From: Stentor roeselii
Taxonomy: Eukaryota > Ciliophora > Heterotrichea > Heterotrichida > Stentoridae
DNA: 64,000 nt
Direction: 5' to 3'
NCBI GenBank assembly: GCA_006503475.1
Contig: RSEH01000003.1
Location: 208,783-272,782 of the forward strand
Position numbers and translations under genes: made by a program. The notes below the pieces were generated by a model. The model had not been told where the DNA came from, made no database searches, and saw only the letters and a list, made by a program, of their open reading frames with translations. Shown here piece by piece: positions 1 through 64,000 of this stretch. Position 1 is the first letter of the stretch. Each line of letters starts with the position of its first letter.

Positions 1-2151
1 TCTTTTCTAGTCTTTTCGAAGTGCCTTGACACTTTAACTGAAATGATTCAAGGTCCTTGTGAAAAGAATCAAGAAGAACTGACAAACAGTAAATTTCTAG
101 ACACTTCAAATAATTTCTTAAAAATCGATCAAACCAAACCAGACTCGAAAGATTTTGAGCCAAATGCAGATGGAAGTGAAAGAATGCGGGATTGGATGAT
201 TGTTCATTTAAAATACAAACTTTCAATTACATTGTTAAGTCTTCTGGAGATGAATAGAAATGAAGATATCATTTCGAAGATGTCAAGAATTTTCGAGAAG
301 CAAACAATTAACGATAACTTGAAATGGATTTATAAGTCTTTTGAAGATAATGGCCAAACTGAGTTCAGAAAAGAGATTTTCGGTCATTATGAAGGTATTG
401 AAAAGATTAACCTCAGTGAGATAAAAAATGACCCGAAGAAGATAGCGGATTACATGTGTATCATTGAAATGGGGTTTAATCTTTTTCATTTAAAGAAGTA
501 TTTAAAGGACTATGATAACAGAGCGAAAGAATTACCACCTGACCCTGTAAAACCTCCTGTTTTTGAGAAGAAAAACCTTATCACTACTTTAAAACATTGC
601 GGAGAAAAACTTGCAGAGGTCTTCAAAAAAATAAAAAGTAAAATTAAAAAAGAGGAAGATAGTAAAAAAAAAACCATCAAGAAATATAAAGAATTCTTCG
701 AAAATCATACAGGAAGAGTCGAAATCTCATACAAAGAAAAACTGATTCTCATTTATTTCATTTTAAGACCTGAAGCTTTATTTCTAACAAAAGAAGTCCA
801 AGAAGAATTCCATAAAACAGTAGACAGGTCTTCAGAAAAATCGAAACTTCAGCACTTGCAACTTGAGACCAAAACTCTTCGATCTAAAATAAAAAAAGAG
901 CAATGGCTGATAATCCACCTTCGAAAATACCCTGTAATTTCCATGGTAATCGCGAATATCCACTTATGGTCTTACCTGACCTTCACTTTAACTATTCTCT
1001 TGAACTACATATTGATAGCTTCATACCACATGCCTTATAAAGACGACGTCGAGCCTCAGCTCTGTTTAAAAACAGACAAATACGCAGAATGCACAAGTCA
1101 AGCTTCAAAAACAGAAACTTCAAATCTTTTCCTAGTCCTTGGAATCCTTCATTTCATTTTTTCAGGCCTGGTTTTTTTCTTCCATGCGTTGAAGATGGGT
1201 CCAGGTATTTTCAAGAGCAATTATAAAAAATATGTTTCTAAACAAAACTCTTCTTTTCGAAGTCTCAGAATAACTGTTTCTGTGATTTTAACTGCATTGA
1301 ACCCGATGATTTGTTATTACTTTTTAACTGGAATTGTTTCATTGATAGCTGTTGTTCAAAGACTTTACGGCCTTTACTGCATTCAAATGCTTGACATTAT
1401 TTTCAGGTTTCCCAGTTTATTGAATGTGGTGAAGTCGATTTACTATTCAAGAAAAGCGCTTGTTTTGACATTTGTCTTTAATATCGTGATTATTTATTAT
1501 TTCACTCTTTGGGGGTACTCCAGGTTGAATGAGTTTTACGGAGGTCAATGTCCGAATCTAAGAGTTTGCATGGCGAAGACTTACGACCGCGGACTTAAAC
1601 TTGGAATGGGTTGGGTGTTTTTACCAATGGAGCCAGGAACTTATAAGGTCGAAAGGTTTTTCTTTGAAAATTTGTTTTATATCGTCATCTTTACTTGCAT
1701 GATGAACTTCATCAAGGGTATCATTTATGACGCTTTCTTTGTACTTCGAGATGAATCCAGTTTGAATTTATTTGACAGGGAAAATCATTGTTTTATTTGT
1801 GGCTTGGATCGGGAAAGTATAGAAAAAGGCTCTGGAAATACCTTCGCTTATCACACTCAAAGTGAGCATAATATGTGGAACTACGCTTTTTATATGATGT
1901 ATGTCTTGAAAAAAACCCAGACTGAACTCACTTCTATTGAAAGTTACGTCAAAGATATGCTTAAGACAAATAATATTTTGTGGTTTCCTCAGAAAAACAG
2001 CGTTTCGATAAAGAAAGAAGAAGAACCTGTCGACTCAATGACAAAAGAAATCGAAGAACTCAAGTTAGCAGTTTTAAAAGTTCAAGAAGAGATCAATGAA
2101 ATCAATCAGCTTATTTCAGATTCTGAGGGAAAAACAAATGAACAGCAATAG
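1..2151 (+). CDS. IP3 receptor/ryanodine receptor-like Ca2+ channel, C-terminal part (5' end outside window)
   Basis: The frame is open to the window edge; the first in-frame Met (base 43) is internal, because the codons before and after it read like the RIH-associated segment of IP3R/RyR (LTE..QGPC.xNQ). About 716 residues are visible. After a charged cytosolic region come about six hydrophobic segments (roughly bases 940-1760), then the IP3R-type C-terminal linker with CFICGL and a downstream His pair (bases 1789-1880, SEHNMW), a WFP motif and a short coiled coil. In this family these form the tetrameric channel releasing Ca2+ from ER or alveolar stores. The pore loop reads GLKLGMGW (1591-1614), where animal IP3Rs have GLRSGGGxGD, so the filter is divergent and lacks the usual Asp. 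The ligand-binding N-terminus cannot be seen, so the ligand is unknown. Stop is TAG; the next gene starts 62 bp on, same strand. Confidence 0.9.
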   Translation, partial: SFLVFSKCLDTLTEMIQGPCEKNQEELTNSKFLDTSNNFLKIDQTKPDSKDFEPNADGSERMRDWMIVHLKYKLSITLLSLLEMNRNEDIISKMSRIFEKQTINDNLKWIYKSFEDNGQTEFRKEIFGHYEGIEKINLSEIKNDPKKIADYMCIIEMGFNLFHLKKYLKDYDNRAKELPPDPVKPPVFEKKNLITTLKHCGEKLAEVFKKIKSKIKKEEDSKKKTIKKYKEFFENHTGRVEISYKEKLILIYFILRPEALFLTKEVQEEFHKTVDRSSEKSKLQHLQLETKTLRSKIKKEQWLIIHLRKYPVISMVIANIHLWSYLTFTLTILLNYILIASYHMPYKDDVEPQLCLKTDKYAECTSQASKTETSNLFLVLGILHFIFSGLVFFFHALKMGPGIFKSNYKKYVSKQNSSFRSLRITVSVILTALNPMICYYFLTGIVSLIAVVQRLYGLYCIQMLDIIFRFPSLLNVVKSIYYSRKALVLTFVFNIVIIYYFTLWGYSRLNEFYGGQCPNLRVCMAKTYDRGLKLGMGWVFLPMEPGTYKVERFFFENLFYIVIFTCMMNFIKGIIYDAFFVLRDESSLNLFDRENHCFICGLDRESIEKGSGNTFAYHTQSEHNMWNYAFYMMYVLKKTQTELTSIESYVKDMLKTNNILWFPQKNSVSIKKEEEPVDSMTKEIEELKLAVLKVQEEINEINQLISDSEGKTNEQQ

Positions 2152-2213
2152 AAAAAATTAGCTTATCTCTTAATTCGCATTAAAGCTCTTCATTTAATTT
2201 TTTCGGTTTTATA

Positions 2214-2789
2214 ATGAAAAATTTACCTTCTGAAGAAAGAAGACTCACTCTTGAAGGCTTTCGCATAAAATTTTACTACAACCAGACCTTTCAGTTTGTT
2301 TTATCCCCGAAAGAAAAAAGTGAAATAATCATCAAGAAAATAGGCGAAAAGACCTGGAAAGAAGTTCAAAATACTGTCGAAATCATCAACAAATGCCTTT
2401 CCTCTCAGAAAAATTTAGAAATTCATGAAGAAAACTTACTTGTTCCTCCGAATGATCAGGTCTGGAGGTGGGTTTGGGCAAGTGCAGTTTTTATTCTTAT
2501 TGCTTTCGTGCTTGAAATCCTTTCAGCGTATTACGTCGATAATTCTGATTTGGCCTATATTGGACTCGGTATTTTCTTCTTGGGTTTTTCGATTCTTGTG
2601 TATTTAGTGATCCAGCAGCAGTTTTTCAGTTCTTTCGAAATCGAAGAATATATGAGCAAAAAAGACTACTGCGATATTTTAACCCCTTGTGTTCTCGGGT
2701 GTTTTTCCTCGAACTCTTATTTATTCGACAACGAATCATTTCGATGTGAATACAAAAAGCCTTTTTTAGTAGAGTTCTGCGTTTATTAA
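2214..2789 (+). CDS. hypothetical two-transmembrane protein
   Basis: I do not recognise a family. The 191-residue protein has a polar N-terminal domain of about 85 residues, a hydrophobic hairpin (about residues 90-110 and 117-138), and a C-terminal domain with several Cys and aromatic residues. The general plan (small polar domain, two TM, short tail ending in a basic then hydrophobic stretch) resembles the 143-aa protein at 21550-21981, and their last 20 residues look alike (S-F, then Lys pair, then F-L), so they may belong to one family. The start is preceded directly by TATA (TATAATG), the start context seen in many genes here. It lies 62 bp after the channel gene and 75 bp before a transporter, all on the same strand. 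Confidence 0.75.
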   Translation: MKNLPSEERRLTLEGFRIKFYYNQTFQFVLSPKEKSEIIIKKIGEKTWKEVQNTVEIINKCLSSQKNLEIHEENLLVPPNDQVWRWVWASAVFILIAFVLEILSAYYVDNSDLAYIGLGIFFLGFSILVYLVIQQQFFSSFEIEEYMSKKDYCDILTPCVLGCFSSNSYLFDNESFRCEYKKPFLVEFCVY

Positions 2790-2864
2790 TCCTCTTTTTT
2801 AACTAGATAAAACCTTTCTAAAACATGCAACTTCCATCAAAATCTCCAAAAAATCTAATAAATT

Positions 2865-4061
2865 ATGAGAAACTGGTTGATTCTCTTCTCTTACTTCACA
2901 GGTTCTCTACTAAGCGGCGCTATTTGGCTGACATTGACTCCAGTTCCCGACGAAGCGATGGAATATTACAACATAAGTGAATGGGAGTTGACTCTATATT
3001 CTTATTCTTTCTTTGTGACAAGTGTGCTTTTATCAGTTTTTTCCACTTGGCTCGTGTCAAAGTCAGTCTTTTGGACAATGCACGAGATTTGGTTAACGAC
3101 TTGTATTGGGTGTTGGATTCGTGTCATCGCTGGAAGAAACTTTTGGGTTTCTTTTACTGGACAGTTAGTCGCTTCTTTAGGAAACATGCCCATGCTCGTT
3201 GCATGTTCAAGTCTTCCAATCATGTGGTTCAAGCAGAGTCAAGTTGTTTTGGCCACTTCAATTGCAGCCGCTGCGAATTTCGTTGGAATGGGTGTTAGTT
3301 TTATTTTAATGTCACAAATTCGTGACATTGAACTGGGACTTAAGATCCAGGCTTACTTTGGATCGGTTTTTTTCTTGTTTAACTTGCTGGTGATGCAAAA
3401 GGATCCGAAGGTGAATCAAGAGATTAACTTGAAACAAGAAGTGTGTTGGGCATTGAATGATAGTCTTCATATGAGTTTTATTTTGTGCATTTCTTCAGGA
3501 CTAGGCATTAACTACTCAATCATTTCAATCATCGGCCTGCTACTTGAGGAAAAAGGTTACGATGATGACTATATCGGCTTCGTTGGCTGCACATATTCAA
3601 TCGCAGGTCTAATCGGAGGACTAGTAGCTGCTTACTTGACTGAAATTCACAAGTCCACAAAGGTCTCTTTGATAGTTTTTTACTTATTGACAATAGGTGC
3701 GTCATTTGCTTTTGTTCTTTGCTTAAATGTGAAAATAGCTGATTTGATCTTTGTTGGAATTTTCGGAGCTGCTATAATTGGAGGACTGCCCTTGGGAATC
3801 CGTGCCTGTGTCGAGTACATGACGAACATTCATGACAGTATTCCAACAAACATGATTTACATGATAAGCCAGGTGTTGTCCTGCATTTACACTTACCCGA
3901 TTCAGTACTTCCAAGATTTAACTGGAATCAGTGGCTTCTGGGTAGCTGCAGGTCTTTTAGTAGTGAGTTACGTGCCGATGCTGATACTCACCAGGCACTT
4001 CAAAGGAAAAGACTTCAGCAAAGAAAGCTACGAGAAAAGAAGACTGTTGCCATCAGAGTAA
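2865..4061 (+). CDS. Major facilitator superfamily transporter, SLC49-like
   Basis: The 398-residue protein has about 11-12 hydrophobic segments in two halves separated by a cytosolic stretch (about residues 183-195), as in MFS carriers. The first half has the SLC49 pattern: an acidic/aromatic first loop, W-L at the second helix, W.R..AG after helix 3, GQ..A.....P......P..WF then an A-rich helix with N..G...GF/S. Known SLC49 members move heme, choline or related small molecules, but the substrate here cannot be told from sequence. The length is near that of the shorter family members. The cellular membrane is unknown; no targeting signal is evident. The start ATG has an AT-rich leader (TAATAAATTATG). 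Confidence 0.85.
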   Translation: MRNWLILFSYFTGSLLSGAIWLTLTPVPDEAMEYYNISEWELTLYSYSFFVTSVLLSVFSTWLVSKSVFWTMHEIWLTTCIGCWIRVIAGRNFWVSFTGQLVASLGNMPMLVACSSLPIMWFKQSQVVLATSIAAAANFVGMGVSFILMSQIRDIELGLKIQAYFGSVFFLFNLLVMQKDPKVNQEINLKQEVCWALNDSLHMSFILCISSGLGINYSIISIIGLLLEEKGYDDDYIGFVGCTYSIAGLIGGLVAAYLTEIHKSTKVSLIVFYLLTIGASFAFVLCLNVKIADLIFVGIFGAAIIGGLPLGIRACVEYMTNIHDSIPTNMIYMISQVLSCIYTYPIQYFQDLTGISGFWVAAGLLVVSYVPMLILTRHFKGKDFSKESYEKRRLLPSE

Positions 4062-4133
4062 ATAGTTAATTGCAGCAGTCTATTCAAGTTTTCAACAGAA
4101 TCTTATAATCTCTCTAATATTTAATCAACAATC

Positions 4134-6425
4134 ATGCAACTCACCTTCAAATTAATCGACAATTCAAGCCAAACCGGAAAACAAACCCTTGAAGTCCATC
4201 CTTCTCTCACCATCTCATCAGTAAAAGCTCAACTTTCACAAATCATCGGCCACGACGCTTCACTAATCCGAATAGTTCTAATCCGAGAAGGCACTGAAAT
4301 GCTTTGTTCAGATGAAAGTTCTTTAGAGTCTTTAGAAATCACTGAAAATTCCACTCTTTTCCTTGACTGGTCCTCATCTGAAGTCGAGCAAGAATCAGTG
4401 ATCCGAGAGCAGCTGAGGTCAAAACGTGACATGGGAGAACAAAAAGTTCCTGCTCCAGGAAAGGACTGGCTTTCTCTTCTTGTGCAGAAGATTCAGGCAG
4501 GAGTCTTAAGTGGCGTTTTGCAGATGATTGCCGACTATGAACGAGAAGAGTCTGGAAAAATCGTGGACGATGAGGAAGACTTGTTCAGTGTAAGTGACTC
4601 TCAAGGGTACACCGCGCTTCACTATGCTTGCCAGGCTGGCCATGCGAATATGGTTCAGCAGTTTGTGGCTAAACATGGAGCTTGCAATCGAGAGAGCCAG
4701 GATAACTTTACTCCACTTATGCTTGCTGTTCATCACGGACACTTGGAATGTGTCAGGGCGATTCTTAAACATCCAAGAATACAGATCAATAAAATGACTT
4801 ATGGAAAAGGAACTGCTCTGCATATTGCTTGTCGGAAAGGGTTTTCTAATATTGTGCAACTTTTGTTGGAAAATGGAGCGGAAATGACTGTTGAGGATCA
4901 ATTGGGACTTATACCTTTACAGGTTGCTTCTACTCAGGAAATTTTTGAGATTATTCCGAAGTTTATGGGCGAAAGGGAATTGAAAAGTATTCAAGAAGGG
5001 TTACCGAAGGGCGCTTTGAACTTTTCGAGTGATGTTTATTATACTGGAAGTTTAGTTATTGAAGACAAGCTAGTTTTCTTATACATCGACCACGATAAAG
5101 GCCTTCTCAAGTGTTTCGAAGACAAAGAATCCTTCATCCAAGGGCAAGAGCCCTGGCTTTCCACAAACATAATCGACATCTGGGACATAAAAACCACAAA
5201 AGGAATCCTTTACGGTGACAAAAACGCGATGTGCTTCATTCTCTACTCAAAACTAGGCAGTTACAAATTTTACACAAATCAACCAGACCTAACAAACGAG
5301 TGGGTGAATCGTTTACAAGCCGGAATAAACTACTGTCAAATCCATAAAAGAGGCTACATCGAGCAAGACTTAAAAACCGACGAAGCCAATTTACTTCTAA
5401 AGCAAGAGTTAACATTAAGGTCCACATTCAAAAAAACCGAAGAAGTCAACTTCAAAAGTTTCACAATCCTCGGAGAACTCGGCAGTGGAAGTTTCGGAAA
5501 AGTCTACAAAGTAATAAAAAACGACACAAAGCAGGTCTTCGCAATAAAACAATTAAACAAGCAATTCTTAATAAACCAAAAGCAGTTAAAATACGCGATT
5601 GGTGAATGTAAAATCCTTCGATACCTGCGACATCCTTTTATAATCAGCATGACTTTCGCCTTTCAAACACCTAAAAACCTTTACATGGTCCTTGAACTCT
5701 GCCCCAACGGCGACCTGATGACTCACTTATCAGAAAGAAGTCGCTTTGCCGAGTCAGTCGCGCGTTTCTACATCGCAGAAACGGTCTTGGCTGTTGAGTA
5801 CCTTCATTCACTCGACATCGTTTATCGTGACTTGAAGCCTGAAAACATTCTCCTCGACAGGGCCGGGCACATCCGACTTGCTGACTTCGGCCTTGCGAAG
5901 GAAAACGTGAACCCCTTGAACCCCGCGATGTCCTTTTGTGGGTCGCCTGCTTACCTCGCCCCTGAGATGCTGTCGAAGACCGGGTCTGAAAAATCTGCAG
6001 ATGTTTATGGAATTGGAGCGATTTTATATGAACTACTCACAGGCTTGCCTCCTTTTTATTCGGATAATATCAAGGAACTTTTTAGAAATATTAAAAGTGG
6101 AATGCTTCAGTTTCCCAAGACGGTTAAACCTGAAGCTCAGGATTTGATGAGAAAATTGATGAATAAAGACCCGTCGAAGCGGCCTAGTATTAGCCAGGTG
6201 AAGCATCATGTGTTTTTTAGAGATATTAACTGGGAAGAACTAGAGAAAAAAAAGGTTAAAGCTCCAAGACTTGGGAATAAATGGATGCAAGTTGATGAGA
6301 ACTGGGATGAACCTTCTGAAGAACTGCCTGTTGTGAATAACTCGAAGAAAATCGTGGATGATGATGATTATGAAGAAGAAGAACTTGATGACTCCGTCGC
6401 GGAATTCAACTTTTCAAGGAACTAG
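4134..6425 (+). CDS. AGC-type Ser/Thr protein kinase with ubiquitin-like, ankyrin and PH domains
   Basis: The 763-residue protein has four parts. Residues about 1-79 look like a ubiquitin-like fold. Residues about 155-270 are three to four ankyrin repeats (GYTALHYACQAGH, GTALHIACRKG). Residues about 297-400 look like a PH domain ending in a W-containing helix. The kinase spans about 442-705 with an intact Gly loop (GSGSFG), VAIK-type Lys (FAIKQL), YRDLKPEN (about 563), DFG (about 584), activation loop SFCGSPAYLAPE and an AGC-like sequence. The T-loop residue is Ser rather than Thr. The acidic C-terminal tail ends in FNFS, a possible short hydrophobic motif. All catalytic residues are present, so it should be active. 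The PH and ankyrin parts suggest recruitment to membrane lipids or partners. It ends 11 bp from the convergent gene at 6437. Confidence 0.93.
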   Translation: MQLTFKLIDNSSQTGKQTLEVHPSLTISSVKAQLSQIIGHDASLIRIVLIREGTEMLCSDESSLESLEITENSTLFLDWSSSEVEQESVIREQLRSKRDMGEQKVPAPGKDWLSLLVQKIQAGVLSGVLQMIADYEREESGKIVDDEEDLFSVSDSQGYTALHYACQAGHANMVQQFVAKHGACNRESQDNFTPLMLAVHHGHLECVRAILKHPRIQINKMTYGKGTALHIACRKGFSNIVQLLLENGAEMTVEDQLGLIPLQVASTQEIFEIIPKFMGERELKSIQEGLPKGALNFSSDVYYTGSLVIEDKLVFLYIDHDKGLLKCFEDKESFIQGQEPWLSTNIIDIWDIKTTKGILYGDKNAMCFILYSKLGSYKFYTNQPDLTNEWVNRLQAGINYCQIHKRGYIEQDLKTDEANLLLKQELTLRSTFKKTEEVNFKSFTILGELGSGSFGKVYKVIKNDTKQVFAIKQLNKQFLINQKQLKYAIGECKILRYLRHPFIISMTFAFQTPKNLYMVLELCPNGDLMTHLSERSRFAESVARFYIAETVLAVEYLHSLDIVYRDLKPENILLDRAGHIRLADFGLAKENVNPLNPAMSFCGSPAYLAPEMLSKTGSEKSADVYGIGAILYELLTGLPPFYSDNIKELFRNIKSGMLQFPKTVKPEAQDLMRKLMNKDPSKRPSISQVKHHVFFRDINWEELEKKKVKAPRLGNKWMQVDENWDEPSEELPVVNNSKKIVDDDDYEEEELDDSVAEFNFSRN

Positions 6426-6436
6426 TAATGTTTGCA

Positions 6437-7483
6437 TTAAAACTTATGTCTATGCTTGTAAGTCGGGCTTTCTTCCAATGCTGGAAAAATCGATGACATG
6501 TTTTCACCTGGAGATTCTGTTATTGTCATGAAACTGTCCTCGCCTTCCAGTTGCATTTCAGAACCAGTTCGAAAGGTCTCAATGTATTCTTTTCGAATTG
6601 GTCTTTCAATTTCAACTGGTTTTTCAAGTTTATGCATCTGAAGAGGGGAAATGTTTTCTTTTGAATGCCACTTTTCACATGGGGCGGTCTTTCGGTAGGT
6701 GTCTTCCAGGAACGTGTTTAAGCTGCTGATTGAGTCTCGTAATTGAAAGTCACGTTTTGGCTCTTGGTCTGAAATGAACATGACGCGGTTCGCGTCAATT
6801 AGCCTTACAGGGTTCAAGTCATATGAAAGTCGTTCAGGGGTTCTTGAAAATCTGTTTTCCTCACTTTTTCGAGGACTTTTAATGTAAAATCTCTGGTCAA
6901 AGTCAAGGTCACAAGTCTTAGTCTGAACTGTTTCCAAGTCTCCTAAAGTGATTTCGTTTTCAAGGCCGAAGTTCAAGTTGTTGTCTTGTGAGTATTTTTG
7001 AACTAGCTCTTGAAGTTCGAAGACTTTCATGTTGACCCCTTTTGAACTGGGGCAGTCCGCCTTTGCGAACTTTTGAAGATCATCTAATAATCCCTTGCAG
7101 GTCCTTTGAAAAGTTTCACAAGAGTGAAAAAATAAGTCGACTTGGCCGTATAAACTTCTATTTTCCTGACGAAGTTTTTTTATTTCCGCTTCAAACAAGT
7201 CAATTTGTTTTACGAAGTCCTTTTGCCGCGCATTGAACTCAGAAGCTGCTTCTTGCTGAATTTGATCAAACTGGAACCTTAGGTCCTTGCAACGCATTTT
7301 TTCCTTTTCATAAGCGACCATGCATTCCGAGTACAACTGAAAAGTTTGACTTTTGAGTTCCTTTAAATTGAGCGAAGACTGCTCATTCAAAGCGATATCA
7401 AAAGTTTTTTCAAGTGATTTTTTAAGGTTCTGGATTTTGCAGTCTTGAGTGATTTCAGTGATTTTTAAAGGGTATAACGACAT
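6437..7483 (-). CDS. hypothetical coiled-coil protein
   Basis: I do not recognise a family. The 348-residue protein is helical and rich in Glu, Lys and Gln in the first 170 residues, with heptad-like spacing (about 15-130, including FEAEIKKLRQENRSLYGQ) that suggests a coiled coil. The second half is charged and low in hydrophobics, with Ser-Pro/Thr-Pro sites (KSPRKSEE, SRTPERL, TESPGEN) that could be phosphorylated. No signal peptide or TM segment is seen. The start is supported by TATAAATG. It lies 48 bp downstream of the hemoglobin gene on the same strand and meets the kinase gene tail-to-tail with 11 bp between stop codons. A cytoskeletal or scaffold role is only a guess. Confidence 0.75.
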   Translation of the reverse strand: MSLYPLKITEITQDCKIQNLKKSLEKTFDIALNEQSSLNLKELKSQTFQLYSECMVAYEKEKMRCKDLRFQFDQIQQEAASEFNARQKDFVKQIDLFEAEIKKLRQENRSLYGQVDLFFHSCETFQRTCKGLLDDLQKFAKADCPSSKGVNMKVFELQELVQKYSQDNNLNFGLENEITLGDLETVQTKTCDLDFDQRFYIKSPRKSEENRFSRTPERLSYDLNPVRLIDANRVMFISDQEPKRDFQLRDSISSLNTFLEDTYRKTAPCEKWHSKENISPLQMHKLEKPVEIERPIRKEYIETFRTGSEMQLEGEDSFMTITESPGENMSSIFPALEESPTYKHRHKF

Positions 7484-7531
7484 TTATACACTTTTGCCTA
7501 TACTGTTAGTTAGAGGAAACCCGCTAGATTA

Positions 7532-7891
7532 TTAAAGCCCTTCAATGTCCACCCTCACTGAGCCCAGGACTTCAAGGAACTGCTGGATCGTGTGATTGGA
7601 AAACGTCTGTTCTTTCAGCGCATCTTCACAAAGACTAATCGCCAGGTTGAACTCGTGCTTTGTGATTCCCTTTCCCCTAAAAGACTCTGCTAAAGGACCT
7701 GAGACGTAAGTTTGAGTGCTTTTAACTAAACCCGCTATGAATGAAGTGCTGTTTCTTTTCAACTCGTCTAGATCGAAGCCATTGAACCGGTTCCTGATTC
7801 TCGGGTCGTCCGTCGCTCTTTTTAAAAACTCTTCAGCTACTTTCGCGATTCCGTTTTCACCACCAATCCTCTCGAAAAGGTTTTCTTCCAT
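7532..7891 (-). CDS. Truncated hemoglobin (2/2 globin, group I-like) lacking the proximal His
   Basis: The 119-residue protein matches ciliate and bacterial truncated hemoglobins along its whole length: LFERIGGENGI at the N-terminus, RFNGFD in the CD corner, the F-helix region and a final helix ending in VRVDI. A gapless comparison with the family pattern (L-K-x-V-H-x-x-x-G-I) puts Phe71 where the proximal heme-ligand His F8 normally lies (LAESFRGKGI). The B10 Tyr is also replaced (Leu23). Known group I proteins bind O2 or handle NO; this one may bind heme differently or not at all. The start has a TATAAATG context. It is 34 bp from the stop of the cathepsin-like gene on the same strand. Confidence 0.88.
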   Translation of the reverse strand: MEENLFERIGGENGIAKVAEEFLKRATDDPRIRNRFNGFDLDELKRNSTSFIAGLVKSTQTYVSGPLAESFRGKGITKHEFNLAISLCEDALKEQTFSNHTIQQFLEVLGSVRVDIEGL

Positions 7892-7925
7892 TTATATCCA
7901 GGTCAACTAATAAGGTTTAAACTAA

Positions 7926-9668
7926 TTATCTGCTAAGGTCAGGAATGCCCCAGTCACAGTCAGTTTCAATTCCAAGGTTATTCTTGTACATAGTAATCCT
8001 GAAGAATCCCTTTTCTCCCCAAAAGGCTCCCCAAGAGTTCCTGACGATCCAATATTCAGTTCCATTTTCAACTCCCCATCCAACAATAGCGACTTCATGA
8101 TTGATTCTAGGGAATAAAAGCTTTTGACTGAAAATTCCTCCAGTATAATCTTCTAGTTGACTAGTTGCGTCGATTCCACATCCAATTGGACCATTAGTGA
8201 AAATTTCTGCTTTCATCTTAGCAGGAGTTGCGACGTATCCGTATTCAGAGACGAACCATCTTTTAGGATTAGCGACTGCTGAGCAGTTCTTTGATCCGAC
8301 GGGGCCGGTGCAGGTCTGACAGACCTGCAGAGCACTGCAGGCGTACTCTGCAGGGTTTTTCGCGATGTACTGTTGACAAGTGTCGTCAGGGATGCCGTGC
8401 TTGTGTCCGAATTCATAAACACCTCCAGGGTTGCCTCCATTACAAGTGCCGCCTGCGTGACAGTTGATGATCACCTGAGGACTTAAAGACAATGTAGGGA
8501 AACTGCCTCCATGAAGAATGTTTATTCTGTCAGCAAGAGAACTCGTCGTGCCATGAGCCCAACAAGAGCCGCAGTAGACTGGAACATGTTGATTTCTGGT
8601 GAAACTTAAAAAGTTGGTCCCGTTTACATTTCTCCAGTCGAAGTTCGCTGGAAGGTCAGAAAGTTTGACTCTTTCCCATGATGGCTTGTTTATTATTCGC
8701 TCTCCGTTCTCGAAGAAAACTTTTGGAACTCGACCTGGTCTACGTTTTTCGATTTGAAGGAAATCGTGAGTTATTGGCTTTAGAGTTTTTGTTGAAGAGA
8801 CTTGGGAGGAGGTCGAGTTTATGATTGTTACTTGAGGGTTTGGAATTGGTACTCCGCAGTATTGCTCGATACCGAAAGCGTTTGTTCCTCTTTGGATCAA
8901 AAAGTTACCGTTGTCTCCCCAGTAAGTTCCCCAGATGTTCCGGCCTTTCCAGTATTGGGTTCCGTTTGATACGCCGTAACCGATTATTTCTACTGCGTGG
9001 TTTAAGGAAACGTTTTGAGAGCTGTTGCCTAGGATTATTCCGGAGGTGTAGTCGAAAAAGTCACTTGTTGCGTAAAGACCACATGAGATTGGACCGGATT
9101 GTAAGGCATTTTGCATCGCGTCTGCACCTGAGATTATGCTGAAACTTGTGATGTTGTATAAGGGGTAGGTTGGAGGCACTGCGCAAGTTCCGTCTGGCTG
9201 GCAGGTGTAGCATGGCATGAATGAAGAGCAGTTTAAGCCGTCAGTATATCCTTTACCCTGATAAACCTCACAAGTTTCATCAGTAATTCCCTTATTAAGA
9301 ATATAGTTGTACGCAGTGATGAAGTCACCTCCACTACATCCATTGCTTCCAAAGTCACAACTAAGAAGTACCTGTGGTGCAATCACAACATCAGGGAAAG
9401 AAGCATTAAAAAGTACTTTAAACCTATCCGACAAGGTAGTAGCCGCAACAAATGCCCATGCACCTTCACAGAACTGAGGAACATGAGAATTTCTAGGAAC
9501 AGTCAAATACCCTACCCCACTGACATTGCTCCAGTCAAGAGCCGAAGGCAGGTCAGTCAAAGGTTTATTTGAAGTGAAAGGCGAGCCAAGTCCCTCAGAA
9601 TTTGGATTTTGTATGAAATTTGCAAAGACACTGGCGACCAGCAAGCCAAGAACGACTTTTCTTACCAT
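7926..9668 (-). CDS. Tandem cathepsin Z-like papain-family (C1A) peptidase; first domain lacks the catalytic Cys
   Basis: The 580-residue secreted or lysosomal protein begins with a signal peptide (first about 17 residues, MVRKVVLGLLVASVFA). Two C1A domains follow (about 38-275 and 335-580), both closest to cathepsin Z/X by the DW.NV.G....T.RN.HVP...C start, the LSDR/LADRINI helix and the paired Cys pattern. Domain 2 has a complete site: YCGSCWA (Cys about 369), INHEVAIVGWG His and RNSWG Asn. Domain 1 has FCEGAWA, with Ala70 in place of the nucleophilic Cys, while its His (LNHAVEIIGYG) and Asn (RNIWG) remain. So domain 2 should be active, and domain 1 is a pseudopeptidase that may bind substrate or inhibit. 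The usual cathepsin Z propeptide is not obvious in front of either domain. Confidence 0.93.
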   Translation of the reverse strand: MVRKVVLGLLVASVFANFIQNPNSEGLGSPFTSNKPLTDLPSALDWSNVSGVGYLTVPRNSHVPQFCEGAWAFVAATTLSDRFKVLFNASFPDVVIAPQVLLSCDFGSNGCSGGDFITAYNYILNKGITDETCEVYQGKGYTDGLNCSSFMPCYTCQPDGTCAVPPTYPLYNITSFSIISGADAMQNALQSGPISCGLYATSDFFDYTSGIILGNSSQNVSLNHAVEIIGYGVSNGTQYWKGRNIWGTYWGDNGNFLIQRGTNAFGIEQYCGVPIPNPQVTIINSTSSQVSSTKTLKPITHDFLQIEKRRPGRVPKVFFENGERIINKPSWERVKLSDLPANFDWRNVNGTNFLSFTRNQHVPVYCGSCWAHGTTSSLADRINILHGGSFPTLSLSPQVIINCHAGGTCNGGNPGGVYEFGHKHGIPDDTCQQYIAKNPAEYACSALQVCQTCTGPVGSKNCSAVANPKRWFVSEYGYVATPAKMKAEIFTNGPIGCGIDATSQLEDYTGGIFSQKLLFPRINHEVAIVGWGVENGTEYWIVRNSWGAFWGEKGFFRITMYKNNLGIETDCDWGIPDLSR

Positions 9669-9882
9669 ATTTATTCAACAGGTAGCGAAAAGAGCATACT
9701 GCATTCAAAGAAAAGTCTTAAATCAATAAAACCTCTATCTTTACCCAATTTTTACTAAAATAAACTATTTTTACCCCTTTTCTTACAAGGTCTTAATAAT
9801 TAATGGATTTTAATTCCTTATTTAGCGCCTAGTATAATTATTATCAATAAATTCCTTCAGAAACAATTATTTAATATTCATC

Positions 9883-10236
9883 ATGAAAACAAGGTTTACC
9901 TCAAAAGCTCAGATCTGTGGTATTTGCCTATGCGAAATAGCCGTGCAAGGAATCGTTGATTCTTGCAAACACGAGTTTTGTTTCGACTGCATTTCCAGAT
10001 GGTCTGACGTAATCAACATACAGATTGAAAACAAGTGTCCTGTTTGCAAAGCGAGGTTTTTAAGGATTACCTCAGAATTCAAGCGCAAACAATACCGTTG
10101 CCAGCGGTTAAAGAAAAAAGTTAACTATGTGAGTAACAAAAGCCAGAAATGCGGCGTTGATTTGATAACCTTGATTGAAACTGCGGAACAGCTCTTAACA
10201 CATGAGCTTTTCAGATTACTTGATCATGCTAATTAA
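9883..10236 (+). CDS. Small RING-finger protein, probable E3 ubiquitin ligase
   Basis: The 117-residue protein carries one C3HC4 RING at about residues 10-58: CGIC, CKHEFCFDC, then KCPVCKARF. All eight metal ligands are visible (C-x2-C, C-x-H-x2-C-x2-C, C-x2-C). The remaining C-terminal half is basic and helical with no recognised domain. RING proteins of this size usually bring E2-ubiquitin to a substrate, but substrate and location cannot be told. The divergent partner is the cathepsin-like gene, 214 bp away. The stop is 49 bp from the convergent coiled-coil gene. Confidence 0.85.
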   Translation: MKTRFTSKAQICGICLCEIAVQGIVDSCKHEFCFDCISRWSDVINIQIENKCPVCKARFLRITSEFKRKQYRCQRLKKKVNYVSNKSQKCGVDLITLIETAEQLLTHELFRLLDHAN

Positions 10237-10285
10237 CTAGATTTTTCTTTTAGGAGGGCTTTGGATATTATTTGGATTTATGGAG

Positions 10286-12424
10286 TTAGTTTCTGATTTC
10301 TTTTAAGGTTTGGATTAGCTTTTGCTCGATTTCAAGAAGTTCGGAGTTGGATTTATTTGTCTCTGCTGTCTTCTGGAACTCTAATTTTCTGACCTGGTTT
10401 TTATGGTCTTCTAGAGATTCTTCAAGACGACTGATGATTCTAAAATATTTTGAGTTATTTTCTTCGATTTCTTTTCGGAAAACGTTTTTTAAGTCGTTAA
10501 TACTTGAAACCAGCCACTCATAATTTCCCTCTGCTTCTTCCTCCAGTGATTCTAGATACCCAGCAATTTGACTGAAAGTTGATTGGGTCTCAGTTACTTT
10601 CTTTTCATTTAAATCATTCACCATTTTTTCTAAAGTCTGCTTTTTTGACTCTAATTCATCGATTTTAGTTTTGTAGATTTTTGACTCTTGTTGTAAAATC
10701 ACGATTTGGCTGTTGGCCTTTTCAAGAGAAGCGAAAGTAAGCGAAAATTCGTTTTTAAGTTGGAGAAGTTGGAATTGTTGCTGTGATTTAGTGTCACGCA
10801 TGCTGAATTCTAAAAGATTTTTCAGTTCTTCTGAATTTGAATTGAAAAAATTTGATATTTCTGTGAATTGTTGAAGAATTGATTTGGTGAAGACCTGATA
10901 AAAGTTTTTTAATTTTCTTGTTGATAGTCTTAGATTTTCCCTGCAATCAAAGTGTTTTTTGCAGGTTTGGGTAAGATGAAAATTCTTTGATTTTAGTTGA
11001 TTGATTAACATTTCAGAGTCTTTTATGTATTGCTCCAGTTCTTTTGTTTTCATTATGGACTCTTCAAGTCTCAAGGTTGATTCTTCAAGTTTTTCAACGA
11101 TTTTATTGTAGTCTTTATTTAATTCACTGAATTTTTGTTTAAATTCTTGAGTTTTTCTTTCAATTTCGCTTTGAAATTCGCGTTTATAATGCTTAAGTTC
11201 TACTTCATGGGTGTTCTGAGTATCTATGATTTGCTTGTTTAATCTGAGAATCTCATTGGCTTGGGTTTCATTGTTCGTTTTCATTAATCTCAAAGAAACT
11301 TCTGAGTTCCTCAAGGATTCTTTCAAGTTTTCATGAGTAGATGCAAGTGTTTTGTACTTCAACTCAAGACTTTCGAGTTTTTGTTGAAGGTTCTTGTTAT
11401 TGGCAATTATTTGTTCTATCATCGAATCAGGTATTCTGGAATTTTCAATATTTTTGCTATCATTTTCCGTTTTTAGTGAAATTATTTTCTTATTTTTAGC
11501 TTCGAGCTCTGAATTAAGCTGTTCATTTTGACTGATTCTTATAAAATTCTCTTCTTTTAGCTGGTCAAACTTTCTTTTAAGTGATTCAAGCTCGATTTGA
11601 TGCTGACTCTTCAAATGACTCACAATTTTTTTTACCTCTTCTTCCCTCTTCATGTTTTCCTGATCGATCACAGTGATTTCTTGTTCTTTAATTTTAATTT
11701 CATGTTTAAACCTGTTTTCCATTTCATTCATCTCCTCCTTCAACAAATGATTTTCATGTAAAAGTTCTTCAGTCTCTTCAAAGTATTTCTCCTTGAGTTT
11801 CAAATACTCTTGAGTGAATTTATTCAAACTCTGTTTCAATTTAAAAGCAAATTCTTCACTAATTTCAGCGACTTGATGTTTGCAGATCTCTTTGATTCCA
11901 TCTTCTAATTTTTTCGCTTCTTCCAGTTCCTGAGCGATTTTTTTGATTTTGACAGAATCTTCACTGATCCTCATCTTGAGCTCTGAAATCTTTTTCTTAT
12001 ATCTCAAGTTTTTCTCATCTAAACAAGTCTCTTTCACTGCTGGTTTGATTGTCTCATCCTGGACTTTCTTCATATTCAAAGCAGCATCTTTAAGGCGGTT
12101 GCGAAGGTCAAAATTCGCTTCTTCAGCAAGTTCATTTTGCATTTTAAGACTTTTAATCGTTGTTTCTAATCCTTTGACATGATTTAAAAAGTCTTTCGAG
12201 TTCTTCAAGTCGATTTTTTCGCTTGTTTCAAAATTTTTGCTGTGATTTTTTGATATTTGAGAGGTTTTCGCTGGAATTGAGTAATCACCAGGAAGAAAGT
12301 CACTTTGGCGATCGTTTCGAGAGCCAGAAATCGTTTTAAGCGACGACCTGATATCTTTGAACCTGTCTGAATAACTTTCTCGCGCGTTTTGCAAGATCTG
12401 TTCGAGTTCAACATCATGAATCAT
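10286..12424 (-). CDS. Long coiled-coil protein, unknown
   Basis: The 712-residue protein is almost entirely predicted coiled coil: Glu, Lys, Leu, Gln and Asn dominate from about residue 85 to 700, with repeated heptad patterns such as LEELKYKTLASTHENLKESL-like segments. The first 80 residues are Ser/Lys-rich and probably disordered. No catalytic motif, TM segment or signal peptide is seen. Such proteins in ciliates are often basal-body, fibre or scaffold components, but I cannot name a homologue. It lies 48 bp downstream of PP1 on the same strand and 49 bp from the convergent RING gene. Confidence 0.8.
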   Translation of the reverse strand: MIHDVELEQILQNARESYSDRFKDIRSSLKTISGSRNDRQSDFLPGDYSIPAKTSQISKNHSKNFETSEKIDLKNSKDFLNHVKGLETTIKSLKMQNELAEEANFDLRNRLKDAALNMKKVQDETIKPAVKETCLDEKNLRYKKKISELKMRISEDSVKIKKIAQELEEAKKLEDGIKEICKHQVAEISEEFAFKLKQSLNKFTQEYLKLKEKYFEETEELLHENHLLKEEMNEMENRFKHEIKIKEQEITVIDQENMKREEEVKKIVSHLKSQHQIELESLKRKFDQLKEENFIRISQNEQLNSELEAKNKKIISLKTENDSKNIENSRIPDSMIEQIIANNKNLQQKLESLELKYKTLASTHENLKESLRNSEVSLRLMKTNNETQANEILRLNKQIIDTQNTHEVELKHYKREFQSEIERKTQEFKQKFSELNKDYNKIVEKLEESTLRLEESIMKTKELEQYIKDSEMLINQLKSKNFHLTQTCKKHFDCRENLRLSTRKLKNFYQVFTKSILQQFTEISNFFNSNSEELKNLLEFSMRDTKSQQQFQLLQLKNEFSLTFASLEKANSQIVILQQESKIYKTKIDELESKKQTLEKMVNDLNEKKVTETQSTFSQIAGYLESLEEEAEGNYEWLVSSINDLKNVFRKEIEENNSKYFRIISRLEESLEDHKNQVRKLEFQKTAETNKSNSELLEIEQKLIQTLKEIRN

Positions 12425-12472
12425 TCCTTATTAGCTGCAAATAGTCTATTCAATCAAGATTTACCTAACTTC

Positions 12473-13435
12473 TTACATGGCTTTGCCTCTTGGAGGCGTG
12501 AATGGACGGTTTATCAAGTTGCTTCCATATCTTTTCTCAGCGGGCTTTAGGATCTGAAAACTGCAGAGCAAAGTGTCGTCGACGTTCATCAAAGCCGCTG
12601 CGTTGTAAAATTCGTTGCAGTAGTTCGGAGCTGAGAAAAGAGTCACCAGCTGCCTCTTCCCGAAGAACTCGTAACCGTCTTCTACTACTTGATGAGCTCT
12701 GCAGATTAGGTCAAGGTCGTGCTTTTTGAGGAAGGCTGAGACAGTATCAACCCCAAAAGTATACGAAACTCCTCTTTCATTCTCTCCCCAACTCTGCACA
12801 TTTTTATCCGGGTCACTCCAAAGCAGATCACAAACAAGTCCATTTTCAGGAACATCCATAGGTCTCATGATAGACCTAATATTATCCATAACCTGTAAAT
12901 CCGGAGAGAGTCCCCCATGCATACAAAATATCCTATCCTCAATAAGTGCAGCGATAGGCAAGCAATTGAAGCAATCAGTGAAAGTTTTCCATAGCTTAAT
13001 ATTATACCGTCGTTTACACTCATCATAAAACCCATAAATTCGATTGATAGAGGAGCATTCATGGTTGCCTCGAAGCAGGTAGAACTGATTGGGATACTTA
13101 ATTTTATAAGCAAGTAACAAGCAAATGGTTTCCAAGGACTGCTTGCCTCGATCGACATAGTCACCTAGAAAGAGATAACTTGAGTCAGGAGGGAACCCGC
13201 CGTATTCAAAAACACGAAGAAGGTCGTAATACTGTCCGTGAATATCGCCACAAACCTTCAGAGGCGCCTGAAGCTCTAGTAAAATCGGCTGAGACATGAA
13301 GACTTCACGAGCTTTCAGACAAAGACCTCTTACTTCTTGTTCTGTCAAGTTTACTTGCTTGCCTGGACGACATCCTCTTACTTCTAATAGCTTTTCAAGA
13401 ATGTCGTCGATGTTGATATCCCCGGTGCTCGCCAT
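12473..13435 (-). CDS. Protein phosphatase 1 catalytic subunit (PP1c)
   Basis: The 320-residue protein is a full-length, strongly conserved PP1-type Ser/Thr phosphatase. The metal-site motifs are intact: GDIHGQ, GDYVDRG, LRGNHE, HGGLSP and [14 protein letters not shown]. The C-terminus [10 protein letters not shown] has the TPPR site typical of PP1, which is phosphorylated by cyclin kinases in other organisms. The open frame extends 25 codons upstream to 13510, but I chose Met at 13435 ([13 protein letters not shown]) because PP1 begins here and because a TATAATG context precedes it; the longer start would overlap the divergent SOD gene. Substrate choice would depend on regulatory subunits not seen here. 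Confidence 0.97.
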
Positions 13436-13466
13436 TATAATGTAGGGATTGTTAATGTTGATAAAT
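13436..13466. promoter_or_regulatory. 31-bp bidirectional promoter between PP1 and SOD
   Basis: Only 31 bp separate the divergent start codons of PP1 (13435, minus) and SOD (13467, plus). The stretch contains an ATTATA element touching the PP1 ATG (TATAATG on the minus strand) and GATAAAT touching the SOD ATG. Both promoters and both 5' leaders must fit here or overlap the neighbouring coding region. Neither transcription start can be read from sequence. Confidence 0.6.
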
Positions 13467-14195
13467 ATGAAAGTCTTACTGGTGCTTTTCTTCAGCTCTC
13501 TTGGATTCACTCAGGCTTCTCTTCAAGCTTGTAGTAAGGGGACCTGGCAGCCCTCAACATCAGTTTACCCATTTTCATTGATGACTCTTCCTTACTCCTA
13601 CGACTATTTGCAGCCTTTCATTTGGTCTCAGATCGTGACAGCTCATCATGACCACCATCATCTGGCATACGTGACCAAATTAAACGCTTACCTTGCCACA
13701 GCTCCTGCCCTTCAAACAACATCTCTCGTTGACTTAGTCTCAGGAGCCGGTAGCAATTTGAGTCTTCAGAAGTTTGCAGGAGGTGCTTATAACCACAACC
13801 ACCTCTGGTGGCAACTCACGAACCCTTCATGCGCTGCTCCTTCTCCTGTCGGACAGCTTGCCACTGATATCAACACCGCTTTTGGAAACTTTAGTAATTT
13901 CCAAAATCAGTTCAACACTGCCTGTGGAGGACTTTTTGGCTCTGGATGGGCCTGGCTTTGTGCTGACTCTAATAAGAACTTGATTATCACTACCACTGCT
14001 AATCAGATGAATCCTTTGATGACTGCTACTTGCAATCCGATTTTTGGAAGTGACCTTTGGGAACATGCTTATTATTTACAGTATGTTTGGAATAAGGATA
14101 ACTACTTTGCTCAGTTCTGGAATGTTATTGATTGGGTACAACTTGGGTACTTTTATGATAATTATGTGTCGAAAGGACAGCCAATTCCTTTTTAA
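13467..14195 (+). CDS. Secreted iron/manganese superoxide dismutase, Mn-type signature
   Basis: The 242-residue protein starts with a signal peptide ([17 protein letters not shown]); the ORF allows a start six codons upstream (13449), but the chosen Met gives a standard signal peptide and has an ATAAATATG context. The mature part has all four metal ligands: His in AHHDHHH, His in YNHNHLWW, Asp and His in [11 protein letters not shown]. Gly sits where Fe-SODs have Gln in the active-site helix (GGAYNH), and Gln is present in TANQ, the combination of Mn-type enzymes. It converts superoxide to peroxide and O2. Export is unusual for this family and suggests a vacuolar, alveolar or extracellular role. 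Fe or cambialistic use is not excluded. Confidence 0.92.
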
Positions 14196-14929
14196 TAGGT
14201 AGATAAATTTAGTGATTTGTGGATGTTTGAAGTTTTATAGGGTATTTTAGATATTAGATGAAATTGCAGATATACTTATTAAAGATTTTGGTTTATGATG
14301 ATAATTTATAGATAGGTTTAGGGTTTGGTATTGTATTGATGAATTGGGAAATTTAGTTTTATCTGCATGCTATTAATATAAATTTTCCATACTTTCATAC
14401 GTTTAATCATCTCTGACTTAGCTTCAAACTGCAAAAATACTTCAAATTTGCAATAACATTGAAAATAATTTTTTCCCGAAAATCTCTCTGAAAGATTAAT
14501 ATCTTCATACATCTCAACACACTTGAATACAAATAACTAAAATAATTGAAACTTACTATTCAATACACTATAATATAATCAAAATCTGGTATAAATGAAT
14601 AATGAACTAAAGAAACTCAAGCTTAGAGTACTAATGAATGGAACAGTCATGGGCCTCGTATCTAGCAGTTTATTATAATTATACAAAAAAGATCCCTGAT
14701 AAAGTATCATAAGCATCATAAATCTCAGAATCATAGAAATTTTATCGGATATGAAAAGCATAAAACTAGGATCATTTAGAATGATTTTGATTGAATATCC
14801 CTTAAAGTTTATTATAATCACTTAGAGATTATATATTACATTAGTTTTTGAAGAGTATAAAATTACCCTTAACAATTTTTAGATTAGTAGCGTTAGGACT
14901 TTTAAGCCATTTATTAATTGTGGTTATAA
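14196..14929. other. intergenic, AT-rich, no gene seen
   Basis: This 734-bp stretch is AT-rich. Two short ORFs on the minus strand (14318-14512 and 14579-14821) show no domain, have low-complexity composition and are probably chance. The last bases hold the TATAAATG context of the next gene. Confidence 0.5.
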
Positions 14930-17900
14930 ATGGTCGATCGAGAAGAACCTTTGCTAGGCACGGCATCAGAAGTAGGAAATGACTTAGAACAAACAGAGGA
15001 TCCTTGCCTAAGGAACCTAGAGCAAGTAAAAGCCCATATCGAACGTGAAATTACTCATGAAAAAATTAGAAACATCTTTGAAAGATCGATAATAAATGGA
15101 CATTCTGACTCTGTATACTCAGTTTGCTTTTCTCCAGATTCCAAGTTGATTGTGTCAGGATCAAAAGATTTTTCAGTCAAAATATGGGACACTAACACAA
15201 AAGAATTATTATCCACACTTGAAGGTCACTCAGGTATAATATTTTCTATTTCAATTTCACCAAACTCTGAGTGGATTGCATCTGGATCAGCTGATAAATC
15301 GATTAAATTATGGAGCCTTTCAAAAAAAAAAGAAGAATTCACACTTCATGGTCATTTAGATTGGATAAGATCAGTCTGCTTCTCAGTTGACTCGAAGCGC
15401 ATAATATCCGGATCTAATGATTATTCTATAAAGGTATGGATAATATCTGAACAAAGAGAGGAATTCACTCTTCTAGGACACTCAAATCGTGTACAATCAG
15501 TTTGTATTTCAGCTGATTCCAGGTGGATCGTAAGTGGCTCCGAAGACAAGTCCATTAAAGTATGGAATATAGCAAAAAGACAGGAAGAGGCTACTTTCAA
15601 AGGACATTTAGATGTTGTAAGAACAGTTTGTATTTCACCAGACTCAAAGTGGGTTGCTTCTGGATCAGATGATAATTTGATTAAAATATGGAGCATTTCT
15701 GAAAAGCGTGAAAAGTTCATACTTAGAGGACATTCAGTTGCTGTAAGATCAATTTGCTTTTCATCTAACTCACAGTATATTGTATCTGGATCCGGTGATA
15801 CTTGTATTAAAATATGGAACTTTTCTGAAAAGAGAGAAGAGTTCACACTAAAAGGACATTCAAATTGGGTGAATTCAGTGTGTTTTTCATCTGATTTGAA
15901 GAGGATTGTATCCGGTTCTGATGATAAATCAATAAACTTGTGGGATATGACTGAAAAAAATAATGAATCCACACTTAAAGGCCATTCACATTGGGTAATG
16001 TCAGTATGGCCTTCACCTGATTCAAAGTGGATTGCTTCAGGATCATATGATTTTTCAATTCGAATATGGAATGTGGCAGAACAAAAACAAGAATCCATTC
16101 TTAAAGGGCATACAATGTGTGTAAGAACTGTCTGCTTTTCTTCTGATTCCAAATGGATTGCTTCTGGATCAGATGATAACTTAATTAAAGTATGGAATTT
16201 CAGTGAAAGTAAAGTTGAGTTCACTCTTAAGGGACATACTGATTGGATATTTTCAGTGAGCTTCTCAGTTGATTCGAAGATGATTGCCTCTGGCTCAAAA
16301 GATTTTTCAGTTAAGATATGGGACACTGAAAAAAGAGTAGAATTATTCACATTCTTAGGACATCTAGACCGAGTATTTTCAGTTTGCATCTCGCCTGACT
16401 CTAAGTGGGTTGCATCTGGATGTGGAGATAAGTTAATAAAAGTATGGAATATTACCGAGAAAAAAGAAGAATTCACTCTTAGAGGACACACTGATTCTGT
16501 ACTTTCAGTCTGCTTTTTCTCAGACTCAAATCAGATAATATCAGGATCAAGTGATACATCTATAAAATTGTGGAGTATTGAACAGAGACAGGAAGAATTG
16601 ACACTTCTTGGACATCAAGGTGGTGTAAATTCAGTTTATCTCTCATCTGATTCAAAGTGGATTGTGTCTGGATCTAGAGATAATTCAGTTAGACTATGGA
16701 ATATCATTGAGAAACGAGAAGAGTTCATACTTCAAGGACATCTCAATTTCGTGAATTCAGTTTGTATCCTTCCTGATTCCAAGTTGATTGCATCTGGATC
16801 CTTTGATAATTCGATTAAATTATGGAATATGACTGGTTTTGAACAACTTGAGTCATGTCTTGACAGAGATTCAGTGTATGATATGAAGTTTTATACGAAG
16901 TATGAATTTGTTAATGCGATATCAATGATCAATTCCAGTCGCTATTCAAATATAGGACTTAATGGTATTGGTTTACTTCTTGGGAATAAGAATTATACAC
17001 CTTTGCACTTTGCTGCTCTTAGTGGGCAGACTGAGGCGATAAGAGCATGGTTTGACATTTTAAAACAATCTGATATAAAAGTTCCAATAAAAGCTGATAC
17101 TTATGGCAAAAGTCCTATTTATTATTCTATAAAGAAACAGCATCAAGTGGCCACTGATCTTCTTCTTAATTACATTGTCGAAATGACTGGAAATGCTGAA
17201 GATTCATTTAAAATACAAAATTTCTATGCATTAAGAAACGATATCAAGATTATCATAGAGAACTCATCACCAAATCTTTGTGAATTTTTGAGTAATTGTC
17301 TTTATTCAAGTAAGGTAGAGAAATATGGAATAGCAAAACAAAGAATGGCATTTATTCCTCGATTTTCACCTGATTACGACTATTTTGTTGAAACTTTTGA
17401 GACGCGAGAACAAGAGCATCTTACAGTTAAATCTTCTTACTTCACTCTTCCTTTTTGTATAGGCTCGAGTGATTCGATATCATTCCTAGAAGCACTTTTA
17501 AATTGCACAGATAAAGAAATATATAGAGTTCAACTCATCAAAAAGTTTGTTCAATGCAGATGGGAAGCCATTCTAAAGTTGGTACTTTTCTATTCACTTC
17601 TAAACTGGATCAATCTTGCATTAATAATATTAGAACTTAGTCGATTATCGGGATTACTTTCATTGATATCCCTAGTCATTGTTAATTCAACTTTACTTTT
17701 ATGGGAGATTCTTCAATTCAAAGCAATAGGAATAGACTATTTCAAAGATTTATGGAATGATATCGATATCCTAAAAATATTCATCACTATCATCTGGGTC
17801 ACTCTCAGAAATTTAAATTTTAAAATGGAATTGCTTAGTGTACTAGTTGTTATACTAGGTGGCATAAGAGGACTTACTGGTTTTAGAGCATTTGAAAGCA

Positions 17901-18562
17901 CTCGATATTATATAAGACTTATTTTCGAATCACTTAAAAAAATTTTTTCATTTCTAATGATATTTGCTTACACTACATTATGTTTCGGGCTACTAAGCAT
18001 AGTATCTGGAGAACATGAAGTTCAAGTAACTTTCGAAAAATTGTGGATAGATCCTTTCAGTCTATATTTTGGGCCACCAGATAGCTTGAAATTGAACTCG
18101 TTAAATATGGTATATCTCTCATTTTTAATAGCTTTTCTTGTGAACATTGTGCTTATGCTTAATATGATCATTTCGATTTTATCTGATTCTTATGACGAAT
18201 TTCAAGTATTCGCTATTTACTGTGATTGCAGAGAAATGACTGAAGTTATTTTGGAAATTGAACAGATGTTTTCTATCTCAACAAGAATTAATAAAGATAT
18301 GTTTTTTCAAGTTTGTGTTAACTACTATAAGGAGGAGGACGATAATTGGCAAGGTAAAGTTCTCGATACTCGGGTAGAGCTGATTAAAAATCGAGCAATG
18401 ATAAAATTAAATTGTGAGAAAATCGAAAGATTTGAGGAGAAAATTGATACCAAAATCAGAGAAGTTGAAGAAAAGATCGAAAGTGATATTAGAGGAGTTG
18501 AAGACAGTATCAAGCAAGTGTATACCAGGCTTGAAGAAATTCATACCCTTCTTAATAAGTAG
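14930..18562 (+). CDS. WD40-repeat/TRP-like ion channel fusion (14 WD40 units)
   Basis: The 1210-residue protein has 14 WD40 repeats of 42 residues (about 56-640), each with GH, SVCFS.DSK, SGS.D.SIK(I/V)W; 14 units would give two seven-bladed propellers. Next is an ankyrin-like pair (about 690-760, YTPLHFAALSGQ and GKSPIYYSI), then six TM segments (about 880-1090), with a pore loop before the last one (FSLYFGPPDS) and the TRP-like S6 end NIVLMLNMIISILSDSYDEF. The tail (about 1160-1210) is a coiled coil suited to tetramer assembly. I infer a TRPV-like cation channel with a cytosolic WD40 sensor. The pore sequence GPPD differs from its paralogue's GGDIG, so selectivity may differ or be weak. 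Start context TATAAATG. Confidence 0.85.
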   Translation: MVDREEPLLGTASEVGNDLEQTEDPCLRNLEQVKAHIEREITHEKIRNIFERSIINGHSDSVYSVCFSPDSKLIVSGSKDFSVKIWDTNTKELLSTLEGHSGIIFSISISPNSEWIASGSADKSIKLWSLSKKKEEFTLHGHLDWIRSVCFSVDSKRIISGSNDYSIKVWIISEQREEFTLLGHSNRVQSVCISADSRWIVSGSEDKSIKVWNIAKRQEEATFKGHLDVVRTVCISPDSKWVASGSDDNLIKIWSISEKREKFILRGHSVAVRSICFSSNSQYIVSGSGDTCIKIWNFSEKREEFTLKGHSNWVNSVCFSSDLKRIVSGSDDKSINLWDMTEKNNESTLKGHSHWVMSVWPSPDSKWIASGSYDFSIRIWNVAEQKQESILKGHTMCVRTVCFSSDSKWIASGSDDNLIKVWNFSESKVEFTLKGHTDWIFSVSFSVDSKMIASGSKDFSVKIWDTEKRVELFTFLGHLDRVFSVCISPDSKWVASGCGDKLIKVWNITEKKEEFTLRGHTDSVLSVCFFSDSNQIISGSSDTSIKLWSIEQRQEELTLLGHQGGVNSVYLSSDSKWIVSGSRDNSVRLWNIIEKREEFILQGHLNFVNSVCILPDSKLIASGSFDNSIKLWNMTGFEQLESCLDRDSVYDMKFYTKYEFVNAISMINSSRYSNIGLNGIGLLLGNKNYTPLHFAALSGQTEAIRAWFDILKQSDIKVPIKADTYGKSPIYYSIKKQHQVATDLLLNYIVEMTGNAEDSFKIQNFYALRNDIKIIIENSSPNLCEFLSNCLYSSKVEKYGIAKQRMAFIPRFSPDYDYFVETFETREQEHLTVKSSYFTLPFCIGSSDSISFLEALLNCTDKEIYRVQLIKKFVQCRWEAILKLVLFYSLLNWINLALIILELSRLSGLLSLISLVIVNSTLLLWEILQFKAIGIDYFKDLWNDIDILKIFITIIWVTLRNLNFKMELLSVLVVILGGIRGLTGFRAFESTRYYIRLIFESLKKIFSFLMIFAYTTLCFGLLSIVSGEHEVQVTFEKLWIDPFSLYFGPPDSLKLNSLNMVYLSFLIAFLVNIVLMLNMIISILSDSYDEFQVFAIYCDCREMTEVILEIEQMFSISTRINKDMFFQVCVNYYKEEDDNWQGKVLDTRVELIKNRAMIKLNCEKIERFEEKIDTKIREVEEKIESDIRGVEDSIKQVYTRLEEIHTLLNK

Positions 18563-19995
18563 AGAGATTATTTAGGAAAATTTCTAAGTCTTTCATCTTT
18601 AAAATCAAGTGGTTCTTGAATTGAATGATTTTCTACTCATCCTCTTTTTCCGTATTCAAATGAGCCTCAGCTGAAACATATCGAGGTGTTCATAGGTTTA
18701 AAAATTTATGTATATAATTAGACAGAATTATTCAGCCAAATAAATTTAGCGAAAGATTAGAACTTCAATAACTCTAAAAAGAAAATAGCAAGTAATTATT
18801 TATAAACTTAAAGTAACGTAAAATACAAATAAAAAAATAAATTCGTAAAAAATATTTCCATCTGAAATATTAAAATATAAAATGAAATATGAGGATTACT
18901 CAAAAACTAGTTTCTTTTTTATTGCAATTAGAATAAATAGATTTTAGTTGATTATTTTAAATTTATATATTAGTTGCATTCTAGAGTAGTCAACATTATA
19001 ACCAAAAGTTTTTCCACACTACTTAACTACTTCTTTATCTAAGTGTTTCAAAAAGTTTACTAGCTAATTATTTATAAAATAGTTCAAAAACTGAATAATA
19101 AAATAAAAATTCCTACTTTATTTAGTTTTTGTTGATTTCAAATTTGCTAAAAGCAGTTATCAGTTTACATATTGGATAATAAGCTAGTTCTTATATTAAA
19201 ACATAATTATTTATTTTTCTCAATAGAATCTTATATACTTCGAGGGTATTCATCACTTTCCTCTTCATAATCTTTAATTCTTGGAACATGATCATTTTAT
19301 TAGCTCCTTGATGCTCCTTTATGCCAATTTAAGATTCATCAAAAAACCTTTCTGTGATTGTGAATCTCGTATAAGGATTCTAGGTGCCACCTTCTCACCT
19401 TTTCTCAGTCCTCTAGACTTCAAATAAAAATCAATTGGAAATATAAGGTAATAATTTGAGACAAAAAGATTTTATCGTCCCTTCCCAGTATCTTAAGTTC
19501 CAAAAGATAATGATTATAATGAAAAGTATTTATCAAGATATTCCAAATATAATTTGAAGAATAATAATTTATATTGAATTTGAATTAAAAATATCAGAAT
19601 CTAAGATAAATAGCTATAATAAGGCTATAACATCTTATAAATAAATATTTGAACCAATTCATAGCATCATTCCTCTACACAAATCATCATCATGAAATTC
19701 CTTAAAACTTTAAAATCAAGATACAAACTCATAAAAATCAGGTAAAATAAATCTGATTAAATTCCCTAAAAACACTTAAAATTTTCAAAAAAAAATAATC
19801 ATATGTAAAAAAAATCCTAAATTATGTTAAAAATCATTTTCTATCAGAACTATAATTTAAAATAAATCATCCTATATCACCCAATTTCACAAAATCTTTA
19901 AATCCAGTAATTCCCTTCCTTAAAACAAATATCCTGACTGATGACATCATAAAATCAAATCAATATTAAAATCATGGCAAAGAACAACCTAATAA
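18563..19995. other. intergenic, AT-rich
   Basis: About 1.4 kb with no complete gene. A slightly less AT-rich segment around 19230-19430, minus strand, contains short readable pieces (for example VPRIKDYEEESDEYP in one frame and RILIRDSQSQKG in another) broken by stops; it may be a decayed exon but I cannot assign it. The rest shows nothing. Confidence 0.4.
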
Positions 19996-21474
19996 ATGGA
20001 CTCAAGCGAGAAGAAGTTATTCGTCCACGGAGGTTTAAACGAATCTATGCTTGTACAATTCATATAGAGTTCAGAAATCTCAATCACTTACACCTACAAG
20101 AACAAAGACTTAACAAAACTAGTAAAAGAAACTGATCGCACCACAAAGCAAGCCATAAAAAAACTCATCTGCGTGTCAACAGTTTGCATTCTGTTCATGA
20201 TCGCTGAAGTGATAGGAGGGTACCTAGCGAATTCCTTATCAATAATGACAGATGCTGCCCACATGTTTTCTGACTTGTGCGGATTCGGCATTTCTATGGC
20301 TTCTTTGTTCATAACAAAAAAGGAAGCCACCCGGCAAATGTCCTTCGGGTATCATCGAGCTGAAGTGATTGGGGCAAGTCTCAGTGTTTTACTCATCTGG
20401 GGACTCACTATTTGGCTACTTGCTGAAGCCGTTCAGAGGTTTATCAACCCTCAAGAAGTTGATGGATTAATTATGTTGATTGTTGCTGGGGCTGGACTAC
20501 TGAGCAATATTGTGATGGGGAAAATTTTACATTCACATGGAGGACATTCGGATGATCATCGGGTCTTGACTCATGTTATGCTACACCCTGAGGATGCTCC
20601 AAGACTTACTAGTCTTGGAAGGGCTGAGAGTATCAGAAGGGCTACTTTGAGGAGGCAGTCGAAGAAGGGAAGGAAGGAGATTTCTGATGATCATGAACAT
20701 CATGACCATGAACATCATGACCATGAACATCATGACCATGAACATCATGATCATGAACATCATGATCACGACCATGAGCATCATGATCACGAACATCATG
20801 ATCATGAACATCACGATCACAGCCACGGACATCACGATCATGAACATCACGACCACAGCCACGGGCACCACGATCATTCCAAAGGCAAGAAAGAGCACAA
20901 GCACGATCACGGTCACAGTCACGGTCACGGTCACGGCCACAGCCACTTCGGACACAGCCACCACGGCCACAATCACGAAAACATGAACATCCGAGCAGCT
21001 TTAATCCACGTAATCGGAGATTTATGTCAAAGCATCGGTGTAACCATCGCAGGACTCATAATATTCCTAAAACCCGATCTTCACATAATCGACCCGATTT
21101 GCACTTTATTATTTTCAGTGATAGTCTTTTTAACAACAGTGCCAATAATCAGAGACTGCGTTAAAATCATCATGGAAGGGACACCAAGTGAAATAAACAT
21201 TGAAGATTTAATAGAAGAGCTAAAAGAAGTATTTTTTAAATAGGCTGAAGGAGTTGTTGAAGTTCACGATCTGCATGTTTGGACTTTGAGTATGGGAAAA
21301 TATGCTTTAAGTGCTCATATTATTTCGAAAAACCCTGAAATTTCTTTAATTGCTTGCACGCAGATTTGCCAAGAAACCTATGAAATCAAACATGTTACTT
21401 TACAGATGGAAAAAATTAACACCAGTTATGACTTACAATGCTCTGTTGGCCTTCATTCTAAATATATTGATTAA
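19996..21474 (+). CDS. Cation diffusion facilitator (ZnT-type zinc transporter) with His-rich loop; two 15-nt introns
   Basis: I assemble join(19996-20052, 20068-21228, 21244-21474), giving 482 residues. Splicing is needed because the family motif ...HDLHVW continues directly after the second in-frame TAG, and because the sequence preceding the first TM helix (KQAIKKLI) follows from the upstream exon. Six TM helices are expected. The TM2 site (DAAHMFSD, H-x3-D) and TM5 site (HVIGDL, H-x3-D) are intact, so Zn2+/H+ exchange into a compartment or out of the cell is expected. Between TM4 and TM5 lies an extreme His/Asp/Glu loop (about 20687-20986) made of HEHHD units. The C-terminal metallochaperone-like domain (EGVVEVHDLHVWTL) is complete. 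The start at 19996 has TAATAAATG; an ATG at 19974 is out of frame. Confidence 0.93.
20053..20067 (+). other. 15-nt spliceosomal intron 1 of the zinc transporter
   Basis: GTACAATTCATATAG removes an in-frame TAG, is phase 0, and joins the N-terminal exon to the TM1-proximal exon. It has A at position 10 like the other three introns of the window. Confidence 0.85.
20687..20986 (+). repeat. 15-bp tandem repeat coding HEHHD units
   Basis: Units of about 15 bp (CATGAACATCATGAC and variants) run in tandem inside the zinc transporter, later mixing with GHSHGHGH-type triplets. The 5' units are nearly identical at the DNA level and grow more degenerate towards the 3' end. The encoded loop would bind many zinc ions. 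Copy number is likely to vary between alleles. Confidence 0.85.
21229..21243 (+). other. 15-nt spliceosomal intron 2 of the zinc transporter
   Basis: GTATTTTTTAAATAG, phase 0. Without splicing the protein would stop at its TAG just before the conserved C-terminal domain; with splicing it reads straight into EGVVEVHDLHVW, the family consensus. A at position 10. Confidence 0.95.
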
Positions 21475-21549
21475 TTAGAATTAGTGTGATTGAGTAAGTT
21501 GAGGTTTTAATTTTTGTTGAGAAGCCTTGTGAATTATATGAGAGAATAA

Positions 21550-21981
21550 ATGGAAAATAGTGAATATATTGGAATATTTCGACTGCATAAATATCCGAAA
21601 CTTGAGTTACTTGAATCGTTTACAAGGGATTTTCACCCGGATATAATAAAAACTTTCAATAGAGAACTGGAAATTAAGATAAGAAAAGTTTATTTCCTCT
21701 ACATCCTGCATTTATCAATAGCTGCCGCCTTAGGAATACTTTTCTTTTATCTCGGTTTTCATTATTACGAGTCAATTTTTCCGTTATCAGTTTCCTTTTC
21801 CGTGATATTCGTTGGAATATTCATCTACTCAAGTAAAGCAATAGAAATAAAAGCGCGATATTTCAAGTTTTTCAAGCCTTTTTTCCTAAAACACTTTTCA
21901 AAACACATATCATCATCAAATTCATTCCACTTAATAATGAAGAAGAAAAAGTTTTTACTATTCATCGAAAGAACAGTTTAA
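21550..21981 (+). CDS. hypothetical small two-transmembrane protein
   Basis: The 143-residue protein has a polar N-terminal part with several aromatic residues, a TM hairpin (about 55-78 and 82-102) and a basic tail ending in KKKKFLLFIERTV. I do not recognise it. The layout and tail resemble the 191-aa protein at 2214-2789. The start has an AATAAATG context. The stop codon lies four bases from the stop of the convergent phosphatase gene, so the two transcripts must overlap or have almost no 3' UTR. Confidence 0.65.
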   Translation: MENSEYIGIFRLHKYPKLELLESFTRDFHPDIIKTFNRELEIKIRKVYFLYILHLSIAAALGILFFYLGFHYYESIFPLSVSFSVIFVGIFIYSSKAIEIKARYFKFFKPFFLKHFSKHISSSNSFHLIMKKKKFLLFIERTV

Positions 21982-21985
21982 CCCT

Positions 21986-23236
21986 TTAGAATTTTTTAAT
22001 AACTTTATGCGACTCATTATTCAAGAATTCTTCAGAATAGTCCTCAAAAAAGTTCCTCAAATGAAAAGTCCTTTCATTGACATCTCTGACATCTTCAACA
22101 CAAGAAAGCGCTCTGACATAATCAATCAAATTAAAAAGTTCTTTGTCAAAGGGGTCATTATGCCAAGAGATGATCGGTATGCCATTGTCCAACTGATAAG
22201 CAAATGAATAAGCTGCATTATCAACGATGATAATATCTTTAAGATTACGATTTGCGAAGATTCTCAAGTCCTTGATGAAGACTCCATTCATATTGATGCA
22301 AGAGTCTCTGAAGAACCTTTGATGGATCAGTTCTTTTTTAGGGTCCAGGTAGTCAAGGACGACATTCGCATAGCAAGGGTGAGAAGCAGTGAAAACAAAG
22401 ACTTCGAACCACTTTCCTACTTCCCTCAAGCACTCAATAGCATAAGGTCTCACATTAATCCCCGCCTGGACCACTTCGCCAGTTGGGAACACGACAGGAA
22501 GATTAACCATCGCTTTGCCTTCAGTGATTTCATCACAACAATGGACTAAAGTCTCATCCAAGTCAAAAATCAAAGTTTTTCTAGTCTCAAAACCTTTTCT
22601 TCTCGGGACATTCACTCTTCTTTCCTTCAGTTGTTCCAAGTTCACAGGTTGAAGAGTCTTCACAAACTTCAAAGCTTGGAACGTTTGAAACAAGTGCTCT
22701 TTGTAAAGCGCTTCACTTTTCATCTGCAGGTTCACATCAGGTGCATCAAAGTTAAACTTCTTGCCTTTCACTTGAGTCACTACATTTGAAAGAGATGATT
22801 CTTTTCCTTCTTTTTCTTGTGAACGCTTTTTACTCTCGCTTGAAGATTTTCGCTGAGTTGGCGTGAATGAATTTTTTGGAATTGAAGACTCTTTACTACT
22901 GCTTCGCTTTGAGATCAGTCTTGTTGGCTTTGAAGAAGTTCGCTTTATTGGCTTTGGACTGAAGTTGAACACCTTGTTCACTGGCGTGTTGCATTCTTTT
23001 AAAGCTCGTCGAATTGAATTTGATGAGGCGGGAGTTCTTGGAATGCTCGCTTTTGTCGTTCCAAGGCGCTTCGAGTTCTCTGATGGAGGCTTTGAAAACT
23101 TTGGAGAGTTTTTGCCCAGCTTTTGAAAGGATGACATGTCGTCGTCGTCGGTCACTTCGATTGTCAATTTGCTGGATTTTGCTAAAATGTTGCCTTGGAG
23201 ATGAGTTGTTGTTTTTTGTTGCCTGGTGGATCGCAT
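21986..23236 (-). CDS. NIF/SCP-type (HAD) protein phosphatase, CTD-phosphatase-like
   Basis: The 416-residue protein has a Ser/Lys/Arg-rich, probably disordered N-terminus (about 1-180) and a complete C-terminal NIF domain (about 215-400). The catalytic motif is LIFDLDETLVH (DxDxT), followed by VNVRPYA-like INVRPYAIECL, FEVFVFTASHPCYANVVLDYLDP, the RDSC segment, KDLRIFANRNLKDIIIVDN and the final WHNDPFDKEL. All motifs of an active Mg2+-dependent Ser phosphatase are visible. Family members act on the RNA polymerase II tail, on lipin-like proteins or on signalling proteins; which one applies here cannot be told. No TM segment is seen, which argues against the membrane-anchored Dullard type. Confidence 0.92.
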   Translation of the reverse strand: MRSTRQQKTTTHLQGNILAKSSKLTIEVTDDDDMSSFQKLGKNSPKFSKPPSENSKRLGTTKASIPRTPASSNSIRRALKECNTPVNKVFNFSPKPIKRTSSKPTRLISKRSSSKESSIPKNSFTPTQRKSSSESKKRSQEKEGKESSLSNVVTQVKGKKFNFDAPDVNLQMKSEALYKEHLFQTFQALKFVKTLQPVNLEQLKERRVNVPRRKGFETRKTLIFDLDETLVHCCDEITEGKAMVNLPVVFPTGEVVQAGINVRPYAIECLREVGKWFEVFVFTASHPCYANVVLDYLDPKKELIHQRFFRDSCINMNGVFIKDLRIFANRNLKDIIIVDNAAYSFAYQLDNGIPIISWHNDPFDKELFNLIDYVRALSCVEDVRDVNERTFHLRNFFEDYSEEFLNNESHKVIKKF

Positions 23237-23561
23237 TTATTATTGTTTTTAAATTATTCAATAAGAAAGGGTTTGGTTTGTTACATTTTTTCTTTTTGTT
23301 CTTTTAAAATTCATCTTTATGAATATTGGGTTGAGGTGAAAGGAAAGGGTTTATGTGATTTGATGGAGTTATTTTAGAGAATGATTGAAGACTTTAGGAT
23401 TGCTTAAGTTTTAAGTTGTTATGATTTTAGAAGGAAGTTAATGGAAAGTTGATATTTGAAGATTCGAAACTTTAAAAAGCACTTCGATCATTTAAGATTT
23501 AAATAGATCAAAATGATTTAGAATTTTAGACTTTTGAATAGTTTCTATTGTCTTTATTAAA
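23237..23561. promoter_or_regulatory. divergent intergenic region, 325 bp
   Basis: Separates the phosphatase (minus) from the PKG-like gene (plus). It is AT-rich with no ORF of note. Start-proximal elements are AATAATAAATG on the minus side and TTATTAAAATG on the plus side. I see no other signal. Confidence 0.4.
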
Positions 23562-26105
23562 ATGGGAAAATGCATCTCAGTTTCCAAGTCCAAAAAAGAA
23601 CTTACAAGCACAATCATACAAGAGGACCCAGATGACTCTATTCCAGAAATAGAATCAGCGATAGTTATTAATCGTATTCCTGGAGGTCAATCGAAGGCTT
23701 TGATCGAGGAAGCCTTGAAGGGTCAGTACCTTTTCAAAGGTCTTTCAGTAGAAGACATGGAGATGATGTACTCAAAGCTGAAGTACTACGAAGTGCCAGC
23801 TAACGAAGTAATATTCGCTCAAGGTTCAATAGGAAAGAAGTTTTACATAATCGAGAAAGGTCTAGTAAAAGTCCAAATCAATGGAAAATTAAAAAACGAG
23901 TTAAAACCCGGTGAGACCTTCGGCGAAATGGCTCTTCTTACAAGTGCAGAACGCCGAGCAACTCTAACAACAGCCATTCAGACCTACTTATGGGGCATGG
24001 GAAGAGAACAATTCCTAGCAGCAGTTCGAGTGATCAACAAAAAGAACTTCGAAGTAAACAAAAACTTCATCAGCAACCTAAGCATTTTTTCCTTCTTATC
24101 CGAAGAAAAACTTGTAGAACTCACAGAATCTTTAGTCCAACACGACTTCGACCACAACAAAAGAATCATCTGTGAAGGCGACAAAGGCCTTTTAATGTAC
24201 GTCGTCAAGTCAGGAAACGCGGTGGCTAAAATCAACTCAGTTGAAAAGTACCGCATCAGTAAAGGTGAGATGTTCGGGGAAAATGTCGTGATCGGGGATA
24301 ACTTGATTAGAAATATCACTGTTTACTCTGATGGGGACACTTCTTTGTTAAGTATTTCTCGCGAGGACATCATCAGAATCATCGGCGAGAACTTTAAAGA
24401 AACTGTTTATCGCGCTCAGGCGAAGAACTCTTTAAACTCGGATTATTTCACAAGAAAACTCGGTGATGCGATGATCATGCAAATTATTGATAAAATGGAG
24501 TGGAAGTCAATAAAGCCCATGGAAGTCGCGATAGATAAAAGCGAGTTAGAGGAAAATATTTTTGTTTTATGTGTTGGGTCTTTAGTGGGGAAAGAAATCA
24601 ACTTTTCTCATTTTGAAGTTTTTGGCTTTAAAATGAAAATGATTAAGAATGAGGATCAGCTTGTTGCTGGAAGTGAAGTCGTTTTAGGAATATTGAAAAA
24701 GATGGAATTTGAAAAAATCTATAAAGCGCCTTGGTCTAAGTTGAAGTATGAAGTGAAGGTCATGATGCTGTTGAGCAGGGTCGACATGTTCGCTGGTAAA
24801 AGTCCGAATGACTTGAGGTACATCGCTTCTCATTCAAGGCTCCAGGAATATGATAAAAATGAAGTCGTTTATCGATATAATGACGAGGCTCTCAGCATGT
24901 TTATCATTAAGAAGGGAAGTGTTGAGATTACTCATAATGGAAAAACTATCAGAGTCATGGGAAAATATGATATCTTTGGAGATAAGTGCATTGATGAACC
25001 TCTTAGGACTAACACTGCCCGCACACTTAGTCCTTCTGTGTTCGTTGTTATTGATACCTCGGATATTCAGGACTTGATTGATGATACCACTTGGAAAGTT
25101 CTTAAACGAAAACAAACTTTTTTATGTAATTTCAGCCTTAATCATGTGATGATGATTAAAATGATTTCGCAGAATAATCATAAGTTGTACTTTCATTGTA
25201 AAATCAGCAATCCTGATATCTTTGCAACGTGTACAGTTATTAAAAAGAATTACTATGAAAATGAGCAGAAGTTTAATACACTTGTGCAAGAAAAGACTAT
25301 TTTGCTTATGATGGAAAGTAGATATATAATCAACTTGTTAAAATCATTCTGTGATGATAAATATGTTTATCTTGTTTATGAATTTGATGAGTCTGTACCA
25401 CTTTCTACTATTTTGAGTAGAAGACCTGGGGAGGACTATGCAAAGTTTATTGCTGCTTGCTTGTATATACTTCTCAAGTCGTTTCATGATAAGGATATTA
25501 TTTTCAGAGGGATTAGTCCGAATACTATTCGGATCAGCTCTAATGGATATCCTATTATTGATGATCTTAGCACTGCTAAGATTATTAGGGGGAGGACATC
25601 TACTATCATTGGAGATCCGTTGTTTCTAGCACCTGAAGTGCATCTGGGAAAACCTTATACTCGATCTGCGGATTTGTGGAGTTTGGGAATTTTGATTTAC
25701 TTGATGCTTTATGATTCTTATCCATTTAATATTACTGATGGAGATGACCCTGTCCAAATATTTGAAAAAACTCAAGGCGAGCTGAAATTTCCTAGTGAGA
25801 CAAAATTCGTCAGAGGAAAAGAAGTGATAAGTGAACTTCTCAGAAAAAACTCAAAAGAAAGACTTAATCTTGAAAACCTTCGCTTTTCGCGATGGTTGGA
25901 TTCAATTGATTGGGAAAAACTGATGAAATTTGAAGTGATCCCTGCACACAAGCCAACAATCTCACAAAAATCAAAGCAGGTAAAAAACCAAAAACAAATA
26001 CCCTTGGCGAGATATCTTAACGTAACACATATATAGGAAAACTTTCCAGATGACTATGTAAATCCTCGAAAAAGCTTAAAGTTTAACTGGAAAAAGCACT
26101 TTTAG
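23562..26105 (+). CDS. PKG-like protein with four cyclic-nucleotide-binding domains and a pseudokinase domain; one 15-nt intron
   Basis: Join(23562-26021, 26037-26105), 842 residues. The N-terminus MGKCIS fits N-myristoylation at Gly2 plus palmitoylation at Cys4, as in membrane-bound PKGs of apicomplexans. Four CNB domains follow: A (about 50-160, FGEMAL....RRATL, intact phosphate-binding motif), B (about 165-285, FGENVV..NLIRN, weaker), C (about 300-385, degenerate) and D (about 395-515, FGDKC..PLRTNTAR, partial). This A-B-degenerate C-D order matches apicomplexan PKG. The kinase domain (about 530-800) keeps LAPE and the later helices, but the Gly loop is absent, YRDLKPEN is FRGISPNT (about 648) and DFG is DLS (about 667). 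It should therefore lack phosphotransfer and may act as a cGMP-binding scaffold or decoy. After splicing, the tail reads ENFPDDYV, an AGC-type C-terminus. Confidence 0.88.
26022..26036 (+). other. 15-nt spliceosomal intron of the PKG-like gene
   Basis: GTAACACATATATAG, phase 0, A at position 10. Removing it replaces an early TAG with 22 more codons (ENFPDDYVN...), which look like an AGC-kinase tail, then TAG at 26103-26105. Confidence 0.8.
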
Positions 26106-26580
26106 ATGGTAAAATAATAATTTAAATGCTTCTTTTCTTAATGATATACAATAAAGCTTGTTTATCCTTGTATGAGAGTTCAACTTCTTCAAAAATACTT
26201 TAAAATCAGATACCTGCTGATTTGTAATAGTTGTAGTCATATGATAAAAACTAAAATTCATCAGAAAATAAAGAAAACTCTTTTTGCATAAAAAGTCTTT
26301 TCTCATAAGTCTTTTCTCATAAAAAAATTTTTTTGCATAAAAAACTCTTTCCAAATAAAAAAGTCTTAAAAAAGTCTTTTCACATAAAAAGTCTTTCCTC
26401 ATAAAAAAGTCTTTCCTCATAAAAAAGTCTTTCCTCATAAAAAGTCTTTCCTCATAAAAAGTCTTTCCACATAAAAAAACTCTCTTATTTATCTTAAAAT
26501 ATCACAAAGTTCTTCCAAATCCAAGAAACCCTAAAAGACTTTAAAAGTTTCCTACTAATGGTAAAATAATAATTTGAATG
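26106..26580. repeat. 18-19 bp tandem repeats between two 23-bp direct repeats
   Basis: A 23-bp sequence beginning ATGGTAAAATAATAATTT is found at 26106-26128, just after the PKG-like stop, and again at 26558-26580 with one mismatch, where its last three bases are the ATG of the next gene. Between them, about 26280-26480 is a decaying tandem array of AAAAGTCTTTCCTCATA-type units. A minus-strand ORF (26076-26438) is only the translation of this array. The layout suggests a local duplication with repeat expansion inserted between the two genes. Confidence 0.7.
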
Positions 26581-29500
26581 TACAACTTCAGCAATTCCGA
26601 TTCAGACGAAGACTCAAATGACTACATGTCTGGAAGTGAAAGTTCTTCGATAAACATGCCGATATCCAAGGGCAACAATCGTCCAGGCCATCAAAAAGTG
26701 GTTGACCCATACAACTATGACTTCGACTTCGATAACATCAAGGCGCCAACGAAAGAAGACATGAAAAAAAAGCCTGCCCCTGCAAAAAAAGGTGTCCAGT
26801 CCAAAGGCCGAAACATTTTCGAAGACTCTTCTTCAGAGTCCCTTCCGAAGCGAGGGAAAAAAGGTGCAAAAGCGAAATTCGAGTACAGTTCTTCTGAATC
26901 TCTTCCCAAGGCCAAAGTAGGAAAGAAAGGAAATAACGAATTCAAAAAAATGATGAAAAATCTGGGAAAACCTAGCTCAAGTGATAGTTTTAACTCAGAA
27001 AGTTCAGAACTGGATAAAAAAAACAAAAATAATTATTTATTGTCTGAAAATTCTGAAGACTATGATGATGACTCTTCTGAAGACTTGAAACCGAGACAGC
27101 CGCCTATCAATCTTAATAAAAAATTCGATGTTCCTGTTAAAGATTCAAAATCAGGTAAAAACGAAAAAGGTTTTTTCAAACAAAAGGAAAAACTCGGAAA
27201 TATATCCCCTTTGAGCAGTAGCATGTTCAACAGCAGCGAAATAGGAAGTGAATATAAAAAACCCTCAAATGACTCAGAAAGTTCAAACCAGAAAATGACA
27301 GAAAAAAGCTCCAACTACAAAAAAAACTCTTCTGAAACTTCAAACCAAGCCTCTTCCACCTCACTGATCCAATCCAACATAGAAAAAAAAGACCTAAGAG
27401 AAAAATTCTCTGAAAACTTTTCATTCAAGCCTCAAGAGCTAAACAAATTCGGTAAAGTTTCAAAACTACAGAAAACCGACAAGACCTCTTCAGAACCTTC
27501 AGAAAACACTGAAAACTTCACCGAAAACAACTACGACTCTGAGCACATCACAGAGAACCAGACCGAAAAATACACTGAAAATCAATCAGAATACGCCGAA
27601 AGCCACTCCAACCGCTTCCCAGACAACATATCAAATAAATACACGGAAAACCAATCAGATATCTACTCTGACAAGTTCGACGAGTACGAATCTCAACAAC
27701 TCCAAGATTCTCACCCAGGCCTTCCAAGACCCACAGAAAATCGTTTCCAACGTCCAGAAAAAGTCGGAGAAACGATTTTTAAAATCAATGAAGTTGAAAA
27801 TGAAGACGAAAGTCGAGTTATTCGCACACCTCAGACAAATCTGGCGAAACCACTTGTTAGACCTCAAACAACGAATGATTTTCTTAAAACTCGTGAAAGA
27901 GAACTGGAAATCGAACTTGTCGACTTGAGAAGACTCGTCGCGAACCTCGAGTCAGAATTGGAATCAAAGCAAGAACAGTTATTTTACTATGAAAAAAGAG
28001 ATAAACAAGCAAATTTCGCAAAAGTTGAATATGAAGCTTTAGAAAAAGCGAAAACTCAGCTGAGAGAAGCTTTTCATAAAATAGAAATTTATAAAATAGA
28101 AACTGAAGAACTTATCAAACAAGTCGATTTTAATGAAGCCCGGGCAAGAGACTTGGAAGGAGAAAATAATTTATTGAAAGTTGAATTAGAAAAAAAGGAA
28201 AAACTTGTAGAGGAAAGGATTAAACTTACTGAATCACGCACCAGTGAAAGGCTGATCAAAGAGATGACTCGTCAGTTTGAACTAGACAAAGAAGACTTTT
28301 TAAGAAGAAGAAATGATTTGGAAATGGAATTAACCAGGACTAAGACTGACCTCGCGAAACTTGAAGGAGAAAATCGAGAACTGAGAACAAAAGTCTTCAG
28401 CTTTCGAGACAATGAAGAAAAAATCAAGGACTTGGAACATCAAATCATTCTTCTCACGAATAAAGAACCTTCAAGTGAAATCATTGAAAAAGTAAAAGAA
28501 TCTCCAAATGACCAACTCCGAAAAGAACTTTCAATGCAAGACCAACTCATCGCTGGCTTTCAGAGAGAAAATGAAAAACTCACTCAGGAAGTCAGAAAAC
28601 TTAAAATGCAAATAAAGGATGAACAGTTAAAAATGCATCATGAGGCAAAAAAAGTTGATTTACTTAAAAGCAACTTGATTAGAGATCATGGAGGGGTCCT
28701 TATAAAGGAAAATATTTCGGATCTTGGAAGTATTAATGAACTTGCTGGAGGAACTGTTATTAATAAAGAAGAATATTTGAATTTGAAGGATAATGTCGCA
28801 CGTTTAACAAGAGAATTGATGGAAAAAGAAAGGTTTTATAGAGAAAAGGAACTTGAGTACTGTGAACAGATTGAAAATCTTAGGAAAGTTAAGTTTGAAA
28901 GTGAATATCTTTTAACTAGTATGCAGAGATCTCAGGCTTTTGGAGTTGAAAAGGCTGCAGAAGATAAGTTTGAACAGGAAAAAAAGGAAATTATTGAAAG
29001 ATTTGAAAGGGAAGCGATTATCTTGAATGATAAAATTGCTTTTCTTAGTCAAAATAGACCTGATAATAGTAGAGTGAAGATCTTGGAAGATCATATCAGG
29101 TCTTTGGAAGAGGCTCTCAAACAAAAGGAGCCTATTTCAACACTTATCAAAGCAGTCAAGCCTGAGTCTTCAGACCAAGTCAACTTCCTATCAAAAAAAG
29201 TTTCCGAGCTAGAAGAAAAACTAAAAGACAAGAAATCCATCATCCCATCAGTCAAGAAAGGTGGAAAAAACATCACAAAAACCCATCCAAAAGCAGCAGA
29301 CGGAGGTCTTCTCGAGAAGATAAAAGACCTAGAAAAGCAACTAGAAGAAAAAAACTACTACATCTCTAAACTAAGCTCGATAAAGCCAGACAGCACAGAA
29401 GAACTAAAACACCTAAGAGAACAAGCGCTAAACTACGAAAGAGTCATCAAAAACATGGAAAAACATCGAATTCCCATTACTTTCAACCTTTTCCCCTTCA

Positions 29501-31044
29501 TGTCCTCCTATTCAGGTTCAGTCTGGTGCCAGATCTGCCAAGAAGTAGGATACTTAAAATCCCAGATAACCCAAAAAAACTCAAAAGAACTCATCCAAAT
29601 CTCAAGCAAGTTAATCGAACTGCTTGAATCAACAAGTTCATCTCCCGAGTTCAGCAACTTGAACGCTTTCGACCGAATCCTCGACAAGACCCTTTCAATG
29701 TTTTCCCTTCTAAAGGGCATCCCCAACTGGAATTCTTTAGAAAAGGTCCATTCAGAACTGACATTAATTTTAACTGAAGAACTCAACCTTGCCTGGCAAG
29801 GCCAGCCTGAAGTCACTTCAGAACTTGAAGAAGAGTACTGGTCGGACTTCTCTGATAATGACCAGGAACAAGAAGAAAATGAAAATATTGAAAGTCTTGA
29901 AGTACTTGGAAAGATCAAGAATGGCATCGGGTATCTTAATAGAATTGGAGGCGGTTGGCTTGCATTGTCTCAGGTTCAAGAGATTCTTAGTGCGAATATT
30001 CCAGAGCTTAATACTATCAGTCTTAGGAATATGCTTAGAAGGGTCTCTGGACCTGGAGGAAAAATTAATATTGACCAGTTCTTGAAGGATGTCAAGGAGA
30101 TTAATATTAATCAGTGGGAAGAAAGGCTTAGAACTTATTTGTGGGAAAATAAAGAAAAAGTATCGGCTAGGGGAAATCATTGTAGCTTTGTTGAAAAGTC
30201 ACTTGTTCCTTGGATTGTTGAAGGAATTTTAGAGAAAATTGAGAATTATGTGGAAAAGGAAGGAATTGATTTTGATATGCTTACTGAACAGTTGTTTTCG
30301 GGAAGTCTTGCTATTTCTAAAAGGAACTTTAGGATTAAAGTACTTGAGCATAAACTTCCTCTTACTAGGGAAGAGTGTCATGTACTTGTTAAAGAACTTG
30401 ATAAAGCGAATGTTGGGCAAATTAATGCCAAAGTCTTCTTGGGTTTTATTAAAAGAGTCCCAAAACAGGCCTGGCAGGCGAAACCAACCGAATCATTCCC
30501 AGAATACAAGCAACTATCCGAAAGAGACTCAAGTTTCCTCCTAATCAAAGCAAACAAAAGAATCGCTGAACTAGAAATGCATCTCAGAAACAATTCAGAA
30601 GCGAAAGTAAACTTAAACTCGGACTACACCCTCAATCTAAAACTAAAAACAATAGAAGAAGAACTAGAAATGGTGAAGTCCAAGCTGACTTCCGTCACAT
30701 CCGATAACGAAAAACTAAAACTTGACAAGATAAGACTCGAAAATCACATCAACAAGCAATCCATCAACGTCGGGGCAAGCGAGTACCTCGCCCTTCAACG
30801 TAAAATCGAGATAATAGAAGATAACCACTACCGACGAGAGCAAGAAATGAGAAACATGATGAACGGCATGTCCTACAAAAACGACCAAGAAATAATTGAA
30901 CTGAAGAAAAAATCTGAAAACGAGAAAATTCAAATGCAAAGAATCATCCAAAAGAAAAATAATGAAATTCAAGAGTTTAAAGTTGAACTTGAAGAACTTT
31001 TAAAGGAAATCGAACTGCTCAGAGCAAAGAGGAGGGGAAAGTAA
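26578..31044 (+). CDS. Large coiled-coil protein with Ser-rich N-terminus and EF-hand-like C-terminal part (CEP162-like?)
   Basis: The 1488-residue protein has three parts. Residues 1-420 are acidic, Ser/Asn/Glu-rich and probably disordered, with repeated SSSESLPK and ENQ(S/T)-like motifs. Residues about 430-990 are a long coiled coil containing LIAGFQRENEKLTQEV, which reminds me of CEP162, a centriole distal-end/ciliary transition protein; this is recollection, not a search. Residues about 990-1340 are mixed and include two degenerate EF-hand-like segments (GGKINIDQFLKDV; KANVGQINAKVFLGF), and a final coiled coil (about 1345-1488) follows. The CFAP97-like gene begins 20 bp on, which fits a ciliary theme. 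Stop TAA. Confidence 0.75.
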   Translation: MYNFSNSDSDEDSNDYMSGSESSSINMPISKGNNRPGHQKVVDPYNYDFDFDNIKAPTKEDMKKKPAPAKKGVQSKGRNIFEDSSSESLPKRGKKGAKAKFEYSSSESLPKAKVGKKGNNEFKKMMKNLGKPSSSDSFNSESSELDKKNKNNYLLSENSEDYDDDSSEDLKPRQPPINLNKKFDVPVKDSKSGKNEKGFFKQKEKLGNISPLSSSMFNSSEIGSEYKKPSNDSESSNQKMTEKSSNYKKNSSETSNQASSTSLIQSNIEKKDLREKFSENFSFKPQELNKFGKVSKLQKTDKTSSEPSENTENFTENNYDSEHITENQTEKYTENQSEYAESHSNRFPDNISNKYTENQSDIYSDKFDEYESQQLQDSHPGLPRPTENRFQRPEKVGETIFKINEVENEDESRVIRTPQTNLAKPLVRPQTTNDFLKTRERELEIELVDLRRLVANLESELESKQEQLFYYEKRDKQANFAKVEYEALEKAKTQLREAFHKIEIYKIETEELIKQVDFNEARARDLEGENNLLKVELEKKEKLVEERIKLTESRTSERLIKEMTRQFELDKEDFLRRRNDLEMELTRTKTDLAKLEGENRELRTKVFSFRDNEEKIKDLEHQIILLTNKEPSSEIIEKVKESPNDQLRKELSMQDQLIAGFQRENEKLTQEVRKLKMQIKDEQLKMHHEAKKVDLLKSNLIRDHGGVLIKENISDLGSINELAGGTVINKEEYLNLKDNVARLTRELMEKERFYREKELEYCEQIENLRKVKFESEYLLTSMQRSQAFGVEKAAEDKFEQEKKEIIERFEREAIILNDKIAFLSQNRPDNSRVKILEDHIRSLEEALKQKEPISTLIKAVKPESSDQVNFLSKKVSELEEKLKDKKSIIPSVKKGGKNITKTHPKAADGGLLEKIKDLEKQLEEKNYYISKLSSIKPDSTEELKHLREQALNYERVIKNMEKHRIPITFNLFPFMSSYSGSVWCQICQEVGYLKSQITQKNSKELIQISSKLIELLESTSSSPEFSNLNAFDRILDKTLSMFSLLKGIPNWNSLEKVHSELTLILTEELNLAWQGQPEVTSELEEEYWSDFSDNDQEQEENENIESLEVLGKIKNGIGYLNRIGGGWLALSQVQEILSANIPELNTISLRNMLRRVSGPGGKINIDQFLKDVKEININQWEERLRTYLWENKEKVSARGNHCSFVEKSLVPWIVEGILEKIENYVEKEGIDFDMLTEQLFSGSLAISKRNFRIKVLEHKLPLTREECHVLVKELDKANVGQINAKVFLGFIKRVPKQAWQAKPTESFPEYKQLSERDSSFLLIKANKRIAELEMHLRNNSEAKVNLNSDYTLNLKLKTIEEELEMVKSKLTSVTSDNEKLKLDKIRLENHINKQSINVGASEYLALQRKIEIIEDNHYRREQEMRNMMNGMSYKNDQEIIELKKKSENEKIQMQRIIQKKNNEIQEFKVELEELLKEIELLRAKRRGK

Positions 31045-31064
31045 TGAGTTTAATTATAAAAATT

Positions 31065-31658
31065 ATGTGGAATACTATTGCAGGGTGTAAAGAAGTCGCG
31101 GAAAGAGATGCTATTGCTGAGCATTGGATTCATAAACAGAAATTACTCAAGATCAAGGCGAGAGTTAATAACAAACCGCCAAAACCTATGCTTCATCTTA
31201 AAGTCAAAGGAAAGAAAAAACTAGAGGAAACTAAAAATTTAGCTGATATTCATCATAATAATCAGATTTTACTTGATAAACTTGAAAAGGTTAAAGGTTC
31301 TCTTAGAAATGCTGGAAAAGTTTACAATAACAAGCCAAGGAATTTAAGTAGGGCAAAATTTGAGGAAATTGTGAAAATTGATGGAGAAAATAATCGACTC
31401 TTGCTTAGAATACAGTCGGCTAGGTCGCATTACTCAGCGACTAAACATGTTCAAGAGTTTATGTTCAAAAAGTACTTGTCTGAAAAATTGTCTGAAAATG
31501 CTAGAAGGATTCCTAGGGTATCTTCTTTTAATACTTTAGAAGTTCAGGAAATTACTTCGTCGAGAAAAGCTTCGAGACCTGGAACTTCTGCGGAGGCTCT
31601 TAGAATCAATAAATTTCTAAGGCCAGGAAGTGCGAAGATGATAAAAGAGGGATTGTAA
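31065..31658 (+). CDS. CFAP97/hemingway-like ciliary protein
   Basis: The protein is 197 residues from the Met at 31065; an in-frame ATG at 31044 overlaps the previous stop codon by one base (TAATG). I prefer 31065 because a TATAAA element lies seven bases before it. The core RAKFEEIVKIDGENNRLLLRIQSARSHYS (about residues 95-124) matches the CFAP97/KIAA1430 pattern, a short basic helix with IxxEN..LL.RI. Family members are needed for motile cilia and flagella in animals. The rest is basic and without other domains. The 20-bp gap to the preceding gene must contain its promoter, unless the two are co-transcribed. Confidence 0.65.
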   Translation: MWNTIAGCKEVAERDAIAEHWIHKQKLLKIKARVNNKPPKPMLHLKVKGKKKLEETKNLADIHHNNQILLDKLEKVKGSLRNAGKVYNNKPRNLSRAKFEEIVKIDGENNRLLLRIQSARSHYSATKHVQEFMFKKYLSEKLSENARRIPRVSSFNTLEVQEITSSRKASRPGTSAEALRINKFLRPGSAKMIKEGL

Positions 31659-32013
31659 AAAGGTTCATTCACTCTCATTCACATATAAAGTTTAATAAAT
31701 TTACATCTAGAAACTCTTCTTTCATAAATGATTTGATAAGTTTTATAAGGTAATTATTAGGATAATATTATGAGTTTGATATGTTTAAACAATGTTCTAT
31801 TGACTTAAATCATTACAAAAGCTTATCAATTATCTTTTTATTGTTTCCAAGCCAAAGTATATGAAAATATTTTAATTATATTCATTTCAAATATTCAAAA
31901 CATCCAACTGTGGTTGATTGGAAATATCTTATAATAAAGATATCATTTCTTTTTGATATTTAGAAATCGTATTCTGAAATCATAAATATTGGCGAATTAT
32001 ATTTTTATAATAA
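31659..32013. promoter_or_regulatory. intergenic, upstream of PLAC8 gene 1
   Basis: 355 bp, AT-rich, no ORF. It includes TTGGCGAATTAT at 31989-32000, 13 bp before the ATG, which is shared with the second PLAC8 gene, and TATAATAAATG at the start. Confidence 0.55.
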
Positions 32014-32373
32014 ATGCCAGGCTTTTATGAAAATCTCTGTGGATGTTTTGATGACTGTGGATCATGTTGCATTGGCTGTTTTTGTCCTTGCATTATTCAA
32101 GCTTTTGCTGTTTCAAAATCAAATCCAGGCCATAGCTGGGTCATTCCACTTATCATCAACGTATGCATTTCCCCTTGTAATATAGGATTTTGCATCAATA
32201 GATCTACTATCAGGGGAAACTTAGGAATGGAGTCATCTCCTGTTGAAGACTTTTGCCTTTCGCTATATTGTTGTTTCTGCACTTCATGTCAGGAATACAG
32301 AGAATCCACAAAGAGATTTACTGAACATGCCAATAATAGGGCTATGAAAGCAGGATTAGGAGGTAGTTATTAA
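32014..32373 (+). CDS. PLAC8-family cysteine-rich protein 1
   Basis: The 119-residue protein has the PLAC8 (cornifelin/FWL/PCR) pattern: FYENLCGCFDDCGSCCIGCFCPC, then a hydrophobic segment (about 43-62) and a second Cys cluster (CCFCTSC) before EYRES. It keeps the CPC motif in the first hydrophobic region (CFCPC). Relatives in plants and fungi affect Cd/Zn transport or organ size; relatives in animals are membrane-associated signalling proteins. The role in ciliates is unknown. It has a full-length paralogue at 36693-37043 that has lost the CPC. Confidence 0.88.
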   Translation: MPGFYENLCGCFDDCGSCCIGCFCPCIIQAFAVSKSNPGHSWVIPLIINVCISPCNIGFCINRSTIRGNLGMESSPVEDFCLSLYCCFCTSCQEYRESTKRFTEHANNRAMKAGLGGSY

Positions 32374-33129
32374 ATTATTTTTTATAGACTTATGATTGGG
32401 GTATTTTTTATATGAAAAGAATAATTTATCATTATATCATAGTAAAATTATTTTCATTGGGTTTATGGTGATAGAAAAAAGGCTCCGTAATGTGTACATT
32501 GATTTAAAATCATCCTTTTCTTAGAATTTATTTAATATTCTTGATGGTGTATCAGTTTGTTTCTTTTAAATTAAATATCTTTTAAGTCTTACTTTGTGGC
32601 TTTTCTCACATAATAAATTTCAATAGAGATTTGAAATCATGTAGTTAATTTCACTGGTTAATATAAATTATCATTATTTGATAAAAATCTAGGCTTCAAG
32701 TCTATGATAATCCCTTTTTAACGTTATTTCGTTTGATCAATTATTGAATGATGTTACCCATCTTCAAATATTGAAATTATGATATATTCATACTAAATAA
32801 TAATTAAAATGGAATCATTATTTATCTCGATATTTTAACTTTCCTAATCTCCTCAGCCTTATAAACAAAAAAAAATTCTCTAAATATTTATTTATATAGA
32901 TATTCAGTGTGCCAATACCACTTAAAAAATAAAATTTTAACCAGCTTTATTCCTCCTATCTCAAATTTAAAATATTTCAAGCTAAAAAATGATTTGAGAT
33001 GGAAAAAATAATCTTTTATTCTATTTTAAAGCAGTATGTTAATATAGATTAACTACAAAAAGCATAATGAACAATAAATAAATTACCTTAAAAAATTATA
33101 ATTTCAATTTGATAACTAATCCTAAATTA
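32374..33129. other. intergenic, AT-rich
   Basis: 756 bp between PLAC8 gene 1 and the true 3' end of the DUF229 gene. I see no ORF or remnant and no clear signal. Confidence 0.5.
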
Positions 33130-35256
33130 TTATCTGAAATAATTTGACTTGCAGTTTGTTCTAACACAAAATTCTGGAGGAACACCATGTGACTCTGCTA
33201 TTGACTGACAAGGACCTCCATACTTATCCAGCCTGCCCATAGACATGATCTAAATAAGCCTTACTGTCGCTTTGTAATTTTTTCTCTTGGCTACGATATC
33301 AAAAGTCGGGAACCTATTATAATTGCCTTGAACATAAAACCCTTTCAAGCTAATCAAAACATTCACTTGAAGTTTTAACTGCTTATATGAATTAGTCCCA
33401 AATTCAATTTTAAAGATTTCATGCGTTTTATTGACTGACAAATGGTAAACGTTATCCAGTCGGTCCAACTTAACCCTATCACAGTACTTCCCTTGAGGAT
33501 GTAAAGGAAAGTTATAAGATAACTTGTTAACTTCTTCTTCAGTCCTCTGGCGAATGATTTTTAAGACGTTTTTAATGATTTTTCTATAATTTTTCAATAA
33601 ATAAAAGTTAGAACATGGACAAAAAAGCATATCTGACTTAAGATCTTCGCAATTCCTAGAATAATTCGCGATTTCACTGAGCCAATCAATACTTTTCCTA
33701 TTATTCTCTTGAATGCCAACTAATGAAAGAATAGTTTTTCTAATATCCGGCTTTGAAGTGAACCTTTTTCTGTTTTCTTCAAGAGCATGATAAGAAAAAG
33801 GAAATTGATCCAAAAGACTTTTATCAGAAATCACAAACATTGAAGGCAAAGTAGTTTCTTTATAAGCATCAAGCGAATTGTACCAGTCACCATATCTCAT
33901 TCCATGATCCGCATGAAGAAATAGAAAAACTTCAGTAAAATTTTTCGTCATTTCGAAGAAATCCTGAAGAAAACTCGTGATATCTGAGTCTAAAGTAGCA
34001 GCATGTTGACCAGTACGTTCATGTCCTGCATTGAGATGAAGATAAATCCACATATTAGTTTCTTTATACATCTCAACAAGTCTTAAAGTATAGTTCAACA
34101 TGTAAACATGAGTTTGATGAGGGCCAAGGCATCTTTGCTCAACATTGACCTTCTCCGTTTTGACCCCTCCATAAACATCAACAAGACAATAAAACTGGCG
34201 AATTGCGTAGTCAATGTTGAGGTCTTCACCAAGAATCCTAGGAAACCATTTATCACAGTCATCAAATCCCATAAACGTCAAGAAACCTTTTTTCTTCAGG
34301 TCAGACCAAATAGCGTTCTTTCCTAGCAAGTCTTTTCCTTCTTTTCCATGAAGCTTGTTCATATAATCAACTCCTCCAAAAATTGGGATCTGGTTATGAA
34401 CTGAGTCATCTCCAAAAGTACTATGCATTAAAAAATCATAAACAGCCATATGAGGAAGCAAGTCTTGACTTTCATTTAAAAACTTGACGATTTTAGGAAG
34501 TTTCCTGTAAAAATGACGTCTTGAAAGAGAATCGAGAGTCAATAAAAAAATTATTTTAGGTTTAGTTCCATTTAAGGTCTTCAAATTTCTATCAAATAAC
34601 TGCTGATCAAAAATCGGAGCCATGTCCGCATGTTGGATTTCCTTTGGATCAATATCGTATAGTTTAAAATCTTCATCATCTGAAGGATCCAGTCTTGGAA
34701 AACTTTTATTCGAGCAGAAGCCAAGTCCAAAGCTGGAAGGTTTGACAGGTTTTAGTTGATATTTCAGTAATTTAAAGTCCTTTACTGAAGGCTTTAACAT
34801 TAAATTTTTTCTGTGAAGAGGTCCTTGAAAATAATATCCGGACTTATCTTCTGGGCAGTTCATTGATATTGTGTTTGAAGTTCGGTTTAGGGATAGTAAG
34901 GAATCTGAGATTCCTGTTATTGTTGAGCAGGCTGGATATTCAAAGTCTGGAAATACTAATTTGCCCTCTGAGACTGAGTAACCGAAAGACTCTGGAGCGC
35001 AGGAATACTTTGAAAGGTTTAAGTCGCTTGTTTCGTCTATTTGAAGAGAGGTGAAATTGTAAGGATGATTTTCATTTGGAAGGAGAATTACTTCTTCGTA
35101 AGACTTTTCTGGAGAATGCTTCGGGGTTAGAAGAGTGTAGTCTTGATTTGGGTTTTTTAGGGAATGATTTAGTTTCCAGAAAAAGATTTCTTGATTAGTG
35201 AGGAAAAGAAAGCTAAGAATTGGATAAACTGTAATTAAACAAGCAAATCTTAGCAT
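33130..35256 (-). CDS. DUF229 (alkaline-phosphatase-superfamily) protein; one 15-nt intron
   Basis: Exons 35256-33265 and 33249-33130 give 703 residues. The unspliced frame would stop in the intron; with splicing the C-terminus reads GRLDKYGGPCQSIAESHG, which fits the conserved R-L-D-x-Y-G end of the family. An N-terminal hydrophobic segment (about 5-22) is a signal peptide or type II anchor. The DUF229 core (about 225-560) shows LLTLDSLSRRHFYRKLPK, STFGDDSVHNQIP, FDDCDKWFP and HADHGMRYGDW; these hold the likely metal ligands of the sulfatase/phosphatase fold. Animal members are secreted or membrane proteins of unknown substrate. Many Cys and N-x-S/T sites agree with a lumenal or external location. 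The start follows TATAATAAAG. Confidence 0.88.
33250..33264 (-). other. 15-nt spliceosomal intron of the DUF229 gene
   Basis: On the minus strand it reads GTAAGGCTTATTTAG, phase 0, with A at position 10. Splicing restores 39 more codons that carry the conserved RLDKYG tail. Confidence 0.9.
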
Positions 35257-36692
35257 TTTCTTTATTATAGACTATCTTAATAGTTTAATTATGGGATGAT
35301 TTTATGAGCTTAAGTGTAGAATTATCATAAAGGTTTGGGAGCATTCTTTATCAAATACATTTTATCTTTGAATAAGTGATAGATATCTTTAAGTTTTTAG
35401 AATTTTTAATCTTAAAGCAAATTTACAAAAAACTTTTTTTGATTTAAGATTGTAAATAATTCAAGTTTTACTTTATGAAAATGGTTCAGCTGTAGACTGC
35501 TTAATTAGTTACTAATTAATAGTTTTTTTGTGATATAAAAATTTAAAGACAACTAGATCAATCTGTTTTGTAACTATTTATTTTTATAGCATCCCTATTG
35601 ATTCTTTTAATCAATATATTCTTAGGTAATTTATATACTTGAAGTTAAATGGCAAGCATAATGTTCTAAACAAGTGGTATTTGGAAATTTAATGATCAAG
35701 CTATTTTAAGTGTTTTACAACTATGTGATCATAAAAGTTGCAAAAAATTTAAAATAATTCATAGTTTTCCTTCAATTATTTGAATGTTTCGGCCAAACTT
35801 CATAGATAATTCGTCTATTCTGTTATTTACTTGGCTCAGCTCACCCAAGATGCTTAAGCTTTAGTCTTATCCCAACTTTGACTCTAATATTCCAGTTTCT
35901 TCATTCTTATACGAATGAAAACTTAACTCTTATAATAAACTAGTTTTCTATTCACCAAAAGTATTCAAATAAAAATCCCTAATTCATTTTTAGCTTTTAT
36001 AAACAGAAATTGATTAACTTCTATTAAGTGTCTTGTCATTTCTTTGAAATTCTAATACTTTTAAACTTAAATTCATCAAAAGCATATTAAAGGGCAGAGA
36101 TGCTAAAGTTCAGAATCAAATAATAGAAAAATAGCTAAAGCCAAAGTTATTTTGAGTATCAAGAGTCAAAGAGTACATTCTTTCAAAGTATCCATAAACT
36201 AGCCTATATGAAATACTCTAGAGTTTCAGAAAAAATATTAAAACGAACAGCTATCTAAAACTTTAGTAAATTTTACTATGGAATAATACGATAAATTTGT
36301 TTAAGGGTAAAAATATATAAGATTATATATTTTTATCTTATATTCAAAACTTCATCTTAACACTGTGATTAGATATATCTCTAAGTCAAAAAATCTTGAA
36401 TTATCTATTGATTGGTATTGTACTTACAATTCAAAATATAAAAATAGATAATTTCTTTGAAAATAGTCAAATACTTGATTTTAAATATTCCCTAAATATT
36501 ATTGATTTAATTTTGTTCCTTAAATAATTAAGTAGTTTCTCAAAGCATTCCTTAGAGTTCATTTTTACACAAGATAGTTTTCATATATAAAGCCATTATA
36601 ATGTCTATATTTTTAGATTTGGCTTACATTGTTATTTCATAAAACTTCAATAAAAGAACTTTATAACTGGCGAAATTATTTCATATATAAAT
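35257..36692. other. intergenic, AT-rich, upstream of PLAC8 gene 2
   Basis: 1436 bp without a recognised gene or remnant. CTGGCGAAATTAT at 36667-36679 lies 13 bp before the PLAC8 ATG and matches the element before PLAC8 gene 1. TATAAATATG surrounds the start. Confidence 0.5.
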
Positions 36693-37043
36693 ATGTCAGA
36701 CTTTTATGAAAGTCTTTTTGGGTGTTTTGACGATTGTGGAATATGCTGCATTGGGTTATTATATCCTTGGTGCTTACAAGCATGTGCTGTTTCAAAATCA
36801 AAACCAAACGAGTCATGGGTTCTGCCTCTGTGCACAGCTATATACCTTCCATGCTTCGGCATTGGAATGTGCATCAATAGATCTAATATTAGGACAAATC
36901 TAGGTATGCAAGAATCCCAAGTATCAGACTTTCTCATTTCATGGTGTTGTTCTACGTGCGCTGCTTGCCAGGAATATAGAGAAGTTACCAAGAGATATAA
37001 TGATCATGCCCAAAATGTAGGCATGAAAAGTGGATTTGCATAG
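36693..37043 (+). CDS. PLAC8-family cysteine-rich protein 2
   Basis: The 116-residue paralogue of the protein at 32014 shares the start (FYE(N/S)L.GCFDDCG.CCIG), the segment AVSKS.P..SWV.PL, G.CINRS.IR.NLGM and the CQEYRE end. The CPC motif of gene 1 is replaced by LYPWC, so any metal or transport role tied to the CPC may be lost. Both genes keep the same length and a similar promoter-proximal element, consistent with duplication of gene plus promoter. Stop TAG. Confidence 0.87.
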   Translation: MSDFYESLFGCFDDCGICCIGLLYPWCLQACAVSKSKPNESWVLPLCTAIYLPCFGIGMCINRSNIRTNLGMQESQVSDFLISWCCSTCAACQEYREVTKRYNDHAQNVGMKSGFA

Positions 37044-39469
37044 TTAAGATTATAGATTTTAGTTTTTAGGTTGAATATTATTGGAATTTTCAAGGAAGTT
37101 AATATAGCATTTAGTTATTTCTAAGGAATTAAATATGAAATTTCTGTACAATTAAGTTATAAACCATTTTTATTTTTATGAGAATTGACAATCTTATTTC
37201 ATTTTGGTAACTGAAATTCTTTGTTGATATTTAAATCTATGTATCAATCGTTTCTTATTTAGTAGTCAAATTGAATTAGATTCATAATTTTTTAGACTCA
37301 GTGCAGAAGATGGTATTCAAGTAGATATTGAAAATCCAAATATATCTTATATAGAAAGTAGATCCGCAGTTGTTAAGAGATGTCGAAAGGATAAAGAAGA
37401 GAATGCTATCTTATAACTATCAAACTTAAAAAGAAGATAGATTGATAAATTAATTTATTGAACATACTAACAAACAATCATTATTATAATAACTACTTAG
37501 TAACTTATATTGATTTAGATCAGTACAGATATGAAAATTAAATATAAAATTATTCCTTTATTATTTGACCATACTAAATAAATTGTACTGATACAATAAA
37601 AGGATCATTAAATACAATTTCAAATAAGACCTTGAGTGAATAAAATCTATTCAATCTTAATTATTGAGCGTGAATTGGAGAAGAATTATATATAACTTCG
37701 ATAACTTACTGAATAGATTCCTGAATTTTTAAGTCAGAAATATTTAGATTTAATATATTTTCAATAATTTTCTATACAAGTAAATATTAATATTATCTAA
37801 TCTCAGGAAGTTTTGGATTACAGTTGCTATTTATTGAGATTAATATCGAAGATCATCTCCAAATGTATAATATGTAATCGCAGAAGTCAGTCAAAATTTA
37901 AAACAGGTAGAATATTATTCAGAAAATATACATATAAATAAAATATTGTTTGAAGAAAATTGTGAATTAATAATCCAATCATCTAATTTCATTCACTATA
38001 TACTCTCAAATATAACTTTTTGAAAATTTGTATTTAATATTTTAAGTTATTTTAATGGTTGTGGTCTGAAATTAAATTATCCACTTAATTTAATTTCAAA
38101 TTAGCATAGCGGCATTATTTAGAAAGAGTATAGGTGATATTAGCTATTAATATTTAAAAAAATTTTACATCAAGGTTTCAATTACAATAGGAAAAATTCA
38201 TATAATTAACATTTTATTAGGTGAAAACTTCATTTTAAAACTAATTTTTCGATCATAAGAATTTATTGAATAACAAAAACCAGCATTTAATAATTAATAT
38301 TCAGTTGTTGTTTTGAGGTAGATTACTTGGATTCATTTATAAAAATTTAAAAAATTATTAGCGTTTTTAAATACCATCTTTTATGTGATTATATCTTTAA
38401 ATCATATATTAAATATCCTATTCTTTTTAATCATAAAAGAGAAAATTTATTATTTTAACTAGCTCTTGCGAAATATACTTATAGATTGCATTAGTTTAGT
38501 TCAATTTAATGGTGATTGTTTATATTTAATCTGAAAAAGTAGTATTTATAAATGAATTAACAGTTCTTTTTAAGGTAACACTCATGTTAAAATACTTTTA
38601 AATGTTAATGAGATGATTTTAAGTATTTCATATTCCTTTGATATACATAGGTTTATAATATTCTTTGAGTATTGACATAATATATATTTATGAATCTTTA
38701 AGTTAACAATAATTTCAGGAATAATTAACTCGAAAATAGAAATTACTTTATCAATTTGAATTTCTGGTATTAATTTTTTATAATTCAGCACCTATATTCC
38801 TTGTTTGATATCTTTCAAACATTTATTACAGTTATTGCAATGATAACTACAACCATTCCAATTTTCTAGATATTAAGCTCATAGCTTTGATTTCAGATAA
38901 AAGTGACTTGTACAGTTCCACTGACCTATTCACTTCTTTTCCTTTAGATTCTATTTATCCTCTTCTTAACAGTTAATGTTTTGCTTAAGATGTTGGCGAT
39001 ATCTATAAGGAAATAACTTTTCTCTTGCTTTACTTGATTCGAATAAATATATTTCCATTCTTTTTTCTTTTAAAAAAGTAATTTCTTGCTCATTTTTTAT
39101 AAAGTTATGGTAGGAAGAAACTTTGAAAAAAATTGACCGTCAGTACTTATTGGTGTTGTAAAAGTAGAGGATTTTTCTCTGAAGCCATACTGTAAATAAC
39201 AAAAATAATTTTTTAAGCTGATTCATATATTTTATCTTACAGTTCATGAGTCTCCACTACAGAAAATTGCTTTATATGTCACAGCCGTACGTAATCTTGA
39301 ATTATTAATAAGAATAAAGTTTTTATTGATGAATTTGTTATTGTTTAATATAAAACTTGATAGATTAAAACACTTTATGATTTCCCTAGATATTACTTTA
39401 TAGAATATTAAAATGAGAATTTATAAAATAGAGAATACTTATTTTTTAACTTTTAGATTTAATAAGATT
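37044..39469. other. long intergenic region, very AT-rich
   Basis: 2.4 kb with no supported gene. The minus-strand ORF at 38582-38791 is Ile/Leu/Lys-rich, has no domain and is probably chance. I found no repeat of note and no tRNA. Confidence 0.5.
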
Positions 39470-40540
39470 CTAAACTAAGGGTGTTTCTGTTGAAAAGATA
39501 TTAGCCCTCTCTCTAAGATAATTGTTGATTTCTTGAACAATTTTCAATGAGTCAAAGTTGTTATCAGGTAAATTCATAATACGGTCAAAAAGTTCATCAG
39601 GAATTTCTTCCTTATATTGTATCAAATGAAACTTTTTAACAAACTCTAAGCTATATTCAGGATGTCCCTGAAAACTCAACATTTTTCCATTGAATTCCAT
39701 TCCTTCAACATCACAACTAATCGAATCATAAATTTTTCTAAACCCTTCAGGAATGACTGAAACACAATCACCATGCGACTCCATGATTGAAAACTTTCTG
39801 ATACCATTGATTACTTCAAATCCATAAACATATTCACCAGAAGGATTACTTCGTGTTTCTCCTCCAAAAGCTTTGGCAATCATTTGATGTCCAAAGCAAA
39901 TCCCAACAATTTTCTTATCAAGAATAGAAAACTTTTTTAAAATCTCTAAAAGCTGAAGTTTCCAGTCTTGGCTGAGGTCATAAGAGCAGTGAGTTGACCC
40001 AGTGATGATAATTCCTTTAGCTGAATTCAAAGCTTGAATATCAGGAAATTGTCCTAACGGGACAAAATAATGATTCCATTTTTCAACACCTTCAACAAAA
40101 AAACCAGTGAATAGTGCATCACATACTCCAGGAGTAAGATCCAAACAATTGAAAAGCAAAAAATCAGGGTTAGGGTGTAAGTCGAAAGCTTTGAATGGCT
40201 CGTATTGAAAATCTTTACTATTTTTCCATTTTTCGTTCAATATTTCTTCATCTTTTGATGAGACCTGCAACTCTTGACAGTTGTCCAGGATAAATGGGAC
40301 ATATAAATTGGAGTTTAGATAAAATGAAAAGAAACTCACATGCTTTAAAACACTTCGAACTCGATCATCAAATAAAAATTTTCCATCAGGCTCTGAGGAA
40401 AAACCCTGAGCTTTTAGTATGGCAAGACTTGCACTGATGAAATTATTTATGCAAAAATAATCTTCGATAAGTGGAAGTTGGCCGTTCGGTTTGAAAGCTT
40501 TCCAGATGCTCTGATATTTATGATAGACCACTAAATTCAT
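39470..40540 (-). CDS. Class I glutamine amidotransferase-like protein
   Basis: The 356-residue protein has an N-terminal region of about 130-165 residues that I do not recognise, then a class I GATase fold (about 165-330). The nucleophile is in GICFGHQMIAKAFGG, the oxyanion-region sequence is ITGSTHCSYD, and the His/Glu pair is in SFQGHPEYS; ESHGDCV is also typical. These residues should allow glutamine or a related gamma-glutamyl amide to be hydrolysed. It resembles the stand-alone GATase1 group rather than a synthase-bound domain, because no synthase is fused. The partner or substrate is unknown. The start context is TATATAAATG. Confidence 0.88.
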   Translation of the reverse strand: MNLVVYHKYQSIWKAFKPNGQLPLIEDYFCINNFISASLAILKAQGFSSEPDGKFLFDDRVRSVLKHVSFFSFYLNSNLYVPFILDNCQELQVSSKDEEILNEKWKNSKDFQYEPFKAFDLHPNPDFLLFNCLDLTPGVCDALFTGFFVEGVEKWNHYFVPLGQFPDIQALNSAKGIIITGSTHCSYDLSQDWKLQLLEILKKFSILDKKIVGICFGHQMIAKAFGGETRSNPSGEYVYGFEVINGIRKFSIMESHGDCVSVIPEGFRKIYDSISCDVEGMEFNGKMLSFQGHPEYSLEFVKKFHLIQYKEEIPDELFDRIMNLPDNNFDSLKIVQEINNYLRERANIFSTETPLV

Positions 40541-41124
40541 TTATATACCAAAATTATTTTTATATTTTACTTGCTTTTGAAATCAGAATTTGATTTGATA
40601 TGGATTTACTTTGAGAAGAGTGATGTTAATGTGATTTCTTCATTTGTTTAAAGTTTTTTCTCACATCTTCTTGAAAAACTAAGATTTTTGTCTTGCTTTT
40701 TTTGATATCATCTAAAGTACCCTAAACGTAAGTTTAATAGTTCTAACAACTTCTATAGTTCTTCGCTTCTTCGATGTTGAGATTCCCTTTGATTGAGTCT
40801 TCTAAAGTCTTAGCCGATTTGAACATGGTAGCTTCATTTTTTAATGGTAATAGGCCTTTGAATTTATGTAAAATGGAAATTACTAATCTATTATCCAAGC
40901 TAACTTCCCTTTATAAATTGTTTCTGGGTATCGAGATGTCCATCTGCTTACATATTCATCATAGACTTCGCCAGGCTGGAATTTCTCGAATTTATGAGTC
41001 TTCAGGTCCCAAACGTTGACTTAGTAATTGATACAAACTTCAATAATTTTTACCTAAGTATCGATTACATAGATCTAATTTGTCGTTTACTGCCTTTTTA
41101 GTAAGATACAGGCTTCGTTATAGA
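40541..41124 (-). pseudogene. intergenic with coding-like remnant, minus strand
   Basis: The rightmost part (about 40870-41010, minus) reads VNVWDLKTHKF followed by GEVYDEYVSRWTSRYP without a stop, flanked by stops and without a start. It looks like a decayed exon (a WD40-like start is possible), but I cannot assign it. A separate chance GTA...TAG of 15 nt lies near 41055. The left part, the promoter region of the GATase gene, shows nothing else. Confidence 0.3.
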
Positions 41125-41661
41125 TTACGACCTTCGTTGTATGTTACTTCCTTTGTTTTTTATACTCCCTGAATTATTTTCACAATCTTCATTTGGATTA
41201 CAGTCTTGGTAAAATTTACCTAAATATGAAATACATCTAAATAAGTATCTTCCATCTTTGCTAATGATAAAATCTAAGTCATACTCTCTTGTGCCTTCTA
41301 CAAATAAAAGAGTGGAAACTATAAGTTTTTGCTTTTCCTTGAAGGGTTTCTTGTTGAATTCTTCGTATAGGTCACCTTTGATCTTTTGTTCATGGTTTTC
41401 CCAAGCATTCATTATCCACTTCGAGTTATCCTCATCGACTAGTTCATCATTTTTTTCTGTATGACCTTCGAAATTTACTATCATAGGAATTGTATCTTTA
41501 CCTTCAATCAAATTATATTTTTCTTCAAGAAGTAACTTTTCATCATGAACGATTTCACTTTCAGCTTGGAGGTCTTGGGATTCACAGTACTCTAGAAAAA
41601 TTTGATTGCTTGTGCGATTCTTCTGAATATTTTCTAGGCGGCCATCTAACTCTCTCGACAT
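41125..41661 (-). CDS. OTU-like protein, catalytic Cys replaced; possibly decaying
   Basis: The protein is 178 residues from the Met at 41661, chosen because TATAAATATG surrounds it; the open frame extends 24 codons upstream to 41733. The first 120 residues are acidic and unassigned. About residues 139-153 read ISKDGRYLFRCIS, matching the OTU deubiquitinase signature D-G-x-C-L-F-R-x-(I/V)-S except that the catalytic Cys is Tyr. The domain stops soon after, without the later His motif, so it is truncated relative to normal OTU domains (about 120 residues). A separate fragment at 47306-47509 resembles the end of an OTU domain. I judge this a pseudoenzyme or a gene in decay; the family call rests on one motif. 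Confidence 0.45.
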   Translation of the reverse strand: MSRELDGRLENIQKNRTSNQIFLEYCESQDLQAESEIVHDEKLLLEEKYNLIEGKDTIPMIVNFEGHTEKNDELVDEDNSKWIMNAWENHEQKIKGDLYEEFNKKPFKEKQKLIVSTLLFVEGTREYDLDFIISKDGRYLFRCISYLGKFYQDCNPNEDCENNSGSIKNKGSNIQRRS

Positions 41662-42953
41662 ATTTATAGCCTTTAAAAAAAACCCAGTCCACATTTGCTT
41701 AGAAATTAAATAATAAATCTTTAAAATACCCAAATCACAAAATTTTTATAAAAGATCAGTCACTCACAACTGTCTAATAAAATAATAGTTCTTCTATATT
41801 TAGGTTCTAAAACTATTCATAAAAATACCTGGTTTCTTCAAATCTTTACCGTTTTAGGTTCAATAATAGTATATCGAATTGATGCATTTCGGTCTTGGTT
41901 TGAATTATCAAATAACACATATACCGATTTCAATATCTGATGATATTCATCACGGATCTCGCGATATCTTATAGGTTAACGATGTCTTGAGATTTCTATT
42001 ACTTGAAACTCTTTACATTCTCATGATATTTATTATTATATAGTAGATTTTAGAGATAGACTCTTTCAGAAATGTACAGGATTTTCAAAATATTCATTTT
42101 TTTTTTCAGCATTTTTGCTTTCTCAGAAATGAACAGGATTTTCAATGCATGCATTTTTTCCTCAGTCTGACTTTTAAAGATTTCAGAGACTGAAATATGC
42201 ACGTATAAGTATTCAGATGTGATAAAATCCTAAAAAAATTCAAAGACTCATAATTTTAGCCAAATTATATAAGAAAACATAGACTAAATTGATAAGAATA
42301 TTAACCTTCTTTAAATTTGAAAAGAAGCCTAATCAAGCTTGCGATGAATACTTAAATTAAGATTATAAATATAATTGTTTGTTGCTAAGTTCATCAGGGG
42401 ATGAAATTTTAATGCTTAATTTATTTAAGTTTGGTTAAATTTATATAAATTTTACATAATTATTTAGATATTATCTCTTGGTATTAGGGGTAAAATTACC
42501 TATTTTAAAATCATAAGGTTTATGTATATTAAAAGTTTCTTAGAAATATTTTAAACTAATCCAAATCTATAAATCTCAAGTTCAACATTTAGATATTGAC
42601 TCACAGAAAACAATTCTGTTATCATTAGTTACTAAAAATGTTATCGAGATGTGTTAAAAGAATTCTAAGCTAATGGTTGATGAACCTAAAATGATGATAA
42701 GTATATTTGCATCTTATATCGAGTAAACTTTAAGCTCTTGTCTAAATTATGAACTTAAGCTTGATATTGAACTTGCAACTTTTCATAGCCGGCCAATGAT
42801 CATGATTCAGCGGTCAAAAATCGAAAACATGGAAAGAATCCTTCAAGATCAACAAGGTGGAGAGTAACCGAGCTAGGTTTCCAATAAGCAAATGCTTAGG
42901 AGACATTCAAAAAGTGAGTGATATGATGGTAAGTTTTTCAGTGATATGGACCG

Positions 42954-43214
42954 TTGCAAACACACCTAATCGCAGCTGATCCCTTTTCACTTCTACATCT
43001 CCTGTCTTCCACGAAAGACTCAAGAAAAAGCGCCGGGGAACTGGAAGGACACCCGCTTGTAAGACTGATGTTTAGCGAAGAAAACGAAACTCCAGAGAGT
43101 TTCGCCCTGAGATGGAAGAGTCCTGAACTAAGGTTAAGGAAAGGAAATTTTTTGGACCTTTCTAATTATTTCTTGCCTGATGGCCGCAATGAGGTTCTTG
43201 TTGTCAGTCATTGA
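42954..43214 (+). pseudogene. unassigned coding-like remnant
   Basis: An 86-codon open stretch without an ATG start, richer in G and C than its surroundings and with balanced protein-like composition (ELEGHPLVRLMFSEENETPE; SNYFLPDGRNEVLVVSH). Other frames on both sides also read for short distances. I think it is part of a decayed gene; I recognise no family. Confidence 0.3.
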
Positions 43215-44109
43215 AGCTGGATCATGGAGTTATTAATATCATCAAGAATATCAAGGCACAGGCTCTTGTTATGCTTATAATTCGACAATATAGATGTTTA
43301 TGTTTATAGGTTCAAGAAAAACGGAAATCGAATTTTTTCCGCTATGGTCATCGAAAATGATTCCGGACAATTTCATGGGTTGTAAGTTAATTGTTGAAAA
43401 CTGCTTAGTTAAGAGGGAATAGGATTACTTGAAAGAATTTGGAATATTGGGTGCGGGAGAGATGGATTGGGATAGAGTGATTGATTTATCTTTATTTAGG
43501 GGTAGATTTTATTAACTTTAGTTGAGAAAAGATTTATGAAAGTTGATCAGATATTTTGTGATGAAAGTCATCTGCTTAGAATATTTAGAGGCTTAAGGAT
43601 TCTTGATGATTGAGTCTCAATCTTCAAATTCCTCAAAATCACTCAAACTCTATAACCCCAAAAATATACACCTGTCTGGGATTTCTGAACTCAATACAAA
43701 CTTTGTCAAAAATCTTGAATAAACTTAAACTCTATGACAAAATTTAATGATTTCCTATTTTTTACAAATGAACCTGAGTTTTAAATTTTTCTGAATTGAA
43801 TCAAAGTTGCCAAGACCCGAAAACCTTTTTTGGAAGTAAGTTGATATAAATTAGTCTATCTCATGAATTCTAAGAATTGAGTCTTAACCACAGTCCCCGC
43901 AAAGATTTAAAGATAACTCAGTCACCTAGTACTTTATGAATTTATTCTTTTGTCCAAGAAGATTCAAAATTATTTATCGACTTGAAGAAATTATTTAATG
44001 GTGTACTAAAATGAGCGATCATTTATTTTGTAGAGATTAACTTTGAATATTTTATTCGATTACCTTAAAAATTGAAATTTTATGCTTATCACTTGCTTTC
44101 TGTATATCT

Positions 44110-44400
44110 TGATTCTGAATCATGCAAAATATGTCAGCCTTCCTGCAAGACCTACAGCGATTCTTCCTGCTGCTCTCAGAGCAAAGAACCAATTATCTGG
44201 ATTTTTTCTGCATGACAGGTATTGTCCTAAGTGGGATGAAACTCTCTGATATCACTGTTTTTCAGACTTTTGTGAAAAGTGCCTCACCTCTGCGGGGCTG
44301 AGAGTTCTAAGCGGAGGCATATGCTTCAAACCCTCCCTTTTAACTGGAGCCTTTGTGATTCTGATGGGATCTTTCTTCAGTGCAAGGACCTGAATGCTTA
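44110..44400 (+). pseudogene. remnant of a Cys-rich (furin-like repeat) protein
   Basis: One frame reads ESCKICQPSCKTYSDSSCCSQ; after a shift another reads DFCEKCLTSAGLRVLSGG. The C-x2-C...C-x-x spacing is that of the Cys-rich extracellular repeat proteins common in ciliates. At least two frame changes and stops interrupt it, and there is no start, so it is a fragment of a dead gene. Confidence 0.4.
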
Positions 44401-45338
44401 ATTTAAGGACGACCTTACAATCTGCAGTATTAGGTTTTATAAGGATTTTGTGAGAGTGTGGATCTCATTTGTCTGTGTTTTCTTCGCTCGAACATTATAA
44501 CTTGACCTCTGTTTATTAATTCTTAGTTCAGGGCGCAAATGTGTCAATTTGAAGTAGGTTATCTTATTGAATAATTCTTGCATTTAAACTAATTTGAATG
44601 TTACAGCAATAGTCTCTCAGTAAAATACTGTTTTATTCAGTTTTTAAATCGATTTAGGAGGAAATAAAAGTCTTTAGGCTTTAAAAACAGTTGGAAGTTT
44701 TTATTTCAGTGTTTTCTTGAAGTTTTAAAAAATATCATATAATTATGGAGTCTCTTCAATCAATTTAGACGGATCGCAGATAGTTTCAACGTTTACTTAA
44801 ATTACTATCAGGATGAACGAAACTAAGTAACAGAAAAAGACTTATCACATGGCTCATGTTCTCAAATAGAAAAATAATTAACTTGTGCTTTATTTTATAT
44901 TATAAACCATCCTAAGACTTGAATTCAAGATGAGACTTTTAATTTCTTTATGGCATCCTTTATGCGTGTAAACTTGATCCTCGAAGTTGTGACATTTGTT
45001 AGGCTATCTCATTGAAATAATTGAATTTCTAATGATTCCATCATGATATGAACCAAAATATACAAAACTTTTGTAAAAGCTCCATATAAAGATTATTTCA
45101 GAGTTTAATTCGTTTTGTGATGAAATTTATCAAGGCAATTCATATTATAATACTTAAAAATCAAAAATTTGTTGATGAAGAGAAAAATTGAATCAATTGT
45201 GACAAGTCCGAACAAATCAGGTTTCCAGCCCGATATTCTATTACTGTGAGAAATAAACTTATAAGACGCATAATCTCATAAAAAAATTGAAGATTTACAA
45301 ATATATTTAAATATATATGGATTTGATAGATTATAAAT

Positions 45339-47126
45339 ATGGAATCTGGTCTATATCCTCGTCTCGAAGCTCTCAAAAGCGATTTTTTTAAAGAACTCAA
45401 AGATTCTGAATTTTCTAAAGCTAAAATTTTATTAGCCGAAGAGGATTTTATTGTTTCGAATTCGATTTTAGACCTCAAGCATCCTTTGAAATCTTTCCTT
45501 GCAGCAGAATTGATTTTGAAAAATTCATCATCAGAATTCGAACCTTTGAACATTCAAATCAAACTTAAATGCTTAAATCATTTGAAAAGACATATCAATA
45601 ACGATCTGATTATTAAAGAACTAAAAAAAATCAAGAAATACATAAAAAATAAACTTTTTCAGTTTGACCTTGATTCAGAGGTATTTATTGATTATTTAGA
45701 TATAATCAAAGAAGGAGCTTGTCTTTCAGAAATATATGAACTTGTTTTTGTTTCTGATTTTTTTCAAGAATCATCCCATTTATTACGTAATTTAATGTAT
45801 ATCAGGAACGAATTACTTAATTATAATGTTTCTGGAAATATAAAATTTTTGATAAATAATGCTTATGAAGAATGTGATAATTTGAAGATGTCATATACAA
45901 AGAGATTCAAAAAAACACTGGTTGACCTTATCAATCACTCAACTCTTGACCTTCCAGAAAAAAATAATTTGATTATCCTAAACAACCAACTTTACAACCA
46001 ACGAATTGATCCCTCTAGAATTGATAATCTTTGTGAAAATCTTGACATAACAATAAAAAAACTAATTAAAAAAATTGATAACTTTGAAAGTTTACCTGGA
46101 AATTCAAATAGTCTCAGAAATGTGGAAATCTTAGAAATCAATCAAGTTATAAAAAACTCAAATATCGATTTTGGATTTATTGAACAAAGTTTCTTCAATT
46201 TTAATTTCAATAGAAACTCTTCTGTGCCAATTTATATTGAGTTCGAAACAATATTTCTCTATACAATAAATTTCATGTTAACTTCCTTAACAATATGCTT
46301 GAAGGAATTATTAAAGTTTCCAGAGTTTCAAATGAAAGGCTTGAACTTGCTCAAAGCTTTTAGATTTTTAAAAGACTTGCCTCCCAACATAAGTCAAACT
46401 ATTTGTGAAATAATGTTAAAAGTAAGTGATCCTCGATATCGATCATCTTACTACAAGTTTTTCTTAAGAGATATGTATAAAAAAATAAAATTTGAAAAAA
46501 TTAAACCCGAGGTTTCCAATACTTTTATTTCACTTGCACTTAAGACACCTATCAGAGAGGTTTTAGAGAGATTTAATAAGTCTGAATTTTCTTTAGATAA
46601 ACTACTTGAAAGAGTCACTCCAAATATTTATTTTATGAGTTTTCCAGAAAAATTGCCAGGGATTACATTGAAAACTCAGCAGATTACACTGAAACTATTT
46701 GAAGAAGAAAACTTTGATGATGATCATAAACTTGGAGGAAAATTTTGTGTTTATTTACATGAGCTTGCAAATTACTTACAAAGGGCTTGTTTTGATTTAG
46801 TAGGAGAAATTAATAGAAAAATAAATCAGGATCTTGATATCAGCGAGACAGAAGAAGGGGGAAGTTTATTGGAAAATCTTGTCTTTGGAGAGGAGCTGCT
46901 ACTTATTTTCTACAGTCAATCAATTTTTTTACTGAAAGGAGTTTATCCAGATAACATCGAAAAATTTAAGGAAGAATTTCTTAATGCCAAAAAAAATGAT
47001 CATAAACCACCATTAAACCTCAACAAATCACAAGATATAATCACTTTTGGAAATTGTGGAAGCGTATACGGTTTAGAGTTTCCTCATTGGTTGCCGTGCC
47101 AATTGAAGAATAAGCAGCATAAATAG
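45339..47126 (+). CDS. unknown 595-residue helical protein of a HEXXH-like family
   Basis: I do not recognise the family. The protein is helical and Lys/Glu/Leu/Asn-rich with no signal peptide or clear TM. At about residue 475 it has YLHELANYLQRACFD. The broken copy at 56727-58390 has IHEFAHFIQRS at the equivalent place, which is a HEXXH zinc-peptidase motif, so the intact gene seems to carry the same motif with the second His changed to Asn. The C-termini also match: a hydrophobic segment, FKE(E/K)F, then FGNCGSVYGLEF here against LGECGTASGFKW in the copy. If the ancestor was a metallopeptidase, this copy should be inactive. The start is TATAAATATG, stop TAG. Confidence 0.7.
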   Translation: MESGLYPRLEALKSDFFKELKDSEFSKAKILLAEEDFIVSNSILDLKHPLKSFLAAELILKNSSSEFEPLNIQIKLKCLNHLKRHINNDLIIKELKKIKKYIKNKLFQFDLDSEVFIDYLDIIKEGACLSEIYELVFVSDFFQESSHLLRNLMYIRNELLNYNVSGNIKFLINNAYEECDNLKMSYTKRFKKTLVDLINHSTLDLPEKNNLIILNNQLYNQRIDPSRIDNLCENLDITIKKLIKKIDNFESLPGNSNSLRNVEILEINQVIKNSNIDFGFIEQSFFNFNFNRNSSVPIYIEFETIFLYTINFMLTSLTICLKELLKFPEFQMKGLNLLKAFRFLKDLPPNISQTICEIMLKVSDPRYRSSYYKFFLRDMYKKIKFEKIKPEVSNTFISLALKTPIREVLERFNKSEFSLDKLLERVTPNIYFMSFPEKLPGITLKTQQITLKLFEEENFDDDHKLGGKFCVYLHELANYLQRACFDLVGEINRKINQDLDISETEEGGSLLENLVFGEELLLIFYSQSIFLLKGVYPDNIEKFKEEFLNAKKNDHKPPLNLNKSQDIITFGNCGSVYGLEFPHWLPCQLKNKQHK

Positions 47127-47831
47127 GCTTAGAATATTTTAAGAATTATTATTGTTTTTTGGATTAGAAAATTTTTCATAGTATTTTTACCTTTAACTCC
47201 TTTTAACCATGAGAAATTATACTAAAATAAACATAAATAGTTGGTTTAATCATAAACCAATATTAGTATATTTTTTTAACAATTTTGAAAATTTAATATA
47301 ATAACTCATCCAATTTGATTACTGGACTCTAAATCCATCTCTTTATCCAATCGATAAACAGTAAAATTTTTATCAAATAATACATAAAGCGAAATTTCAA
47401 CAGGGTTTGCAAATTGATGCTCTCTTATATGGATTACCTCAGTATTTGACTTGAAAATTGTGATTAATACGTTTAAATTATAAGAAAAGTAATGAATTCC
47501 TGAAAACATGAGAGTTTTTGATAAGTTTTTAATGTCTTCAAATAGATTTTATGAAGAACAGCTTCGAAAAACTGGCCAAAACGGTAGATCGGTTCATTTC
47601 GATAAATTTGCAATAGAAAAATTTTAATCTAATTAATCATATTATTTAGTTATATAATATTTAAACCTAATCTAAATATACCTGAATAAGCACTAAAACA
47701 AAAATATCCTAGGATAGCATCAAATAAAATTTGATACATAAACTAATCTTCTCCTATCCAAAAACAATAACTCTATTTAAATTATAGAATTAACCTTAGA
47801 GTGTTTTTAATCATCTAAACTAAATTCGTTT
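47127..47831 (-). other. intergenic with an OTU-end-like fragment at 47306-47509
   Basis: The only readable element is a minus-strand frame at 47306-47509 (67 codons). It includes NPVEISLYVLFDKNFTVYRL, which resembles the last strand and His motif of OTU domains (I.L......HY..VY) with Asn in place of His. It ends in TGA, unlike the real genes here, and has no promoter-like context, so I treat it as a fragment. The rest is AT-rich. Confidence 0.3.
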
Positions 47832-48530
47832 TCATAAAGCACTTGAATCTTCATTTTTACCGTCTAGCTGGTTAGAATAATCAGCTAGAGTCCATCGAAC
47901 TTCCACTAAATTCATATTCATCTGCTTTAAAATCTTGACATCACCTGTGAGGCCGACTATAATGAGTCCATGCCTGACCTTGGTAGTGTCATACAACTAG
48001 TAAATCTTTTCAATAAAAGAAGTCTCAGGTTGGAGTTTAAGTTTAGTGCAAGTGCCAATCAGGGCCTGGTCAAGAATTTTTCTATTAATATTTACTTTTT
48101 CCACATATGGAAACAAGTCATTGATAATATTTTCAACCAAGGGGCTGATAGTCCTTTAAAAAAATTCGGAGCATTCACATCTCTTAAAGCCTTTAACAAG
48201 AGTTCCTCTTGCTCCATATCTGGTTCAGCTCTCATTCCTTAGTCGTAGTTATCCTGAGAGCTTAGCTGTTCAGAGTAAGTTTAAAAGTGTCAACCATTTT
48301 CTTTGACAAGTTTCTGGCCTTAGTGAACCCAAATACGTACAGCATGATTTCCTCAATCATAGCATAATCATAAACCATCATATCAACAGGTCTAAATAAT
48401 GCCTTCAAGTTATCCAAAAGTTCTTCCTTGATATCCGGGTTCATGTTGATGAATACAGAAAAATTTGGTTGCATTATGATAAGCTCTAATTGTGAGTTTA
48501 AATCTGTATTTTCAATTGTAAACCATTTTG
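47832..48530 (-). pseudogene. Dynein heavy chain pseudogene fragment (AAA1-AAA2 region)
   Basis: On the minus strand, reading from 48530 downwards, one frame gives FINMNP....ELLDNLKALFRPV, then DYAMIEEIMLYVFGF..ARNLSKKMV, which is the conserved stretch of axonemal and cytoplasmic dynein heavy chains after AAA1. A frameshift follows (SEQLSSQDNYD, TAA, GMRA), then a deletion, EELLLKALRDVNAPNFF, a second shift, and NIINDLFPYVE...KLKLQPETSFIEKIY, TAG, LYDTTKVRHGLIIVGLTG, where the AAA2 P-loop should follow but is destroyed. There are at least two frameshifts, two stops and two deletions and no neighbouring dynein exons, so it is a dead fragment of about 700 bp from a gene normally about 13 kb long. 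Confidence 0.9.
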
Positions 48531-48978
48531 AGCTTAATTAATGTAAAATTTCGATTTATTTAAATTTTATAGAAACTTTAAGCTGAATGAACCAGCTTTG
48601 TATGCTTAAAATACTCTAACCACAGAATTCAAACTTGCCTATTTTTTCAAATATTATTTGAGCTTCTTGCTAAAGTAATCTTTAATGTATGCATAATTTA
48701 AGATGAGGTTCATGGACGAAAAATAAAGAATTAGCATAGAGTTAGTTTAGATTAATATTTAAAAAAAAATACAATTAACATATTTATTGAGTAATCATGA
48801 ATTTTTAATCATTTATTCATTTAATTGACGAAATAATTATGTTTTACTAAGAATTCTTTTCAAGGTTTAATGTTCTGGTAACTGAACTGCTAAGAAAAAT
48901 TTCAAAATCTAGTTAAAATTGTTTGATAAAATTCAATATATTATCGAAGGAAGAAATAAATTAAAAAGAAAGAGATTA
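48531..48978. other. intergenic, AT-rich
   Basis: 448 bp between the dynein fragment and the 3' end of the large WD40 channel gene. I see no ORF, repeat or signal. Confidence 0.5.
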
Positions 48979-51900
48979 CTAAACTAATTTATTTTTTGAG
49001 TTCATGATTTCTAGTAACTTAGAAAGCTGGGAATTTATCTCATCAAATTTTTCATTCATCTTTTTAGTGCTATCATCAATTTTTTCATTCATCTTTTTAG
49101 TGTTCTCATCAATTTTTTCATTCATATTTTTGGTGTTTTCATCAATTCTTTTGGTATTCTCATCAATCTTTTTACTATTCTCATCAAATTTTTCATCAAT
49201 TTTTTCATTCATCTTTTTATTGACCTGATCAATCTTAATCCCAATTTCTTCAATTCTTTTCTCTTGTCTTAGCTCTGAATACATTAATCTCCCATGCCAG
49301 TCTTCATTTTTTTCTCTCTTATCAAATTGGCTTTCAAGAAAGTGAACAAAATACCAATTATTTAACTTTTTTTTCCATAATAGACCAGTTTGAAATTCTA
49401 CTGCAAGAGAAATTCGTTCCCTGTAATCAATGATATTTTTATCTAGAGAAAATTGATCGTAGCTATCTCCAAGTATAGAAATAAGCATATTCAGCATGAG
49501 AATCAAATTAAAAATAGTCGACAGAAACACGATTAAGAAGATGATTCCATGTTGGCTTTCTATTCCAATATCTCCTCCAACACTAAGAGCCCATGATTTT
49601 TTCAGCACATCGAAGTAGTTTGAGTCATCCTCTTTATCATTCAAGATAATCATATATAAGAGTAATGAGAAAAAGAGGGTAGAGTAAATGAATATGATCA
49701 AAAAGTATTTAATATTATTCAATGACTGGAGGATTAAACGAATATAGTGCCTAGTTCCATCGAATATTTTAAATGAAGCTATTCCTCGGACCATCAAAAG
49801 CGAACCAAGAATCAAATCGGTATACAATAAATCAATTCTCAAAACTCGAAAAATGATCCAAACAGGTGTCAAAATTAATAGCATGGCATCAACGATATTC
49901 CAAGGATTCAACCAATATTCTTTGTAGTTAGATCTGATCTGTAATGCTTCCCAAATAAATATTAAACAATAAGTTACCCAGAATGGAATCATAAAATATA
50001 GTGAGGTATTATGAATAAAGGATAAACCATAAAACACTATGTGAAACCATATTAATATTGAATAAGTGGCAGCCCATTTATATACTGATTTCCAATTATG
50101 ATCTATGAAGTATTGTATCAGGGGATCGTTATAAATTTTTTTATTTGAGCAATTTAATAGAACTTGAAGTGCTTCTATATTTTCTTGTGAATAAGGTTGA
50201 ATTGGTAATGGTATTGCAGTATATTTCAAAATGCTACTAATCATTTTGTTATTTCCATTAAATTTTTCTTTGTATTCTTCTTCGAATTCTTTGAATCTGG
50301 GATTTAATGTCTGCTTAATTAAATAAATTGGTAGATTTGCTGATATTGGTACTTGCAACTTATTTCTTGCCTCAAAAACTATTTTTGATAAATACTCAGG
50401 AATATTTATAGATGAAGTTTCTATGATTAAAAAAAAGTCATTTCGTGTTGAGTGTAAACTGCTTATTAGTTTGTATTTATCTTTCTCATCAATATCAATC
50501 AAATACAATAACACAATTTCAAAACAATCTATCTGTTTATTTAGAATTGCATAATAAAGAGGGGATTTCCCAAATACATCAGCCATAATTTGTACTTTTT
50601 CTTCAGTTTCGTTAATAAGTAATTTTTTAAGTGATATAGAATCACCATGAATACAAATAAAATGTACTATCGTATATTTGTATTCAGAAATCAAAATATT
50701 GCAATGCTTTTGCACAAGCTTTGTGTAGTCTTTACATTTTACTGCTTTTAATGCAAAATTATATGTACCTAGTTCATAGTGAAATTGGTCTCTGATTGAG
50801 TATGGTCTTAACATCAGACCATCTGAAGGAATAACTTTAGAGTCAATATCTATAATACAATTGTTTCTTTTTTGATAGCTTAATAGATCTTTATATATTT
50901 CATTGAGAATTAGAGGTTTATCTAAGATAAATGAAACACTCACTGAATTCAAAAGAAGTGTCAGCTCTAGACCATCATATTTTTTTATTTGGAAATATTG
51001 CACCTTTTCGTTTGAGCAGTTTATTTCGAAACCATAAATGCTGTGAACAATTTTATAATTACCATTTCGATTTATATTTTGTCCTTGTTGTTGATTAAGT
51101 AAAACCTCAGATTTGGTTTTTTCTTCTACTTGCTCATCAAAATTCAAAGACTCTTGCTCTGTAAAAAGAAAGTTTATTTGTTCATTTCTAGAATTGGTAC
51201 CTGTAATATCATTATCAGCTTTAATTAACTTTTTCTTTTCTTTTGTTATTTTATTTATTTGGTCTTGATTTTTATGGATTTCTGCAAGTTTCCAAATCTT
51301 AATTGCCCCTTCACTAAGTCCAACAGCAAAAATTTGATCTATCCTTGAAAAGCGAACACATTTAACGTGGCTTGAATAGTCTTTACTATATAGTAGATTT
51401 TTCTTATCAATATCCCAGATTTTGAAAGTTTTATCTAAAGAGCCTGAGATCAATAGAGATCCATCTTTTGATATTGATACTGAAGTGATTTCTTCAGAAT
51501 GATTGAAAGTAACTAAAGAAGATTGGCTTTCAATACTCCAAACTTTCACTGTGCTGTCAGATGATCCTGAAGCAAAAAAATTTCGAATAGTTGAAAAACT
51601 GATTGAATTTACGCAATCGACGTGCTCGTTAAACTGGAATTTTACTTGTCTCTCTTGCACACTCCATATTTTAATCCTTCCATCAAGTGATCCAGAAGCT
51701 AATAATTCATCATCAAATGAAAAGCACAGAGATCTCACTGCGGATTGATGCCCTTTTAATTGGTAATCTTCTCTTATTTCTTCAAGTTTCGATAGTATAA
51801 TTATTGAATCTTCAGAACCAGAAGCCAAATATATTCCAGAATTACTGAAACAAGTTGATATTATCTGATTTTGATATTGAATATGTTGATATTCTTTATT

Positions 51901-54900
51901 TTCTTGAATATTGAAAATTATAATATTATGTTTGAATGACCCAAATGCAATCATTTTCCCATCATTTGAGAAGCTGGTAGATTCAGGGTAGCCTTCAAAA
52001 TCACAAAAGAAATTCATATCTGCAAGTTTGGAAATTCTTATCGAATTTTTCAATGAATTTCCTGATACTAATAGATCTAAGTGTGGAGAAAAACAGATAC
52101 AAAAGTTACTTTCTTGTATCGCTTCCAATTTCTCTAAGCATCTCAAAGGGTCTGAGCAGCTACCAGTATATACTTTTTTCTTCATTTTGATATTCCAAAT
52201 TGAGATCTTATTATCTCTAGATCCTGAAGCGACGAAATTCCCATCAGAAGAGAAACAAACTGAATAAACTTTCCCTGAATGGTTTACCGTAAATTCTTCT
52301 CGTTTTTCTTTTAAATTCCACACTTTAACTGTATTGTCATAGGATCCTGAAGCAACAAAATTCCCATCATAAGAGAAACAAACCGAGTTTACAGAATTTA
52401 AATGCTTACCAGTAAATTCTTCTCGTTTTTCTTTTAAATTCCACACTTTAACTGTATAGTCGTCAGATCCTGAAGCGACGAAATTCCCATCACAAGAGAA
52501 ACAAACTGATCTTACATGGCTTGAATGGTTCCCAGTCATTTCTTCTCCTTTTTCTTTTAAATTCCACACTTTAACTGTATTATCATAGGATCCTGAAGCG
52601 ACCAAATTCCCATCAGAAGAAAAACAAACTGATCTTACATAGCTTGAATGGTTTCCAGTAATTTCTTCTTGTTTTGCTTTTAAATTCCACACTTTTACAG
52701 TATTATCGTCAGATCCTGAAGCGACGAAATTCCCATCACAAGAGAAACAAACTGATCTTACATAGCTTGAATGGCTTGCTGTAAATTCTTCTCGCTTTTC
52801 TTTTAAATTCCACACTTTTACTGTATTGTCATAGGATCCTGAAGCGACGAAATTCCCATCAGAAGAGAAACAAACTGACATTACAAAACTAAAATGCTTT
52901 CCAGTGAATTCTTCTCGTTTTTCTTTTAAATTCCACACTTTAACTGTATCGTCATAGGATCCTGAAGCGACGAAATTCCCATCAGAAGAAAAACAAACTG
53001 AGCTTACCTTCCTTGAATGCTTACCAGCAATTTCTTCTCGTTTTTCTTTTAAATTCCATACTTTTACTGTATTGTCGTCAGATCCTGAAGCGACGAAATT
53101 CCCATCACAAGAGAAACAAACTGATCTTACATAGCTTGAATGGTTTCCAGTAAACTTTTTTCGTTTTTCTTTTAAATTCCAAACTTTTACTGTATTATCG
53201 TCAGATCCTGAAGCAACGAAATTCCCATCAGAAGAGAAGCAAACTGAAAAAACACTCCCTGAATGGTTCCAAGTCATTTCTTCCCGTTTTTCTTTTAAAT
53301 CCCACACTTTTACAGTATGGTCGTCAGATCCTGAAGCGACGAAATTCCCATCAGAAGAGAAACAAACTGAATGAATACTCCCTGAATGGCTTCCAGTAAA
53401 TTCTTCGCGTTTTTCTTTGAAATTCCAAACTTTTACTGTTGTGTCATTGGATCCTGAAGCGATGAAATTACCATCAGAAGAAAAACAAACTGATCTTACA
53501 TCCCTTGAATGGTTCCCAGAAAATTCTTCTCGTTTTTCTTTTAAATTCCACACTTTTACTGTCTTGTCGTCAGATCCTGATGCAACGAAATTCCCATCAG
53601 AAGAGAAACAAACTGAGTATACAGAATTTAAATGGTTTCCTGTGAATTCTTCTCGTTTTTCTTTTAAATTCCACACTTTTACTGTCTTGTCATAGGATCC
53701 TGAAGCAACGAAATTCCCATCAGGAGAGAAGCAAACTGAATAAACACTCCCTGAATGGTTTGTGGTAAATTCTTCTCGTTTTTCTTTCAAATTCCACACT
53801 TTTACTGTATCCTCAGATCCTGAAGCGACGAAATTCCCATCAGAAGAGAAACAAACTGATTTTACAGAATTAAAATGGTTTCCTGTAAATTCTTCTCGTT
53901 TTTCTTTTAAATTCCACACTTTAACTGTATTGTCATAGGATCCTGAAGCGACGAATTTCCCATCAGAAGAAAAACAAACTGAATGAATACTCCCTGAATG
54001 GTTTCCAGTAAATTCTTCTCGTTTTTCTTTTAAATTCCAAACTTTTACTGTCTTGTCGTCAGATCCTGAAGCGATGAAATTCCCATCAGTAGAGTAACAA
54101 ACTGAGTTTACAAAATTTAAATGGTTTCCTGTAAATGCTTCTCGTTTTTCTTTTAAATTCCACACTTTTACTATCTTGTCGTCAGATCCTGAAGCGACGA
54201 AATTCCCATCAGAAGAGAAACAAACTGATCTTACATAGTCTGAATGGCTCCCTGCAAGCTCTTCTCGTTTTTCTTTTAAATTCCACACTGTTAGTGCATC
54301 GTTAGATCCTGAGGCGATGAAATTCCCATCAAAAGAGAAACAAACTGAATTAACAGTCCTTAAATGTTTTCCGGTAAATTCTTCTCGTTTTTCTTTTAAA
54401 TTCCAGACTTTTACTGTATTGTCATAGGATCCTGAAGCGACGAATTTTCCATCAGGTGAAAAACAAACTGATCTTACATAGTTTGAATGGTTTCCAGTCA
54501 TTTCTTCACGTTTTTCTTTTAAATTCCAAACTTTAACTGTATTGTCGTCAGATCCTGAAGCGACAAAATTCCCATCAGAAGAGAAAAAAACTGAAAAAAC
54601 ACTCCCTGAATGGTTTCCAGTAAACTCTTCTCGTTTTTCTTTAAAATTCCACACTTTTACTGTGTTGTCATAGGATCCTGAAGCAACGAAATTCCCATCA
54701 GAAGAGAAGCAAACAGAATAAACACTTCCTGAATGGTTACCAGTAAATCCTTCTCGTTTTTCTTTTATATTCCATACTTTTATTGTATTGTCGTCAGATC
54801 CTGAAGCGACGAAATTACCATCAGAAAAGAAACAAACTGATCTTACACTCCTTAAATGTTTTCCAGTAAAATCTTCCCGTTTTTCTTTTAAATCCCAAAC

Positions 54901-55293
54901 TTTAACTGTATTGTCGGCAGATCCTGATGCGATGAAATTCCCATCAAAAGAGAAACAAACTGAATAAACGCTCCCTGAATGGTTTCCAGTAAATTCTAAT
55001 CGATCCTCAATGAGATTCCATACTCTCAAAGCTTTATCATCTGATCCAGTCGCAAGATATCTTCCACAGTTAGAGAATGATACAGAATTAACTTTTGCCC
55101 CATGCTGAAATTCGACATATGGAGTAGCTCTGATCTCCAAGATCTTTCTCTTTATGCAATAGTTAAGATAATCCCTAAGCTTCGTTGATGTTGCTTTTTG
55201 CGATATACCTAATGTATTCATGCTCTTTGCTGAATCTCCAGGCACTACCTTTGCTAAATCAATTGCACCGTATTGTGGTCCCAAATCACTCAT
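48979..55293 (-). CDS. Giant WD40-repeat/TRPV-like ion channel fusion (about 31 WD40 units)
   Basis: The 2104-residue protein begins with a short leader and one divergent WD40 unit (about 60-101), then 23 nearly identical 41-residue units (102-1042), then about seven diverged units (1043-1342). A linker with an ankyrin-like pair (GDSISLKKLLI; GKSPLYYAI) leads to six TM segments (about 1730-1960). The pore loop WALSVGGDIG resembles the TRPV filter, and S6 ends NLILMLNMLISILGDSYDQF. The tail (about 2025-2104) is a coiled coil of repeated KKMNEKIDENT units. I infer a cation channel with a very large cytosolic WD40 recognition array. The 1210-aa gene at 14930 is a paralogue over the ankyrin-channel part. 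The start context is TATAAATG, stop TAG. Confidence 0.87.
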   Translation of the reverse strand: MSDLGPQYGAIDLAKVVPGDSAKSMNTLGISQKATSTKLRDYLNYCIKRKILEIRATPYVEFQHGAKVNSVSFSNCGRYLATGSDDKALRVWNLIEDRLEFTGNHSGSVYSVCFSFDGNFIASGSADNTVKVWDLKEKREDFTGKHLRSVRSVCFFSDGNFVASGSDDNTIKVWNIKEKREGFTGNHSGSVYSVCFSSDGNFVASGSYDNTVKVWNFKEKREEFTGNHSGSVFSVFFSSDGNFVASGSDDNTVKVWNLKEKREEMTGNHSNYVRSVCFSPDGKFVASGSYDNTVKVWNLKEKREEFTGKHLRTVNSVCFSFDGNFIASGSNDALTVWNLKEKREELAGSHSDYVRSVCFSSDGNFVASGSDDKIVKVWNLKEKREAFTGNHLNFVNSVCYSTDGNFIASGSDDKTVKVWNLKEKREEFTGNHSGSIHSVCFSSDGKFVASGSYDNTVKVWNLKEKREEFTGNHFNSVKSVCFSSDGNFVASGSEDTVKVWNLKEKREEFTTNHSGSVYSVCFSPDGNFVASGSYDKTVKVWNLKEKREEFTGNHLNSVYSVCFSSDGNFVASGSDDKTVKVWNLKEKREEFSGNHSRDVRSVCFSSDGNFIASGSNDTTVKVWNFKEKREEFTGSHSGSIHSVCFSSDGNFVASGSDDHTVKVWDLKEKREEMTWNHSGSVFSVCFSSDGNFVASGSDDNTVKVWNLKEKRKKFTGNHSSYVRSVCFSCDGNFVASGSDDNTVKVWNLKEKREEIAGKHSRKVSSVCFSSDGNFVASGSYDDTVKVWNLKEKREEFTGKHFSFVMSVCFSSDGNFVASGSYDNTVKVWNLKEKREEFTASHSSYVRSVCFSCDGNFVASGSDDNTVKVWNLKAKQEEITGNHSSYVRSVCFSSDGNLVASGSYDNTVKVWNLKEKGEEMTGNHSSHVRSVCFSCDGNFVASGSDDYTVKVWNLKEKREEFTGKHLNSVNSVCFSYDGNFVASGSYDNTVKVWNLKEKREEFTVNHSGKVYSVCFSSDGNFVASGSRDNKISIWNIKMKKKVYTGSCSDPLRCLEKLEAIQESNFCICFSPHLDLLVSGNSLKNSIRISKLADMNFFCDFEGYPESTSFSNDGKMIAFGSFKHNIIIFNIQENKEYQHIQYQNQIISTCFSNSGIYLASGSEDSIIILSKLEEIREDYQLKGHQSAVRSLCFSFDDELLASGSLDGRIKIWSVQERQVKFQFNEHVDCVNSISFSTIRNFFASGSSDSTVKVWSIESQSSLVTFNHSEEITSVSISKDGSLLISGSLDKTFKIWDIDKKNLLYSKDYSSHVKCVRFSRIDQIFAVGLSEGAIKIWKLAEIHKNQDQINKITKEKKKLIKADNDITGTNSRNEQINFLFTEQESLNFDEQVEEKTKSEVLLNQQQGQNINRNGNYKIVHSIYGFEINCSNEKVQYFQIKKYDGLELTLLLNSVSVSFILDKPLILNEIYKDLLSYQKRNNCIIDIDSKVIPSDGLMLRPYSIRDQFHYELGTYNFALKAVKCKDYTKLVQKHCNILISEYKYTIVHFICIHGDSISLKKLLINETEEKVQIMADVFGKSPLYYAILNKQIDCFEIVLLYLIDIDEKDKYKLISSLHSTRNDFFLIIETSSINIPEYLSKIVFEARNKLQVPISANLPIYLIKQTLNPRFKEFEEEYKEKFNGNNKMISSILKYTAIPLPIQPYSQENIEALQVLLNCSNKKIYNDPLIQYFIDHNWKSVYKWAATYSILIWFHIVFYGLSFIHNTSLYFMIPFWVTYCLIFIWEALQIRSNYKEYWLNPWNIVDAMLLILTPVWIIFRVLRIDLLYTDLILGSLLMVRGIASFKIFDGTRHYIRLILQSLNNIKYFLIIFIYSTLFFSLLLYMIILNDKEDDSNYFDVLKKSWALSVGGDIGIESQHGIIFLIVFLSTIFNLILMLNMLISILGDSYDQFSLDKNIIDYRERISLAVEFQTGLLWKKKLNNWYFVHFLESQFDKREKNEDWHGRLMYSELRQEKRIEEIGIKIDQVNKKMNEKIDEKFDENSKKIDENTKRIDENTKNMNEKIDENTKKMNEKIDDSTKKMNEKFDEINSQLSKLLEIMNSKNKLV
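49028..49222 (-). repeat. 21-33 bp degenerate repeats coding the coiled-coil tail
   Basis: Within the channel gene, short repeated units encode (K/N)KMNEKIDENT and KRIDENTK. The 11-residue/heptad spacing indicates a parallel coiled coil, as in tetrameric TRP channel tails. DNA similarity suggests recent slippage. Confidence 0.7.
52168..54990 (-). repeat. 123-bp tandem repeat array: 23 nearly identical WD40 units
   Basis: The array codes for residues 102-1042 of the giant channel. Every unit is 41 codons except two of 40 (units 6 and 10 of the array, each missing one residue before the VWNL strand). The framework (SVCFSSDGNF, VASGS, TVKVWNLKEKREEF) is nearly constant in DNA and protein. Differences cluster after the GxH (columns 5-7 and 9) and just before the Asp after SGS (column 25). 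Such an array is prone to unequal recombination and to assembly error. Confidence 0.95.
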
Positions 55294-56726
55294 TTATAAG
55301 AAAATTTAAAGAACTTAAGCTAACTAAAAAAGTTTTATAGTAATATACACATAAAATTTAGATATAAGTTTCATGTAATGTTTAATTTTCCCCTTTAAGT
55401 AAAAACTCAATTTGAAATTTCCAAGTAATTTTCTTTCAACAGAGATTCAAATCTTAATAACTTTCTCATGCATATGATTCAAGAAGGATTTCATTAGAAA
55501 CTCTTGATTATTTTACACAATGTCTTGAAAGAATTTTCGGCATCATATAATTGAAATATCTGAAGATTTATATCTGAGCAGTTTTTTATAAGTATGCATT
55601 GTCGATTTGAATTACTAATCTTGAAAGTGTTGAGTGAAAGAACAAGGCCGATAAAGTTTTTTAAAAAAATTCAAATATTTTTGAAATTATTATAATAACC
55701 AATTGATATATGCAAGATTTGACAGAACTGGAAAATTTTAAATAGGATAATTTCAGGTTTTAATATTATTTGTGTCGATTTTCATTATAAGCTTTCATGT
55801 AGACCCAGTTTGAATCAAAACTGACTAAATCATTTGTGTCTAAGTAAAGAGATCTGAGGTAAGAAATAATTCAGTCTGCAGATGATGCTGAAAACTCGGT
55901 ACCCTGTTATTTGCGCTTAACATCATTTCTCGAAACTGCGTGCGAAAACTGAGAGAAAAAGTATTCCCTTTCAAGACTTACCCATTTATTAAGGTTGCTG
56001 AAAGCGCCAATTTTCGACTTGTGATACCCGGATTTGGATATAACTACCATCGTGATATCTAAAGCACCCTTTGAAGTTGATCTTTAAGTGTGCAAGTCTC
56101 CTGACCATAAAACTTTTTGGTATGATCTTCATTAGCGATATTTAGAAAATAAATTTTGAACAAAGTTAGATTTGTATCACTAAAAGATATAATTTAATAT
56201 TATCTCTAATTTCCATACCTATTCAAGATTAACAGATACAATTTTATGCATGGTAGTTAAAAGTAAATGGATTATTTGAATTTATTTAATCAAAAGAGGA
56301 ACTTGGATTTATCTAATATTAAAGCTTTCTTTCTAATTTCAACAATAAAAAATCTTGTATGTAATTGTGCCCCAAGAATTAAGTAACAAATATTTATTGT
56401 CTATCTAATATCTACTCTCTGAGAAAACCAATTAACCTACAGAATTTTCTAAACTATCATGAAGGTTGATCATATGAGTACTCAATATGATGTTATAAAT
56501 ATTCAATTTGAATGATGAATGTCTTCAAGTCATTCAAGTAATTTAAGTATATTAACACTCTTCTTCAAGAGATCCTGAATAGTATTTAAAATTTAAATAC
56601 AATCTTGTCGAAAAATTTGTTTAAATCGATTCGACTATATTTAAGTGAAAACTGAACAAATGACTATTTATAGCGATTAATGTTTATAAATTCGTAAACC
56701 CTTATATTATTTAACTAAAATTACTA
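55294..56726. other. intergenic, AT-rich, with a possible decayed exon
   Basis: 1.4 kb. Around 55890-56140 on the plus strand, adjoining frames read FPFKTYPFIKVAESANFRLV then PGFGYNYHRDI, and after a shift SKAPFEVDL, stop, VCKSPDHKTFWYDL. Composition is coding-like and richer in GC than the surroundings, but no start or full frame remains and I recognise no family. Confidence 0.3.
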
Positions 56727-58390
56727 ATTTAAGACCACTTGAAGCCTGAAGCAGTTCCACATTCTCCCAACTCGATCAAAAATGGATCTGAGCTTACCAT
56801 ACACCTAACTGGGTAGTATTCCGCAAATTCAGGAGGATTTTCTTTATTTAATTCGCTTTTAAATTTTTCCTTAAACACTTCCTGGTTCAAATTCCAATTT
56901 TCAGGATTTAAGATGAATAAAGCTTGATGATGATTCAGTGTTTCAACTTCAAACCCAAAAATCTTTCTTATAAAAATTTTTCCTCCTTCAACAGAGCGTA
57001 AATTTGATTAATCTTGTTTCCTTCAACAGTGAGCAGATTTTGATTAATCTGTTTTACTTCATCAGAACTTAGATTTTTATTAGTCTGGCTTTCTAGGGAA
57101 TTACTCAAAAATCTCTTGGTGTTTTAAATGAAAACCATTCAGACACTTTTTTCATCTGAGATCTTTGAATAAAATGAGCGAACTCATGAATACAAGTCAT
57201 GAGTACAAAACCATGAGATCCTACATATTCTACTTGCGGTTTTTCTTGATTTTCTTTAGATATCTTATAGTCTTCATTTAGTTTTTCTTCAATTTCTTTA
57301 GGTTTTTCTTCAAATTTTTCTTCCTCGATTTCGCTTGAAACTTCGAAACTGTTATAAACTTCAAAAAAATATTTGTTTGATTGATGACTCATCAAATTTT
57401 AACTGTTAATTGAAACTTTTGAATTGATTATAGTCAGTCCATTTAATCCTTTAGGAAGGCGAGTGATTTTTATCGAATCAATGAATTTTTTACTTGTAGA
57501 TAATAAATCTCGATATCAATTTCTCTAAATACTTTTGACTGAAAGAATTTAAAATAGCGACTAATATTGACTTGAATTTCTTTTTCATTTTAAACAGGTT
57601 TTTTGTGAAGTTTATGTGATTTATACTTATTTACATAGTCTCTTCATCTTTGAAAGCATCTCTAACAATTATGAATTGAAAAAGAATATCGATTATGTAT
57701 GCTTTTTCATTTGATCTTATTGCATTGAATCTTTCAATTAAAGTTTTTCCATTTAAATGTTCAGAGAAATACAACGAGCTCTCCAATCGTTTATTTAAAA
57801 CTTTAGTCTGCATGAAGGAAAGACTTCCCAAAAGTATTTTCCTTGAAAATTGATCAAAAATCCAATCACATTCATTGTACTCTTCTGAAAAATCATAAAG
57901 TGCAAGCATTAAGTATCCTGAAATCTTATTATAAACTCTTCCGATAAATTTTTTACATTTTCACATAATTCTTCAATAAGATGATTTGCCGATCGTCTTA
58001 TTCTTTTGGAATCAATATCATTTTTTATTGTAATATATTTCTGGTATATAGTCCTGATTTGAGAACAGAGATCATCAAAAACTTCATAAAAATTCTTAGA
58101 TGTTTTTTGATTTTCTAATGTAGTAACATTAAATTCTGTGAGTTTCATATACTCTTTCTTCTGAATCATACTTTTGTATAAACTCAGTGTTTTTTTATCT
58201 TCCGCATATATTAGACAAAGCCTCCATTCCTATGATTAATCTTCGGGAAGAAACTGGCTTCTGGAAGTTCTTCAGTGAATAAATGGTCTGCTGACAACCT
58301 TGAAACTAATAGCCCATAAGACTTGTTGGCTTTTAAATGTTTAATCTTTACTTTTGAACCTTGGTCTCTCGATCTTTTACAAGGTAGCAT
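56727..58390 (-). pseudogene. Broken paralogue of the 595-residue HEXXH-like gene
   Basis: Reading down from 58390, the start has an intact TATAAATATG and 59 codons (to 58211), then a frameshift into 58169-57909, another into 57909-57631, then pieces including ITRLPKGLNGLTI (about 57450), the frame with IHEFAHFIQRS (57105-57395), and finally NHHQALFILNPENWNLNQ and LGECGTASGFKWS (about 56727-56940). Order and sequence match the C-terminal half of the gene at 45339-47126. There are at least four frame breaks, none with a 15-nt GTA...TAG intron that would repair it. The copy keeps the full HEXXH motif that the intact paralogue has lost. Confidence 0.75.
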
Positions 58391-59975
58391 ATTTATATTG
58401 TCTCTTTAGGGGGTTTATTAAGATTTTTTTATAATATTGGTTTAATCGTTAAGAAAAAATTCCTGCTCATATTAAGGTAGCATGGCATGATTCTATTTGA
58501 TGCTGAATGTAATTTAGTCTTCAAGACGAAAATTTTGACCTTGTCGAATTCCTGATATTAGACTTGTGAAGAGTCTGTGCTGTCTAATTAACAATTAAAG
58601 ATTTTTATGGGTTATAGGCAGATCAATTAAATTAATTGATTATATTTTTTGTTTTATTTTTATTGCCAAGGCATATTCAAAATAAATCTACTTAAAGCTT
58701 TATTATAAATCTACCTAAATGAGTAAAGGCAACCATATTATACTTTAAATTTGATTTTTTAAAATTCCTGCACATGTGAACACTCTTTAAATCATAGATT
58801 GAGATACAGGAATATTAAATTTTTAGCTTTTTTTTATAAAAATTTACATTATTTCATCATCTTTAGTTTCCAGATATCTTGCAGTTGCAATTATTGAAAT
58901 TTTCGAATAAAATATCTTTTTTTATTTTTATCTGCTCCTTGTTTTTTTTATTCTTTTGTAATTTCTATCAGAATAATCTCATTTAGGAATTCTTATAGTT
59001 TAAAAATTTCTCTAAGTTTATTAAAAAGATTCTCCTAACCATGAATTATAATGTGTATTTTATGGAAAGTCATTTCAATATTGAGATTTCTTATATGTCC
59101 AGATTACAAATAAGGAAGTGCCGGATTAATACTGATGAAAAATCATTAAAAATGTAGTTTTGAGATTCTGTTGTAAAAATCTCCGATAACCCATGAATAT
59201 TTATGGATTATTATTACCTTGTTAGAAATAGATTCAATTAATAATTTAACTGAATTTATAAACATTTACTTAATAATAAAATCATTGAAATATAACCAAG
59301 CCTAGAGAGTATTAGGGTATATATGAAATGACATACTTTTTGCCAAGTTCCAAATATCTGTTTGGTGTTGATCATAGTTAAATCCATAAATATAAAAAGT
59401 TTGAGTTAGGTTTTCATTAAAATACCATTTTCTCAAAAGTTACATAAACACCAATTGATATCGGTATATAAACCTTATACCTGATAAAAGGAATATGCAG
59501 ACATGAACTTAATCCTCAAAAGATATTCATTATTTATGAAAACTGATTCGCAATTAAACAAATAATCAGACTCTCAGAGCGAGACTAGACTGCTATTGTG
59601 AAAATATAGCTAAAATAAAAGCCATTTTTATTGTTAAGAACTGAAAGTACCCGTATGTACTTTAAAGGCAATGGGTCATGATTATTAGGCTGATAAAAAA
59701 ACAGTTTAGACTTTCATTTTGATTCACTCACAAAGTTTCCTCCTTATTTCAAACAATTTATTTAAAATATCATCAATTACTGGGTAATATAAATCTATTA
59801 TGTTGTAAAATATAGAATTCTCATGCAAAAACCGTCAATATTGGAATAGCTATTGCATAATATGCACAATATGAATTATATTCATTAAACATCTGAAAAT
59901 ACTCTACAATAAGAAAAAAATACGAAAATAAAAGAGTTTTCTTGAATTATATATAATTGTAATATATTTATTGAA

Positions 59976-60077
59976 TCAAGTCAAATGATAAGCTTTATCT
60001 TATTTTCATGAGTTGTAATTATTTTCTCAAGTCAAATGATAAGCTTTATCTTATTTTCATGAGTTGTAATTATTTTC
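59976..60077. repeat. exact 51-bp tandem duplication
   Basis: Two identical 51-bp copies, 59976-60026 and 60027-60077, beginning TCAAGTCAAATGATAAGC. There is no coding signal. Perfect identity in AT-rich intergenic DNA suggests a recent slippage or repair event, or an assembly duplication. Confidence 0.9.
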
Positions 60078-60526
60078 TAATCTTGAGTTATGGCTTTCTA
60101 GTTAAATGTCTGACCGTATATCGAATCAGTATGAATGCATTCTCTTATATATGAATATCAGAGAAACTAGGAATTATCATCATGAATTCCTAATAGTCTA
60201 AAAAAATGTGTTAATTGTTAATTATTAATATAATTTTAATAATATTTAGGATCTATCTTTAAAGCAAAAAATAATGATTTTCATATTAAGACGATGATCT
60301 TATAAATTCGAAAGATTATTTAGAATCTAGATTCATGAAGATATAAAAAATAGATGATACCTATAAGGATAATTATGAAGACAATGTTTCTAAATTATAG
60401 ACTTAAAAACCATTAATTATTGTCACATGGTTTAAACATATTATTTACCTCTTAATTGTATTCAAAAACTTTTCACCCTATCGAAATTTGATTAAAATTG
60501 CTCATTTTTAGATCATATATTTAATA

Positions 60527-60624
60527 TTTTTCTATATTACCCAATTCTAAGTTTATCATATTGTCTCTTATTTACTTTTTCTATATTACCCAATTCTAAG
60601 TTTATCATATTGTCTCTTATTTAC
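60527..60624. repeat. exact 49-bp tandem duplication
   Basis: Two identical 49-bp copies, 60527-60575 and 60576-60624, beginning TTTTTCTATATTACCC. It is unrelated in sequence to the 51-bp duplication 0.5 kb to the left but alike in size and perfection. Confidence 0.9.
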
Positions 60625-62185
60625 TTGAATAATTACAAGACTATACAAAAAAATTAAATATATCTATTGTGAAGTGATGCAAAAATAATTTTTTTCACTC
60701 AAATTTTACATTCATAATTATAAAATTTTCTCTCAACTTGAGTCTTAACAAAAACTTATTTAATTTACTCAGAATTTTATTCATCATAATAAAAGAATCA
60801 CCCATATCGATAGTTTTCTATGATTCGATAATAATTTCGAACACTTTCAAGATCTCAATGTTGAGCAAATTCTCCCAAACTAAGTCTTCATCGATTACTT
60901 ATAAACTCCTTTTCAATATTCATAATATTTGCTATTTTAATATTTTTAGTTAAATAGAAATCACCAGTCATCATTATTCTGTGATGCATTTTTTTATATT
61001 TTGAATATATCGATGACTCTAGAGTTAAAAATATCAGAATATTTACAGTTTTAAGTACAATGATACTTGTATTAAGTATTATATTTGATTATTTCGTTGT
61101 TTATAATAATATAGAAGTAAGCAGAAGATTTCTTCAAGATTTTGGCGGTGCTCATTATGAGTTAGTCAATTTTTTTTACAGAAGCATCAGCTTATGTTAT
61201 ATTGATATGTTTTCGGCAGGGATGACTTTTAATTGTAAAACTCTTCTGATAAATATAGTCTCAGTTATTATAATTTTTCGTTTGAATTGAAAAAACTTAA
61301 GGTTGATATTGATTTTTCATTATAATATTCTATAATGCCTAGGAAAAAATGAATCAGTTGCCCTTTTTAGAAGAATTCTTTAAATGGAGTACTTTAATAG
61401 TTAGAATTAATTTCAGCCAATCAGTCATTGTCTGAAAAAAAAAATTAATAGAATGCTTTGATGATTATGAAAATAGTTTTTCTTTTAGATTGCATGCAAT
61501 CATGAAATAGTATTATCGAATTGATATTCTCTATTCCTTTAGCATCTTACTTTATATAAGTGGACATTACTTATTCAAGGTAGATAGATTGAAAAGACCT
61601 ATTAAGCGAATAATAAGAATTCGATAATTATCTATTGATGGGCTATATAGGAAGTTTGGATAATGAATGGAAAAGAGGTTCATGAACTATAGAAATTTTA
61701 GCGATATAGTTTAAAATGTATAAATTATAAAATCAAGTGCTAGTAAAATTTACTAAATATAAATATCCATTTACATGCTAATTTTTTTTACACTGCAAGT
61801 TATATCTAGTTTTATTTAGATATTTTCTAATTAAAATAAGTACAAGTTAGATTCATATGATTATTGAATCATCATTATTTTAATTCTCTCTTGTTGATCT
61901 TAACTACCATTAAGACTCTCTTCAATCCAAATAATCTAAGCTTATTTAATATCTTTGATTAGTACTTTAGCACATTATTAAGAAATATTCCCAGATTTAT
62001 GATTCAAGATAACTTCTATTATGATTATAAAGATACTGAATTTCAAAGGGAATTAATATATATATTGATTACGATTTAAATACTTTTTCACTAATAAATT
62101 ATGAGTCGAGAAACTTCACTAGAATTGATAGTAAATTTTTTTTTAAATTTAAGTTTAATTGATTACTATATTACTTTATTAGAAC

Positions 62186-64000
62186 TTAAGGATTTTGATT
62201 ACGGGCTTTCATATAATAAGTTTCAGCTTTGGAATAATCCCCTTGAGCTTGATAAAGCGATGCCAAATTATGAAATGTTGTTGCTAAGTCTGGATGATTG
62301 TTGGGGAGAACCTGCTGTTTGATTTCAAGGTCTTTCATATAATAAGTTTCAGCTTTGGAATAATCCCCTTGAGCTTGATAAAGCGAACCTAAACAGCTAA
62401 ATGTTGTTGCTAAGTCTGGATGATTGTTGGGGAGAACCTGCTGTTTGATTTCAAGGCATTTCATATAATAAGTTTCAGCTTTGGAATAATTGCCTCGAAG
62501 ATAATAAAAACTGCCAAGTTTAAAATACTCTCGTGTAAATTTGATTTCATCTTTACCAACGCTCATAAATTTTTCAACTTTTTTAATTAAATCATCAGCT
62601 TTTTCTAATTCAAAAGTTATTATCAGGTAGCTCATTGCCAAGTTCAAATAAATAAAAATAGATTCATCCGTAATTCCTAAAGGCTTTAGAACATTCTCAG
62701 CATGAATTATCAGATTTCGTGCATTTTCTCTTTTCGATTTATCGTTACTTACATTTTTATCGATTTCAAAAAATTGTTCAAAATACTTAAGCAGATCTTT
62801 ATAGTTTTCACTATCCTTAGGTAGATATTCATGTATTGAGTCATGAATATTAATCATGCGTTTCTCTGATTCATAATTAACTAGGTACAATCCCAATAAA
62901 TTTCCTTTTACCTTACTCCAGGTGCATTCATCGTATTTTTCTAATATAATTGTTTTTATCATTATTTCTGGAATTTTTTTTGCTGGACAGCATCCTAAAA
63001 TTTTCATCACATATTTAGACTCATCTGACATTCTTTCAATTATTTCTCTGATGACCCTTTGCACTTCTTCTATATCATCAAAATTTCTCTCTATCAAATC
63101 ATCAATATTTAGCATTTCCTGGATGCATGTTATGTAAGGTTGAATATGAAGTCCCGTGCCTTTCATTTTTGATGATAACTGAGTGATCTTTTCTTCTTTG
63201 ACATTTGGTAGTTTTGCCATGAGATATTGCTTTATGTCTTGAGAATCTAGCAAACTGATATCTAGACGAGATTTCCAGTGAATCATTCTTGAAGTTATCA
63301 AATACTTTATATTCATTGATTCTGTGTAATATTCTTTTATTTCATCCCATGAGTCAAAGCTATCAAAAAATAGTAAGATTTTTTCTTTTATTTTTCCGGT
63401 ATTAAGTCTTATTTTAATCAATTCATATGCATTTTCACCTTCAGGGACTCCAATAGGATTACCTAATCTTAAAATATCCAATTTCATATTATCTGAACCG
63501 ATTTGAATTATGATGTCATATATTTCTTTATATTTTTCGCAGTACTGGAGTGCCAGGAATGTTTTTCCCATCCCAGTGAACCCACTTATAGTCACAATAT
63601 TCTTTTCTTGAAACATTTTATGAATATTATCACACTCTGTATCTCTGTATATCTGCTGTTGAATTATCTTATCAAAATATTTGAGGGTATTGCTATATAT
63701 AATTTCATCATTTTGTTCATTTCTGTCTTCTAAAATAATATGCACTCTATTATCCACTTCATTTAATATTCTACTCTCATAAATTTTTTTTGCTCTCTCA
63801 CTAACTCTTGTATTATTTTTAAGTACCTTTAAAAACTGCACACATTTTTCTCTGATTTCCCAGTTTTGATGATAACTTAACTTGAAAACCTCTTCAACAA
63901 TATCAACCAGATATTCTGATGAAATTCTTTTTTCAATCACACAGTCCTGAGCATAGTTCAATAAAATATATTTTTCTTCCCAATTCAGTTTATTTATTCC
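62186..64000 (-). CDS. STAND (NB-ARC-like) ATPase with KLC-type TPRs, 3' part; 5' end outside window
   Basis: The frame is open from the right window edge; residue 63961 is not a true start (TTG codon) and the protein continues upstream (INKLNWEEKYIL...). About 604 residues are visible: a helical, possibly HEAT-like segment; an NB-ARC-type NTPase with P-loop GFTGMGKT (about 63560), Walker B KILLFFDSFD, and ITSRMIHWKSR like the NB-ARC sensor; a winged-helix-like region (VMKILGCCPAKKIPEIM); a helical linker; then kinesin-light-chain-type TPRs of 42 residues (AETYYMK.LEIKQQVLPNNHPDLATTF..L.SLYQAQGDYSK). STAND proteins are oligomerising switches, including NLR immune receptors and apoptotic ATPases. 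The ligand here is unknown. The last TPR is cut after AETYYMK. Confidence 0.88.
   Translation of the reverse strand, partial: GINKLNWEEKYILLNYAQDCVIEKRISSEYLVDIVEEVFKLSYHQNWEIREKCVQFLKVLKNNTRVSERAKKIYESRILNEVDNRVHIILEDRNEQNDEIIYSNTLKYFDKIIQQQIYRDTECDNIHKMFQEKNIVTISGFTGMGKTFLALQYCEKYKEIYDIIIQIGSDNMKLDILRLGNPIGVPEGENAYELIKIRLNTGKIKEKILLFFDSFDSWDEIKEYYTESMNIKYLITSRMIHWKSRLDISLLDSQDIKQYLMAKLPNVKEEKITQLSSKMKGTGLHIQPYITCIQEMLNIDDLIERNFDDIEEVQRVIREIIERMSDESKYVMKILGCCPAKKIPEIMIKTIILEKYDECTWSKVKGNLLGLYLVNYESEKRMINIHDSIHEYLPKDSENYKDLLKYFEQFFEIDKNVSNDKSKRENARNLIIHAENVLKPLGITDESIFIYLNLAMSYLIITFELEKADDLIKKVEKFMSVGKDEIKFTREYFKLGSFYYLRGNYSKAETYYMKCLEIKQQVLPNNHPDLATTFSCLGSLYQAQGDYSKAETYYMKDLEIKQQVLPNNHPDLATTFHNLASLYQAQGDYSKAETYYMKARNQNP
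62206..62480 (-). repeat. 126-bp near-identical TPR repeat units
   Basis: The marker ATATAATAAGTTTCAGC recurs at 62211, 62337 and 62463, a period of exactly 126 bp (42 codons), and nearly all bases between are identical. Identity ends abruptly near 62206, where the reading frame runs into unrelated AT-rich DNA and a stop, so the array seems truncated by recombination. Confidence 0.92.

Follow-up and report, generated by a model that had tools for sequence, protein, structure and literature searches.

Diversified WD40 sensors were known before on fungal NLRs. The HNWD proteins of Podospora anserina (het-d, het-e, het-r) are HET-NACHT-WD40 NLRs with high internal conservation of their repeats, and published work (PMC1805685, PMC2873952, PMC12222747) describes active alleles that mostly have 11 conserved and 3 cryptic units, modeled as two 7-blade propellers. 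Paoletti 2007 located the strongest positive selection in Podospora at codons 7, 9, 25 and 27, which flank the conserved codons 8 and 26. Hu 2017 (PMC5587647) describes highly repetitive WD40 proteins as a uniform scaffold with diverse interaction hotspots. Here we analyzed a gene of the ciliate Stentor roeselii in which a WD40 array precedes a remotely TRPV-like channel region. What is new is a 24-unit block common to seven genes, whose arrays have lost position correspondence, clearly so among the five closest of them, as opposed to a sister clade that preserves positions.

Gene layout

The window, i.e., the whole stretch of 64,000 nucleotides that was analyzed (contig RSEH01000003.1 of assembly GCA_006503475.1, positions 208,783 to 272,782), contains the studied gene, labeled C339 among its paralogs, and a second gene of related layout:

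48979-55293, minus strand: whole open reading frame, 2104 amino acids in a single open frame (standard code), with WD40, ankyrin, TRPV-like channel and coil parts (ORF list and domain searches)
55108-55293, minus strand: N-terminal stretch, residues 1-62, alignable among paralogs (paralog alignment)
54985-55107, minus strand: WD40 unit 1, a diverged cap (unit segmentation)
52162-54984, minus strand: WD40 units 2-24, i.e., 23 near-identical units with variable columns 3, 4, 5, 7, 23 and 25 (TRF and unit segmentation)
51274-52161, minus strand: degenerate WD40 units 25-31 with an approximate end; scores are only 1-4 bits for several of them (unit scores and paralog alignment)
50479-50709, minus strand: ankyrin repeats, Pfam Ank_2, E 5.5e-7 (Pfam)
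49363-50070, minus strand: transmembrane channel region with five hydrophobic segments on a simple scale (hydrophobicity and phmmer)
49006-49263, minus strand: coil-like C-terminal tandem repeat that weakly resembles trimeric coiled coils, E 0.04 (tandem repeat and search)
14930-18562, plus strand: second WD40-channel gene, 1210 amino acids, with 14 visibly diverged 42-residue WD40 units (ORF and domain search)

Altogether, 31 WD40 units occupy the N-terminal part of the protein. TRF reported a 123-bp tandem array of 22.6 copies at 52219-54997; units 7 and 11 have 40 residues and the remaining 21 of units 2-24 have 41. On the whole protein, the Pfam matches listed (25 of 50 families) were all WD40 or propeller families. 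In residues 1390-2104, Pfam found Ank_2 and low-scoring coil-like families only, with neither a STAND NTPase (NACHT/NB-ARC) nor Ion_trans, and the locus is absent among the genome-wide PF00520 matches listed. The channel region instead matched TRPV3 with phmmer (E 1e-4, 201 residues, 49363-49965), the TRPV3 entries being its best matches among solved structures, and its hydrophobic segments number five as opposed to six in the 6TM design of TRPV channels. The fusion of the array to a channel, proposed in an earlier note on this DNA, is supported, with a remote likeness of that channel to TRPV. The C-terminal coil-like repeat is a plausible candidate for an oligomerization element. The channel parts of the first and second gene are 28% identical, and the 44.4 Mb assembly, whose telomere repeat suggests a heterotrich, contains at least 74 channel matches, some of them in proteins with long WD40 heads. 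Reading TGA as tryptophan gave no longer large open reading frames in the window, except for one that gained 12 codons (7926-9668, extended to 9704). Introns of 15-16 nt, the size in Blepharisma, showed no enrichment over the window; a length of 22 nt was enriched 1.6-fold.

Assemblers are known to have trouble with tandem repeats, and the array is seen here at the level of the assembly. Collapsed or chimeric repeats or an annotation error are nevertheless exceedingly improbable, considering that the units differ on average by 16% in their DNA, that the 2104-codon frame is open throughout and that the same 24-unit layout occurs in six intact relatives, all on other contigs.

Variable columns and the predicted contact face

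We numbered columns from the N-H that starts each unit, so that columns 5-7, 9 and 25 of the earlier note are columns 3-5, 7 and 23 here. Segmentation, TRF and entropy ranking bear out its description of 23 near-identical units with variation concentrated in these columns. By entropy over the 41 columns, the order is 7, 5, 4, 25 and 23, followed by 13, 39, 1, 38 and 3, and H2, S20, S22, D24 and W30 are constant in 23 of 23 units. The columns named earlier do vary, but the list omitted column 25 on the top face; columns 13 and 39, variable but not top-face, were also missing. Mean amino acid identity between units is 0.774 over all columns and 0.908 over framework columns. To call the framework almost invariant in DNA was an overstatement, since the mean DNA identity of units 2-23 is 0.84, that of framework columns is 0.90 and the synonymous difference is 0.29.

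The four Podospora codons map to columns 5, 7, 23 and 25 here. All four are within the top five of 41 for variability in the hand alignment (chance 5e-5) and within the top six in the HMM alignment (chance 1.5e-4), chance figures that disregard the general variability of contact columns in WD40 units. Columns 5, 7 and 23 correspond to the published WD40 hotspots R1-2, R1 and D-1. A model of units 16-22 (pLDDT 95.7, pTM 0.92) has strands a, b, c and d at columns 6-11, 17-22, 26-31 and 36-1, and from this assignment columns 3-5 fall in the d-a loops and columns 23-25 in the b-c loops. Foldseek matches of this model were WD40 propellers, including the highly repetitive 2ymu and the designed 7bie. 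Strand assignment and published hotspots hence agree with the earlier placement of the variable columns on the predicted top face. In short, the scaffold that forms the fold is conserved in this array and the contact residues of the top face are highly variable.

Regarding propeller packing, the paralogs C375, C178 and C445 have a linker and 8 further units after their 24-unit block, a layout suggestive of 3x8 and 8 blades, and the 31 units of C73 (24+7) would suggest 7. An AlphaFold2 single-sequence model of the whole 24-unit array had a mean pLDDT of 40.1 and was discarded.

Concerted evolution at constant unit number

The channel tree unites the seven genes C339, C27, C427, C183, C145, C146 and C4 in one group (87/90; 100/100 against the sister group alone). 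Their flanks can be aligned position by position, their arrays cannot. Degenerate units 25-31 are alignable between C339, C27, C427 and C183; they were not found in C145 and are at most a remnant in C146. Residues 1-103, the N-terminal stretch with unit 1, have amino acid identities of 0.71-0.81 among the five closest genes, and for unit 1 the same-position match beats units 2-23 in 10 of 10 comparisons of five genes. Between the array units of the five closest genes, in contrast, pS is 0.35-0.45 at the same and 0.36-0.46 at different positions, compared with 0.28-0.35 inside one array, and within-array values are lower than between-array values in 10 of 10 pairs. Sequence comparison among these five genes clearly points to concerted evolution of the arrays, in which units are closer to their array-mates than to same-position units of sister genes, a result that does not separately demonstrate exchange between genes. 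The homogenization suggested earlier is seen in units 2-24, with position correspondence kept in the flanks. The contrast is small for two pairs: C27/C427, where the value is 0.35 between arrays and 0.31 and 0.35 inside them, and C146/C4, where it is 0.49 between arrays and 0.46 and 0.48 inside them. A residual position signal was also present: of 126 permutation tests, 15 gave p<0.05, as opposed to about 6 expected. Unit offsets gave no sign of block duplication, with no offset prominent in more than one array (offset 4 in C27, z 2.9, and offset 12 in C4, z 2.8, among 84 tested).

The sister clade C375/C178/C445 has the same 24-unit block with positions preserved. Its contact columns agree at 0.76, 0.67 and 0.69 for same positions versus 0.18 for different positions; for C339/C27 the respective values are 0.25 and 0.23. 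Alignment A3 with non-overlapping stretches was used; A1 and A2 with overlapping stretches were shifted by whole units and set aside. We dropped the statement that sister-clade contact columns are more conserved than the scaffold (0.76/0.67/0.69 versus 0.72/0.57/0.61) after a bootstrap over positions: the ranges for contact minus scaffold (-0.035 to 0.116, -0.021 to 0.220 and -0.035 to 0.171) include zero, and the contact columns are therefore only at least as conserved. Since contact residues are kept there position by position, the contact face should be functional in the sister clade. In the branch of the seven genes, position correspondence between genes is lost, units are more uniform within genes, contacts are scrambled and 24 units are kept.

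Might the array simply be young, i.e., result from recent amplification of one unit, with variable columns that merely tolerate change and no ongoing exchange? Unit identity is indeed high, and in the static arrays, those of C375, C178 and C445, columns 5 and 7 likewise rank first to fourth for variability among units. Yet this static clade has the 24-unit block as well, and a within-array pS of 0.28-0.35 is too high for a young array. Moreover, same-position array pS exceeds that of the flanks between the same genes (channel 0.23-0.31, units 25-31 0.22-0.26), which requires exchange after the genes had split. We hence consider recent amplification very unlikely.

Across paralogs of this one genome, we did not find the lability in unit number that the earlier note had expected: units were counted in 13 family members, and 11 of these have 24, a count that leaves out C116 (array cut by the contig end), C403 (array outside the sequence used), C31 and the remaining channel matches. 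Such constancy would fit a requirement for length or closure, as expected if the long array of uniform propellers were a spring or cytoskeleton anchor and top-face variation had no meaning for recognition. For the ankyrin repeats of NOMPC-type TRP channels, a role as spring or anchor has been proposed. A pure spring, however, would not predict that changes cluster on the contact face, and the sister clade preserves the contact residues of each position no less than its scaffold. A mechanical element is therefore rather improbable.

Tests for selection at the contact columns

Columns 5, 7, 23 and 25 were fixed beforehand from Podospora. For each gene, the lines give their dN/dS by counting, their dN/dS by maximum likelihood on a tree and the number of 120 neutral simulations that reached the observed value:

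C339: 2.21; 2.29; 0
C27: 1.75; 1.33; 13
C427: 1.56; 1.55; 4
C183: 1.89; 1.88; 1
C145: 3.04; 2.58; 0
C146: 1.29; 1.52; 4
C4: 1.22; 1.58; 3

Both methods give values above 1 in all seven arrays, and the bootstrap interval of the counting estimate lies above 1 in C339, C27, C427, C183 and C145. In six arrays, no more than 4 of the 120 simulations under neutrality reach the observed value; that of C27 is unremarkable by this measure. The other 35 columns have a dN/dS of 0.22-0.31. With dS computed from the same four columns, the ratios range from 0.84 to 2.73, and that of C427 falls below 1. The likelihood test was nominally significant (p<0.05) in 6 of 7 arrays on the tree and in 7 of 7 on a star tree. 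Its nominal p-values are not trustworthy, because it is too liberal in neutral simulations: on the C339 tree, 12 of 120 exceeded LR 3.84, 6 of them upward, and upward simulations at or above the LR of 14.75 found for C339 numbered 2 of 120; in another run, 3 of 25 were upward. The likelihood code was our own, and its check consisted of neutral simulations on the C339 tree and parameters only (n=25, n=120); incomplete optimization partly accounts for its liberal behavior, and recombination between units violates the tree model used.

A general site test speaks less clearly. M1a-M2a was significant in none of five arrays with F3x4 frequencies (C146 and C4 not among them) and in one of seven with MG94-type frequencies, i.e., most arrays need no site class above 1. 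Column 25 alone is close to 1 (0.72-1.14 in six arrays; in C427 outside the top nine, under 0.75). Both observations would suit relaxed constraint, where after duplication the array lost a conserved partner, folding keeps the scaffold, the contact face drifts neutrally and unit exchange homogenizes the rest; so would the diverse hotspots general in highly repetitive WD40 proteins, as described in PMC5587647. Neutral drift is harder to reconcile with the estimates at the four columns and their rarity in simulations, and per-site change at contact columns exceeds silent change (pN 0.48-0.57 versus pS 0.28-0.49). In addition, the channel (omega 0.14-0.27) and the 24-unit block are conserved in all seven genes. 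Relaxed constraint thus appears possible, if doubtful, and diversifying selection at the contact columns is likely, not proven. The per-column dN/dS check proposed in the earlier note came out above 1 for the four columns fixed in advance, taken together, and largely without significance in the general test.

A proposed sensor built into a channel

We favor, with a probability of about 0.5, the reading that the gene product is a TRPV-like cation channel with a built-in intracellular protein sensor and that the scrambled contact face serves recognition. Short exchanges between units, similar to gene conversion, would redistribute contact residues and give each array its own composite binding surface, with selection presumably maintaining scaffold and 24-unit architecture. 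The partner might be a protein that stems from a parasite, a symbiont, prey or another strain; upon its binding to the array, the signal could be relayed via the ankyrin domain, the channel would gate and cations would enter. The scrambling most likely reflects a role in recognition, either immune or self/non-self, and in sequence the sister clade looks like a sensor with an unchanging partner. The earlier proposal of a fast-evolving recognition array controlling an ion channel is thus plausible in view of contact-face variation and dN/dS above 1 at the four columns, with the general site test as its weak part.

More tentatively, these genes may belong to a ciliate repertoire of receptor channels with dozens of TRP-like channels, many WD40-headed, in which one clade went from sensors of a conserved partner to immune or self/non-self receptors, with contacts that gene conversion re-deals while unit number stays constant and with direct gating of the channel, without a STAND ATPase. 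If true, a unicellular eukaryote outside fungi would maintain a fast-evolving set of intracellular receptors. The genome provides a natural control in the sister genes, where contact residues of the same 24-unit block are preserved by position, and this contrast makes the array partner, exchange at constant unit number and gating by binding testable.

Comparison with known systems

With the published HNWD proteins, the studied array has in common that its WD40 units are near-identical and evolve in concert and that the same four codons around a conserved V and D vary most. In contrast to HNWD, no STAND NTPase or HET domain was detected among the Pfam matches listed, and the output would come from a membrane channel. 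Moreover, unit number changes in mutants and alleles of Podospora, with both gains and losses, whereas here it is constant across genes, and incompatibility function is proven there, whereas the array here is known from sequence alone. If our reading is true, a recognition module would have gained a second type of output, an ion channel.

Highly repetitive WD40 proteins resemble the array in their near-identical units with diverse hotspot residues, and solved ones, 2ymu and PkwA (5yzv), are among its best structural matches. PMC5587647 traces them to recent duplication; the 24-unit block described here also occurs in a sister clade that is not homogenized, and the array is fused to a channel. 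Because uniform scaffolds with diverse hotspots are general in such proteins (PMC5587647), they are not by themselves an NLR signature, as which the earlier note had read them.

As in TRPV channels, ankyrin repeats precede the channel, but similarity is weak (E 1e-4) and 31 WD40 units are added N-terminally. Among the papers listed in searches of open-licence PMC text, no title or abstract opening names a WD40-TRP fusion. Plant NLR resistosomes act as Ca2+ channels, with a pore assembled from NLR subunits. They are an analogy for recognition that leads to cation influx rather than a relative, and in contrast to them, sensor and channel would here be one polypeptide.

Results

The window (contig C339, 208783-272782) belongs to a genome assembly of 44.4 Mb in 522 contigs, some of whose ends carry TGTTAGGG repeats; PMC9942806 gives the same repeat, as CCCTAACA, for Blepharisma, which points to a heterotrich ciliate. 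The open reading frame at 48979-55293 (minus strand) encodes a protein of 2104 residues, named here, like its paralogs, after its contig (C339). The WD40-channel genes of the window are laid out as follows.

C339 protein, residues 1-62: N-terminal stretch
C339 protein, unit 1 (following residues 1-62): diverged WD40 unit
C339 protein, units 2-24: 23 near-identical WD40 units
C339 protein, units 25-31: seven degenerate WD40 units, scores weak
C339 protein, after unit 31: ankyrin repeats (Ank_2, E 5.5e-7)
C339 protein, after the ankyrin repeats: channel region; best solved relatives TRPV3 entries (E 1e-4, weak at the sequence level)
C339 protein, C-terminal tail: coil-like
14930-18562, plus strand: second WD40-channel gene, 14 units of 42 residues, visibly diverged

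The TRPV3 matches agree with the fusion of the array to a TRPV-like channel proposed in an earlier note, the similarity being remote at the sequence level. Upstream of the gene, within AT-rich sequence, lie two perfect tandem duplications, at 59976-60078 (51 bp x2) and 60527-60626 (49 bp x2).

In the C339 array, the entropy of the 41 unit columns, counted from N-H, was highest at columns 7, 5, 4, 25 and 23. For Podospora, PMC1805685 places the strongest positive selection at codons 7, 9, 25 and 27, either side of conserved 8 and 26; aligned by the conserved V and D, these are columns 5, 7, 23 and 25 here. All four would fall within the top five by chance with a probability of 5e-5, and within the top six with 1.5e-4. 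Top-face hotspots, defined as R1-2, R1 and D-1 by Wu 2012 (PMC3419727), correspond by those rules to columns 5, 7 and 23. We ran AlphaFold2 on units 16-22 and on five other stretches of window proteins. The model of units 16-22 (pLDDT 95.7, pTM 0.92) has strands at columns 6-11, 17-22, 26-31 and 36-1, which would put columns 3-5 in the d-a loop and 23-25 in the b-c loop. In WD40 propellers these loops make up the top face. The earlier note had located the variation at the predicted binding face; the top-five columns agree with this, lying in predicted loops or at known hotspots. Columns 13 and 39 are variable too and lie outside the top face.

A genome search with the channel part gave at least 74 scored matches, a count of channel matches; WD40 arrays were counted in the copies read. 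Six matches had internal stops and two were halves of one broken copy. Six other intact genes (C27, C427, C183, C145, C146 and C4), with channels 57-87% identical to C339, form one group with it in the channel tree (87/90; 100/100 versus the sister group alone). Each of the seven has 24 units, followed by a truncated 25th in C145 and a remnant in C146 and C4. Among the five closest genes (C339 to C145 in the table), the channel shows a synonymous difference of 0.23-0.31. For units 25-31, which C145 lacks, the other four genes give 0.22-0.26. Between arrays the synonymous difference was 0.35-0.45 for units at the same position and 0.36-0.46 at different positions; within arrays it was 0.28-0.35, lower than between genes in 10/10 pairs, although barely so for C27/C427. 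Unit 1 was best matched by unit 1 in all ten comparisons. The pattern is one of concerted evolution, confined to units 2-24 and later than the gene splits. For C146/C4, which have diverged further, within and between values were close (0.49 between genes; 0.46 and 0.48 inside the arrays). A weak positional trace is left: of 126 permutation tests, covering 21 pairs with six measures, 15 fell below 0.05, for example C339-C27 at silent sites (p=0.008). In the seven arrays adjacent units were no more alike than distant ones, and only two of 84 unit offsets tested exceeded z 2.5 (C27, offset 4; C4, offset 12), so that scattered conversion would fit better than unequal crossing-over. Over the 161 units of the seven arrays, the four contact residues occur in 144 different combinations, of which eight are common to at least two arrays. 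In these paralogs position is lost in units 2-24 and the unit count is fixed.

The sister clade consists of C375, C178 and C445, whose channels share 52-54% identity with that of C339. Each array starts with 24 units; a linker, 8 further units and the degenerate block follow. The arrays are collinear: the same-position unit was the best match in 23/23, 15/23 and 16/23 cases, versus 2/23 for C339/C27. Same-position identity was 0.76, 0.67 and 0.69 in the four contact columns (different positions, 0.18) and 0.72, 0.57 and 0.61 in the other columns, a difference not separated from zero by bootstrap. These splits are older, as silent sites differ by 0.68-0.92. In the much closer relatives C339 and C27, contact-column agreement was 0.25, against 0.23 for different positions. 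Judged by these identities, the static clade retains the contact face as well as the scaffold over long time, and the C339 clade scrambles it quickly. Variability of columns 5 and 7 alone is not special, since they rank 1-4 between units of the static clade too; special to the C339 array is a uniform scaffold together with lost position.

Selection was tested on columns 5, 7, 23 and 25, fixed beforehand.

Table. dN/dS by counting (dS of the whole unit; dS of the same four columns), likelihood omega (FastTree tree; star tree) and neutral runs, of 120, reaching the observed omega
Array, whole-unit dS, same-column dS, FastTree, star, neutral runs
C339, 2.21, 1.47, 2.29, 2.55, 0
C27, 1.75, 1.73, 1.33, 1.70, 13
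C427, 1.56, 0.84, 1.55, 2.11, 4
C183, 1.89, 1.17, 1.88, 1.98, 1
C145, 3.04, 2.73, 2.58, 4.35, 0
C146, 1.29, 1.45, 1.52, 1.55, 4
C4, 1.22, 1.06, 1.58, 1.45, 3

The bootstrap interval of the whole-unit counting ratio lay above 1 in C339, C27, C427, C183 and C145 (not in C146 and C4); the other 35 columns gave 0.22-0.31 in the seven arrays. With home-made MG94-like code, omega exceeded 1 in all seven arrays, at nominal p <0.05 in six on the FastTree tree (exception C27, p=0.146) and in seven on the star tree. This test is liberal: in neutral simulations, all run on C339's tree, LR 3.84 was passed by 12/120 (6 upward) and by 3/25 upward in a smaller run, and C339's value of 14.75 was reached in two upward runs of 120. 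The tree model is, moreover, violated by recombination among units. General M1a-M2a tests, in contrast, were significant in 0/5 arrays with F3x4 frequencies and in 1/7 (C145) in MG94-type form. Contact columns change no slower than silent sites. Taking prior-column omega, simulations and M1a-M2a results together, we regard diversifying selection as likely for three arrays (C339, C145, C183), possible for three more (C427, C146, C4) and unsupported for C27; across arrays in general it is unproven.

In all, 11 of the 13 copies counted have 24 units, namely the seven genes of the C339 clade, the three static ones and C80; C73 has 31 and C438 is irregular. In C80 (L046, L047, L014) a stop-rich insert of ~1.3 kb inside unit 13, at about 78.2-79.5 kb of the contig, splits the array 13+11, and TAG also occurs in the channel part; the copy is either broken or holds a germline element that was retained. 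All of the 16 best-scoring channel copies lie <25 kb from a contig end, 12 of them <10 kb, and contigs C146 and C438 carry terminal telomere repeats. The location is possibly subtelomeric, a picture that contig breaks at repeats could also give.

A second WD40 family, with 42-residue units and a common N-terminus, comprises loci L049, L003, L053, L054, L058 and others (contigs C441, C92, C119, C53, C161). Its open frames, several incomplete or broken, mostly hold 9 to 17 units (one has 4) of mean identity 0.30 to 0.80, and unit number seems to vary. L054 resembles protein kinases in its C-terminal part (E 1e-6). L049 and L054 were checked for hydrophobic segments, and neither has one.

In the window, an ORF located close to the end of the contig and 7 kb away from the WD40 channel (62186-63961, minus strand) matches nSTAND3 weakly (E 2.5e-4, below cut-off) and contains TPR units (62206-62490; 126-bp repeat, 2.3 copies, 93% matches); it is possibly another homogenised-repeat receptor. 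Six NACHT matches genome-wide (best E 4.4e-7) indicate that STAND proteins probably exist alongside the WD40 channels. The 702-residue ORF at 43-2151 (plus strand; RIH_assoc, E 2e-4, below cut-off) presumably resembles IP3/ryanodine receptors in their C-terminal channel region. Stop codons in 17 of 22 window ORFs (five doubtful ones excluded) were TAA 9, TAG 8 and TGA 0; reading TGA as Trp lengthened one large gene, by 12 codons.

Discussion

In these genes purifying selection holds the scaffold, the contact face changes fast, unit number is constant and the sensor is joined to a channel-like domain. The array would be cytosolic, because TRP channel N-termini are and no hydrophobic segment was found ahead of the array in the C339 protein. 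Its top faces might bind a protein partner, and binding could gate the channel via the ankyrin part. The partner would change, or have to be told apart, in the C339 clade and would be constant in the C375 clade. As a first guess, the role may be immune or self/non-self recognition.

Among the open-licence PMC papers listed by our literature search, we found no naming of a WD40-TRPV-like channel coupling, of its expansion or of a static and scrambled clade pair in one genome. The recognition-array design is already known from HNWD of Podospora, and PMC5587647 reports diverse hotspots in highly repetitive WD40 proteins at large as well. Membership of the fungal NLR family was rejected, as the NTPase is absent (Pfam search, residues 1390-2104). 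Constrained unit number has a precedent, since functional Podospora alleles usually have 11 conserved and 3 cryptic units, for which PMC12222747 gives a model of two 7-blade propellers. From HNWD the C339 system differs in output, which here is a channel-like domain.
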